Source of the DNA: Pagrus major | Lineage: Eukaryota > Chordata > Actinopteri > Spariformes > Sparidae | Reading direction: 5' to 3' | Length of the DNA: 64,000 bases | NCBI RefSeq assembly: GCF_040436345.1 | Contig: NC_133218.1 | Coordinates: forward strand, 21,989,570 to 22,053,569 | Shown: positions 1 through 64,000 of the stretch, one piece after another | Numbering within the stretch: position 1 is the first letter of the stretch | How the letters are laid out: each line of letters starts with the position of its first letter | Made by a program: the position numbers and the translations under genes | The notes under the pieces: model-generated | The model's database searches: none | What the model was told of the DNA's origin: nothing | What the model saw: only the letters and a program-made list of their open reading frames with translations

Positions 1-35
1 GTGTGGAACCTCTCCTCTGACCTTTCAAATGCCTC
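1..35 (-). other. possible edge of a minus-strand exon
   Basis: Read on the minus strand, a pyrimidine-rich stretch ends in a 3' splice-site-like GGTTCAG at 36-42. It is followed by 35 bases open in the frame that reads EAFERSEERFH and runs off the window. The protein family is not recognised. If real, it would be an internal exon of a minus-strand gene whose first exon could be the candidate near 11.7-11.95 kb. The stretch is too short to be sure, and chance is a fair alternative. Confidence 0.2.
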
Positions 36-42
36 CTGAACC

Positions 43-3000
43 AAAACCAGAAGGTACGCGAAACTCTCTGATGCAGTGCTGCAGCAATTAGTTTAATGCA
101 GTGTACTATATGTTAAGTGTTGTATACTGTATAGTGTATACAGGTGTACAGTACTTCACAGAAACCTTGTGTGAATACACGGCAAACCCAAAACATATGC
201 TTTTTCTGTAGGTAATAGATATAATTTGCTTGATAAATTATTCAAGAAATGTTGTCTAAATTATAAAAAATAATCTAACATACCTATAAAGCTCCTAAGC
301 ATCTTCTCAGTATGCACTTTTTTTTAACATAATTAGGTGTGTTTGTGATGTAAAACAGGTGGCTTGCTGTGCTGTGTAGAATAAGCCTTTTAGTCAAAAC
401 TCCTGATCAAAATCCACATTGATTGACAGCTCTTTAAATAAACAGACTAACATTAGATTGCATTACTTTCCCTTCACTTTCACCGTCCCACTCACATAAG
501 CAACATTTAGTATTGTTTTGACCCTGTGTGGGAGGTGTACATTTTAAGTCAGTGCACTGCAGTGTTGTCAAAAATATAGATTTTCTATACATAACTGTTG
601 AAATGCTACTTTTCTGTAGAATTCAATACACAGGTACCAGCTGCACTTTTTCGCCCTCTCTTCTCTCTGACAACAACAGGACAACAGGACTTCCACCAGC
701 GTATTACAAGACCAGCGACCCGCTGGGCCTAAGCATCATAGAAGTTTTAAAAAAAAATTATTGCTGCAAGGTTTTTTGAGACTAAAATGTGTTTGTGAGG
801 AAAAGCACTTTTTCTGACCAAAACCCTGCACATTGATATGAAAGGCCTCATCTAAAGAGAAGAAAAAACAAATGTTTAAAGTATTGAAAAATAAATGACT
901 GCATCTACTGTGCTCTTGGTATTTTAGCACTTAAGATTTCAACCTCAGATACTTTAAGGCTGGTATATACAGTATATTGTTGCCAGAAAATATATCATCA
1001 CTGATGCTGCTCTAGAAATATCCTGATGTATTGTTACATCATTCATGTTTGACCTCATATCCATAGACCAGAAAACAACAGAATGGGCACACAGATTGGA
1101 AGGCACATCGCTGCTTTCTGACAGTGCTGAAGTGTTATAAAATCTTTCCTGCTACATACTGTAACCCATCAGGTGAGTGAATAATAGCAGGAGAGAGATG
1201 GCCTATATAACAACACTGAAGAACAAAGAGTAAAGTTTGGGCCAGAGATATAAAAGCACCTGCTGTGTTTGGTCTTTTAAGAGTTACTGAGGTTCTGAGG
1301 GGATTTTTCGCAATTCTCGCCAGAACACACAACAGCACAGCAATATAGATTAGATGGATGTTTCCACATCAGTCTGTACATGACTGGCAGCTCCTCAGTC
1401 AACTTTACCACCCTCCCTCTGGTCAGAGGATTAATGCTAACATGCTGTCCAGGGCTCTGAGAAGCAATTTGCTGCGGAGGCAACCCAAGATGTTTGAGCT
1501 TTCCTCAAATTAAATGCCATTGCTCTACAACAATTTCACATGGCAAAAGAAATGCAACTTGCATCCATTCATATTTTGTTTTGTTTTCTCAATTTTCCCA
1601 AGAAAATAAGTGTGACTGGAACTCATTCAAAAGCAACTTATGTGCTAATAAATTAATATCCTACCTGGTGTGTGGGATGATAAACTACTCATGTGAAACT
1701 TTTCATGTCGTACTGTTGTAACACAAAGTCAAATAAATACTTAGGTTCAACTACAGCCCCCAGGGTTCTTTCAAAGTCAAATTTTAAGGGGGTTTTTTTA
1801 AGCAGGGAACAAATATAATTTAAGGCCTATGAATGTCAAAACAATGTCTTTGCTTGTTAGCTAGCTTGCAACTATTATTGACAATAAATAACATCTGAAA
1901 AAGTAATACCTACAGCAAATCAGAAAATTAGTAAATCAAAGACAATGTGTGACCTTAATTTGCTTGATCATATTTTGAGACTTTTTAAGAAACTTCTTCA
2001 GACCTTCTGTAGCAGACTAGCATCTACATATTCGCTTGTATTTTGATAGAAATGTATCTGCCAAAAAAGAAACAAAACAAAGTTAAAGGTGAATTTGACT
2101 AATAGCATTTTTTGTTAATTTTCTATAGATCTCATGATAATATTGGTACTGTGTATTTGTTTGGCCACGATAACTGGGTCATGGAAATCTGGGAGAGACA
2201 GCGCTGCACTGAAGCAATCTACTTTATATTTGTTAAAAGAGTGTTATAGAATAAAATGTTTGCATTTTCTGCTTCTCTCGCTCTCTCTTACATTTGTCCT
2301 AAAGCTTTTTTATTATTTTTTGTCTGCAAGGTCTCCTCTTTCCCCCATTCCTCTCTGAGCAAGTCTTACACTGCAGATAAAACAGCCATCTGGTCACTCC
2401 ATCACCTTTATCACACAAATGATGAACAATCATCTGTGCTGTCAATCAACAAACATGTCTGACTATAGAAATAACGGCCCAGAGGCTTGTTCTCCAAGCA
2501 GTTCAAGATTCAGCCTCATTTACATTCGTCATGCTTGAACAACAGCATGCTGCATTTTATAGGGGAGTACATTTACCTCTACATCCATAGACGACAAATG
2601 TTTCTTTGAATAGCAGCAATCTCTCACTGTCACTAAAAGATATTTACCAGATGTGAATTTGTCTGCATAGCCCAACAATGACAGCAGCAGGTGAAGCTCT
2701 CTGCACATCTAAATGCTAATAGCATACTGCTCCTCAAAAAAATGCGGAAGCTAATGAGCTGGCTTGGTGGTTGCATCTTAAGCCTAAGTAATGACATAAG
2801 TGACAGCATACCGAGGGAGAGGAGGCATCTTATGACTCACAACGCAGCAGGAGGGTTCGTAAAATTGGTATTTTAAGGTACACACATACACACGCCAGCA
2901 CTAACACACACACACATGCATAACTAAAAACTAACAATGCCACGGTTAGTTTGACTGAAACTCCAGGTTTTCATTTTAGATCCTATGCATATGGAATACC

Positions 3001-3864
3001 TGCATCTTCCTCTTTAGTCAGCATCTCAAAATCTTACAACATAAAAAGGCAAATTCTGGAGGAAGATCCGAGTGCAAAGTGACAGTTGTTGACTGTCTAC
3101 CGTATGCTTGCCCTGTACACACACACTCATACTACAAGATTATAAAATAATGCTGAGAACTCTAAGAAAGCCAAACTACTGAGCAAGAGGCAAATAAATG
3201 CAGTGTTGCGTCTTTGAAAACACACTAAGTACCTGATTGATTAAAACGTCAACAGAATGACTCCAACTTAGTAAAGGTGTAACCAAAAGGACTCAAGCCT
3301 GCTCAGTCTGTCCTGAATGTGCATACACATGCATCTCTTCCTGATCATGTACTTCCACTTCTGGCATGTCCTTATTGTACCTCTAAGCAATCTATTTTGG
3401 TTGACTCTGACACTCTGGCTTGCTGCCCTGGGTTGCTGCTTGCAGCTAAATTTATAGTTCACATTTTTCATGTTCATGCATTCTGTTGTCCTGTAACACA
3501 AAAGCCATGGCTCCAATATTAGGGTTGGGTTCCATTTTGGATCAAGTTCCATACTGATAAAATACTTAACATATACGCTAAGCTCTGAAGCTAAATAATC
3601 TCTTCTAGCTCTTTTAGGGGCAATTTTCCACATGCCAGTGAGTTTAATTGTCACAAGGAGTATTAGTAAGCTTGTGAAAACAGTTGTATAATGTTTTCTG
3701 TGAAGGAGCTTTCTACAGTCTGAGAAAATAACACTGATGATGTTATCAGGAAAGAAACGCCACTCTCTAGAATAATTATAGTCTGGTGGACAGTGGCATA
3801 TTTAATCAACGTTTCATATCATTATCTAATTATAGCTACAGGTTGTGAACATTAAGTTAATAAA
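43..3864. other. no gene seen (noncoding, AT-rich)
   Basis: All open frames here are short and none resembles a known protein. An imperfect CA-rich stretch lies at about 2,880-2,926. The rest looks like intergenic or intronic DNA. Confidence 0.6.
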
Positions 3865-3881
3865 GTTAGGGTTAGGGTTAG
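3865..3881 (+). repeat. short TTAGGG-like run
   Basis: Two and a half units of GTTAGG in a row. This matches the vertebrate telomere unit but is far too short to be a telomere. It lies just before a LINE remnant. Confidence 0.6.
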
Positions 3882-3895
3882 TCAGTCAAACTCTA

Positions 3896-4598
3896 GTCTT
3901 TCCATTTTTTCAGCAAGCACACTTCTTACTGCTTTTTAACAGACAACATCACATTACCCCAATCCTGGCTTCTCTCCATTGGCTCCATGTTTGGTTGAAA
4001 ATTAATTTTAAGTTTAAACTGATCACTTTTAAAGCTCATCAAGGTCTGGCCTCAAGCTAGGTAGCAGAAATGTTGACCACATTTGAGCCAGTTCACAGCC
4101 TTGGTTCTTTTTAAGTGGGGCACTTCTGGCCTTTCCAAAGTAGAGGCTTAAATCTAAAGGTGACCATGTTTATGCCATCAGGGCCCCTCTGCTTTGGACA
4201 GACTTAGAGATAAGGCTGGCAGAAACAGTGACTTCTATCAAATCTATCCCTGCTTAAAATCCATCTTTAAAGACTTGCTTTTATGTCGTCTTTTTTTAAA
4301 CTATTTGTATTGCTTTTATTGCTCATATTCTTAATTCCTCTATTTGTATTATTTGCTTTTGTGTAATGTTGTCTTTTTCATTGCATTTGGTCTTTATAAT
4401 TGTTTTTATTTATATTGACAGTTTACGTTTTGCTTTTTGCATCCTCATCTTCTTGTTGAACGTTTCCTTAATTTGGTCTTGTTTCTGTTTTACCTGACTG
4501 GTTAGCTTTTGTAGTTACTGTATATTGCCTTACTGAGTATCATGCTTTTGCTTTGTCTGTTTTCAAAGGTGCATCATAAATAAAGTTATGATTATTAT
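3896..4598 (+). mobile_element. degenerate LINE 3' end (L2/CR1-like reverse transcriptase tail)
   Basis: The frame near 3,940-4,055 reads HHITPILASLHWLHV and then FKLITFKAHQGLAS. This matches the C-terminal end of fish L2/CR1-clade reverse transcriptases, which typically read HITPVLxSLHWLPV followed by FKxLLLTYKALxGLAP. Further on, stops and frameshifts interrupt the usual end region, but SIFKDLLL is still readable near 4,259-4,285. The element ends in AT-rich sequence with ATTATT units. It is an old, dead, 5'-truncated copy. Confidence 0.75.
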
Positions 4599-4890
4599 TC
4601 AATAACAATACAAATAAAAATATTAAGACTAGAGAAGAGTTTATACAAACGTAATCAAATTGCACCATATAGGTACATCTATCAAATGTTTTAATCATCT
4701 GAGCTGGATCACAGAAGACACAACTGTGAAGGAAAGCATACTGGTGTCATTCAGACAGATCCAGTTAGCGAATAAGGCTGTTTCAATGCTTCTCTGGGTG
4801 TCGCCTCAGAGCGATTCTTTAGTGCCACCCATGATTAATGCAGCTATGAATGGGTTTCTCTTTCACCAAGCGCTGTGGGAGAAAGGCTTC

Positions 4891-4924
4891 TTTCGTTCTT
4901 TCTCTCTTTCTTTCTTTCTTTCTT
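4891..4924. repeat. TTTC microsatellite
   Basis: An imperfect run of TTTC/TCTC units ending in about four perfect TTTC units. Confidence 0.85.
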
Positions 4925-7900
4925 AGCCATCTTGCTTTCCTCCCAATGTGACCTGATTTAGTCACAGAGTGTGAAACTGATTTGGACTCATTTACATGCT
5001 AATGCCATAAAGAGAGGTGAAATGATGTGTACGCACACCTCAATGATTCTAACGGACACCACAGCACTTGGGAAAAATAATCGGCACTTTAAACTATATA
5101 ATTCACAAGCTCAATATTCATAAATCTAACTCAGGAATAGCACGAAGGAGCACGGCCTTCATGTAGTACCATGAAGCACCGTTCCATATTTCCACATTGA
5201 CACGCTAAAGGGAGAAATATATTGTTGTTGATTTGCAGGAGAAGTAAAATGGGGGCTGCAAAGTGGAGGGTGAAACCTTGAAGATGTGTGTTGGTTGTAT
5301 TACTTCAAAGGTGACCTTGTTGAAGTTACTGTATGACATGCAGAATAATTAACGCAATTCATAAATAGAAAAGAGCAACAAAAAGATCAAGATTTAAGCC
5401 ACTGCTCAGCACAGCAGGTTACATTATAGGACATCCTGATGATATACAAATATGCATATATATAATCAAGATGTATTTTATCATCATACAAAACCAGATC
5501 ATGGAAAGAAGTGGACCAATATCCACTGGTTCAGACCACAAGCCAGGTCCCAAAAAATATAAATTAAATTGTGTTAAAATAATACCTGATAATAGCTGCA
5601 GATGGAGGGCAGCAAAAGTTACTGCATTTATTTATTATTATCAGTAGAGATGCAGCTGTTGTGAGTTTGAGTTTAATATGTTTTCAAACAGGATATCAGG
5701 CTTCAGCATGATCTTTATAAGATGATCAAATAGAGCACTGTTCATTGCTGTTTTTGTGATTAGCATAGAGGGACAAGAAAGTTTTAAGGATTACTTTAAA
5801 GGTAATTCTGTCTGATAAGATTCTCAAAATTCTCAAAAAAATTATGCACAAAAAGATACAAAACATGAATCTTAGCTAAATGGACAAAAAAGGTGTGCAA
5901 AAGAAGATTTCTGAGAAGACAAACAGAAGCAGTCAAAAAAATAAAAACACCTATAAAGACCAGTACAGTTTTGATTATATAACTGCATACATGGAAGTAA
6001 TGGTTATTAAAAGCAGCAGGGAGGATAATATCATGTTTGTATAGTGGCAGGACAGTCAAAGGAGATTTTGTACACCCTACCTTTGTGTTTCGAGAACATT
6101 AGGCTTGAGACAATGTGGACTTGGCCTTCACACTTGACTCAGCGGTGTCATTTTGAACACCAAAGAAAGAGTAAATGACACATCCAGCTGGCCTGCGACA
6201 TCGCTAACAAACCCTCTTCATGCCTCAACTAGTCGCTGCTTCAATATCGATTCCTTGAAGGTGCGGGTCATTGATGTGTTGAAGAATGTCAAGGGAGCAA
6301 AGACAAGTGTTTGATGCATTCTGGAGACTGACTTCTCAAACCACAATTGATTTTAAAGCAAGGCCATAGAAACAGGACCAAGAAGTATTATTGACAATGT
6401 AAAGGGAATGCTGAAAGAAAAAACAACAAGTCACAGTGAAGACAACTGTAGAACTTTGCTTGCTGCTGTATTACTGGCACAGAGGTGATTTTCTTTCTCT
6501 TTCCTTTAACTTTGAATAGAAAATACATTAAAAGTGACTCTGCATGCTATCTATACACCTACTGAACCATAACAGAGCTTCAGAGACAAAACCAAACAGT
6601 TCAAAGACTGGCCCACATTTTAACACCTGTCACAAACACTGAAACAAGAAATGCCAAAATAGTGCCCCTAAACCATGAATGACGCAGAGTGTGACCTGGA
6701 TTTCAGCATGTCATCTTTACCTGTTAGTAAATAGCAACATTAACATGTAATACACTTAAGCCATAAGTCAACACTTCAGCAAGAATAATATTTGGCCTCT
6801 CAAAGACCGATCAGGCCACTTCAGATTGATTGTATCCACTGGATGAAAGCTATAGGAGATAGCTTTGTCTCCAAATCAAAGAGGTCTAGTGAGGGTTTAA
6901 AAAAACAACCATGACAGAGGCAGAATCACAGATCACACTTTCAAGCAAAAACTGAAATCGAATGAGACAGTGCTGTCAAAACAGCTTGAGTAACACTGAT
7001 ATGGCTGTCATATTCATGTGTGTGATACTAGAACAAAGTCAAGAGCTGGACAACAAGGGCTAACTCCTTCAGGATATTCATGTTTTACTTAGAGACAACT
7101 GATGGTTAAAGTTGTATAGCCTGGCATTTTGTACGGTAGTGATATGGCAAATTATGTCCCTGATCAGACATTTCTGAAAAAGCACAAGTTTAAAAAGCCA
7201 AATGCTATATCGAATTACAATCTGATATAACACTCATATATCGTGCCATGATCACTGGATACAAATTTGAATATGAAAGGTCAAACTGAATATGTAATGT
7301 GTATATTTCCTTTGAGCAGCAGCATCATCATCTGATATGTGATGGTGAGTCATCACCAGTTATCCTTGCAACTCTGACTAAGTTTTGATGCTATAATCAA
7401 GCTCACATGTGAACCAGAAAACCATTTTGTCAAGTGACGAACAGTGAATTGTGATTAGTCTATAAACCCTGAGGAAAAGGAAAAACAAAACAGCTGCTGG
7501 CAAGCTAAAAACCAGAAGATTAAAGTCCTTACTGGGCAAACAGAACAGCCATCAAAGCAGTGCAGTGGAAGACAATGAGTTGAAGTTAAGTACATGAGCT
7601 CTGTAGATATATAAGGTTGCAGTGCTATTTCAAATAACCTTATGAAACACAACCAGTAGGGATAGAAAGGATTTTCAATCAGTACATGTAGAGGTGCTTC
7701 TGTCAGCTCTAAATTCTCTCGCGCTATTGACCACTCTAGCTGGCTGCCACAAAGTTTTTGCCTAGGTTTTTATTTTAAATTAAGCTTGATATGGCTGACT
7801 GCAAAATAAAACTACATGGCCCTCAAAGAGCATATAAATCTGCCAAGGCTGCACAAATCCTCTAAATCTGATATTAAGTAAGAGTGGAAAATGTTTTTAG

Positions 7901-8726
7901 CTGCATCTGAATCCTATCAATAATAAGTTTGATTTCAGGAAAGAATCCTGTATGGAAATAGTAGGGCTTTGTACTAGAAGGACCTGAACCAGACTCATGA
8001 CCACTAAGTCAAAACATTATAATAATATAATAAGTGAAAATTCATGGTGTGATTCATATGTATCTGATTTACATAATATTGCACAGCTCATTGTTGGTTT
8101 GTGGAGCTGAGCTGCGAAGAGACTGTAGTGATGATGTCATCTGGAGATAAATCCTCCACAGATGGTGAATAATGGAACAACTCGTAGGACAATATGACAG
8201 CATCCATGGTGCTCTTACTGGTGAGCCACAGCATCACACACTACATTCACATAAAAACAAGCTAGATGTAATATTGCAAGTAAAGTAATGAATAAGTCTG
8301 CTGGCACGCAAACCATCTGCAAAAAGAATGCTGCCTTATGTCATCATTATTTTAAGCCTTGATGCTCTAATTTCCACCTTACAGAGACAGTTGACTATGT
8401 TTGTGGATGCTGAATCTAACAGTCCATCTAACAATCAGTCAATTAATGGAGGACAGAATATTAATGGACAAGAATTTTGGTAATTCAAAAATCATTTAAG
8501 TCATATACTAAAACACAGACAAAAATGGCAGGTTTGAGCATCTAAAATGTCTGTCAGGATTCGCTACTTCTTTTTTATCATTGTAATTGAACATCTTTGG
8601 GTATTTGAGTCCTCGTCAGATTAAAAAAAGTAATTTAAACAATAACTCCTTGGGCTCTGGGAAATAGAGTTAGGCTTTTGTGACTAGAATGGTACTAGTT
8701 GTAGTTGTAGTAAACTGACATGGGTG
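4925..8726. other. no gene seen
   Basis: About 3.8 kb of AT-rich sequence without a recognisable gene, RNA gene or clear transposon. The open frames are short and show no family resemblance. Confidence 0.6.
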
Positions 8727-8759
8727 AAAACATAACCTCCTTCACGGAGGTAATGTTTA
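8727..8759. repeat. small hairpin, remnant of a CCTCC/GGAGG inverted repeat
   Basis: Two near-perfect 14-base arms (8,727-8,740 and 8,746-8,759) flank a 5-base loop. The arms read AAAACATAACCTCC and, inverted, TAAACATTACCTCC. Such ends border a repeat common in fish genomes. Here the ends sit almost back to back, as after an internal deletion. Confidence 0.5.
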
Positions 8760-8859
8760 AAAAACATGCAACTTCAACTAACTCTGTCTACCCTCCATCA
8801 ATCCACCCTGCTCTGTAATCCATCCAACCATCCCTTTTCCTGACTTCAGCTCCTGCTTC

Positions 8860-8985
8860 CTGACTGTTTTATTTTTTTGTTTTAAGTGTCATTTTTATTT
8901 TTTTGTGCCCTCCTTAATGTAAAGTGTCCTTGGGTCTCCTGAATGGCGCTACATAAAACCAAGATATTATAATTACTAACATTTA
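8860..8985 (+). mobile_element. LINE 3' tail fragment (L2-like)
   Basis: The stretch TAATGTAAAGTGTCCTTGGG followed by GAATGGCGCTACATAAAA near 8,915-8,958 matches the usual 3' tail of fish L2-type LINEs (AAAGCGTCCTTGGG ... GGCGCTATATAAA). It ends in ATTATAATTA. Only the noncoding tail remains. Confidence 0.7.
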
Positions 8986-11505
8986 ATCAATAAAAAATAT
9001 CAATCAGATGCAGCCCTAAAGCATCCCATAATCAAAACAGCATAACCAAAGTTCAGCACATGGCGGTCATTTTCTTTGTTTTGAGAAGTAATTTGTAACT
9101 TCACAGGTAAACCCCTTCATCTGTAATATGTCAGCATATCTCTCTCTGCTAGTTACCACACAGCAACAGTTTGGTTCACAGCTTGTCCTCTACATGCTAA
9201 ATCCTGTGTTGAAAATAAATTTGCACGCTCTAATTGTTCACACTTTTCTACAGCAATACAGTTGTCTGGAACAACACTGCAGCACCACTTATCTTATCTT
9301 ACAAAAGCCTCATCATTTATCATTGTTTTTGTTTGCCTTTTCTAACATTTTTATGCCACATGAAAAAATCAACAGCCACCCTGTAGCCTTATTTATGTGT
9401 TTAATTATCTTGGAATCTTTTGTTTTTGCCAAAGGACATGATAGTATGTCATCAAACCTCCGCCCATACCAATGTTATGATCAGAGTAGAGAATGTAAGT
9501 GTTGGCGCTGTATGTGAAATCCATAGCTTACAAAGCAAAGCTTTTAAGAAGATATAACACATTATATTATATAATGGTTAACTGATTTCCCTGTGGCACT
9601 CCTGTCCACGACTCTAAAATAATATTTTTGTTTAGCTGACCCTAGTAACAAGTGTATTTAGATCAACTGCCTTGATAGGCTAATGGTTTAATAACAGATT
9701 TCCAAATAGTATTTTTCATAATTTGTGCTGCACAGATGGAGGTGTTGCTCCATTCTGTTTCCTTCCCCAGAGTCCAATTTAGTATCCTCTAGCTGCAGCT
9801 AGAATAAAATCCCAGCAGGCTGCAGGGAGGGTGTTTGTCCTTCAGTGCAGGTGCTAAACAGAAAACTATCCCAGGGTACGGGATACAAAGCAGGGGCGTG
9901 AAGGAGACAAGCACAGGAGGACGGTGCAGAGGAAGTGAGGACAGACCGAGAGCAAACGCTGGAAAGAGAGGGAGGAGATGAAAACTAAGCATCCCCACTT
10001 TCAACATCGCAGCAACTCAACATGCTGGACGCATCCTCCAAGGCCTTATAGGCTTCTATCACGGCTCTCCAGGGGCCTTTCACTTTTTCTAATAGCCATG
10101 CATTACTCTCCTCTATCTGCCCTCATCCTCGATAGCACTGGTCATCCTCAGTTGTGACACAGCCATTGTTCTGCCTCTCTGTTGTCTTCTCCCCACTGTA
10201 CAAGTCCCATCTTCCATCTCTATTCCATCCAACTGTTAACCTTTTTGTCAGCTTTACTCTTGTTGTCAAACAAAATTAAATATCGCTGTCTACTCACTAG
10301 CTACAGAACGTAAATAAACATTTGTATATCATTTATCAAGGCTAGGAAGAGAGCGTTTCTATCTTTTGTGTTTGGCTTCATTGTTTGTGCAGAGTTTCAA
10401 AAAAGAGGCTGCAGCGTGTCTTTTCAAGCTTAGCAAACTAGGATCCAAATATTTACTTTTGATTTCATTTTAGTGGAAAAGAAAGAGATTTTTTTCCTGT
10501 TCTATTGTGCCAATGATCATAGTCTGATTATATCACGTCTAATCATTTGAAATATAGCCAAATACTGAATGGAAGTCTTACTTAAATCTTACTGGTTGAC
10601 ATCGCTGTTATTAACCCTATAGCATGTATTGTGTATTCCACTGTGGGCCAGCATCAACTTCAGGGACAACATTGTTGCTGTGAGAGAAACCAACAAAACA
10701 AGACTTGAACTGTAAACATCAAACAGCCCAGAGATATCATAAAAGTGGACAATAGCTAATGAAATGCATTCTGCATGACTGGATGAGGACAGACGCTAAG
10801 GACAAAACCGTGTATGATGCAGAACAGACCCTTTGAGCCTGTCCCCTGCTCCCTCTGAACAATGAACAGCCAGACACAACGCCTGTCAGCAACTGCCCTC
10901 CCCTGTGGCCGGGGACTGGCACGGGGTGGCACACAACAGGCACTTAAGGATCCACACATCCTCCACCAAATATAGCCTCAAGCCACCTACAAGCCTTATA
11001 AAACGTTTAGCTGGTAAATAACTTGAAGCCAGTATTTTCAGCAGGGGCTAGTGTAGTGAACCTGTACCACTGCTCTCAACTTCAATCTTGAGACTGGCAC
11101 TATGGATGGGAGGAATTCATCTGGATATCACTATAATGTCAAACAAGTATGGGGTAATAGGATGCATATTAAAGGAAATGAGTAGATATCAGGGGTGAAT
11201 GAGACATTTCTACAAAGAGAACTCAGAGCAGGCTGCACATGCCCGAGGTGCCGTTTACTAAAACGATGCAGGAAAGGAATTGGACCATTAAGGACATCTA
11301 AAAATTAATGACCTTCCGCATCTCATGAGACACTAAAGGCCTATAGCAATATAACTACAATCGATTGTTTTAGGCGTAGACGAGCCTGCGCATGGATGAA
11401 TCACCTAAAAAATTTAGCATTAGGTGTGATCGTACTTCAAAGCACCTTACATCTTTTAACCGAGTTGCCCAGAAATACATACATCTTAAAATTACACGCC
11501 AGACT
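8986..11505. other. no gene seen
   Basis: No gene or transposon is recognised. Open frames at 9,128-9,517 (plus) and 9,789-10,007 (minus) have no recognisable motif and biased composition. Confidence 0.55.
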
Positions 11506-11508
11506 TAA

Positions 11509-11943
11509 AAAGCAAGAGACGTTTTCGGTCAAAGCTCACCGCCCGTTGTTAACACTGATGCTGAGGACAAATCCACAGGCAGAGCGGATCAGCATCCGTC
11601 CACAGCTCCTCCGGATGCCTCGGAGGGAGACTACTACAGCCTCGCTGACACATGGATTATTACCGATGATGACCAGCTGTCTGACATTTTAACAAAAACT
11701 GCGCCTTACCTGGAGAATGTCATACGCCGATCAAGTCACCTCCTTTTCGGATCTGAGAGGGATGGTGCTGGCTGGTCGCGCATCACTCAGTGTGTGTTTC
11801 ACCGACGGAAAGCGTACGGAGAGCCGAGCCTGACAGCGGCGCCCCGGAACGAGCATAAAATCAGACGAGCCCACTGCAGTTGTCTGGCCCTTGAATACGA
11901 GAGCCAGCCACCCCACCCGAACCGCTACTTAGACAAAGAGTAA
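11509..11943 (+). other. 144-codon open frame without ATG, unidentified
   Basis: The plus frame starting at 11,509, just after a TAA at 11,506-11,508, stays open to the TAA at 11,941-11,943. It contains no Met, so it could only be an internal or 3' exon, or chance. The first half is acidic and protein-like (for example DAEDKSTGRADQ, SLADTWIITDDDQLSDIL). The second half is basic and Cys-containing. No family is recognised. The segment is richer in GC and CpG than its surroundings, and in such DNA long stop-free frames arise more easily. It overlaps a minus-strand first-exon candidate, and both are unlikely to be real. Confidence 0.25.
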
Positions 11944-11950
11944 TCCGTTA
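11710..11950 (-). other. possible first exon of an unidentified minus-strand gene
   Basis: On the minus strand GACATTCTCCAG is followed by GTAAGG (boundary 11,710/11,709), a full-consensus 5' splice site. It lies in a CpG-rich segment. An ATG lies 14 bases before the boundary (MTFS, then split codon AG), so the exon may be mainly 5' UTR. The next exon could be the acceptor-like edge at 1-35, which would make the intervening 11.7 kb an intron. The transcription start is not defined, so the upper limit is a guess. Confidence 0.3.
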
Positions 11951-12466
11951 CTCTTTGTCGTTCGTTACCACTTTCATTATAACATATGAAAAATATAGCT
12001 ACTAGAATCAAATATCCAAAGTATCCAACAACCAAACATGTTACATGGCTAGCTAAAGTTATAGGACAGGTTGTTTTCTTTTTAATCACGTCATTGTACT
12101 TTATATTTAACATTTAAACCATTCGGCCATGTAAGAGCTACGTTTGGTTTAAAGTGTGTTAAATGTTAAATGCTGCATAGGCGTTAGCTAACATTAACAA
12201 TGAATGTTGAGGCTACATCAGCTAAGCTAGCTAACAAAGTAAACTGACCTTAGCCAAAAAACAAAAAGCCTAACTTTTGTGTACCTAACTGTAAAGTGTT
12301 ACCTGTCGTTTTACTAAAACTCACAACATCATTCCCGAAGTCTGACACATGAATGAGAAAACTTCCCTCTGCTGAACCACTATATATATTTTTCTAACAA
12401 GTAATTGTAATATTATGTTGCAAGATTAAAAAAACCAAAAGGTTGCCAACGTTTGCACAGAAAACA
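11951..12466. other. no gene seen; flank of a possible promoter
   Basis: AT-rich sequence between the candidate minus-strand exon and the YY1/ETS motif pair. Nothing else was recognised. Confidence 0.5.
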
Positions 12467-12485
12467 AAGATGGCAGCCGGAAGTG
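12467..12485 (+). promoter_or_regulatory. YY1 and ETS-type core promoter motifs
   Basis: AAGATGGC (12,467-12,474) matches the YY1 core often found at transcription starts of housekeeping genes. CCGGAAGTG (12,477-12,485) matches the GABPA/ETS site. Two such motifs within 20 bases suggest a start site. The downstream plus-strand gene is not visible: the frame from the ATG in the YY1 motif stops after 28 codons. Confidence 0.4.
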
Positions 12486-13173
12486 ACACGCCTAACCTGG
12501 CTAAAATGGGTTCAAAGATACTGTGTGTTGTTGTCTCAACTGTGTTTGATTCATAAGTAGTTTTTAAAAAAAATCTTTATTGTACTTTCTGTTTTTGGTG
12601 CACTAAATTGAGTTAAGTTTTTTTTTTTTTTTTTTACCAAACTCACCTCATCTTCAAGCTTCTATGGCACAAGAGAAATAATGATGCCTTATTGCTGTAT
12701 TTAATGACATTGTACAAAAAAAGGAAAATTATTCAAAAGCTAAAAGCAAGAAAAACATTGAAACTTTGATATGCCTCTTGCTATCGTAGTCTTACTTGTA
12801 AAATGGGTTCAAAGATGTTTTTTGTTTTAGAAGAATAAATTAGCCATGTTCCACCCATCACAGGTGTTTTTACTTATTTCCCTGATAAGAGCAGCTCTTA
12901 GGTATAATGGTCCAAACATGCAGTGCAAACTTGACTGACATAATCATTATTCCTGGGAATGTACAACCGTGAAGTGAATTTGTCATCCTTGCGGGTAGGT
13001 TGAGTTTGGTGACTTCATGATATTCCCAGCATAGCTCAGCACTGAGGAGAATTCTAATCAGTCAGAGTAATCAATAAGACGGGCGTGTGCGGGGAATGTG
13101 TCTTTGAGGAATGTGAAAATGTCTTGTCAGTACCAAGTTGTTTAAAATGATCTGTAGGAAGTTGGTGGGTTTA
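12486..13173. other. no gene seen; poly(T) run
   Basis: An 18-base T run lies at 12,618-12,635. The remainder shows nothing recognisable up to the left edge of the duplicated SAA unit. Confidence 0.55.
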
Positions 13174-13450
13174 CAAAAATGACACACATAATAAAACATA
13201 TTCACGCCTCTTGTATTATCTATGCAGCCGGATTTGAGATAGCCAGCTCACATTTGTTTGTTTGTCCCAAAACAACAGAGGTGAATGGACCTTATATTTC
13301 ATTTTAAAATGCAACATGGTAAAACAATTTGTCTTAGGCTTTGTTTCTTCTGAAGAAAGTAGTTTCCAATAAAACTTTTCATTCTTTGTGGCTTATCCAG
13401 ACTAACAACAGCCCTGTTTCTGGAAAGAAACAGATGTCGCTATTTTGTTT

Positions 13451-14055
13451 CATTCATTCATTCATTCAACCTTTATTCAAATCTCGAAAAATCATTGAGG
13501 GCATCACTTTCAATGATGTCGAGAGCACAAATAAAAAAAAAATAGAATGGGTGCAAAAATGTGATAACAAACAGAAACAACGAACAGAATCATAGAGCGA
13601 GTAAACAGAATGGGTACATAAAAATGATAACAGATAAGAAGCAATATGACAGAATACAAATAAAATGGGGGAAAAAAGTCCTGAAAATGATAAGAAACGG
13701 CAAGCAAACGAACATGACAAGACACAAATAAAAAAGAGGCGCATTAAAGGTAAATGGCAGACAACCATACAGGACAGCCGTAGTTAAAAACAGTTACATT
13801 CAAATGCTGAGTAGTTTGAAATCAAAGTCTTAAACTGACCTGTAGGTATAACTGTATCAAGGTTAAATGTACGTTACAAAATGTTCCAAGTGTACGGACC
13901 ACTGAAATTGAAAAGAGTTTTCTCAAATTTAGTGTTTACCCGGGGAACTTTATTCAATCACTAGAGCGTGTTGAATAGTGACTCTGACTAGTTTCATAAG
14001 AGCTGATATATGGTGGCAAGCTCTTCAAGGCTTTCATTCTAGACGTTAACAGTAA
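13451..14055 (-). mobile_element. LINE 3' end, reverse-transcriptase C-terminus and tail
   Basis: On the minus strand, pieces in shifting frames read ALKSLPPYISSYETSQSHY, then FEKTLFNFSGPYTWNILQ, then LDTVIPTGQFKTLI. These match the end of fish L2-like LINE reverse transcriptases (PxYIS..., FSAPxxWNxLQ..., FK). The tail runs through AATAAAGG into GAATGAATGAATG, so insertion was in minus orientation. The frame is broken by stops. A second copy lies at 18,426-19,012, duplicated with the surrounding unit. Confidence 0.75.
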
Positions 14056-14904
14056 TCACATTCATTAACTCTGTTGCCAGTTGTATCGATCACCATGGAT
14101 CAGCCTTGTGCTTTATTATGTTGTCCATGCTGAGATGAAGGAAGATTTCCTCTGAAGAGCTTCAGCCTCAGATGTGACGTGGAGTCCAGCACTGCCACCG
14201 AGTGGCCATGTATCAACATTACAGCTGAATGAATCACCAAGCACACAATCACAGATGGATAGGATAGAAATCTGAAACAATAAATCCACTAATGCCCCAG
14301 AGAGGCAGACTTAATTCCACTGTGAGGCAACATTTTTTCACTCACTTTACATTTTCAAAACAATGTGTAACTTCAATTCTTTTGAATTGCAGAAATTCAA
14401 ATTAAAAGAAGGATAGCTGCATATTTTTATGACACAGTGAACAACATGAAGCCTTTATGTCCATACCTATAACACATGTATAAACATAGCATTACTAGAA
14501 AACAATGTCATTGCCAATTATGTTCCTTTCAATTTTTATTAATCGTGAATGATTTTGTTGTTTTTGTCACTGCTGCACTATGTTTGTTCCATTTAGCAAC
14601 TTTCTTGTCTGCAAGTATTGCAAATAACATATGTTGGAGTGTGACATTTTATTATTTATTATATTATCAATTATATCTTATTGCTCTCCAAGGGATCTCT
14701 TTTGCCTCTGAAAGTTATTTGGGGGAATCTTTCCCCTTCTTCCAAGTTTTGGCTGTGTCAGAGACTGTTTCTGGTATGGGCAAATTAAGAAATGTATTTA
14801 TCTGTGCACAATTAAAAAATACATTTAACATGAAAAAAAAAAGATTTGTAATGAACTGATTTCATAGCTGTTTCATAGATAGCTGTTGGACCAAACAGAC
14901 ATAG

Positions 14905-15024
14905 CACATAAGACCTGAATTTCATGTCTTTAACCATCAAACATTTTGCTAAACATTTGAAAAGAGGAAGATGATTCATTAGTAAATTCATCAATATCTA
15001 ATCATTTTTCTTACTGTACAAATG
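14905..15024 (-). pseudogene. remnant of the distal 5' flank of a lost SAA gene
   Basis: The stretch reading CATAAGACCTGAATTTCATG and TCTTTAACCATCAA, up to CTGTACAAATG, matches the distal 5' flank of SAA copy C (about 25,600-25,712) and part of the flank at about 29,700-29,760. Here it lies downstream of copy A with no gene body beside it. This suggests another SAA gene once stood here. The matching position of unit 2 holds different pieces of an SAA gene (19,839-20,151). Confidence 0.5.
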
Positions 15025-15069
15025 TTATTTTTCGTTGAGTTACTGGACAACAAGGCTCACTGCAAACAA

Positions 15070-15075
15070 TTTATT
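15070..15075 (-). terminator. candidate poly(A) signal of SAA copy A
   Basis: AATAAA on the minus strand, about 360 bases past the stop codon of copy A. The same signal stands in the same place in copy B. Confidence 0.4.
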
Positions 15076-15434
15076 CTTATTTATGGATTATTGCTTTTCC
15101 ACATATGAGCTCTGATAAGTAAGTGATGAGCATTTTGTTTAACCATTATAGATACTTAAAAAAAACAACCACCAATCATCATCATGACAACACTTTAATG
15201 AGTATTTTATGTTGACCTAAGAAAAGGTCCTTGAGTGGCAGGAAAGGCTAAAGTCTTTTTTCATGAGTTTACTTGTATTTACATTCCAAAAATCTTCAAC
15301 AGAAATATCATGGTGGCTATAGAGACACATCTATTCTAGCAAAAGCATGATTATATTGGAAAAACACATGATTATAAAAGGAATTTCCCTCAAACTGTAT
15401 GGTCAGTAACTCCAACACTAGACTAGCCTTCGTA

Positions 15435-16301
15435 CTAGTATCTTGAAGGAAGTCCGCGTGGCCTATAGCGGTTGGGATTTCCTCCGTTGCGCCCCCACCG
15501 GTTTGCCTCCTGATCTTTTGCGATGTCCGTACGATCACGATCCTTTATCAAATGGTATGCCGCTCTGCCATTACTGAAATGGGACAATAGACAATGAATA
15601 TCAGTACAAGCAGTCAACAACATAAGTGCTTTTCAAAGCTTAATTTAAAGTCGTTTAATGGATAAAATATCTTTATTTCACTAAGGAGGTTTTAACATTG
15701 AGCCTCATCAAGGTAGAACTGCAGATTCTTTTATCATGAAATATTATTGTGATCAAATGATACATAAGTCTGGTTGTCATCAGCATAGAAGTAACAACAG
15801 ATAGAATACTTTTTGATGTAGTTAGTGGAAACTTGTAAATGAAAATTACTAAAGAGCTGAAAAATGATCCCAAAAGTACTTCACACTGAGCTAAGGAAAA
15901 AAAAGACTAAAACTGATTTTTGCTCACCTGATAACCTTAGCAGCCCACCTGCCCCCTGGTCCTCTCTGGGCAGCATCATAGTTTCCTCTGGCATGGAAGT
16001 ACTTGTCTGAGTTTTTCCAGTTGGCCTCCCTCATATCCCTGTATGCTCCCCACATATCACGACTTCCTGATCAGAAGGACAGCAGACATTATTTTGTTAA
16101 ATTAAAGAGAAAATTACAGAATTTTTTTTAAAAAAAATCAGGTAATTCTCCACATAATCCTGGATATATAACATTACAATTATACACATTGTACTCATGA
16201 AGATGTTTCTAACCTCGAACAGCTTGACCAGGAAACTTGTACCACTGTGCATTGGTTTCCACAATTAGAAACAGAACAATTGCTGCAAGAAGCAACTTCA
16301 T
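15435..16301 (-). CDS. saa: serum amyloid A, copy A
   Basis: Secreted acute-phase apolipoprotein of about 121 residues, close to the usual SAA length of about 122. Three coding exons: 16,301-16,214, 16,066-15,928 and 15,573-15,435, with GT-AG introns of 147 and 354 bases in the vertebrate SAA layout. A noncoding exon ends at 16,426, and its intron ends with acceptor CTTTAG before 16,313. The signal peptide ([18 protein letters not shown]) is followed by QWYKFPG. Exon 3 carries the SAA signature: SRDMW, then [19 protein letters not shown], then RWAAKVIS. Exon 4 has the [13 protein letters not shown] form of the conserved tail and ends GLPSRY. Oddity: residue 36 is Gly (codon GGA), giving DMWGAY where SAA normally has DMWRAY. 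From general knowledge, SAA is made in liver and epithelia, binds HDL lipid and retinol, and is induced in inflammation. Family assignment is near certain. Confidence 0.95.
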
Positions 16302-16508
16302 GTCTGAAGATGTCTAAAGAGAAAACAAAAAACAATCAAATATTTCATCATTAAAAAATCCAAAAAGGTACAAACTTGCATTCATATTTTTCAGGTCCTA
16401 TTACCAAATTACATTTTAAACTTACTTTGCTGTTCCTGCAGAGTTTAGAGTCTTAACAGATCGAACGTAGAGTATCTTGTAAGTGAGGACTCCTCTGATC
16501 TGAGTCTC

Positions 16509-16621
16509 CTTTTATTCTGTCCTGAAACAATGCAGGTTTTGATATTACCAAATTATGGAAACTCCAGTGTGAAATCTGAAATGTCAGCAAACATACTGAA
16601 GATATTCTCAAGTTGTGCAAC
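16509..16621 (-). promoter_or_regulatory. promoter of SAA copy A with C/EBP-like and weak NF-kB-like sites
   Basis: Reading upstream: a TATA-like AATAAAAG at 16,509-16,516 and an NF-kB-like TGGAGTTTCC (minus strand) at 16,557-16,566, one base off consensus. A C/EBP-like GTTGTGCAAC stands at 16,612-16,621. The first exon would run from about 16,480 to 16,426. NF-kB plus C/EBP is the known control pair of mammalian acute-phase SAA genes. Its use here is inferred. Confidence 0.6.
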
Positions 16622-16904
16622 TGCACATTTAAGCAAAGACAGTGACACACTTGTTTATAATTAAAAACCTTAGTTTTAGTTTCTTTTTTGTACTGGCAAG
16701 TTTTGTACTGGCAAGCTGTGTTGTGCTCCACCTCTGGATCTGGTCCTGGAAATAATTGCTGGTGCAGCTTCAGCCACAAAGAGGAGAATAACAGAGTGTA
16801 TGAAAAAAACAAAAAAACATCTGCAGTAATATCCCAGAAACTAAAAAGAGAATGGAAACTGTGCAAAACATCCTCTGAGAGAAAGACATGATGTAAAAAA
16901 TAAC

Positions 16905-16930
16905 AATAATAATAATAATAAGAAGAAGAA
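16905..16930. repeat. AAT/AAG microsatellite
   Basis: A short run of AAT units passing into AAG units. It is absent from the matching place in unit 2. Confidence 0.8.
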
Positions 16931-18425
16931 CTGATAATGTCATATGTTGTTTTTTAACATATTGTACAGTGACTGTTCAGATCATAATATAGTAGAGTTT
17001 GCATGAAAAGATATGTTTCCCTTATTTCTTATACAGGACAGAATGTGGAACTGCTGTTTTTCTCTGTGTTACTGTACAGTACTGTACGTGCCGGGTCAAA
17101 CATGTCATGCTACAACTTGTTTGCTGGTTGCTACACAAGGAGAACTTGGTTCTCATTTTCTATGACTAATCTACAAGAAAATTCTGTCTAATGTTACATA
17201 ATTTATTTCTGACTGTGTTCTTGGATACATGGGAGTTTGTTGCTTGTGAGTTACATTCAGGCTCCTGCAAGCCCAGTGAACATTCATTGATCATTCTTGA
17301 TCAATGTATCAATCAAAGTAGGGCCTGCTTTGGTGGTTTTATAAAACTGCCGCAGTGCCTTTTCAGAACATGCTGTTCGGCACTGCTCGCAAACTCTAAA
17401 TGTTTAAGATTTAAAATCTGGCTAATCACATCGGTACTTTCCAAGCTGGTGTTGCATCGAGTATCGTTTCCCCCTGGAGATTTGTTTCCCCCTAGTCCCG
17501 CCCCCAACCAAACAGTGAAGGAAGTGTGAGTTCACAAATAGCCTGCCCACAAGCCGCTATGCTTGTACGACTGATTATGGAGAGCTGCCAGGGCTGAAAA
17601 CTAACCCTTTTTCAACAAGTTTTATCGGTTGGCTACTGTATTCAAGGCGTGAAAGGCACATTTCATGACTGTGTTGTTATATTCAACAGAACCAATGTTT
17701 ATTGCATTTTTTGTCTTTATTTACACAACCAACTACTGTTACTTATATAAATAAATAGGTTGAATATTATAATTGTTAAATCTTCATTTTAAATATTTAA
17801 GACTCTTGGAAGAAATGTGTGCTCACTGACACAACTGATGCAGGTTAAAGAATGAGCAAAAGTCTCAAAGAAGAAGAAGTCTCAAAAGTCACATACCTCA
17901 ACGACTGATGGTATTTTTATTATTTTACCTAATAAGCTATATGATGGTTTTCTTTCACACTGAGTACAGTGACAGGCATGCCACTATTTTGTTTCATTCT
18001 TGAGGTTAATCATATTCATCAACTCTGTTTCCAGCTGTATCACCCAGAATGGATCACAATGACTTTATTATGTTATCCATACTGAGCTGATGGAAGACTC
18101 CCTCTGAAGTGCTTCAGCCTCAGATGTGACGTGGGGTCCAGCACTGCCACTGCAAAAATTACACACACAAAAAAACATATTCACGCCTCTTGTATTATCT
18201 ATGCAGCAGGTTTTGAGATAGCGAGCTCACATTTGTTTGTTTGTCCCAAAACAACAGAGGTGAATGGACCTTATATTACATTTTAAAATGCAACACGGTA
18301 AAACAATTTGTCTTAGGCTTTGTTTCTTCTGAAGAAAGTAGTTTCCAATAAAACTTTTCATTCTTTGTGGCTTATCCAGACTAACAACAGCCCTGTTTCT
18401 GGAAAGACATGTAGCTATTTTGTTT

Positions 18426-19012
18426 CATTCATTCATTCATTCAACCTTTATTTAAATCTCAAAAAATCATTGAGGGCATCACTTTCAATGATGTCAACAG
18501 AATAGGTACAAAAATGTGATAACAAACAGAAACAACGAACAGAATCACAGAGCGAGTAAACAGAATGGGTACATAAAAATGATAACAGATAAGAAGCAAT
18601 ATGACAGAATACAAATAAAATGGGAAAAAAAGTCCTGAAAATGATAAGAAACGGCAAGCAAACGAACATGACAAGACACAAATAAAAAAGAGGCGCATTA
18701 AAGGTAAATGGCAGACAACCATACAGGACAGCCGTAGTTAAAAACAGTTACATTCAAATGCTGAGTAGTTTGAAATCAAAGTCTTAAACTGATCTGTAGG
18801 TATAACTGTATCAAGGTTAAATGTACGTTACAAAATGTTCCAAGTGTACGGACCACTGAAATTGAAAAGAGTTTTCTCAAATTTAGTGTTTACCCGGGGA
18901 ACTTTATTCAATCACTAGAGCGTGTTGAATAGTGACTCTGACTAGTTTCATAAAGAGCTGATATATGGTGGCAAGCTCTTCAAGGCTTTCATTCTAGACG
19001 TTAACAGTAATC
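18426..19012 (-). mobile_element. LINE 3' end, duplicated with unit 2
   Basis: Same fragment as at 13,451-14,055, with the same breaks. It was copied with the whole unit and is not a separate insertion. It lacks about 18 bases of an A-rich stretch near 18,499. Confidence 0.75.
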
Positions 19013-19838
19013 ACATTCATTAACTCTGTTGCCAGTTGTATCGATCACCATGGATCAGCCTTGTGCTTTATTATGTTGTCCATGCTGAGATGAAGGAAGA
19101 TTTCCTCTGAAGAGCTTCAGCCTCAGATGTGATGTGGAGTCCAGCACTGCCACCGAGTGGCCATGTATCAACATTACAGCTGAATGAAACACCAAGCACA
19201 CAATCACAGATGGATAGGACGGAAATCTGACACAATAAATCCACTAATGCCCCAGAGAGGCAGACTTAATTCCACTGCGAGGCAACATTTTTTCACTCAC
19301 TTTACATTTTCAAAACAATGTGTAACTTCAATTCTTTTGAATTGCAGAAATTCAAATTAAAAGAAGGATAGCTGCATATTTTATGACACAGTGAACAATA
19401 TGAAGCCATTATGTCCATACCTATAACAAATGTATAAACAGAGCGTTGCTAGAAAAAAATGTCATTGCCAATTATGTTCCTTTCAATTTTTATTAATCGT
19501 GAATGATTTTGTTGTTTTTGTCACTGCTGCATTATGTTTGTTCCATTTAGCAACTTTCTTGTCTGCGAGTATTGCAAATAACCCATGTTGGAGTGTGACA
19601 TTTTATTATTTATTAAATTATCAATTGTATCTTATTGCTCTCCAAGGGGGTCTCTTTTACCTCTGAAAGTTATTTGGGGGAATTTTTCCTCTTCTTCTGA
19701 GTTTTGGCAGTCAGAGACTGTTTCTGATATGGGCAAATTAAAAAATGTATTTATCTGTGCACAATAATAAAAAAAAAAATTGTAATGAACTGATTTCATA
19801 GCTGTTTCATAGATAGCTGTTGGACCCAACAGACAAAG

Positions 19839-20151
19839 CACAGGAAGAGGTTTCAACCCACTTACAGGCCACAGTTCTGTTATAATGAGTTTACTTATAT
19901 TCGGTTTATTAACAACTTAAACAGTAATATCATCGTGGATATATAAGACACATCAATTCTTGCAAAAGCATAATTCCATATTGGAAAAAAACAAAATTAT
20001 AACAGCAATTTCCTTCAAACTGTATAGTCAATAGCTTTATTTTTTTTTCTTTTTGTTGTGTAATGACAATTTTTGCTTTGCTCTACCTCTGGACCTGGTC
20101 CTGCAAAGAATTGCTGATGCTGGTGCAGCCAAGAAGAGGAGAATAACAGAG
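19839..20151 (-). pseudogene. deletion footprint of a lost SAA gene (3' region joined to 5' flank)
   Basis: The part at 19,839-20,036 matches the 3' region of copy D (27,195-27,395): GAGGTTTCAAC, TATAATGAGTTTACTT, AACAACTTAAACAG and AGACACATC all recur in order. The part at about 20,060-20,151 matches the sequence upstream of SAA promoters (CTCTACCTCTGGACCTGGTC, then GAGGAGAATAACAGAG; compare 16,725-16,797). Coding exons and promoter between them are gone. The simplest reading is an SAA gene removed by an internal deletion. Confidence 0.6.
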
Positions 20152-20196
20152 TTATTTTTCTTTGATTTACTGGACAACAAGGCTCACTGCAAACAA

Positions 20197-20202
20197 TTTA
20201 TT
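20197..20202 (-). terminator. candidate poly(A) signal of SAA copy B
   Basis: AATAAA on the minus strand, about 360 bases past the stop of copy B, at the same place as in copy A. Confidence 0.4.
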
Positions 20203-20562
20203 ATTATTTAGTGACTTTTGCTTTTCCACATATGAGCTCTGATAAGTAAGTGATGAGCATTTTGTTTAACCATTATAGATACTTAAAAAAAACAACCACC
20301 AATCATCATCATGACAACACTTTAATGAGTATTTTATGTTGACCTAAGAAAATGTGCTTGAGTGGCAGGAAAGGCTAAAGTCTTTTTTCATGAGTTTACT
20401 TGTATTTACATTCCAAAAATCTTCAACAGAAATATCATGGTGGCTATATAAGACACATCTATTCTAGCAAAAGCATGATTATATTGGAAAATCACATGAT
20501 TATAAGAGGAATTTCCCTCAAACTGTGTGGTCAGTAACTCCCACACTAGACTAGCCTTCGTA

Positions 20563-21434
20563 CTAGTATTTTGAAGGAAGTCTTCGTGGCCTGTAGCGGT
20601 TGGGATTTCCTCCATTACGCCCCCACTGGTTTGCCTCCAGATCTTTTCCGATGTCCTCACGATCACGACCCTTTATCCAATTGTATGCCGCTCTGCCATT
20701 ACTGAATTGGGAAAATAGACAATGAATATCAGTACAAGCAGAAAACAACACAAGTGCTTTTCAAAGCTTAACTTAAAGTCGTTTAATGGATAAAATATCT
20801 TTATTTCACTAAGGAGGTTTTAACATTGAGCCTCATCAAGGTAGAACTGCAGATTCCTTTATCATGAAATGTTATTGTGATCAAATGATACATAAGTCTG
20901 GTTGTCATCAGCATAGAAGTAACAACAGATAGAATACTTTTTGATATAGTTAGTGGAAACATGTAAATGAAAATTGCTAAAGAGCTGAAAAATGATCCCA
21001 GAAGTACTTCACACTGAGCTAAGAAAAAAAAAAAAAAAGACTAAAACTGATTTTTGCTCACCTGATAACCTCAGCAGCCCACCTGCCCCCTGGTCCTCTC
21101 TGGGCAGCATCATAGTTTCCTCTGGCATGGAAGTACTTGTCTGAGTTTTTCCAGTTGGCCTTCTTCATGTCCGTGAATGCTCGCCACATATCACGACTTC
21201 CTGATGAGAAGGACAGCAGACATTATTTTGTTAAATGAAAGAGAAAATTACATTTTAAAAGAAATTAAAATCAGGTAATTCTCCACATAATCCTGGATAT
21301 ATAACATTACAATTATACACATTGTTTTTGTGAAGATGTTTCTAACCTTGAATAACTTCACCAGGAAACTTGTACCACTGTGCATTGGTTTCCACAATTA
21401 GAAACAGAACAATTGCTGCAAGAAGCAACTTCAT
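20563..21434 (-). CDS. saa: serum amyloid A, copy B
   Basis: Secreted SAA of 121 residues. Coding exons 21,434-21,347, 21,200-21,062 and 20,701-20,563, with introns of 146 and 360 bases. A noncoding exon ends at 21,558 and exon 2 begins at 21,446. The signal peptide is identical to copy A. The mature part begins [12 protein letters not shown]. Exon 3 reads [16 protein letters not shown] before the shared [19 protein letters not shown], then RWAAEVIS. Exon 4 starts [16 protein letters not shown] and ends [20 protein letters not shown]. It differs from copy A at about 19 of 103 mature residues, although intron 3 is only 3-4% different. Unlike A, it keeps the conserved Arg of DMWRA. Confidence 0.95.
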
Positions 21435-21640
21435 GTCTGAAGATGTCTAAAGAGAAAACAAAATCAATAAAATATTTCATCATTAAAAAATCCAAAATGG
21501 TACAAACTTGCATTCATATTTTTCAGGTCCTATTACCAAATTACGTTTCAAACTTACTTTGCTGTTCCTGCAGAGTTTAGAGTCTTAACAGATCGAACGT
21601 AGAGTATCTTGTAAGTGAGGACTCCTCTGATCTGAGTCTC

Positions 21641-21754
21641 CTTTTATTCTGTCCCTGAAACAATGCAGGTTTTAATATTACCAGATGATGGAAATTCCAG
21701 TGTGAAATCTGAAATGTCAGCAAACATACTGAAGATATTCTCAAGTTGTACAAC
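21641..21754 (-). promoter_or_regulatory. promoter of SAA copy B with NF-kB-like and palindromic C/EBP-like sites
   Basis: TATA-like AATAAAAG at 21,641-21,648 and TGGAATTTCC (minus strand) at 21,690-21,699, which contains the NF-kB core GGAATTTCC. A perfect palindrome GTTGTACAAC lies at 21,745-21,754, where the other copies have C/EBP-like GTTGTGCAAC or GTTGTGTAAC. Spacing matches copy A. Confidence 0.6.
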
Positions 21755-23178
21755 TGCACATTTAAGAAAAGACAGTGACACACCTGTTTATAATTAAAAA
21801 CTTTAGTTTTAGTTTCTTTTTTGTACTGGCAAGTTTTGTACTGGCAAGTTGTGCTGTGCTCCACCTCTGGATCTGGTCCTGGAAATAATTGCTAATGCAG
21901 CTTCAGCCACATAGAGGAGAATAACAGAGTGTATGAAAAAACAAAAAAACATCTGCAGTAATATTCCAGAAACTAAAAAGAGAATGGAAACTGTGCAAAA
22001 CATATTCTGACAGAAAGACATGATGTAAAAAAAAGAACTGACAATGCACTGATGATGTCATATGTTGTTTTTCAACATATTGCACATTGATTGTTCAGAT
22101 CATAATATAGTAGAGTTTGCATAAAACAAAATGTTTCCCTTATTTCTTATACTGGACAGAATGTGGAACTGTTGTTTTTCTTTGTGTTACTGTACAGTAC
22201 TGTACATGCCGGGTCAAACATGTCATGCTACAACTTGTTTGCTGGTTGCTACACAAGGAGAACTTGGTTCTCATTTTCTATGACTAATCTACAAGAAAAG
22301 TCCGTCTAATGTTACATAATTTATTTCTGACTGTGTTCTTGGATGCATGGGAGTTTGTTACTTGTGAGTTACATGCAGGCTCCTGCAAGTCCAGTGAACA
22401 TTCATTGATCATTCTTGATCAATGTATCAATCAAAGTAGGGCCTGCTTTGGTGGTTTTATAAAACTGCCGCAGTGCCCGTTCAGAACATGCTGTTCGGCA
22501 CTGCTCGCAAACTCTAAATATTTAAGATTTAAAATCCGGCTAATCACATTGGTACTTTCCAAGCTGGTGTTGCATCGAGTATCGTTTCCCCCTGGAGATG
22601 TGCTCGTATGACTGATTATGGAGAGCTGCCAGGGCTGAAAACTAACCCTTTTTCAACAAGTTTTATCGGTTGGCTACTGTATTCTGGGCGTGAAAGGCAC
22701 ATTTCATGACTGTGTCGTTATATTCAACAGAACCAATGTTTATTGCATTTTTTGTCTTTATTTACACAACCAACTACTGTTACTTATATAAATAAATAGG
22801 TTGAATATTATAATTGTTAAATCTTCATTTTAAATATCGAAGACTTTCGGAAGAAATGTGTGCTCACTGACACAACTGATGCAGGTTAAAGAATGAGCAA
22901 CCGTTCTCAAAAGTCACATACCTCAACGACTGATGGTATTTTTTATTATTTTACCTCATAAGCTATATGATGGTTTTCTTTCACACTGAGTACAGTGACA
23001 GGCATGCCACTATTTTGTTTCATTCTTGAGGTTAATCACATTCATCAACTCTGTTTCCAGCTGTATCACCCAGAATGGATCACAATGACTTTATTATGTT
23101 ATCAATAGTGAGCTGATGGAAGACTCCCTCTGAAGTGCTTCAGCCTCAGATGTGACGTGGGGTCCAGCACTGCCACTG

Positions 23179-23709
23179 AGTGGCCATGTATCCACATTGC
23201 AACTGAATGATGCACTAAGCGCACAATCACAGATGGATAGGACTGAAATATGACACATTAAATCCACAAATGCCACAGAAGTAGACTTAATCCTTTTGTC
23301 AGGCGATGTCTTTCCACCAACAGTGAACTGGGTTGTTTTAATTGCAGAAAGGTTCACATTAAAAGAAAGCCAGCTGCAGATTTTATTACACAGTCCACCA
23401 TCTGACAACATAGTGAAGCCATTTTGTCCATACCTACATATCGATGAAAAAGAATATGTTCCAATAATTATTAAATGATTCTTGTTTTGTCACTGTCCAG
23501 AGTCAAATCTTCTGCAATTTTTTTTTTGCAAATGAACCGAACAGACAAAACAAAACAACTCTTGTAAATGTGTGTTGTGTAAAATACTGCATACTGTCAC
23601 TGTGTTGTCAATAACTCAATGTTGTGGAAATTGAAATATCAGTTCTTGTCTGCAGATGAGTTTTGGTACTTAAAAACCAAACAACACAACATTTAATTTT
23701 TGATAAATC
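23179..23709. other. spacer between SAA copies B and C
   Basis: Contains the rest of the recurring CAGCACTGCC / GAGTGGCC block (about 23,040-23,260), also seen near 14,190, 18,140, 19,150 and 26,080. No gene is seen. Confidence 0.6.
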
Positions 23710-23715
23710 TTTATT
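23710..23715 (-). terminator. candidate poly(A) signal of SAA copy C
   Basis: AATAAA in the context GCAATAAAGATTTATC on the minus strand, about 360 bases past the stop. The equivalent site in copy D (about 26,950) is changed to ATTGAAG. Confidence 0.4.
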
Positions 23716-24072
23716 GCTTCAAGGCAAAAGTAATCATCATCAGTATACAGATATGATTATAGAAAGACAGACTCTTCTCACTTCTTATAGCAATTTGGGA
23801 TTAGGCACATTAACTGTAGCCAACAACAGGATACACATGATTCATGATATGAACCCCATTCCGAGCTAGACTCTTTTATAATGAGTTCACTTGTATTTAG
23901 TTTCCTAACAACTTAAGCAGAAATATCATGGCGGCTATAAAATAAACATCTATTCTATCAAAAGCATGAACACACGATTCTAACAGTAATTCCCCTCAAA
24001 CTGTATGGCCAATAACTCCAACATTAGAAATGCCTTTCATCAGTTTTTTTCCACCAGTCGATGGCTTTTATA

Positions 24073-24892
24073 CTAGTATTTTGAAGGCAGTCCCGGTGGT
24101 CTGTAGTGGTTGGGATCACCTCCATTGCGCCCCCACTCGTTAGCTTCCTGATCAGCAGCAGAGTCCCCTGCACCCCTCTCTCTGACATCACTGAAATGGG
24201 AACATAAACAATTTTCTCATTACAAGTCAAAACAAGTTTCATAACCTAATTCATAAGTTAGGATATAAGATAAAATATATATATTTCACTAATTTCACTC
24301 ATCAAGGTAGAACTGCAGATTCCTTGATCATGAGACCCTATTGTGATCAAATGCTACAAAGCTCTAATTGTCATCAGCATAGAAGTAACAACAGATAAAG
24401 GTTAGTGGAAGCATGTAAATGAAAATTACTAAAGAGCTGAAAAATGATCCCAGAAGTACTTCACACTGAGCTACGGAAAACAAACGGGCGTTTGTGAGAA
24501 ATAAGAATAAAACCAATTTTTGCTCCTCACCTGATAACCTTAGCAGCCCACCTGCCCCCTGCTCCTCTCTGGGCAGCATCATAGTTTCCTCTGGCATGGA
24601 AGTACTTGTCTGAGTTTTTCCAGTTGGCATCCTTCATGTCCCTGTATGCTCGCCACATATCACGACTTCCTGATGAGAAGCACAGCAGACATTATTTTGT
24701 TAAATGGATGAGAAATTTCGGGGAAAAAACAGGCAATTCTCCACATAATCCTGGATATATAACATTATAATTATACACATTGTTCTTGTGAAGATGTTTC
24801 TAACCTCGAACAGCTTCACCGGGAAAATTGTACCACTGTGCATTGGTTTCCACAATTAGAAACAGAACAATTCCTGCAAGAAGCAACTTCAT
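24073..24892 (-). CDS. saa: serum amyloid A, copy C, with a shortened exon 4
   Basis: Secreted SAA of about 114 residues, some 7 shorter than usual. Coding exons 24,892-24,805, 24,669-24,531 and 24,190-24,073, with introns of 135 and 340 bases. A noncoding exon ends at 25,011. Signal peptide [18 protein letters not shown], then [12 protein letters not shown]. Exon 3 has canonical [16 protein letters not shown] and [19 protein letters not shown]. Exon 4 begins [19 protein letters not shown] and ends [15 protein letters not shown], the copy closest to textbook SAA at the tail (DPNHFRP...GLP). Compared with typical SAA, about 21 bases are missing in frame where the end of helix 3 and the following loop would be. 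The frame and splice sites are intact, so it is probably functional, but folding could be altered. Confidence 0.93.
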
Positions 24893-25092
24893 GTTGAAGA
24901 TGTCTGAAAGGAAAAAATAATCACATATTTCATCATTAAAAAGACCAAAATGATACAGACATGCATTTATACTTTTCAGGTCATATTACCAAATTGAATT
25001 TCAAGCTTACTTTACTGTTCCTGCAGAGTTTAGAGTCTTAACAGATCGAACGTAGAGTATCTTGTTTGTGAGGACTCTTCTGATCTGAGTCT

Positions 25093-25209
25093 CCTTATAT
25101 TCTGTCCTGAAACAATACAGGTGTTATGATTTTTTTAAATGATGGAAATTCCCATGTGAGATCTGAAATGTCATCAAAACATACTGAGGATATTCCCGAG
25201 TTGTGCAAC
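25093..25209 (-). promoter_or_regulatory. promoter of SAA copy C with perfect NF-kB consensus
   Basis: TATA box ATATAAGG at 25,093-25,100. GGGAATTTCC (minus strand) at 25,144-25,153 is a perfect NF-kB consensus. C/EBP-like GTTGTGCAAC is at 25,200-25,209. This is the best-matching promoter of the array by motif. Confidence 0.65.
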
Positions 25210-26700
25210 TGCACATGTGAGCAAAGGTACTGACAAACTTAGCTTTCATTTTGATTTAATAGCTTTAGTTTTAGTTTCTCTTTTTTTGTGTACTCACAGT
25301 TTGTGCTATGGTCTGCCTGTGGACCTGGTCCTGGAAAGAATTGTAGAGGAGTTTATGACAAAACAAAAGCAAACTGCAGTAATATCTTAGAAAGTAAAAA
25401 GAGAAAAACTGTGCAAAACATTTGAGAGAAAGTCCTACAACATGATGAGAGGACTTGTGTTTGTGATACCATGTGTTTGTTCTGTTATGTTTGTATTTGC
25501 ACAGTGTGATTGTTCAGATGATGACAATAATGTTTGCATGAAAAATATGATGCCTCACATTATTTTGCATATTTCTCTTATGTCTTTCACAGGAAAGAAT
25601 GACATAAGACCTCAATATCATGTCTTTAACCATCAACATTTTTCAAAACATTTGCAAAAAGGAAGATCATTCATTGGTGAATTCATCAATAGCTAATCAT
25701 TCTTGTTATGGTACAAATGTGGAACTGTATTTTCAGGACATTGTCATGAAAACATTTTATGACATATTTTACACTGAAGTGAGAAAAGGTGATTGGGTGA
25801 CAGCAAAGCCGTTACAATTGGTATTGATAACATAAATTTAAAATTAACATTGCTAATCCTGCATATTTGATCTTACTGAAAACCTTTATTTGCCCCAGCG
25901 TGAAATGTAGGGCTGCAAAATATATTGTTTCAGCAATGACATCACATTGTGCCATGCACAATAGTCACGTCGCACGATGGCCACATCAAACATGTCATGC
26001 AACAACTTATGTCCTGGTTGTTACAAAAGGAAAACCTGCATGGTTCTCATTTTCCATGACTAATGGTTGTGGTGTCCAGCACTGCCACTGAGTGGCCACG
26101 TATGAACATTAAAGCTGAATGAAGCACTAAGAATACAGTCACAGACAGATAGGACTGAAATCTGACACAGTAAATCCACTAATGCCACAGAGAGCCAGAC
26201 TTACTCTCTCTGTAAGGCAACATTTTTTCACCAACAGAGAACTAGGTCTGTATATTTTCTAATAAACTTGCCACAAGAATGTAGGAGAAGGAGAGCTGAG
26301 CATCTCATCTGATAACATAGCGAAGCCATTATGTCCATACCTATAACATATCTATAACCAAAGGGTTGCTATGAATAAAAATACTGTTTCTGTCCAGTGT
26401 TGAATCCAGCTCTCACTGCTGCATTACACATGTTCATTTTATTAACTTTTTGTCTGGGAGTTGGAACATTGAGAAGAACCCATGTTGGAGTCATTATATC
26501 TTATGATTTATTCTGTTATTGATGACATCTTATTGCTCTCCAGGGGGAGCTCTTTTGCTCTGAAAAGAGATATCATTCAAGGAAATGTTTCCGTTTCTTT
26601 CAAGTTCGAGCTGATATGGGCAAATTTAAAAAAAACGTGTTTGATCACTGAAGTTATCTCTGAACACATTCGCAGTTATGATGGCTGGTGTTTAGGAGGC
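25210..26700. other. 5' flank of SAA copy C and spacer to copy D
   Basis: Carries the same flank sequences as the other copies, including a CATAAGACC stretch at about 25,600 that is absent from the flanks of A and B. A GGGCTGCAAAATATATTG remnant of a small DNA transposon lies near 25,911-25,985. The CAGCACTGCC block lies at about 26,070-26,240, and a conserved spacer at about 26,480-26,640 (compare 14,630-14,800 and 19,590-19,750). No gene is seen. Confidence 0.6.
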
Positions 26701-27162
26701 AGGAGATCACAGGTGTGGGTAACAACAAACTAAGAGTTCATTTGCAAAAACAGAAGCCATTCTGAACAAACACACAACAGTTTGATTGATACTCTTTTGA
26801 CTGCACAATGAAAAAACATGATTTAGGAGAAGAAAATAAAGAGATATCTTTACAACCCAATGCCAGTTTCATTGGTTTTGCTGGAGTGCACAATTTAAAA
26901 AACATCATTAAAGAAAATGAATTAATTAAACAAAGACAATATTGGACTTTTCGATAAATCTTCAATGCTTGAAAGCAAGAGTTGTTATCAGCAGTACACA
27001 GATATGAATAAGGAGAGGCAGCCTCTTCTCACTTCATATACTACTTTGAGATAACACACACTAACACACATAACCAACAACAGGATGCACATGATTTGAC
27101 ATCCACCTGCACCTCCTCCTTAAACTCCCCCACACATATATCCCATTGTTGTACATATGCAG

Positions 27163-27168
27163 TTTATT
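27163..27168 (-). terminator. candidate poly(A) signal of SAA copy D
   Basis: AATAAA on the minus strand about 255 bases past the stop of copy D. The position does not match the signals of copies A-C. Confidence 0.35.
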
Positions 27169-27422
27169 ATCAACATTCTCAGAAGACATAAACACAGCAA
27201 GAGGTTTCAACGCTCTTCCAGGCTAAACTCTTTTATAATGAGTTTACTTGTTTTTAGTTTCCCAACAACTTAAACAGAAATATCATGGTGGTTATAAAAG
27301 ACACATCTATTCTCGCAAAAGCATGATAATATTTGAAAAACATATAGTTATAACAGGAATTTCCTTCCAACTGTATGGTGAATAACTTTAACACTAGAAA
27401 TGTCATTCATCACTTTTTTTCA

Positions 27423-28254
27423 CTAGTCATCCTCTTCTGAGATTGGATGTGGAAGTCCGTTTACCCAGTAGCGCCAGGAGCGTCTGGGATCTCCTCCGTT
27501 CCGCCCCCACCGGTTGGCCTCCTGATCTCTTGCGATTTCCTCAAGATCACGATCCTTTATCCAATGGTATGCCGCTCTGCCATCACTGAAATGGGAAAAT
27601 AGACAATGAATATCAGTACAAGCAGAAAATAACACTTTTCAAAGCTTAATTTAAAGTGGTGTAATGGATTATCCCCATGACCACGTCGAAAATACTTTCT
27701 GCGCCAACTCTCTGCCATCACTGAAATGGGAAAATAAACAATTTTCTGTTGAGAAGTAAAACAAGTGCTTTCTTTTGAGAAAGATAAAACCAGTCCAAAT
27801 GTCTCTTATGTCCATCTGCAGCTTTATCAACAAGAATTATTTCTTGCAGATCACACTAATGCTTCCCTGCTCCTTGCTCCTCACCTGATAACTCTAGCTG
27901 CGAATCTGCCCCCTGCTCCTCTCTGGGCAGCATCATAGTTTCCTCTGGCATGGAAGAACTTGTCTGCGCCTATAACATTCTCCTTCTTCATATCCCTGTA
28001 TGCTCGCCACATATCACGACTTCCTGATGGGAAGGAGCAGATATTGTTTAATAAAACGGATGAGAAAATTAAAAAGTAAAAACGAAATGAAACATGTAAT
28101 TGTCAAGTTAACACTTAATCCTGGATATATAACTTATAACATTGTTAGTGCAAAAATGTTTCTAACCTTGAACAGCTTGACCAGGAAACTTGTACCACTG
28201 TGCATTGGCTTCCACAATTAGAAACAGAACAATTCCTGCTAGAAGCAACTTCAT
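27423..28254 (-). CDS. saa: serum amyloid A, copy D, with a divergent C-terminus
   Basis: Secreted SAA of about 129 residues. Coding exons 28,254-28,167, 28,023-27,885 and 27,585-27,423, with introns of 143 and 299 bases. A noncoding exon ends at 28,464 and exon 2 begins at 28,265. Signal peptide [18 protein letters not shown], then [12 protein letters not shown]. Exon 3 keeps [15 protein letters not shown] and [17 protein letters not shown], but has VIGADKF and RFAARVIS in place of WKNSDKY and RWAAKVIS. Exon 4 begins [13 protein letters not shown] and keeps WGRNGGDP. The usual tail (NxxRPxGLPxKY) is then replaced by [20 protein letters not shown], which is longer and acidic at the end. Intron 3 contains a decayed second exon 4, and intron 1 contains an AAAGG repeat. 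Family assignment is certain; the function of the new tail is unknown. Confidence 0.93.
27664..27720 (-). pseudogene. decayed second exon 4 inside intron 3 of SAA copy D
   Basis: On the minus strand, CCCATTTCAG at the 27,721 boundary is the same acceptor as at the used exon 4. What follows reads DGRELAQK and then, after a one-base frame shift, YFRRGHGDN. Together these resemble the canonical SAA stretch of the form DAREN-QRFFGHGAED. Without the shift the frame stops at 27,669-27,671. The intron just upstream (AAATAAACAATTTTCT) matches the one beside exon 4 of copy C (about 24,202-24,217). It is therefore a relic of the C-type exon 4. Confidence 0.6.
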
Positions 28255-28281
28255 GTTGAAGATGTCTGAAAGGAACATAAC

Positions 28282-28361
28282 AAAGGAAAGGAAAGGAAAG
28301 GAAAGGAAAGGAAAGGAAAGGAAAGGAAAGGAAAGGAACAGAAAGGAAAAGAAAGGAAAGG
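28282..28361. repeat. AAAGG pentanucleotide microsatellite in intron 1 of SAA copy D
   Basis: About eleven perfect AAAGG units followed by interrupted ones. On the coding strand this is a CCTTT tract that starts about 16 bases upstream of the exon 2 acceptor, extending its pyrimidine tract. The other copies lack it, so intron 1 of D is 198 bases against 107-112. Confidence 0.9.
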
Positions 28362-28535
28362 AACAAGAAACAATTACATAGTTCATCATTAAAAAGCTCA
28401 AAATTATACAAACTTGCGTTCATAATTTTCAGGTCCTATTACCAAATTAAATTTCAGACTTACTTTGCTGTTCTTGCAGAGTTTAGACTAAGTCTTCGTG
28501 GAGTATCTTTGTCAGGACTCGACTGATTTGAGTCT

Positions 28536-28632
28536 CCTTATATTTTGTCCTGAAACAATGCAGATTTTATGATGCCCAGATGATGGAATCTGCAATGGCA
28601 CCAAACATTTGGAAACTCCCAAGTTGTGTAAC
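28536..28632 (-). promoter_or_regulatory. promoter of SAA copy D with NF-kB and C/EBP-like sites close together
   Basis: TATA box ATATAAGG at 28,536-28,543. GGGAGTTTCC (minus strand) at 28,611-28,620 fits the NF-kB consensus. Only two bases away is GTTGTGTAAC at 28,623-28,632. In A-C these two elements are about 46 bases apart, and sequence between them is missing in D. Confidence 0.6.
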
Positions 28633-28974
28633 TGCACATATCAACAAAGACAGTGACAGACTTAGCTTTCATTTTGATTTAATAGTTTTAGCTTCCTCAG
28701 GCTATTTTTGCCGTGTTCTACATCTGGCCCTGAAAGGAGGTGCTAGTGTAGCTGCAGCCAGAAAGGTTCTCATGTCCCATGACTAATCTACAAGAAAAGT
28801 CTGCCTAATATTATACAAGTTAGTCAGACTGGATTCTTGGATACATAGGAGATTCATTGATCATTCTTTATCAATTTATCAAACAAAACAGAGCCTGCTT
28901 TGGTTGTTTGATTAAATGCACTCCGGTACAAAATCACTCCCATCATTCTACATTGATTATTCCAAAATAGAGCT

Positions 28975-29075
28975 GTTCAAGTTATTTAGTGAACATTTCT
29001 GCATTTTTTTCTTTCTACAATATATATTGCAGAAAACCAAAAATATTGCAATATTCCAATATCGTGCAGCCCTGG
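28975..29075. mobile_element. fragment of a small DNA transposon (GGGCTGCACGATA-type end)
   Basis: Ends in ATATCGTGCAGCCCT, whose inverse begins GGGCTGCACGATAT, a terminal sequence common in fish MITEs. The interior is rich in ATATTGC and CAATATT. It lies where the body of a lost SAA gene would have been. Confidence 0.35.
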
Positions 29076-29129
29076 TTAAATATCTTCAGCACTTCAAACA
29101 GTGAACATATAGGCAACATATACATCGTT

Positions 29130-29490
29130 GTTGTGAGAGTAAGACTTAGATTGTAAAGTATCTTATCCATTAAGACTCTACTGATCAGACTCTCCTTATA
29201 TTTATATTTATAGTTGCAGTTCATTTGAGGATAGCTGGAGGCTGGAGGCTCTGGAATGTTAGAAAACTACACTGAACAACTGCACGAATAATCAAAGCCA
29301 GGTGAAACAGCAAGCTTTACTTTTAGTTTCATTTTGCCGTACTGTGGCTCTAAAGCAATAGGTGACAGTAGTAAGCAGTGATGAATGACCTGAATGTGAC
29401 TCCAGCTGGATGTTCTTGTGAGTGTTACAGGTCCTGGAAAGAAGTGCTGGTGCAGCTACAGCCAAAATCAGAAAAATAACAGGATGTAGA
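29130..29490 (-). pseudogene. orphan SAA promoter and first exon without a gene
   Basis: AGTATCTTATCCATTAAGAC and CTGATCAGACTCTCCTTATA at 29,158-29,200 match the first exon and TATA region of copies C and D, including ATATAAGG (29,194-29,201). Further up, GTCCTGGAAAGAAGTGCTGG and GCAGCTACAGCC match the SAA upstream flank. No SAA coding exon follows; 28,910-29,075 holds unrelated sequence. The NF-kB and C/EBP-like sites are no longer recognisable. This is the right-hand end of the array. Confidence 0.6.
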
Positions 29491-32400
29491 GCTTTAGAAG
29501 AACAAAAACAAGCAGAATTGATCAGTTCACCATGACAGAAAGGATTTGTGTATGCAAAATGTTGTTATATAATATGTTCCATTCTAGCACATTTGCACAA
29601 TGATATTGTTTAGATGATAATACAGTAATGTTAGCAAGGGAATATATAATGTTTTAGGATTATTTTGAATAGTTTCCTTATTTCTTACACAGGACTGAAT
29701 CAGTCACAATACCTTAATTTCAAGTTTTTAACCACCAACATTTTGCTTAAAATTTGAAAACATGCATTTGAGTTAATCAACATGAAATGTGTAGTTGATG
29801 TTTTTCTTTGTGTTACAGAACTGTTTTTCTCAGGAGCTCTCAACAACTTTTAATTATATGTTGTATCAGTAGAAGGAGCTGTGTTAATGTTAGTGCTGTT
29901 GACAACTAAATGGATTCATCAACACACAACACAGTTAGGCTACTGATATTTCAGAGCCATGGAGTCTAACTCACACAAACCTCAGTCAGATAAAGGATCA
30001 ATCAGTCAGGCAGACTAGACTACATGCTCAAGTTAACAACCCTTCTGCCCATACACACTCTCTCTGTTACTAGGGGATTTGTCCTTCAGTCTTCTACGAT
30101 CTGCGTATTCCTTCATTCTTTTTTTCTGTTGATCCATTTTCTAAGACTGAAAAGTTTGTTTTTGTAATTCTCATTTTGACCACAAGAGGCTGTAGTGCAT
30201 GACTACCCCTTGTTGTAAATAGAACGAAAAACATCCGTGTTCTTCCAGGTGAGTTTTAATTTCTCTCTGCACTCTAAACACAAGATACATCTATTATGTG
30301 TTAGCAGTTTATGTAACATTACTGTCATGTCTTTCTTTTGATGAGGAATGTGTCATACTTGGCAGCGTCACGGGTGGAACACTGTGTATTATCAGCAAGT
30401 CAGATCAAGGATTAACATTTTTTCCACTGAAAAATCTTTTTTTCAACATTTGTCCCCACATGTTTTCACAGATGGAAAAAAAAAATGAATGAACTTAAAA
30501 AAATGTTCCTGGCAATCCGTTTGTTTCTGCCACATCGCAAGTTAAAAAAGTGGATTACCACAAAAAAACTCACTTCCCCTTAACAGCTTCTCCACATTTC
30601 AGAACTTCTCCAGCAACTGAGGTTTGTTATTATGTCGCTCTTCTTTTATTAGACTCAAAAATTTGAAGGAATAAAAATGAGTTTGGAGGAACACTTGTTT
30701 CTTTTAAAACTAGACACACTTTCGGCCAATTGTGACCCTCAAAACCCAGTTTGGTTGAACCTTTGGTTGATGTTGTGTAAGAAGAAACATGTTCAAACCA
30801 TAATGGCACACAATAATGTATATCACATCACCGTCACATATCACCATAATGATATCGCCACAAAAATTCAGTTTTAAGTGGAATGACCACACTATAATTC
30901 CCAGTTGGTCATGTGAACTAAATATAATCTTGATATATAATGTAATTAGCAACTTTTAATTAATTAACTTATAACAAGCATATTTCAAGAACACAACTGT
31001 TGTACTTTATATAAGCAGAAGATAAATTATTATCTGGGAGGAAGATTATTTCTGTAGAAAAACAAATATGCAGTGTGTGAAGCATAGAAACACCTGCACC
31101 CTCTGGTACTTCTTTTATTGTCAAGTTTCAAATCCTGGAGCTGTTGGAATTTAGTTTGTTAAACACTATAATATAATTATTACCTATTAGTATATTTATC
31201 ATATCATTACATGTACCTTCTTTTCTTGTTAAGGAGGGTAAGTGGTTTGTGTCCTTTGGTGCTTAATTTCATGTATGTTTAATCTATCAAATCTAAAATA
31301 ACATGTGTCATAGCAGAGCTCACATTAATATCCACCATGAGAATTCAATGACGCACTGAAACTGCAGCTTGACTGACAGCACTGACCTGTCTGTACTCTC
31401 TAAGCCTCTTATCACACCCTCACTGAAACTGCTCTTTGTGCAGCTGTGATGTTGTACCAGCTCTCTGAGCTTTTTACAGTGATTTTCTTTTCATCAGAGA
31501 ACAATTTCTTTTTACTTTTTTTACTTTATTTTACTTTTGCTTTTGCATGATTTTTATTTCACTATAGTTCATTGCAGGTCTCATATTATGGTCAATTACA
31601 GATCCCACAAATTCTCAAATGACAAACCACGGTGATCCAGATTATCTAGAATGCTAAATGCTAAATATTTCATGTTAGAGGAGAGATGTTAAACATTGGT
31701 TGGATTCGTATTTGCAGATACTACCATACTTTAGCATATTAGTATTGTAAAGTGCAGCTCTGCAGTGGAACAGTGCACGTAAATGTAGATTTTCTCACCA
31801 ATTAGACAGATTTCCGATTAATATACATGTCCCATATACGAAACATGAGACTCCAAAAAGACTTGCAAAAGTAGGTGGATAAATATTTCGGATGCGATCG
31901 TGAATAACTCACGGCACTTCAAAGCTCCAAACACTTCACTCAAAGGGTGGCCTTTCACTGAACCAGAGCTCTCACTTAGGTAATTCGCATTCTTCAACAA
32001 CAGGAGAAGGGAAATCTTTCTTCTATTGTTGTGCTGATTGTGTTCAATTCAAAATCATGCTCATATTTTCTTACCACTGCATGTTGATTGTACTGGATTT
32101 GCGCCAGTCTGTGAACAGTCATTTCTTCCTCATTCATCAGGAATATGGACAGAAATAAAGCCTTTCTGTTTGGGTATACATTGGATTGTATTGCAGGCTA
32201 TTATCAGATTTCAATGAGAAAACATCAACCGTATTGGAAAAAACACTTCCCTGATGCTTTTGCTCTTGAAATATCTCTGACAGCGTGCATTTCATTGATG
32301 AAATGAACGCAAAGGTGTAAACACATGCAGAAGACCCTCAGGAAAGACAGGAAAAACACCTGTAGGCATTAGGGGACTTTAAATATCTTCATCTGGTCAG

Positions 32401-33424
32401 AAGATCACAATGAGTAACACCGTTTTAAGCTTAACATGATGTGTATAAAGTACGCTGTCATATTTGTTGGCCCACCTGTTTGCTGTGTAGCTCAAACTTG
32501 TGTCATTCAACTTGTGCAGATCGGAGGCCTACAAATATGCTGTAACAATACAGCACTTTATTCCCAAAACTGCTGTGCACCAAGCTCAGCTGGGTATCTT
32601 TAATGCTTTTAACAATAATGGCGTTGACTGTGTTATAATGGCTCTAAAATTACCTGAAATCGGTGAGTGCCCACGATTTCAAATAAAATAACTTCCCACA
32701 CACCGAGCAAATCTTAGTGAAGAAATTATACGACGTCACCGAAACCCCCTGGAGGATTAAAGCGCGGCTCGAGTTATGTGTTGATGAATGTGTTGTTTTG
32801 AGTTCAGAGACGACACTGTGACAGGCTAATAAATATTCATCGCAAAGATAGTGTGGGGAAGAGGGAGGGTGCGAGGCTGAGGAAGAGGGCTGATGCAATG
32901 TGAGGTTTGGAAGAGGAAAAGCTGTTTTTGTCGAATGTCTGATACACAGAGAAAGCATATTTTTTCTGGAATGAATGCACTTTGTATGAAAGAGATTAAC
33001 AGATTCCTCACTTGCCATAAAGTAGAATCAGCACAGGGCTGCACCAGAACGCTATCTGCCCTATACATGTGCACCAACAACACACAAGATGTCAAAGGTG
33101 CGATCACAAGAGAGGTGTCAGCCAGAAGGAACAGAGGTGTATGTAAGACTCACCATAGCAGAGCATTGAATTGGTACTGAGCTATAAAATACAGTAATCC
33201 AAGATAAGGATATGACAAATTGAAAAATGTTCTTTCCCTGAAATCGCCTTTTACTTTTTGTCAGTCATTTCCTCAGATAAAGATTTATTTTGGGTTTTCC
33301 CATAAAATAATGTGCATGGATGATTAATCAGAGCCTACGGCAAACTGCAGCAAGATCCAAGAATGGCACTAAGTAGAGTGCATACCTACGTCAAGGTCCA
33401 GCAGTACCCTTTAATTCAATCAAG
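29491..33424. other. SAA-type flank to about 29.8 kb, then no gene seen
   Basis: Sequence similar to SAA 5' flanks continues to about 29,800. After that no gene or clear transposon is recognised. Isolated donor-like GTGAGT sites occur on the plus strand at 30,250 and 32,663, but no protein family supports exons there. Confidence 0.5.
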
Positions 33425-33690
33425 CCTAATCCAATATCAAGCAAAACATTTTTTTATGAATCCGGGAGATGGATCTGCATCAAATTGTACTCCCTCATAG
33501 ATGCCAGCAACCTCAATATACCTGAATTTTCCAAGATCCATACATTATTCCCTGAGAAATTAATGAAAATGTTGATCTGGGTCTATTCTGAGACCCATCC
33601 TACATCCAAGTTTAGTGGAAATCCATTCAGTAGTTTTTGTTTAATCCTGCTGACAAACCAACTGACCAACAAACGGACACAGGTGAGAAC
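33425..33690 (-). mobile_element. interspersed repeat fragment common in fish
   Basis: On the minus strand it reads GTTGGTCAGTTGGTTTGTCA, then GCAGGATTAAACAAAAACTA, then GAATGGATTTCCACTAAACT. This is the core of a widespread repeat whose usual form is GTTTGTCAGCAGGATTACGC and on. Likely non-autonomous. The ends are not clear. Confidence 0.65.
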
Positions 33691-33965
33691 AGGTGATAAG
33701 ATTTAAGCTTTGTGTCAGATTCCAGATCTTATTTAGTATTTTTTCTTTGTTTTGCCTTGAAACAGTTTACACCGTCACCACATGTGACACCTTCTATTTA
33801 TAGACCCTTTGCAAAAAAAAATGCAGAAACCACAGAAATATCATTATTAGATCTCTCTTCAAGGATTTAGTTCTTTAGTTCTGTACTTTTGTTCTTGTTC
33901 AACTGCACACAAGAGCTAGATGCCAAACAATATATGATGCTATCCTGAAGAAAACTTTGGTTTAA

Positions 33966-34303
33966 AGGATAAGTTCACCCAAAAATGAAAATTCAATCAT
34001 TATTTACTCAAACCCACGCTGATGGAAAGTCAAGTCCACAAAACATTTCTGGAGCTTCACAGCAAATCAGTATTATGGCATTCTCCTTAACAACTGAAGT
34101 AGCTGGGGACTTATTTTAAAATGTAAATAAACAACAGAAAAAAACAAAACAAAACATAGAATGTCTCCATAGAGCTCGTCCAAGTTTCTTACACACCTTT
34201 TCAAGCTAACATCTTCCCCGTAGCAGCTAAGCTGAAAGCGTTAGCACTGTGAAGTGTGTGCAACACTAATGACTGAATTTTCCTTTTTGGGTGAACTTTT
34301 CCT
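33966..34303. mobile_element. MITE with TTCACCC-type inverted ends and TTAA target
   Basis: Left end AGGATAAGTTCACCCAAAAA preceded by TTAA (33,962-33,965). Right end, inverted, AGGAAAAGTTCACCCAAAAA followed by GTAA (34,304-34,307), probably a mutated TTAA. The inverted repeats extend for about 30 bases and the length is 338. No open frame. It matches a very common fish MITE. Confidence 0.8.
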
Positions 34304-34307
34304 GTAA

Positions 34308-35299
34308 ATACAAAAAAAATCAAGCAATGAATTTTTAAAGTACTTCCTTGTCATTCTCAGATCTCCTGAGATAAAAGCTTCTATACTCGTCATCATTTAT
34401 ATATTTAGAGTTTGTTGTTCATTTTTTTTGATGACATGATGCCATTTTCCTTCCACTACATACATTTCAAGATCAGTAATGTTGGTCAAATGTGATAAAC
34501 TCCTCCTTTGAACAGTTTTGAAAAGTAGGCCTGTTCACAATGACCCCTAACTTTGACCCTTCATGGTGTATCTTATATACATCACCCGCTTGTTATATCT
34601 TATGAGAGCAATGATCTCCCCAGCAGCCTCCTGATGACTGCCACTGATGGATGTGCAACACTAGAGACCGCCAGTGAGCCGTGCTGCACGCGTGGCTCCG
34701 GGCGGACGTGAATGGTGAGTAAATGCGCCTTATCGACTGTATGGGCCTATTGGCTGTAATGGCATGATGGTCGTAATGAAAGCACACTGGCTGCTCATGA
34801 CATTGACACTGATGAAAAGCTTAACGAGAGGCTCAACACGTGAGCGACAGTTGGAAACGTGCGCTACAAGTTGGGCAGGTCGTGCGTAATGTGCGCAGAG
34901 GTGTTTTCAGATGAATCCCACTGATTATTGATTCCATATTGAAACGAGCATGGTAATGATGATCAGTGATGTTTGATTCAGTGTTGAAACATTAAGTAGA
35001 TGGCATTGCTGGTCACATTACCAGCAATTTCTCTTTACTTCTGTTTTCACATGCGCTTTTTCATTTTCATGTCACAGAGCAGCGGCAGGCTTCTATACTA
35101 CACTGTGTGTACATGAATGGAATCGGCTGTGTGTCATAATTAACACTATTATCAAAATATATGGCTGAAAGCTGTGTTTCATGGTCACATGGGCGTTTTT
35201 CTCATTGCAAATATGAGCGATAATGAATAAAAATACATCCCTCCCCCCCTTTCAAATATCATAATGAGCTGCTCATCAGTGTGTAGTTTGGAAGTGGGA
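34308..35299. other. no gene seen; upstream of the 35.3 kb exon candidate
   Basis: Some CpG-rich sequence at 34,670-34,900, otherwise AT-rich. No product can be assigned. Confidence 0.5.
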
Positions 35300-35854
35300 T
35301 AAAAAAAAAAAACAACCTCGCTGTGTTGTGTTGTTGGACACGGGAACCTCTGATGAAACGGTCAACAGCACTGAGGGCGCACGGATTCCTCGCCTCAGCT
35401 GAGTAGACGACCTCCTACCGACTTACTTCACGTCACCCCGCCCGTCTGCCTGCCGTCTCCTCCCTAAAACCTCCGCCACCACCATCCCTTTGAGCGACTC
35501 TGGGCTGAGGGGAGGGAAAAAAAGAAAAGAGAGACTGGGAGAGACAGAGGGAGAAAGTGAGAGAGCCAAAATACACGCAGACTTCCAACATCACCTAGAC
35601 TACCTGCTCCTCCGGCACAACAAGGGGAGGAGGACGCACAAGTGCAGGCGCGTCCATGCGTGCCAGCCGAACAAGACAATAAGCGGGCGAAAGGACCACA
35701 GATCCGTAATTGGAAGTGGAGTTTATCTTGAGAACTCTTTGGAAAAGAGCACAGCTTCTTTCTTCTTTTTTTTTGCTGCAAGAACAAGACAGCCTAAATG
35801 AGTACACGGTAAGAAGAGTCATGCATCTGAACAGAGAAGAAGACAACAGCAAAG
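35300..35854 (+). other. possible promoter and first exon of an unidentified plus-strand gene
   Basis: GC- and purine-rich segment unlike its surroundings. It ends in AACAGCAAAG followed by GTGAGC (boundary 35,854/35,855), a good 5' splice site. The ATG at 35,821 would give an 11-codon coding start (MHLNREEDNSK, phase 1 exit), or the exon may be wholly 5' UTR. The size (about 0.5 kb), the GA-rich leader and the long gene-poor stretch after it are typical of genes with a very large first intron. No downstream exon is recognised, so the gene cannot be named. Confidence 0.4.
35427..35443 (+). promoter_or_regulatory. CRE-like and GC-box motifs
   Basis: TTCACGTCA (35,427-35,435) is close to the CRE, and CACCCCGCCC (35,434-35,443) matches a GC box for SP/KLF factors. 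They lie within the proposed first exon or its core promoter. Confidence 0.4.
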
Positions 35855-37074
35855 GTGAGCAAAAGATTTCAGCGGCCATCAGTGGATGCTTTCAATCCAG
35901 ACTGTGTGTATAGTTCAAAAGCTCTCGCGTTGGTTGCCAGATGCCCTTGAGTTTGTCACGTTGATGTCAAGTAATGATGCTGGGGGTCATTCCAACAAGC
36001 TGCTGTGGTGCCTCTTGTCTGCCTCGCTCGGCGGCAGTGAGAAGGGATGGTACACCCAAGGTGGCAATGTGGTGACTGTCTGTGAGACAGACACACACAC
36101 ACACTTGGGCACTTGTTGTGCTCGATCCGCTCGCTCTCGCACGAGGTGACCTGAGCATAAAACGCACAAGGTCATCCATCCTCGAGCAGCCCGCCGTGTT
36201 TGTGCAGCTGCGAGGTGCGTGTGTTTGTATTGTTGTCTGTGATTGAGTCGCCCTGGATGTGTGTGTGTGTGTGTGTGCGTGTGTGTGAGTGTCCTCCGTT
36301 GTGGTCGGAGGGGAGAATTAGAGAGCAGACGGTGTGTAATGACACGAGCCTCCCATCAGGATAAGTAATGATGATGCCTCTGCCAGACAGAGCCATACTG
36401 GGTATTTTTACTCCCAATCTTTGGACCGAGGTCGAGGTCACTGACTAACACCTGATGCTGAAGGAGATTCGCCTCTGAATGTCTGTCGACATGACGCAGC
36501 TCCTGTCTAATTATGCATTAAGTAAACACCAATAGGACTTGTCTCGTGTCCACCACACCCACATGGAGTAAGTCAAGCATCATTTTAATGACTGACATGC
36601 AGCATGACCATCATTTGCACTGTTTCACCTGCAGACTTGTGTGAGATTCACCAGTTTATCGCATGTCATGTTTAAAACCTCTTCAACTGTACATGCAAAT
36701 GTAAGATAAGTGAGATATCAGCAGAATTCCACACTGTAAGTGTTATAAATCTCTATGTAAACTCTCCTTTCTTCAAATCTTAGCAGCTTGCAGATAATGA
36801 TGTAATATTGCTGGCAAGGGAATACAACTTTTCATTTTTTTTATGGGCAGCTGTCAAGCTTTATAGGCGGTTAATATCTTTGTTTTTACCAGCTGTAAAG
36901 CATGCTGTTTAGCGAGGAGTTCCCCATGTGGTGAGTGGAGCCGTGCACAGTGGCACACTGCGGTGCCCCCCATCCAAAATATCTTACGACCTCGTTGCCG
37001 GATATGGTTTCACCAGGGACAAAAGATGAGTCACCATCTGCAACTAGAAGTGATTCCATGATTACATGACAGGC
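35855..37074. other. no coding sequence seen; possible start of a large intron
   Basis: Contains a CA run near 36,086-36,101 and a TG run at 36,259-36,288. Nothing else was recognised. Confidence 0.5.
36259..36288. repeat. TG microsatellite
   Basis: About 15 TG units with one CG interruption. Confidence 0.9.
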
Positions 37075-37203
37075 ATGTGTGTGTGTGTGTTTCGGAGAGA
37101 GGGAGATAGACAGAGAGAGAGTGTGTGTGTGTGTCAGAGAGAGAGAGAGAGACAGAAAGAGAGAGAGTGTGTGTGAATGTAAGAGGGAATGTGTGAGAGA
37201 GAG
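37075..37203. repeat. compound GT/GA microsatellite
   Basis: Alternating runs of GT and GA/GAGA over about 130 bases. Confidence 0.85.
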
Positions 37204-37415
37204 GTGTGCAAGTCAAAAAGCATCAGTGAAAAGGTGAAATGTAACAGCCGTGCTGAAGGACAGAAGCTTTATTTAAAAAAATACTAATGCAAAAGTTTTC
37301 TATAAATGCAGCTGAAGCAATTTTGACCACATTGCTACTACTATTGATAATAATAATGAGAGTAAATACACAGAGAGTATTACAGCAGGCAATTAGATTA
37401 CTAATAGACATTTAA

Positions 37416-37757
37416 AGGTGCACTGTAGCTTCGGGGAAGACATTTTAATCAGAAGAGAAAGATCTTTATCGACTGATTTTTTTTATTATGCCTAAACAAA
37501 CTCTCTTTGTTTTCATGACTGAATAAAGTGAATAAACAAACTGACCTTAAAGGACAACATCATTTCAAACTGTTTTACTTTGTTTATATGTGGCGGACCC
37601 CGCCACCTTTCTAGCTTCAAACAGTGTTCCGGGGGCCTTATTTTTCTCTGAGAACAGCAAAAGAAAAAAAATGTATATTTCTGAGATTGTATTATTAACT
37701 CATTAATATTGTAAATGCTAAAATTCTGGGTTTGAATTTCTTCTCCCCAGTGCCCCT
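37416..37757. mobile_element. 342-base MITE with TTAA duplications (family 1)
   Basis: Left end AGGTGCACTGTAGC after TTAA (37,412-37,415). Right end, inverted, AGGGGCACTGGGGAG before TTAA (37,758-37,761). The intact TTAA pair suggests a piggyBac- or Kolobok-type mobiliser. The interior (AACAAACTGACCTTAAAGGA, then GTGGCGGACCCCGCCACCTT) recurs at 58,291. Confidence 0.75.
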
Positions 37758-37761
37758 TTAA

Positions 37762-38796
37762 GGAAATATACCTTTATTAAGTTTATTCAGTTGAATTCAA
37801 TACCTTTAGTCAACCCCAGCAGAAGAGAAAAACATACCGTACTGTTTCAATAAAACATATAGGACTGGCTAAATATTTAAAATGCATAATATTGAAAAGT
37901 GCTGATGTTGATATTTTTATGATTTACAAATGATTTCACATTTAAACAGCTAGTTTATAAGACTCTGGTAAACCTCACGTGCAAGTATGTTCATATCATC
38001 AAGTAAAGATCCTCCTTCGGACTGATGAAACAAAAACAAACAGCTGTGGTGAAACACTTTAGGCCAAGAAGAAGAAGAAGAAGCAAGCTGACTCTTTTTA
38101 TCCATCTTTAAACGATGAGTGTCACTCTGACGCAGCTTTTCTAGCAGTGTAACTTACTGTATGTGACATATTAAAGATGCCTGAAGTTCTGTAAGGCTAT
38201 AGCCTGTATTAACACTTAAACCCTCCACTGAAACAGATGGTGTTTTAAGCTTCACGGCTATCTACTGTGTCAAAATGAATCAGAGCCACAGCTCAGATTC
38301 GTTACCCCAAAATTTATAGCTCAGCCTCCAGCTTTAATTGTCATGTTGCGTTACCCTGGATAGTCTAAGAGAAGATATTGAGGAGAAAATCTATTTCTTA
38401 ATTTTTAGAAGAACAAAAGTGATTTTAAGTTATGTTGAAAAACAAAAGTGATCCTTCCCACAGCCTTTGGAAATGTGACTCTGCAGGAGCATAAACACAC
38501 CAGTGTAAATCCATTTCAGCCATCGTTAGCTCGTGATCTAAGCTAAACAGGATGCTGTCAATCAAACTCGATGTGATACCCCAGAGAATAGTTAGATACG
38601 TGTGTTCATTTACATTTAAGCTGGTGAGTTAAATCATCTTGGTTTTTTTTTTGTTCCTGTTGGCAGAAATGAGCTGCAGATTTAACTCTCGTACAAAATG
38701 TATCTACTGTGAAGTGCAAAATTGAGAATAAAGAGTAATCAATATGCCTGAGCAGCATTGTGTTTGTTATCATGTGCTTTGAAACCAAGTTTTCCT
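37762..38796. other. no gene seen
   Basis: A short AAG run lies near 38,070-38,083. Nothing else was recognised. Confidence 0.5.
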
Positions 38797-38800
38797 TTAA

Positions 38801-39476
38801 AGGTGCTATAGCCTGTGTAAGAATTGGCCACCTGACAAATTCATACTCCAAACAAACTGGGGCAGCATTTTCACTCAGAAAGTTGGGGTGTCCACCCTGA
38901 ACATTAAGATAAAAATGAAATCAAGAGGTCTTTCTTTCAACAAAATGCTGACTAGCAAACACATTAACATAATGAGTAATGTTAGATAATTAGCTACCTT
39001 TGTAAGTGATCGCTGAATAGCCAACTTTAGCATTAACAGCTGTTTGCTCCCTTGACATTTTGATCCCACGTGTATTCCATGAAGACATGCCCCCACTCTG
39101 CCTCTTATTGGCTGAGCTAACCAACACCAACCAAACCTTTGAAGGCAATAAACACTAGCTAATCAGAGGCAGAGCAGGGCAGGCCTTCGTGCTAGGGGAA
39201 TAAAATCAAAGCTTAGCTACTAGTTTAGAAAAATCACTGGGGGATCAGCATCAGATTTCACCACTTTCATCCCAGCAACACAAAACTTTGTTTTGCTTCT
39301 ACTCTCAGGACAGCGCTACTTTCTTATTCTGTCATATAAAGACGAAGGACAGACTAGACACTAGAATAAATATTGCCTCTTGAGTTACAAAGTGTTGTTA
39401 CGAGACAGGACACATTGTGTTGATAATAATAGATCATTTGTGAATGTTTAAACTAGAATTCTTGCGTGTAGCTCCT
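38801..39476. mobile_element. 676-base MITE with TTAA duplications (family 2)
   Basis: TTAA at 38,797-38,800 and 39,477-39,480 flank ends reading AGGTGCTATAGCC and, inverted, AGGAGCTACACGC. The interior is noncoding and contains CTCTTATTGGCTGAGCTAAC, a piece often seen in fish repeats. Confidence 0.7.
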
Positions 39477-39480
39477 TTAA

Positions 39481-41924
39481 TGCCCGAGGCTCATGCAGCA
39501 GGATCACTTCGCTTGGGTGTCGCTGTTTGCTGTATAATGAACGGCACATGGTGCCGAGAAAAGCATTAGTACCCCGCAGCAAGAATGATGATGCATCACG
39601 CCAAGTTTATCCCTCCTGGTATCAGTTTTAATATCTAATCTCAGGGCAACCGCCGATTCCGAGTACCAACACTGCTTTGAGAAAATGTAGTATACATAAC
39701 ACAATAGCTGGTGTAGGAATGGCTTGTAACATGCATCTTGTAGGTGCAGGAGAGTTTAATTGTAGATTCTTAATTGCCAGCAGGTGTGAATACAAGAAAA
39801 TAGCTGCCTGTCTTTATGTGTTAATTCTGTGGAAGGATGACAGCCTGATAACACTTTATTCTGCTTCCTTTTGCTTCCTGCTTATTTTTATAATTATATA
39901 TTTGACAGTTATGACACTGTAATATCATTAACAATATGAATGCTGTAGCCTTTAATTTTGTCAGGATGAAAAATGTGATGCCGTGGCAGCTTCTCATTCT
40001 GTTATTCTCATGCTAGAAGTGTCAATCCCGAGACAGATTTACTTTCAATGTTTAAAATCCAAAAGTGAATGGGCGATTCATTGCAAGTCTGTAGTGTCTA
40101 AGGAGATTGCCTTCACAACTATTTATCAGGCTGCTCTCGGCTGTGCGGTAAGAATAGAATACACACTGAAATCGACACAATGTTATTATGTATTTCTTTA
40201 GAAGAGCAAAGAGTCTTTCTCCAGAAAGATTTATGATGAGTGAGAGGAATGACTACATCATGGATCATAAGCAGAGATTTATGTGGTAGTGCTGTGGTAT
40301 TCTGTAGTTGGTTTGTCTGGGTCTTTATTGGAGTGTTGTTGTAATCTTTCCAGAGCAGGCCAGGTGTAAATGTCAGGTGTCAAGTAGGCCGCGATGCAAG
40401 GTGCAAAAGAGAATCATTATTAATCTGGCACATCAACGGTCAGAGATAATTGCGTAATATTAGTCGCATTCAGATTCAGAGGAAAACCTTTAATTAATGT
40501 TATGGTTCAAAACTAATGGGCTGGAATCTTATTAGTGGTTTGAGACGAGCTGCGAGAGAGAAGAGAGAGACCGAAGAGTAATTAACAGAGTCTGAAACAA
40601 AGGTATGTACATTCACAGTTTAACTCTGAGACACACTGTTGGGAAGCATGCCACTTAGATTTACACACTCATGGGACAAGACTGTGGGGCCATGAAAGGG
40701 GAAATATTGCTCTGTTCTACTTAGCTGCGCACATATTTACAACCAAGGAGGAGTATGATAGAGGATCACATCAAAATGATAACTGAATAGAAAAGTCAGA
40801 CAGGAGGGGGCCGATACAAAGACACAATGTGTCACGGAGAGGGACAGAGATGGGTTTGTGTGTGGTGAGCAGGGCTAGACAAATAAATTCTTCAGTGTTT
40901 CAGAAAACTGTCACATCGATTTCTCTCATGGCGAACCATGTGAGATGAGAGAATCACAAAACAAAACGCTTTTTCTCTGATGAATGCTTCACACCGGAAA
41001 ATGTGCGCAGAGTTATCTGTATCTGTGTTTGTTTATGTCACAGAAATATCCGTGTTTATATTCATACCGGAAGTTGACGGACTTGTATTGGAAGACACTG
41101 TTAGACATTTACGGTATGGATTGCTTCAAATATGTGCGTACAAATATAATCCTTTGTCGGCTATCGTCTTACACTGGCTGTTCACATGCACACAATATTC
41201 AGATTTTTTTGCCCTGACTCCGAAAAAGACAACATTCCGACTCCGCTGTTTACATGGTAAATGAAAATGGCTATTTCATTAATATTCCTGTTTACATGCA
41301 GCCATGCATATTCTGTTTAATGTAAAAAAAAAAAAACCTGTTGATATCCAAGTCTCTTCATAATGTAGGTGTGTTTCTCCTTCTGACCAGAAATGTGGCT
41401 TTGATGATTTATGTGGTGGTCTTTGGCCGTGCAAAGTTTGGAAAATGTGTTTGCAGGTGCCCTGTCTTGAGTTTAGATTTGTCAGTTTGTATGATTTGTG
41501 ATCGGTTTGTCTGTTAAGGTGAGGGGCGTTACAACCTCTGCTGGTGCCCGATCCATGTGTCAATCCTTTCCAGTGTTTTGCATGTGTGAGGTAGAATATG
41601 TGGTCATCATGTTAGATTGGTTCTGATGCCGTCCATTTCACTTCCCTGCTGCTAACCTGAGGTCTCTTTTTGTAGAGGCACCCAGTCCAGTTCTCCGTTC
41701 AAGATGATGCAATATGTTCTCTGCAAAATAGCTGCTTGGCTATCAGTGTTTTGATGTGAGATACTCAGCACCATGTCTCTAGATCTGTCTGAATTCGATG
41801 AGTTAAATCTGAACACTCAGACATGTATATGTTTAGAAGCACTAGGAGCAGAGAGCTGTTGAAAAAGCTTTTGGTTTTGGACAGGCCTGACACATTCATT
41901 GTTTCTTTTATTTAGAGTCAGGCA
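39481..41924. other. no gene seen
   Basis: The stretch 40,980-41,310 (TATTCCTGTTTACATGCAGC and similar) resembles an interspersed repeat, but its borders are unclear. AT-rich homeobox-like sites lie near 40,420-40,520. Confidence 0.45.
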
Positions 41925-42128
41925 GACCTTGTTAGGAGTCCTCAATTAGTTGTTTTTATTTGTTTGATTTAAGTAGCACCCTTGGGTCCTTTTGGTCCTT
42001 TCTGGTTCGCTTCCTTTTTTGTTATTTGTAAATCTAACCTTTACCTTGACCAGTCCAACAAATAAAGAACTTTATTTTAACAAATCCTTCTGGTTTTATA
42101 TTGCTTCCCCTAGAGAGCTGGGTCGTAA
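41925..42128 (+). mobile_element. interspersed repeat tail, class unclear
   Basis: T-rich text with AATAAAG (42,060-42,066) ending CTGGGTCGTAACA, like the 3' ends of several fish retroposons. No coding part is left. Confidence 0.35.
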
Positions 42129-43699
42129 CAATACAACATATTTTGTCCTTTAATTTGCAGGACTTGTATGGACGTCCATGAAACTGAAGCTGTTTTGTCT
42201 GAAAACCTTTTTGACCATTTTTAAAACATTTTTGAGACCGTCCCTAACTTGAGTTCATCCAAAAGTTTTCTGTTCATATCTGTTCATTTTCTGATGATTT
42301 CTCAATCATGTATTATTATTTACATCCCCAACCTAAATCTGTTTTGGGAAAGACAAACACATTCCAAGATTTAGTGTATGTGTGTGTTTGTGTGCTGTGT
42401 TCGTGTGTGTATTACATTTGGTGTTTTTTCGTGTTAAACTCCCCTGCGCTCTTACATAACTCTTCACAGCAGCATGCCCATGCCAAAGACAGCACCCTAA
42501 TTGTTCTCTGCATGCGCTTTGCTTCTGCCTCTCCTCCTACTTGACCCTGTGTGCCATCACGTCTGTGTTTTTCCTTTTTACTTTTGCCTCGCAATTATTG
42601 ATAAGCAGCTGAGAACAGGCACAACAGACAACCAGAGACGACGGAGAAGATTTTGGAATCTGGATGAGGTTGCATCAAGAAAGTAGCCTACCGCTGTACC
42701 AGCAGTGTGGGCTGAAAATGTTACTGGCAGATATAGGGGGCTGGTTGAGAAAGACAGAAATAGATAATTGGAGATAGAGGCAGAGAGGAAGAGAGGGAAG
42801 CTGTCTAGATTTTGAGCGAATATCTATGTTATGCCTCTGAGTAGTGAGTACTTTTGAAGAGGAAGCAAAAGAGAGAAAGAGACATACACTATGCCTTTTA
42901 ATCAGTGAACTCATCAAAGCAACACTGGTCTCCTGATACTGTACATAGAGACAGTAAAGAGCAAAAACAGAGGAAAGAAACATTTTGGATCTTTTTTTTA
43001 TATACTGATTTATGTTCAAGGATTTGAAGAAGATGTTCTCTTAGTAAAATGCTCATAACAATAACAGTACATCTGAATATCTTTGTTCAACTAAATATAA
43101 TCTCTTCCAGTCTGAACAGGCTGATGTCTCGATAAGAGACAGAAGGATGTGTAGAATTAACATACATGACAGATTTACTTGAGCATCATCTCAAGCGTGA
43201 CGCAAACAACAAGACAATGTTGAATCTTCACATGTTCTGTCTTCACTTCATATAACGAGACATCTGTGTACTGTCAAAGCACGTGAAAATGATGTTCCTG
43301 TGATTGTTTGCTCTATGGTTATTTTTATTTACCCCTGAATTTGGAGTTGCCAGTTCTCTCTATGCTTCTTGCCTGTTGCTAGTTTCCACTTCTTCTTTTA
43401 AAAAAAACCATTTTTGCAAAGAAAAAAGAAAAGAATCAGACCAAATACAAACAACACAAATAAACAACACAAGGACAATACACCAGAGATTACAGACAAA
43501 AAGATATAAATATAATATACTTGCGCTCGACTTACAAGGTTCAGGTTTCTATTGATTGCACTGGCTTTAAATCTAGAAAACTAAATGCCTCCTATTTATA
43601 TATACTTTTATGAGTATGTCCATGTTCCATCTAAGTCATTATGTCTATAAAGCCCCTGCAGGGCTGAGGCTGCACAAACCACCTCTTTTCCTTTGTCAG
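42129..43699. other. no gene seen
   Basis: Several short open frames without recognisable family features. Confidence 0.5.
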
Positions 43700-44060
43700 C
43701 CACAAGGTTGTAATGCAGAGGCCCATCCAAGATACACAGAGACAGAAAAACATAAAGTGAGGTTTAATATAAAAGCTGAAGTCAAAAATCAAATATGCAG
43801 GCAACAAAAAGAATCCAAGAAAACAAAAGAGTAATACAAAAATGGAGGACAAACCATAAAGCCATGGGGAACAACATGAGGACACACAAGGACCAGGGAC
43901 CTGACACAGAAATGCAGGTGATGCACGCAAACAGACGAAGAGTGTAGAAAAACACAGACTTAAAAACACTGGGGCTGATAACTAATGGAACCCAGTGAGC
44001 AGAATAAAGGGCAGGAACACACATGACACATGAGGATAAAATCTACAAAATAAAACAGGA
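43700..44060 (-). mobile_element. interspersed repeat, copy 1 (inverted relative to 60.8 kb)
   Basis: On the minus strand it reads TGTGTCATG ... TTCCCCATGGCTTTATGGTT ... ATTAAACCTCACTTTATG. The same ordered pieces appear on the plus strand at 60,760-61,107. The T-rich, C-rich 3' end with an AAACCTCACTTT tail is a common fish repeat. It has no coding capacity. Confidence 0.5.
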
Positions 44061-44154
44061 AATGATAAACCAAAAATCCAAACCACTACATGCATTGGAT
44101 GGTGCCGTACCTCATGATGTACATCCAGTGCTGACAGTCAATGACATTGCAGGA

Positions 44155-44615
44155 ACACACTCACCACACTGCCGGCTCTGGCCCGCTCCCAACAAATCCC
44201 CATGTTTCAGTTTTATTGCAAGCTTTCACTTATTGAGGTCTGAGGACACTCAGTGAGTATATGCGCGTATATGCTTTAAAAGGTATTTCAGAGTGCACAG
44301 TAAATGAGTGACAAGTAGTCTCCATGGATGAACCTTCAACATCAAACTGTCTTACAGCTGTCTGGATAAATGCACCACTCGCTGGGCTGTCGAAGGTCCT
44401 TGCTTCTTCAGGTTCAGCTGTTCTGGGTACAATGTCAAAATTTTGTCTTACATTATTCACCAGAATCAGTTTCTTTTAAATCTGGGGTGAGGTACCGGTC
44501 ATGCAGTTGCAAGAACTTGCTTGATTAGCTGCTGAATCAAGTTATCAAGAGAGTCAGACCGAGTCACGTCATCAACTTAAATCACTCCCCATTTTGTGCT
44601 GTTTGTTCTGGCCTT
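44155..44615 (-). repeat. about 450-base duplicated segment, copy 1
   Basis: Matches 46,695-47,125 in the same orientation (for example ACCAGAATCAGTTTCT and TCAAGAGAGTCAGACCGAGT). On the minus strand one frame is open for 76 codons to 44,230 (VRQNFDIVPRTAEPEEART, no known family). This may be a gene fragment or a transposon piece. Confidence 0.6.
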
Positions 44616-44618
44616 TAA

Positions 44619-44779
44619 AGCTCCTGTTAGTAGGATAGTAATACTGACGCTTTGGGTTTTCCAAGTCATAAAATACAGACGCTTTGGGATTGTTGATCAG
44701 GTTGGCTGCCATCCGAAAGCATCAGTATTTGACGAGTTGGGAATGAGACTTGAAAACAACTATCTTACTAACAGGAGCT
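44619..44779. mobile_element. 161-base MITE with 23-base inverted repeats
   Basis: AAAGCTCCTGTTAGTAGGAT (from 44,617) and its inverse ending at 44,781 agree at 22 of 23 positions. The left flank is TTAA; the right flank is TTCG, probably mutated. The interior repeats GACGCTTTGGG twice. Confidence 0.75.
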
Positions 44780-45537
44780 TTCGGGAGTAAAATTGGTGGA
44801 GTTACCCTTAAACTGTAACTGTAAGCTTTTCTAACCTTAACCAAATGTTTATGTTGGCCATCTCTAACCAAACCTCTGCAAATGTTATTTGTAGAAAGTA
44901 AGAACTTTCCAATACATTGGCACTGGGTGAATAAAACCATCATTAAAAGTAATAAGGCTTAATGTTAAATGTTTTACCGTACAGTTTAAGTAGACATGTC
45001 CAATATCAACTTTCCAGTTGGGCGGTGGGTTACAAAGACGTTACCAGCGAACACTGCCAGTTGACTAGCTTTGGGTTGAAGACATTTCTTTTTGGCCTCT
45101 CTGGCACTCGGATACCCATCCTGCTTTTCTAACAGCTGAATGAACAGTAAGGCGTCTTGGATCAGGGCACGCTTCTTACAGGCCATCTGATTGGCATTCA
45201 GAGTTGACCTCTGAGCTACTGGCGGAACAAAACCTGCCAGGAAACCTGCTGTCAGTACCTAAAAATGGTGATTATTTTGATAGATATGTGGGAGAGGTTA
45301 GACAGAAATTTTTGGGACTCCTGTCTCAACCCACAGTGGCCTTGTGTGACTCTGAAAATCTCTCAGGATGAGTAAGGCAGAGGGCTATTTGTGGTTTGTA
45401 CTCCTGCCCAGAATGATTGCTTAAAAGAGGGAGCAGTGTCGCATCAAGAGTAAGGGTGCAACTTGGCTCCCTCCATATTATTGAACAGGACACAAAAATT
45501 AATAGTTTAAGTGGTGTACTGAGCTGTACGGCTGCAA
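44780..45537. other. no gene seen
   Basis: A minus-strand frame at 44,986-45,186 (MACKKRALIQDALLFIQLL) is basic and helix-like, but no family is recognised. It may be part of a repeat. Confidence 0.4.
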
Positions 45538-45568
45538 GGATGGATGGATAGATGAGTGGATGGATGGA
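45538..45568. repeat. GGAT microsatellite
   Basis: Imperfect GGAT units over about 31 bases. A similar run lies at 45,823-45,856. Confidence 0.85.
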
Positions 45569-45639
45569 AACCCAACCGCCAGAATAAATATTAGCCAAGC
45601 ACGTTTCTGCAAGGCTCAGTTTTCTATGTCTCTCTTGTC

Positions 45640-45800
45640 ACAACACTGTGCTCATGCTCTGGTTCAGTTTAGGCATAAAAACCACTTGGTTATGGTTAGG
45701 AAAACATCATGGTTTGGCTTAAAATACCTGTTTTGGTTGCATCAGACACATCTGTCCCAAAGTCTCCTTAAAAACACCCAGTTCTATCTCTACAAACACA
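45640..45800 (+). mobile_element. interspersed repeat fragment (TTTAGGCACAAAAACCACTTGG type)
   Basis: GTTTAGGCATAAAAACCACT followed by TGGTTATGGTTAGGAAAA and CTCCTTAAAAACACCCA. The same pieces occur at 53,698-53,880. Confidence 0.5.
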
Positions 45801-45822
45801 GCCAATATTTTATCCTGGCCAG

Positions 45823-45856
45823 TGGATGGATGGATGGATGGACGGATGGATGGATG
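45823..45856. repeat. GGAT microsatellite
   Basis: About eight GGAT units with one GGAC. Confidence 0.85.
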
Positions 45857-46694
45857 AAAAAGAGTGGAAAATAAGAATAGGAAATAATACAGATACAAGA
45901 CATGTGCACCACACCTCGACTGAGAGAGGCGAACAGGATATTATAAGAACAGATATCAGCAGTCTAGCCAGGAACAGATGGTGAGACAGAGCTACGCACA
46001 GACAGGATCTTCCTGCCAATACAGGACTGACAGAGAATAGTGTCAGCACGTACATGCACAGGCACATACAAACACAGACTTGGACGTGTAAGTCTTGATG
46101 AGGGAGCGTCAATGATCTCAAAGGCTGCATTGCTGTCACTATCGCACCCCCAACCCCTCATTTCTTCTGTCTTCCTTTGTTCTGTTTCCTCTCCTTTTCA
46201 ATGCTCTGCTACTTTACCAACCCTCATCTTCTTCCACTAACTCTCTCCATCCATCCTCCAGTTTTCTTTATTGTATCACTTTGAAATGTTATGGTAATGC
46301 ATTTGAATTTTAACGAACCCTGATGCCCGACTGATACACTGCACTTTCATTTGATCCAGTTTTGGATTCCTGTTCCCGGCACAAACATTTACGTTCGACT
46401 GGTAAATTATTCATTACAGGTAGTAGAGAGGCAATATAATTAAATAAGCTGATGCAAAGAAGCTCTCAGAGACTATTAAATGTTGCACAAATGTTTAGTT
46501 CACAGTTAATTAAGTTTATACTTTGTTTGATGCACATCAGACATCCTAACCTAAGCATTGGCCAGGGGTAGAGCTAGGCGTTTGTGTCCAGATAGCATGT
46601 GGAGTCCAGGAAGCCCTGGAGGCCTGTCACGCTCAGGAGGTGCGGACCCTGTGGGGAGGCCTGCTGTGTTTACCTGCTGCAGTCCACCTTGATG
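45857..46694. other. no gene seen
   Basis: No recognised gene or element. Confidence 0.5.
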
Positions 46695-47125
46695 GACACA
46701 CATTTGCCACACTGCCCGCTCTGGCCTGCTCCCAACAAATTCCCATGTTTCAATTATTTTTCAAGCTTTCACTTATTGCGTTCTGAGGGCACTCAGCATA
46801 TATTTGTTTTTAAAGGGTATGTCAGAGTGCACAGTAAATGATTGACAAGTATTCTCCACGGATGAAACTTCAATATCAACCTCTCCTACACCTGTCTGGA
46901 TAAATGTACCTCTGGCTTGTTGAAGGTCTTCAGGTTCAGCTGTTCTGGGTACAATGTCAAATTGTTTGTCTTACATTATTCACCAGAATCAGTTTCTGTG
47001 AAATCTGGGTTGAGGTACAGGTCATGCAGTTGCTTGATTAGCTGCAGAATCCAGTTATCAAGAGAGTCAGACCGAGTCACGTCATCACCTAAATCATTAT
47101 GTGCTGTTTGTTCTGGCCTCCAGCT
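46695..47125 (-). repeat. about 450-base duplicated segment, copy 2
   Basis: Partner of 44,155-44,615. On the minus strand a short frame near 46,979-47,095 reads DDVTRSDSLDNWILQLIKQL and ends DFTETDSGE before a stop. In copy 1 this part is frame-broken, while the open part of copy 1 is frame-shifted here. Both copies look decayed. Confidence 0.6.
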
Positions 47126-47749
47126 ACAGGGGTCAATAACTTCTCAGTCAGTGTACTTTCAGACTAATATGTTAAATGTACAGTATATTTGTCACACATG
47201 GGCTGTAACTATCAGCTAATTTATAGCTTATTTTTTGATGAATGGATGAATTGTTTAGTTTGTAAAATGTGTGCTTGTTTGTTAATTTACAGCAATATAT
47301 AAATCCTCAAATTTGAGAAGCTGGAGAATTTGGATTCAGAGGATATTTGGCCTTTAAAGCGATGTTAGTGACAGGACTTTGGGAATTGTAGAGTTGGTCT
47401 ATTGGCTGTGATGGCACGTTGGCTACTTTGAATTTAATTGGGCGGGTTATCATAAAAGACTTGCAAAAGCTTCCATCTGTACCCCCCTCTTCATTTTTCC
47501 AGGAGATTTCATGCTTGGCGGCAAAAGGAAAAGCTTGAAAGTTTATAGGGAACCAATCTCAATGCTGAAGGTGCCATTGTTCTATAGTTGTTGCAATAAT
47601 TGTGCAATCAACATGTACTTCACAATTGTTACAGATAAATATCTGTCAATCAACAATTGATTAAGCAACGTTGTTTCAACTCTACTGTTGCTACAATTTT
47701 GTCCTCTTCCCTCCTCTTTGCCTTTCCTGCCTCATCCTTTCATGAAACA
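47126..47749. other. no gene seen
   Basis: A TTTAAAGCGATGTTAGTGAC stretch near 47,354 resembles one end of the MITE at 44,619. Confidence 0.45.
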
Positions 47750-48140
47750 GTCAGGAAAAACCTTCCTTCCCTGCTTTTCCAAACAATAGCACTCTGTAGT
47801 GTCTGAGAGTTTGAGCTTCCTCCCTCTGCCAACCTTCAGCTGCCAGTTTCACTCTGCTCTGAGGTCTGGCGATCCCAACTTCTGTTTCTCCCCCAATTGC
47901 TGAAAGCAGTGGTCTGAGTTGCTGGATGAGGTGGCTTGCCTTGGATGGAGCCCCTAAGGACGATATCTGCTGAAGCCTTCGGCACCTGGTCACTGTGCGG
48001 CCGCTGCTTCCGTCTCAGGGCCGCTGAACAGCAGCTGAAGATTTGCTACAGCGTTCTTCTCCCGAGGCACCGAGGGCATGGAGGTGACTCAGCCTCGCTC
48101 CTGAAGAACAGACTGGACAGGCTGTTGCAGAGGCAGTGAA
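47750..48140. other. GC-rich island with overlapping open frames on both strands
   Basis: Frames at 47,751-47,993 (minus, 80 codons) and 47,936-48,139 (plus, 67 codons, with CGRCFRLRAAEQQ) lie in a GC-richer block. No family is recognised. It could be a fragment of a retrotransposon coding region or an isolated exon. Confidence 0.3.
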
Positions 48141-49785
48141 TTAATTGAAGACAATGCTCAGCATGGTTGCATTGAAATTGACTTTTCTCACCAATTTCCC
48201 ATCTATTGCTTCAGTTTTCTGGTACATATCCTTCATGATTTTACAGCACATTACTCTTTTCCTTTGATATATGCTGTATTTGTGTACGACCCATGTATTC
48301 CCTCGGTTGCCTTTATTGACTACAAATATGTATCCTCTCCTCCCGTCTCTCATCAGTAGTCTGCTCACTCTTGGTCGGCAGCTCTTACTGTCTGTTGTCT
48401 GTGTGGCCAGCACTGTGAGATGGTGCTGTCTTTCTTACAGTGGATTCAGTGGATTTGTGTTTGAGGAGACACAGAAAAGAAAGAAAGGTTAAGTATAAAT
48501 ACACATATAGAATATAAAGTGCTTTTAAAAGCCTGGTAGGACCTGCACAACCTCCCAATACAAGCTATCCATATTTTCCATTACAACTAAACACCCACCA
48601 CCTGCTCGCTGCCACTGATGAATGTAATTGCCATATTCTTGTTATCAGCTATCTATACAGTGTTCCCTCCGCAGGGGAATGAGATGAGTGAAATATGAGT
48701 ATGTGTGTTGTTTACAGGTTAGCATAATGGCGGGTCCCATCGCTGTGTAAATGGGGGTGTTTGCTCATGCATATGCGTGCATCTCTGTCTGCAATGATGT
48801 GTGACAACGTCCGCATCAATTTCTGTATCAACGTCAAGCTGATGTTCTTGTGCTCCAGCCTCACTTCTGGGCCCTTCTCCTTCCATTTCCTCTGCCTCTG
48901 CTTTTAATGGATTGTTTGTATTTTCCCTGTATGTCTAAAGCCATCATACATTCAAAATGCTTAAATTATAGTGATGGAAAGTGGCCACGGTTGGAGAGGG
49001 GCGGGAAAGGGGGAGGATGGAGAGCTACAATGGCACTCCATTGAGGATTTTGGAGAGGAGAAAAAAGAGGAGGTTATTTGGAGAGTAAGAACAGATGGAT
49101 TGAAGAAACAGAGGAGTCAATATATCTGCATTCATCTAGAGTATGAAAATATAGAAAACAAGCCCAAGGCTGGGCCAGCTGAGACCCTAAATATGCAATA
49201 GTTCTGCTGTCATGCACTGCCGAGCCCAGACATTTTTACCTCTCTCAGACAGACACAGTGAGAGAGGATAAAACTGTGTTAGAGGTCCGTCTGAAGCAGC
49301 ACATGCAATCAACATGTGAATCAACATGTACTGATGTGTGACCATTCTCCTGATCAGGGTTTAACAGGGGTCTGACACTGCTCGGCTTCTGCATGAAGAA
49401 ATGATTGCTTTGGGGTTCATGGGATTACTAAAACTATACTTTATGCCAGGGTACAATGTATGCACAGTAATACACTTTGGGAAGTCCTCTCAGGCATCCG
49501 TCTCCAAGTGGCGTTCTTTGCCCCCATCTAGTCTGCTCATTTCACATCCATCATCCAACATGAAAGGTGGGGTTTGTTTGTGAACATGTTGTGTTCTGTA
49601 ATCTACAGTATATGGTGAAGCAGACTGTGAGTGAAATGAAATACAGAAGAAGACCAACAGGCTACAACTATACCACCTGTGCAACATGCTCATGATAACA
49701 TGCTCACATGCTGCCGCCAAGCCTCATGGCAAAGCTATCCAACAGACGACAGCGTGGGTGAAGGGCGTTGCTCACCTAGGCATGA
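48141..49785. other. no gene seen
   Basis: No recognised gene or element. Confidence 0.5.
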
Positions 49786-50045
49786 AAATAAATGTCGAAA
49801 GTGCAGTACCAGCAGGGGGCGATAATGACGGGAACAATAAGGTCGCACTCACACTGTGCAATCTGTACCGTGCCCAAGCATGTTTGACCCCCAAGTCCAG
49901 TTTGTTTGACTAGTTTGAGCGCTCCGTACCGCGCTCAAGCACGGTACACTTTCTTGGCCCTGGCACGGTTGGAAAAGGTCTGCTTTGGCACGGCACGGTT
50001 GCGCTTGCACGAGTACAAGCACGGGTTCACAACGTGGACATGAAG
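49786..50045 (+). mobile_element. interspersed repeat rich in GCACGGT and CCGTGCC
   Basis: The unit GCACGGT or its inverse recurs many times (for example TACCGTGCCCAAGCATG and CAAGCACGGTACAC). This is known in fish genomes as a dispersed repeat. It has no coding capacity. Confidence 0.5.
49809..49821 (+). promoter_or_regulatory. CTCF-like core motif
   Basis: CCAGCAGGGGGCG fits the CTCF core CCASYAGRKGGC at every position. It sits at the edge of a dispersed repeat, so it may be present in many copies. Confidence 0.4.
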
Positions 50046-50209
50046 TATAGTCACACGTACTACGCCGCCTTGCATTGTCAAGAAATCCAGGAATGTGAGA
50101 GGACGTCTACGACCAAATCAACACAAAATAAGCCACAAAAAAGTCAGTAAAGTCATTAATTGCAATCCAGTGGTTATTTTGACTCAAGACCACAGGCCAT
50201 ACATGTTAA

Positions 50210-50370
50210 TGTCATAGTGGCCCCAGAGGGAAAGTCATCAGAATTCATCCTCTTGGGAGCATGAATGTACAAAATGTCAAGGCAATTCAGCCAGTAGTTG
50301 TTCAAATATTTCAAGGGCAAAGTGGTGGACCAGCTGTCATACTGACCGACCGACCAACATTACCGAGCTG
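50210..50370 (+). mobile_element. interspersed repeat fragment common in fish
   Basis: ATGAATGTACAAAATGTCAA, GGCAATTCAGCCAGTAGTTG and AAAGTGGTGGACC followed by GACCGACCGACC are the usual landmarks of a dispersed fish repeat. Confidence 0.6.
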
Positions 50371-51874
50371 CAAGTGTTATTAAAAAATGTATGAGAGAGC
50401 TATTGAACAAGGACGGCGAGAGCATCAGATTTATGGAGAGCTACAGAGAACAGGACATAAAGAGGGAAGTTCTGGGGCTGATTGGTGGGTTTTCTGGTTG
50501 TTTACTTGCTTGGATGGACTGGTTGCTGGAGGTTATAGAGTAACAGAAGAGGAAACCAGACAGCTGGGTACAGGCCCAGTCAGTGTTTATTTATAAATAA
50601 ATGCTTTGAATAATTTAGAGGAACCATCGAGAGACCACGTGGGCTACTCACGAATTGGATAAGCAGTCGGATATAAATCCTGAATTTACTCTCAGGTTTA
50701 TAATGTCCCCAAAAAAGTGCACCTGAGGAAGAGAAGCTTTATTGGGTCTCAGAGGAAAAAATGCTCAGTCAATTTCCCTGACAGAAAGCAGATAGATATT
50801 ATGAAGATTACCTCAGATAGCATCACCAGACTACAGTTTGTCCCCTATCTTCTTAAAACTGTGCCAGAAAAATCCCTCATGTTGTAATCTCCCTATACAT
50901 CACTTTTCACCCCTGTCTCATCTCTTTGTGTCTCTCTATCTACATATGCCACTGTAATTCCACTGTCTGCTCCTTGTGATGTTGTCCTAGATTGTTGTGG
51001 CACCGGGGCCCAGAATCATAAAACAATGGCGTGCTACATGGATCACAGGAGCACAAATCAGAGGCAGAAATAAATAGCAAGAAATAGCAGAAGAGAAGGA
51101 GTGAGCAACTGTGCGACAGAGAAACTGTGTGTGAGAGGAGCAGATGTGCGCTGCATAATATGGTAGACGGGGGGAAAGAAGCATATGGAAACACTATAGA
51201 GGATAAACTGACAGATAGACAAAAGGTGAAGAGGCAAAATGAGCTGCTGTTTGTTGTCTTTTCCTTTAGTTGCACAGCTGACAGGTGCGTAGAAGACAGC
51301 ATGAAGGTCTGTTGCAGAGTGACGCAGATATTCTTCCATCAGGCCACCTGACAAATGAAAACACACGTGGAGTTAAAACAAAAAACAATGTAACCACGTC
51401 TGAGTCGGTGTAGATAAATCTAGTATGAGAGTTGGTGTTTAAATGAGACTCGTGTAGCCTTTGTTTCGGGGGTCCACTCTTCCCCCGAAAACCAAGTTAC
51501 AACTTGTTACATCATCCATCCAGATTCGCTTGATAAAACCTTTGAATCACTTGTGTTTCATGTTCATGTTCATTTATCACATAGCTTGGTTTCAACACTC
51601 TCAGACACTTGAGACATTGCCTTAGTTTGCTCACAGCTCACTGTACATTAGTTAATAAGTGAGAAGTGTTTCATCAAGGCTTGGTTATATATGCCCTCTC
51701 TGCTGGGATATGTAAGTACAGTATAACCTTATCCAGTAGGGTGTCAGACTGAACGGACACTTGGGGGACAAACATTGTCTATCCCAAAGTCAAGAAAGGA
51801 ATAAAAAACAAACCTCAAAACATATTTTCATCAAATATTGATTTTGCATTTACTCTCTAATCTCCTTGCAAAAA
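50371..51874. other. no gene seen
   Basis: Ser/Leu-rich minus frames at 50,940-51,366 reflect GA-rich plus-strand sequence and not a gene. Confidence 0.5.
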
Positions 51875-51900
51875 TATAATAATAATAATAATAATAATAT
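51875..51900. repeat. AAT microsatellite
   Basis: About eight perfect AAT units. Confidence 0.9.
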
Positions 51901-52181
51901 AATTTCATATTTATATAAATAAAACTGTGGTGATGCCTTCAGCCGAGCTCTAATGGCTGAAATGAAACGGTTCCATGCAAGAAGCTGCAAAATCAACATC
52001 AATCTTTGCATCATGTAAATATTTGCTTATTGTTTGTGTTCCTGGTTTGATCACCTGATTACATCAACCCAAATTGCCAAATGAAAAAATGGTCCAAAGG
52101 GGAAATAAACTGTAGTAATGTAAATTATTTGTGATTTGCAGTGATCAGAAAAGTCACAGGGAACAAATCTTTCAGACATAT

Positions 52182-52831
52182 GGGGCTTTTCCATATGCGC
52201 GTGCTGCCACGGCTGAACTTGGTTTGACTTGTCCCATCAGCCCAACGCGGCAGGGATTTGCTTTTCCAAAACAACAGGCCTCTATGCTTGTACATCTTTA
52301 ACTAATGATGGGCTTGTCTTGTGTAGTTGTCAACACAGTGGCTGTAAATACTCTTCCTCCCCACAGTGTTGTCGAAGAAAAGCCGCCAACAAAGCTTCAC
52401 TAATTCTGTGTTAAACAAATTTCATTTACTATAAATTGTTCACAAAAACGCTTTTATTATGAAGCGGCAAAATTGGGAAATGTCGGGTTTCATCAGCAAT
52501 AAGTAGTAAGCAGATGTGTGACTACACATGACACAGGAGAGAAGACATTCAGGTAGAAGTTACATAAGTACGGCGAGCTGAACACACAGAGACTTATGAA
52601 AACGTCTCTTGCACACAAAAGTCTTGATGGCAATGGAAACACAAACTTGTTTGAGGGGGAGACAGGGCGGTCGTCACGGGTTGATCGCAAAACAGCACCA
52701 CAGCCAGCTTGGATGGGGGGCATGTGCGCTTTGGGCCCACTCCGGAGAGAGTCATCCCGGGCGTGACTCGGCTTAACTCTGTGCGCTTGAACTGGTAATG
52801 GAAAAGCGTTAAGTGTCAGTGGAGAAGCCCC
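52182..52831. mobile_element. 650-base non-autonomous DNA transposon, GGGGCTTTTCCA ends
   Basis: Left end GGGGCTTTTCCA and inverted right end GGGGCTTCTCCA agree at 11 of 12 positions. A second inner GAAAAGC stands at 52,801-52,807. The interior is GC-richer than its surroundings and noncoding. Target duplications are unclear. Confidence 0.55.
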
Positions 52832-53697
52832 AGTATGGTCCTTTTTACTTGTTCATTAACAGTCGCCGACATTACAATGCAAATAGTTAATTTTATGTTT
52901 TTCACAAAGTAGCTTTATCATATCAAGTTATATGCTATTAGCATTAGCTTAGTTTGACTTCTTTTAGAGGTTTATCAGTCAGTGTCGGTATAAGCCGCTC
53001 TACATACAACGTAATAAGGTACCAAGAGTATAAAAATGTTGCCATTTAATAACGTGCAATAACAAAACAATACGATTTGTCAGGTTCGTTCACATTCTCA
53101 TTTTTGCCACGACTTCTAGGTCATCATTTATTTTCCCCTCCCCTCAAATCTTTCTCCGGCCCGTCTCCCCGTCCTGCTGTCTCTTCCCTTTATTCGCTTT
53201 CTCTTTATCGCTCGCTATCTCTCGCGGCTCTTTGCTGAGTCACCTTGCATGTCTGAGTAATTATACACACCCACAGGCACACACATGCACAACAATGCAG
53301 ACATAAACAAACGTATTATACAAGATATATTTATTCATAGTGATGGGGAAAATATTCAAATAAGTAAATAAAAGTTGAATTACTGTGATGGAGAGCCGTC
53401 TATTTGAGTCTTGATGTATGAGTGTGTAATATGACTTAGGAGGCGTTCAGACTGAAAGCAACCCTGCAGTTAAAACTGGGTAGGCTGTGTTGGTGAGATC
53501 ATAAAATATGATCCATTGAGGTTTGAGGAGATACATGACTTTGAAGGCCTATAAGATGCCAAATCACAGCACAGCATCTTATTTGAATAACAGCGGTGTT
53601 GTAACATGAACAAATGGAAGGGAGGGTATGGGATGCCACATTTAGTGGCTGAATGTTAAAAACTTGTCATATCCTTATGTTGCAACTTAACGTTTCT
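52832..53697. other. no gene seen
   Basis: A pyrimidine-rich CTCT stretch at 53,140-53,230. Nothing else was recognised. Confidence 0.5.
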
Positions 53698-54090
53698 TTA
53701 GGTTCAGTTTTCCCATGGATGGTCTGGTCAGATTTAGGCACAAAAACCACTTGGTTAGGGTTTGTTTGTCTGTTCTTGTTGCCACAAACTCGCCTGGAAA
53801 TTGTCGCTGTAGTCCCCTTAAAACCATCCATTGAATTCTCACCCAAAAAAGTTGAAACACTGTGGTTCCTCCTCAAAAATATTTACTGGTTCCTCACTTA
53901 TAAATGTTGAAATGCAGTCTCGACAACTGTGGTCACTGGTTTAACAGCCTTCTTGCCTGTAACTCCATCACCATTCCCTCCACCTCCCAACATGAATGTC
54001 AGGTCATGAACACGTGATGTGAACGTGACATGACATGTATAGAAATGTCAACATGTCAACATGGTACGTACAAATGTCAAAGTATCGGTG
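53698..54090 (+). mobile_element. interspersed repeat, related to 45,640-45,800
   Basis: GATTTAGGCACAAAAACCAC followed by TTGGTTAGGG, later ATGTCAACATGGTACGTACA. These are the same landmarks as the 45.6 kb fragment, in a longer copy. Confidence 0.5.
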
Positions 54091-56415
54091 GTTTGCAAAA
54101 ACTGGACAGCTTTTATTTATGATCTCTTTAGGTGCTGTGTTGTTTCAGTATTAGCATGGCAGAATAATGACATTATGTACTTTTATGCTCCAGTATCTCC
54201 AATATCAGTGCCATTGTTTGTCTCAGTGGAGCTAATCTTGTGCCTGAACCGTCACGGACGTCCACAGACCCACAGCGCTGAAAAAACACAGAAAATCATA
54301 GTTAATATCCAGCAGCTTCATGCACTTAATGGCAAGGTGCATTAGGTTACCATTGTCGTGCCCCCCGGGTGTTGCGAAGTAGAGCTCAGTTGGAAGAGCT
54401 TGACTTCTCTTATGAATTAGATATGACATATTAGAGAGTGCATTGAATTAATTATGACAAGGGATTCCAGCTCGATTCCAATATTAAAACGGCCTACCTT
54501 TAATAATGACTAATTATTTACAGGGTGCTACAGGGCCACAATTTTACAGAACCAAATCCTGATGAGTCAGTCAGGATGAAACCCTCCTCTGCCTCTTTAC
54601 CAGGCTTAAATTTATAGAATTTTTCACAAGGCATTATGTTATAGAGCCACTAAACCACCTTTTTTTTAAGTAACTTTAAGGTTGGAAATATCCTCTTATT
54701 CCTCACAGTCTCTTAGTGTCATATATATTCTGTATCAGCTTGGTTCAGAGGAGGCTTAAGAGTTTGCAACATAAAAGGGAGTATAATGCAGCAAATTAAT
54801 TACCCACAACATCAAAGAAAACAATTTACAATCACTTACCTCCTTAAAAAGAGGAAAGACTAAAGATCACTTCAGTGGCAGCCCACCCCCACTATTCCTC
54901 TGCCATCAGTATGACACATCCAACATTTTAAAATTACACTTCTGCAACAAATGAGATCAGTGTCGCTCGACTCCACACCTCCAGACAATGAACCAATCGC
55001 CAACCCAGTCAATCAGGCTGCTGTCTGTCTGCACACACAGGATGCACAGCAGTTATTCTCATTTTTGTCCAGAATAACCTGCTACAATGTTTGTACTTTC
55101 AGTCATAATGAGTTCCTGGCTTCTAAGTGTGAAATGTATCATCATATTCAGTTCCCACGACTGAAAGAAAATTGTAGTCTCTCATAGTTTATGGTAGTGT
55201 AATGATTGAGAGAGACAAGAAAACAGCAGGTCTAAATCATGGACGCAAACAGAGCTGCAAGTAAATGTGTTATTGCGATGATGCTGTGTTCGTGTATCTG
55301 TATGACAGCTCACAATGTGGCATTTTAAAATTAAACACTATTTCTAGAAACAGTGCACGTTGAAGGCAAATACCATGCCGCACACAATAGATTATGTTTG
55401 GCTCAGTTGCTAACACGAGCTAGTGTTTAAAGATGGCTTTGGCCAAAAAATAATCACGTTTGCTCTGCCTGTTCATGGTGTTCTTTCCACACCACACAGT
55501 ACAGCACTTTATGATACACTATACTGCAATGCTATCACAGCTAGGTGTCACAATGGACTACACCTAAGCCCCTTTGTCACATAATCGGCTGTATGATCCA
55601 TCTTGAATTAAAGATATGGCACTCTTATGATTTGTGTAGATCTGTGTTGTCGCAATCTGTATCCGGATAAGGAAAATGCGTGTTAATGGTCAGATCTGCC
55701 TGAGCTCATTTGCAGGCAGTCTGGCTTGCATTGTGTTCGGACCTCAGGCAAGTGTAAACACAATCCCTACAACAGGATGGCATCTGTCGGCATCATAACA
55801 CTGATACAGATATTTGTTTTTAGCCAAGTAAATATAGGCTGTTGTGCAAATTTAGAGAGTGAGCAAGCGAGATGCTGAAAGAGACACGGCTCTAGTTACT
55901 GATTAAATGTCGATTTTGTGCCATGAAAGTGCCAAAAGTTGTGTTATTTAACAGAACTGAGTGAAAAATGTAAGTGATGCAGGTGGAAAATGAATGATGA
56001 ATGCTGATCTGTTAACAAAACATATATTTTATCTAGTCAAAGAGTCTCCACACCAGTTCTGCAACAAACCAGGACAACCTGACAGAAATTCTGGTTGAAG
56101 AGAGAAATAAATGAATGTATACATTTGCTGAATTTACAAGTGGGGGGAATAATTAAGAATTTGTCGCAGACATTGTTTCACAAAGTTTATAAAGTTTCCC
56201 CCTTACACAACCCACAAAACTCCATGATTTTTTTAAGTGAGTCTGGGGCTTATTTGCAGCTGCCTCCAGTTCCTCACGGAGGACAGAGATCAATTCTCAA
56301 CCAGGATAATGAGAACGCATTAAAATGTATGTTACCTTAGGGAGTGTCAGTATATAGCTGTAGTCCTGCTGTTTATTGTGGTTAATGTTTATCAGCCCGA
56401 AATGTCTTTTTGCAA
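54091..56415. other. no gene seen
   Basis: AT-rich with scattered TAATTA sites. No gene is recognised. Confidence 0.5.
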
Positions 56416-56433
56416 CAGCAGCAGCAGCAGCAG
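56416..56433. repeat. CAG microsatellite
   Basis: Six perfect CAG units. Confidence 0.85.
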
Positions 56434-58009
56434 CACACTGAGAGTGTTGATCACTGCGTCGCAAAGCAAAGTTCAAGCCTATTCCCAGAAGCATCACCTC
56501 TTTCTTCCCACTGGAGTTTTCAGGCCCTAACGTGGGTTGCAAAGCACACAGAAAAACATATGGCATAGGCTGATGTTATTTAAGTGCCCCAGGTTGCAGC
56601 AAAATTCAAGCAAATTTGAAAAACAAAACAAAGAGCCAAGCAAAGATTGTATGTGATTTGTGCATTTGATTAAGTTAACAGCAATTTTCTTCCATTGGAG
56701 AAAAAGATGATTTGGGATATGTTTGCCTGTGTGAAACCTACTTCAAGTATTCAAGGTTATGTAGCAAGCAGCCATCATGTCATTGTGCATTGAAAAGTCA
56801 CCAACATACAAGTCCCAAGTTGAAACAAATTGAGCTTTGTGCAGAGAAGTGAGCTGTAAAATTGCAGTACCATGCTCTTCACTCTCTCCATAGAAAACGA
56901 TATTAAATCACATTGCCGCATAGCCATCCTGTTGCATTACCATACACAAAAATACAACTGTACAGTGTCAGAATTCAAGTCTCTCTCTTTTACCAAACTA
57001 AGAACGATTGCCTCATTAACTCATCATAAAACAGACTTCATTCAAACTCAACATAAGTTAAATAAAACTCACCAACAGAGTCTTTATGTCTTTCCACCAT
57101 CACCTCCGGTTTGGTCGAAATAAATCCTCATTTCACAAAGTAAGATGTGAAAATATTCCGGCTCTAAACACTTTTTTTTACACATCTCCCATCCCTAACC
57201 TGCTATTTCTTGTCGTCTCTGATGTCATAGTCCTTGCCAGAGCTGCTGTAAATCACCTCCGTACTGAATCCCCCAATGTCAAAGTGACTTCCGTCACTCT
57301 TGGACACTGTGTTCAGTCTCATATGAGGCTATCAAATCCAGTAGAGCTGGGCCCAGTCGCCTGTGGTGACACCCCCTGTGATCCAAGGTCCCGGTCCAGA
57401 CAAACTCTTATTAACTAACTGGGCCATTAGCTAATTAGCTACGGTAGCTAGCTACAGCCATGGACTGCTAACAAAGAGCAGGTGATATGCTGCCCCCTAT
57501 GTTTTTGGAGCTACCTTCAAATTCTGGCTATTCTGGTGACAAAGCAGACCCTTAAAATTCAGTCTGTCCCATCATGCGCTGGACAAAAGGCAGTTAAACA
57601 TCTTGGACATTCACAACTACTGTATTTGCAATTTGCATTGGTTCCGATTCTCCAAGTGAGGTCGGCAGGTAGAACTTTCTCTTTCATCTCCTTAATATAC
57701 GGATAAAAGATAATGGTATGGCTATGTGCAGACACAGGTGGGTGAGATTTCCAAATTGAATTGTGGCAATAATAGTAATAGCATGTGGAGGAAATGCACT
57801 CGAGCGGAACATGAAAATACCTCTGAGCTGTTCACCTCATAATACTGATGAATCACACAATGAATGACACTCATTCTGGGTTGCTTGAATAATGACCTCT
57901 GATGAGCTGTATTACCTGTCGGCCTGCACAGTCTTAGTGGGCAGCTCATCAAGGTTTATCACAGCAAAGGATCCTGTGGACTGCCTGTTGAGTGTGGAGT
58001 GTATCCCTC
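56434..58009. other. no gene seen
   Basis: GCTAATTAGCTACGGTAGCT near 57,429 resembles parts of fish repeats. No gene is recognised. Confidence 0.45.
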
Positions 58010-58245
58010 ACAGATAATAATATTTATCAACAACAGGAAGTTAATTATTCAAATATAGTTGTGCGCTGGAAACATATCTGTTAGTTCAGAAGGAAAACCT
58101 GGAGCAGACGTATTACTAATGGTTGGTTGGACAAATTACATGCTGTCGACCTGATTAATTAGAGGTAACCACCCTGGTGACCGATTTTACTGCAGTGTTC
58201 AATTAATTAGGTCCCTGTAAAAGCATCTGGAGATTTAAATGAATA
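58010..58245. promoter_or_regulatory. cluster of homeodomain-like TAATTA/ATTAAT sites
   Basis: TTAATTATTCAAAT, CTGATTAATTAGAG and CAATTAATTAGG fall within about 190 bases. This pattern can mark an enhancer, but AT-rich DNA gives it by chance too. Confidence 0.2.
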
Positions 58246-58290
58246 TGTGCTTCAGTGGACAAGGTTAAAAAGAAAAAAACAGATACTTAA

Positions 58291-58545
58291 AGGTGCACTA
58301 TGTAGTTTTGGGGAAGAAAATGTAATCAAACAAGAAAGATCTTCATTGACTGATTTTTATGTATAAACAAACTACGTAAACAAACTCACTTCATTTTCAT
58401 GACTGAATAAACAAACTGACCTTAAAGGACAACACAATTTCATGCTGTTTTGCTTTGTTTATAGGTGGCGGACCCTGCCACCTTTCAAGCTTCAAACAGT
58501 GTTTTTGGGACGATGCTATGTGAAAATGCTATGTGGACATGAGCC
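58291..58545. mobile_element. MITE family 1, second copy, right part interrupted
   Basis: Starts after TTAA (58,287-58,290) with AGGTGCACTATGTAG. Shares AACAAACTGACCTTAAAGGA and the CTTCAAACAGTGTT region with 37,416-37,757. After about 58,520 the match breaks off and a hairpin element follows. Confidence 0.65.
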
Positions 58546-58549
58546 CTAA

Positions 58550-58725
58550 AGCAACAAACTACAGCTTCTGTAGAAAGATAATTTAATGTGAAATCTCATC
58601 CCCAGGTTGTTAAATACTGAAACTCTGGGTTGGCGTCCGACCTAAGCTGCCAACCCAAAGCGTCAGTATCTGGGGATGAGACTCAACAACAGAACTATCT
58701 TTCTCTAGGAAGTTGCATTTTATTG
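58550..58725. mobile_element. long hairpin MITE
   Basis: Two arms of about 75 bases face each other around a 14-base loop (58,635-58,648). Inner arm parts read ATACTGAAACTCTGGGTTGG and, inverted, ATACTGACGCTTTGGGTTGG. The next parts share CTCATCCCCAG and AGAAAGATA. It resembles the element at 44,619 and appears inserted in the family 1 MITE. Confidence 0.6.
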
Positions 58726-60189
58726 CATTCAGTCATCAAAATTGATAGTCGCAGCTTGAAATGAGAATCCTCCTCCGTCTGAAATGAAGCACCAACCATT
58801 TCAGATATATTATTAAAAATCTTTCATGGTTCTGTTGCCATTATCATTGTAAACTATGCTTAGCGAACAATCAGTCAAGACGTAATAGACCACTGTTGAA
58901 AGATCGCCTCAGTGACTTGCAGAAACACTGTTAATGTGAAAAACGGGAGTGGGTACAATAAGCAAATTTACAAGAAAAGTTTAAGATCTTGGACGCAGTA
59001 GCTACAGTGTGATAGTGTGGGTGTATGATAAAAAACACTCAGTACAAATGCCTTTGGCCACAGCTACTTAAAAGTCTGGGCCATTCGACATAATACAGCA
59101 CTGACGGATTAAACATAACACAGTATCACCTCCAGTCTTTAAGGGCACCCTCCAACTCGGGATCAAGCAAACATGATTTTCATCCTTATTTAGAGCAAAA
59201 AAAGAAAACAGCACTAAGTCACACTTATGTCACTTAAACTGTTCAAGCCTCTTTAGGGATTAGACAAGATTAAATAACTCAATAAGGCTCTTACATTCAG
59301 AGGGCATGTCTCAGGCAACAAGATACCCAGCATACGACTAAGAAGAGTGATGAAAGCCAACTGGCTGGGAGGAATGAAGGAAAGCGGGCAAGATGGGTGG
59401 ACTGAGGGCATGAAAAAGGCATCTTCACGGATATTAGATTTGCAAACATGAAGCCAGTGCACTCCATCTGATGTCTTGTGTAGTCTGTGAAGTCTCCAAG
59501 ACTGTTAACAGTTGCAGTACACCATCCTGGAGTGGAAACACCTACTGCTTTCTAAAAATACATGAGGTTGGCTGCAGCGCTAAGGCACATCTCACCCTGA
59601 ACCCTTTCGGATCTTCAAAAGGGTTGCTTTTTGAAAACATGGCAAAGCATTCATAAGTTTTAGTGGATTTAATGAAACTCTTTCTGTAAAAGCTGAGTGC
59701 CTACAGAGAGACCTGGCTCGCGTTTCTGACAAAAAAAAAAAATGTGCCGAAGGTGAGTGTTGATATCAAAGGTTATGTATTGCAGTTGTGAGCACCATCC
59801 ATCATTAATGCTTTCTAACAAAAAACGCTATACCTCTCCTCAGAACTGATAAGGTGAAATTGCCTTAACTGAACTTCACATACACTCTTGTATTTCTGTT
59901 GCAGCACCAAAACCAACCATTTCAATTTCAAGTCAAGAACATTTCTCTCTGTGCGACAACAGAGAAAGTGGTCTGACTGACGTTCCATCTCACAATCACA
60001 GCAAACAAAGTCTGTTGAACTGATGGCTCGAATGTTTGCAACATGGCCTCAGGTTAACTTCTGGTTGCTAAATTAGTTGGGATGTCCATCTGTCCATCAC
60101 ATGCTTTTTTAAAGAACAAAATATGCACGACACTATTTAACTTGTGTGGTGCAGATATTCATCATTTTAAGGGAATGTCGCCCAGTTAT
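58726..60189. other. no gene seen
   Basis: No recognised gene or element. Confidence 0.5.
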
Positions 60190-60520
60190 TTTGATGATTC
60201 CCCCAACTTTCATTTAGTGACACCATCAGGTCAAATCCCCAGCCAACTCCTCGGTCCACGGCATGGAAACTTAATGAATATAGGTTCTTTTATAGTTCCT
60301 GAGGACAGTCAATCATCCACAGACGAGTAATTCTAATGTTTTAGGTGACCTGTAGCACTACCATCAAAACAAAATCACTCCCATTTTTTGACAAATGTCA
60401 AAATCTCATGGGCAAATTGCTCTAAAATTCACTGAGCACATTTATACTCCTGACAGGACCAATCCTTTTCGTCTCAGTGGAACCATGGACTTTCCTCTAG
60501 TGTCACTCTAAGGACAAACT
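60190..60520 (+). mobile_element. interspersed repeat fragment
   Basis: CTTTCATTTAGTGACACCAT followed by CAGGTCAAA, later ATGGACTTTCCTCTAGTGTC, are landmarks of a dispersed fish repeat (usual form TTTCATCTAGCGCCACCATC). Borders are uncertain. Confidence 0.4.
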
Positions 60521-60759
60521 TCACATTGACAGACCCATGAGTGGTAAAACTTTTAAGAGTGACATAATGGTCAGAATGTTATTCATATGATCAACACAGT
60601 ATTGTGGGATCTATAGGGGATGTTAACATGGTTTTAGACTTTAGTTATAGACTTGTTGCACGTTTGTTTTTGCCGAAAATGTGTCCTCTTCTATTTCTAG
60701 TGCCCTTAATATTGTTCCTCTCTTCCTCTTTGTGTGTGTTTCCTTGTCCAAATCTGTCA

Positions 60760-61107
60760 TGGTCTGAAATTTGGGTGTATTTCCTGTTTTATTTTGTTGT
60801 TCTCCCTTCATGTGTCATGTTTTGCTTTTCACTTTCTCTTTTTGTCCTTTTCCCGCACATCTGTTTTTTAATTAGTTTCTTATTCCCTCTATATTTAAGC
60901 CAGTGTTTTTCACTTACTCTTCTTCAGTTTGTCTGTTTTTGTAAGGCGTCTCCTGTGTTCCAGTGTCTGTACCCCGTTCCTCATTCCTCATGTTCTGGAT
61001 TTCTTCCCCATGGCTTCATAGTTTGTCCCTTTGTTTTTTTCATTCCTCTTTAGTTTCCTGCATTCTACTTGATGTCGTTTTTGTTACCTCACTTTAAATA
61101 AACCTTA
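60760..61107 (+). mobile_element. interspersed repeat, copy 2 (inverted relative to 43.7 kb)
   Basis: Shares TGTGTCATG, TTCCCCATGGCTTCATAGTT and a CTCACTTTAAATAAACC tail with the minus-strand copy at 43,700-44,060. The hydrophobic 149-codon frame at 60,604-61,053 comes from its T-rich text. Confidence 0.5.
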
Positions 61108-61520
61108 TAGTGCTAGGCAATATATCAATATAATATTGTTATATCATTATCGTGATATGAGACTATATTAGATTTTGGATATTGTATAATTTAACAGAAG
61201 TGTTTTTAAAAGCCGCATTACAGTAAAGTGATATCATTTTATGATCTTATTAGACTGTTCTACCTACCTTTACCCCCTTAGTCATCATATCCAAATTACT
61301 GATGATTATTTATCAACAATCTCATTCTGCTAATATTTTGTAAGTACCAATAGTCATCTCTACATTAATGTCAGAAATATTGTAACATTTGTCTGCTGCC
61401 CAGTCCTAGTATTTATGAAGTGCTTTTGCAGAGATTTCAAAATATCAAGATATATATTATGTATTGTGACATAGCCTGAAAATATTACGATATTGTTTTA
61501 AAGCCATATCGCCCAGCGGT
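61108..61520. mobile_element. hAT-like MITE (GCTGGGCAATAT ends)
   Basis: Left end TAGTGCTAGGCAATATATC and inverted right end ACCGCTGGGCGATATGGC. The interior carries GCATTACAGTAAAGTGAT and TTACTGATGATTATTTATCA, which match a very common fish MITE. No coding capacity. Confidence 0.75.
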
Positions 61521-63402
61521 GGTTCAGTATCCACGCCCCTTTCAAATGATTTAAAGCTTCTTCCATTCATAGCTCCGATGACTGCACATTCTCAGTGAAA
61601 TGCGAGGTCTGCTGGGTAAACATCCGCCTCACCGTGTTGTCACATTACTAAGTCATGCGAGCGAGGACTCTTTAGTCTCTTGGGTCACAAGTAGTTAAAC
61701 CTTGGTGGCATTTTTTTTAGACTTAACTTGCCTGCCTCGTGTTTGTGCTGGCTTTTATGTAAAAGAATGCACATTGTAGGTTTGATATCTGTTCAATAGA
61801 AATTACTGCTGACAGTTAAAAGCCTGGATTTGGCACTTTAAACACCATGTTCTGAGAGGATGTGTCAAAGTGTTGCCTTGTCTGAACGCAGATGACATTT
61901 GAGGTCTTTATTGATTGTTGTTGTGACGAGGCAGCATATCATTAGTTATTCCTTTCTTCATATTTTACATTTTTAGGCTGTCTTCTGTCTCCAGTTTCAT
62001 ACCTTTTCATCTATTTCCCTGCAAAGTTTGATAAATTGCTTTGAGCACCTGTCCTACATGACACATGGCCTTTGCCTTGTGGAGACATTTACCACTGAAA
62101 CATTGAATCATTGAGTCATTCTTGTCCCTCACCAAACTGTAAATGTAGGTTAAAGCTTTTGCTACAAACAAGCATGAAAGATCACAAGATTGTCCTTAAC
62201 CAGCATGAAGTCTAATGTTCAAATTAATGGAGTGTGCCACACTGTCATGGATGCAATTAGAAATATTGTTTCTTGCATAGTAATTAAAATTCCTCAATGC
62301 CTGGTAGTGCTTGTTTTCATTGTGGAATAAAAGGCAACCACTTAATATTCCCAAGGTTTTGTTTTTAAATTAAGTTTAGATTGCACCAAGTCTCACAGTT
62401 AAGATGAAGAAATAATTAATAATTGAAACCGACAAGGCACTCTCATGCCTAAATGTTTTTGTCCTCATCTGGGTTCATCTATCACAAGCAACAACACATT
62501 CTCTTAAATGCCTGCTGGCGTGCCTCCAAGTGGCTTTTAACCAGAGAAAATCTCCATGCAGGGGAATGCAATATAAATGCAAAAGCCAATATGAAATGCC
62601 AATAGGTGAGTCAACCATAAAAAAGGTTGTCTCTCTCTGGTGTCTATTAAAAGACAACTCATAGACCTTCGCCACAGAAATAATCTTCTCTACTTTGAAG
62701 ATTAAATCCTAAGAGTTTGTTGATTTGTGTGAGATCCAAGTACTGAGCCGACTTTATATGAGTCTGTAATTAGGAATCGTTTTGTATTTCAAGGTAAAAA
62801 TCTAATTATCCCAAAATGTTGTGGTTCAAACATGTGGATCAGTGTTTGGCTCTTGACAGGAGAAAACAAATGAGCTGTTGTTATTAGCTCCATTACTGGA
62901 CAAAACACCAATTAACACCAACTATACTGATGTGTCACTTCCACTGGCAGACTGGCAGTGAAAATATGTGTTTCATAAAATGTTCCCAAAACCTGCAACA
63001 TTAACCCGTCTCATGAAAATAACAAACAACCTGGCTGGCATAAGGATTCACTCACTGCATCAGTGCATTGATTAAAAATCATGTTGACTCACCTGCATTA
63101 ATCTGCGCAAAGAAATATAATGAATGGCTTTCACTTCAACAACAATTACTATTGAAAAGCATGAATGAATCTATTTTTGAGATTTAAAGGAACACTCCAA
63201 CAAATTGTTAGCTGTCAGCCTGTGACAACAGTTGTGTAATGTCTTCTGAGGCTCTGGAGAGTCTAACAGGGCTTAGATACATTTTTAAGGAAAACCCTTT
63301 AGAGGCGTTTGAAAGATTTGCAAAATCAGTTGTAGTTAAGAAGAAGAGTATTTTTACTTAGGTCACATATCATACAATGTACTACATAGTGAAACTGTAC
63401 TC
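61521..63402. other. no gene seen
   Basis: An AAAGGAACACTCCAACA stretch at 63,186-63,202 resembles one end of a fish MITE. Nothing else was recognised. Confidence 0.5.
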
Positions 63403-63599
63403 TGCACTTAACCGATCCCGAGGGAGTAGTGGACCAACTCCAGATCTTAGCCAGTGCCTTGGTCAAGGGCACTGACTGGAGAATCAACCTAATGTACATG
63501 TTTTTGATATATACACGGGGATAACCTGCAAACTCCACACAGAAAGGCCCTGCACCAGCGGGATTCAAACCCAGGTAACAGTGCTAACCACTCATCACA
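63403..63599 (-). mobile_element. tRNA-derived SINE fragment
   Basis: On the minus strand: GAGTGGTTAGCAC (63,581-63,593, box A region) and GGTTTGAATCC (63,561-63,571, box B, one base off consensus). Then GGGCCTTTCTGTGTGGAGTT and further on TGCCCTTGACCAAGGCACTG. These are the landmarks of a widespread fish tRNA-SINE. The 5' end of the tRNA part is truncated. Confidence 0.8.
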
Positions 63600-64000
63600 A
63601 TTGTAGTAAAGGCTCTTATTTTCTTGTTTCTCACGCTCCACCCCTATTTAAGTCCTGCACACCTGTTCATTCAGTCGTTGTCCACCTTCACATGGGGTGG
63701 CAGTCTTGATTTATCAATCCATGTGTGTTAGTTTAGTGCATCAAATATGTGTTGATTATTTCTTGAAGTGGATTAATGAATCTTGGATGTAACAAAGTTC
63801 AAGTTTCCTGGCATACCTGCATACTGCATAATCATCGCCCCCTGAACCTCCTGCTTAACAACCCTGCTGCTGAAAGTTCTGAAATTCAGGAAATCTTGCA
63901 TCTGTTGCTTTTCAACCACTATATATCTCTTCTTAATCCGCCATTCGTACATTTTTTAAAGGTATTTTTTATCTTTAGACTGTTGACAATAGAGAGATGA
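63600..64000. other. no gene seen
   Basis: An open frame from 63,776 runs to the window edge, but shows no family features. Confidence 0.45.

Follow-up and report, generated by a model that had tools for sequence, protein, structure and literature searches.

How many genes for serum amyloid A (SAA), an inflammation protein, can a fish carry, and by what route do linked copies come to differ? In the cited portions of the literature, SAA is stated to be a single gene in fishes, with zebrafish, which serves as a model of SAA function, holding one copy (PMC6405052), and a single saa has been suggested for sturgeons (PMC7746741). Multiple SAA genes in one fish have been described before: the portion of PMC10453338 cited here places an SAA-5 pair on chromosome 26 of Atlantic salmon and mentions four SAA genes annotated in rainbow trout. 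We analysed a window of 64,000 nt (the whole stretch of DNA considered here) from Pagrus major contig NC_133218.1, in which four SAA genes, A, B, C and D, lie head to tail, all on the minus strand. No four-gene SAA array in a fish is described among the literature matches listed (titles and the starts of abstracts, mostly from outside subscription journals). With its four genes and diverged mature proteins, this array means that the statement 'fishes have a single SAA gene' fails for some fish; it also matters for SAA as a marker of fish health, through cross-reaction of antibodies and primers, and it lets the variable parts of SAA be read from copies that nature has already diversified.

Each gene follows the canonical four-exon plan, with three introns, an open frame, GT/AG junctions and matched exon lengths; in A and B the end of exon 1 and the start of exon 2 were worked out by hand.

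15435–16516, minus strand: SAA gene A, with a TATA-like box at 16516, noncoding exon 1 ending at 16426 and exon 2 at 16313–16214 (ATG at 16301); coding exons 16301–16214, 16066–15928 (exon 3) and 15573–15435 (coding part of exon 4), 121 aa.
20563–21648, minus strand: SAA gene B, with a TATA-like box at 21648, exon 1 ending at 21558 and exon 2 at 21446–21347 (ATG at 21434); coding exons 21434–21347, 21200–21062 (exon 3) and 20701–20563 (coding part of exon 4), 121 aa.
24073–25101, minus strand: SAA gene C, with a TATA-like box at 25101, exon 1 ending at 25011 and exon 2 at 24903–24805 (ATG at 24892); coding exons 24892–24805, 24669–24531 (exon 3) and 24190–24073 (coding part of exon 4), 114 aa.
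27423–28546, minus strand: SAA gene D, with a TATA-like box at ~28546, exon 1 ending at 28464 and exon 2 at 28265–28167 (ATG at 28254); coding exons 28254–28167, 28023–27885 (exon 3) and 27585–27423 (coding part of exon 4b), 129 aa with an atypical C-terminus.

Exon 4 of gene C is 7 codons shorter than that of A and B. All four proteins start with a putative signal peptide of 18 residues, with a putative cleavage site, and all four match the Pfam SAA family PF00277 (E 2.6e-44 to 2e-35; 121.7–150.2 bits against a cut-off of 30.8) over nearly the whole profile (positions 2–102 of 102 in A, B and C, 2–99 in D). Two of the four, A and C, were searched against the PDB, and both gave SAA matches. 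Gene models and profile matches confirm the claim of the initial annotation that four spliced SAA genes stand in tandem on one strand; its description of them as intact is less certain for D because the C-terminus is atypical and there are two candidate last exons, though the frame is open. The proteins are predicted to be secreted, small, lipid-binding SAAs.

No two mature proteins are identical, as had also been claimed: identity across the six pairs ranges from 66/96 to 84/103, with ~18–31% of aligned residues differing. The C-terminal tail (PN..RP.GLP..Y type) is present in A, C and B, with one G replaced by R in B, and is altered in D; gene B further replaces several residues that A, C and D keep. 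Additional SAA genes elsewhere in the genome were considered and rejected, since protein and Pfam searches (first-look candidates scored) place every match in the array. The genome-wide protein search (786 Mb, E up to 1; 13 candidates scored) returned no SAA outside it, all 12 matches corresponding to the three coding exons of the four genes, and the genome-wide Pfam search placed all seven SAA matches there (8 candidates scored).

A TATA-like box is found in all four promoters. The NF-kB-like motif GGARTTTCC, a pattern picked after the sites had been viewed, lies 49–73 bp upstream of the box, and a C/EBP-like site lies 85–107 bp upstream under a pattern that was broadened to admit the site of B (the first pattern matched A, C and D only) and that is matched in 21–41% of shuffles. 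NF-kB and C/EBP sites are both reported from mammalian SAA promoters in the cited part of PMC6117975, and by analogy the TATA, C/EBP-like and NF-kB-like sites would drive acute-phase transcription here as well.

Self-comparison resolves two abutting tandem units, which share a dispersed repeat.

13174–18152, no strand assigned: tandem unit carrying gene A.
18153–23178, no strand assigned: tandem unit carrying gene B, with blocks 94–95% identical to unit A.
13449–14031, no strand assigned: dispersed genomic repeat of at least ~580 bases inside unit A, also present in unit B and unmatched in the C and D units.

The array is ~17 kb long, with the four genes contained in ~13 kb. Because the A and B units align in blocks of 94–95% identity, the array is not a product of chance. 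Over the six noncoding segments compared, A and B show 154 differences in 4337 sites; an alternative count of 205/4450 was set aside, as it takes in a non-homologous stretch at ~14906–15023. Intron divergence is 0.04 between A and B and 0.18 to 0.48 for all other pairs. By these distances, A and B are the youngest pair, derived from a recent unit duplication.

Remains of further copies accompany the four genes.

19831–20152, minus strand: probable scar left where an SAA gene was deleted, with 3'UTR-like sequence at 19831–20039 (82% to D) adjoining promoter-upstream-like sequence at 20030–20152.
14906–15025, minus strand: sequence in unit A that resembles the upstream region of gene C (87.5% to 25602–25720), occupying the place of the scar of unit B.
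27669–27720, minus strand: exon 4a inside gene D, a second exon-4 start with its own acceptor; if it were used, the protein would end at 92 aa.
29127–29771, minus strand: remains of one more SAA gene, consisting of promoter and upstream sequence with the gene body missing, in four collinear matches (29127–29332, 29430–29508, 29600–29700 and 29705–29771).

The scar, exon 4a and the promoter remnant make at least three relics in the array and support the earlier statement that fragments of further copies lie between and after the genes; the sequence at 14906–15025 may be another trace of the lost position that the scar marks.

We consider it probable that this SAA locus comprises four secreted, probably inflammation-inducible genes in a tandem cluster that has grown and shrunk by unequal exchange. 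In the most likely account, this is an acute-phase SAA cluster whose copies have been duplicated, deleted and converted much as those of mammals have. Of the interpretation first given to the locus, the array, its diversity and its vestiges stood, on gene models, identities and relics. The accompanying suggestion that the array may be lineage-specific meets a serious contender, an old array common to most related fishes: the intron divergences make C and D old compared with the A/B split, and we lean only somewhat against this reading.

Positive selection after duplication might have split A and B functionally (neofunctionalisation). The two genes differ by 20 replacement and 5 silent changes, none of them in the signal peptide, and replacements (20/245) exceed the noncoding rate of 154/4337 (p=0.0009), a value that weakens to 0.020 with the count of 205/4450. 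In the mature part, however, dN (0.087) and dS (0.082) are alike, exon 4 is raised at replacement sites (10/104.5, p=0.005) and at silent sites alike (4/30.5, p=0.024), and exons 2–3 taken by themselves show no significant excess of replacements (10/177.5, p=0.15). Once the data were split by exon and silent sites were added, a strong claim of positive selection was dropped, and we regard such functional divergence as rather unlikely. The excess of replacements between A and B does not establish the different roles first suggested for the copies: in exon 4 silent changes are in excess too, a pattern that conversion from a diverged copy explains no less well than selection does.

It is likewise doubtful that B and D are decaying toward pseudogenes, with A and C as the only functional copies. 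The loss of the conserved tail and the leftover exon 4a in D, the residues changed in B and the dead positions already in the array all point that way, but open frames, splice sites and promoter-like elements are kept in all four genes.

The array has a mosaic structure, seen in one block.

15526–15675, minus strand: mosaic block in gene A covering the end of intron 3 and the start of exon 4, 4–10% off exon 4b of D and 21–44% off C.

This ~150-bp block is common to A, B and D, not C, and a genome-wide search found it in A, B and D only. At block sites where A and B agree and differ from C, D sides with AB at 35, with C at 2 and with neither at 3, against 44, 33 and 12, respectively, summed over seven other segments (Fisher p=2.4e-5, 'neither' left out); the 35:2 count could also arise if C rather than D is the copy changed in the block. 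In exon 4a, D sides with C at 14 sites and with AB at 10, a weak likeness to C, and the clear match to C (87%) is confined to 27708–27760, that is, the intron end and the first 13 bases of the exon, with the remainder aligning loosely. The 4a and 4b acceptors share an identical 21-base context. The nucleotide mosaic was used in place of the A–C exon-4 dS (near 1), which was left aside because the length difference makes codon alignment unreliable.

A mechanism can be proposed in which exons 2–3, the first half, would stay alike while exon 4 varies, unequal crossing-over or gene conversion would have carried a shared exon-4 segment between D and the ancestor of A and B, and D would yield a product of 129 aa or of 92 aa depending on which of its two acceptors is chosen. 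Taken further, SAA would have diversified through an exon-4 cassette moving between copies, the tandem exon-4 starts of D would give alternatively spliced full-length and truncated SAA, and the region after residue 63 would be a hot spot of length change, opposite in direction to the mammalian octapeptide insertion; the seven-codon-shorter exon 4 of C would then count as part of that hot spot. We judge this extended version to be distinctly unlikely.

That the copies, or at any rate A and B, stem from an assembly artefact or from haplotype duplication left unpurged is hardly credible; this reading was rejected because, although these two copies are the most alike and sit in directly abutting units, their noncoding divergence (154/4337, 3.6%) is more than would be expected between haplotypes, the units carry different indels, C and D are more diverged than A and B, and the window is without N and sits in a 40-Mb contig.

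The preferred reading, in which copies were duplicated, deleted and converted, has its closest parallel in mammals. This cluster resembles the mammalian ones (human SAA1–SAA4 at 11p15.1 and a five-member cluster in mouse) as the cited part of PMC6117975 describes them: the family is the same, the genes have four exons and a signal of 18 residues, they are clustered with a pseudogene among them, and their promoters carry NF-kB and C/EBP sites. Several linked and diverged copies are found here along with dead ones and with signs that gene conversion has taken place, and gene families commonly evolve in this way. For the mouse SAA family, gene conversion is reportedly the subject of a 1986 paper, judging by its title. 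In contrast to the mammalian clusters, all four genes here sit on one strand within ~13 kb, copies have a short exon-4 block in common, and gene D offers two candidates for its last exon. In the source text cited, 8–9 extra residues after position 69 are described for mammalian SAA4 and for some acute-phase SAAs, whereas gene C lacks 7 at ~64–70, as counted from an alignment to mammalian chains. Among fishes, salmonids are alike in having more than one SAA gene, two of them close together (PMC10453338, cited part), although the Atlantic salmon pair is there said to encode identical proteins, whereas the mature proteins differ here. Zebrafish and sturgeons share the gene family, but in the cited passages a single copy is reported for zebrafish and suggested for sturgeons, against four here.

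Linkage of SAA to tph1/saal1 has been suggested in the cited part of PMC6470480. Biopterin-hydroxylase exons gave 43 matches in the genome, some of them on the contig of the array; because these lie 8.6 Mb away, there is no tight tph1/saal1 linkage. An Rfam search gave no match at gathering scores, none of ten window ORFs outside the array matched Pfam, and inspection of the ORF lists by eye named no gene. The flanks (100 kb on each side) contain 81 ORFs of at least 110 aa; ten of the 45 listed were scanned, and two of these ten match Pfam, one of them below the cut-off, both belonging to one gene that we take to be sorbitol-dehydrogenase-like.

Gene models built on the window place four consecutive serum amyloid A (SAA) genes within about 13 kb (15435–28546):

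15435–16516, minus strand, gene A
20563–21648, minus strand, gene B
24073–25101, minus strand, gene C
27423–28546, minus strand, gene D

All four share one plan, with a TATA-like box, a noncoding exon 1, a start-codon exon whose 88 coding bases encode a putative signal peptide, a third exon of 139 bases and a final one, and their splice junctions are GT/AG. The same plan is reported for mammalian SAA genes in the available part of PMC6117975. The Pfam SAA profile matched all four proteins (121, 121, 114 and 129 residues for A to D) well above its cut-off, and a solved-structure search with A and C, two of the four, matched mammalian SAA chains; by sequence, A–D belong to the SAA family. The four-exon models, the junctions and the Pfam matches bear out the four-gene array proposed in the initial annotation.

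With protein C as query and an E-value limit of 1, a search of the genome (25 contigs, 786 Mb) scored 13 candidates and yielded 12 matches, every one within the array and together corresponding to the three coding exons of each gene. The Pfam SAA model gave seven matches from eight scored candidates, again all within the array. As far as seen, the array is the complete SAA set of this genome; these searches score first-look candidates only, and strongly decayed copies elsewhere could escape. Common carp reportedly has three SAAs, according to a paper title in a reference list. Fishes are said to have one SAA gene in the text available from PMC6405052, a statement from which the four-gene array departs; it is already weakened by the three or four annotated genes given for salmonids in an excerpt of PMC10453338, while another count, in a portion of PMC7746741, gives Atlantic salmon one. 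As a cluster, the array resembles those of mammals, where a pseudogene among the linked copies has been reported and so has gene conversion. We judge the SAA family and its tandem clusters to be known, and the mosaic exon 4 described below to be what seems unusual.

Between exon 2 and mid-intron 3, A and C differ by at most 10% in most 60-column windows; the difference is 12–24% through the second half of intron 3, 20–44% over the end of intron 3 and exon 4, and 11–13% across most of the 3'UTR. A and D differ by only 4–14% in a block spanning the end of intron 3 and the start of exon 4 (15675–15501 in A), against 17% in the 3'UTR (some single windows down to 10%), 21–22% in intron 1 and the promoter, and 35% and 42% in introns 2 and 3, respectively. 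At block sites where A and B agree and differ from C, D sides with A/B at 35, with C at 2 and with neither at 3; summed over seven other segments, the counts are 44, 33 and 12 (Fisher p=2.4e-5, on the A/B and C classes, leaving out 'neither'). A genome search found the block in A, B and D only. Either D and the ancestor of A and B exchanged the block, or it was C that changed there.

Just before the block, D carries a second exon-4 start (exon 4a, 27669–27720), where the same site class gives 10 with A/B, 14 with C and 2 with neither, a row kept out of the Fisher test. Because the intron end at exon 4a (27708–27760) matches C at 87% and its translation begins, by eye, with SDGRELAQK, comparable to SDAREAVQK of the mouse SAA3 chain, we read exon 4a as probably an older, canonical type of exon 4, shortened. 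The two acceptors of D, 135 bases from one another, sit in the same 21-base context, and D could therefore give a product of either 129 or 92 residues. C lacks seven codons at the block position (gap numbered by hand count from the alignment to mammalian chains). In mammals, SAA4 and some of the acute-phase SAAs carry 8–9 additional residues after residue 69, as stated in parts of PMC13163884 and PMC6117975; a nearby site thus changes length in both groups, by gain in mammals and with fewer codons in C. In intron 1 of D, about 16 AAAGG units run near the acceptor (28282–28363).

Unit A (13174–18152) directly adjoins unit B (18153–23178), with aligned blocks at 94–95% identity in self-comparison and 154 of 4337 noncoding sites differing over six colinear segments. 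Unit A contains a repeat, about 580 bases long or more (13449–14031), that is matched in unit B within 18153–18986 and dispersed in the genome. It has at least 42 match rows, a lower bound with 40 of 227 candidates scored; two of the rows represent the copies in units A and B, and the rest lie elsewhere, mostly at 80–90% identity. Window comparison gave no match to it in the C and D units, and its insertion therefore probably predates the A/B duplication. A short ATTC-type run lies at one end of the repeat, which on that basis may be a truncated retroelement. Intron divergence from A (Jukes–Cantor) is 0.18 for C and 0.45 for D, against 0.04 for B, and C and D are evidently older than the A/B split.

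Between A and C, 2 of 48 silent sites differ in exons 2–3 (dS 0.043; introns 0.177), small counts that would fit either silent-site constraint or conversion over the gene's first half. The coding differences between A and B, 20 replacement and 5 silent, all lie in the mature part and leave the signal peptide unchanged. The replacement rate is above that of noncoding sites (p=0.0009; p=0.020 with an alternative noncoding count), but dN and dS are similar. Exon 4 has an excess of replacements (p=0.005) and of silent changes (4 in 30.5 sites, p=0.024) as well; in exons 2–3 alone, the replacement excess is not significant (p=0.15). When C and D serve as outgroups, B accounts for 10 replacement and 2 silent changes and A for 6 and 1, leaving 4 and 2 unassigned. 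This pattern is compatible with selection, conversion or relaxed constraint.

Remnants of further copies lie at the following places:

19831–20039, unit B, a 3'UTR-like stretch running into a promoter-upstream-like stretch (20030–20152)
14906–15025, unit A, at the equivalent place, a possible relic resembling the upstream of gene C (25602–25720) at 87.5%
29127–29771, beyond D, four collinear pieces matching the SAA promoter and upstream region

The junction at 19831–20152 is the scar that would be expected from deletion of an SAA gene body. The pieces beyond D have E values between 4e-11 and 3e-4 in the window search, which matched no SAA coding exon there. Together with exon 4a, which persists inside D, the scar and the promoter pieces uphold the earlier claim of at least three vestigial positions.

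All four promoters have an NF-kB-like site 49–73 bases and a C/EBP-like site 85–107 bases upstream of the TATA-like box, although the rarity of these sites in shuffles is overstated, since the NF-kB pattern was fitted once the sites had been inspected and that for C/EBP was widened to include B. Sites for both factors occur in mammalian SAA promoters, according to the accessible part of PMC6117975. Computed pI values are 9.3–10.6. By analogy, inflammation would induce the four genes to give small, basic, secreted proteins, largely common in their first half and varied in exon 4, which may act on lipids and leukocytes as other SAAs do.

About 62 kb left of the window lie gene pieces (L011 6728–8527, contig about 21926300–21928100) matching ADH_N above and ADH_zinc_N below the Pfam cut-off, presumably from a sorbitol-dehydrogenase-like gene. 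Within the window, a direct repeat (44155–44614 and 46698–47119; about 460 columns, 82% identity) carries minus-strand open frames that look similar by eye and had no Pfam match. Distant from the array, a further pair (37403–37628 and 58278–58503; 235 columns, 80% identity) is probably another dispersed element.
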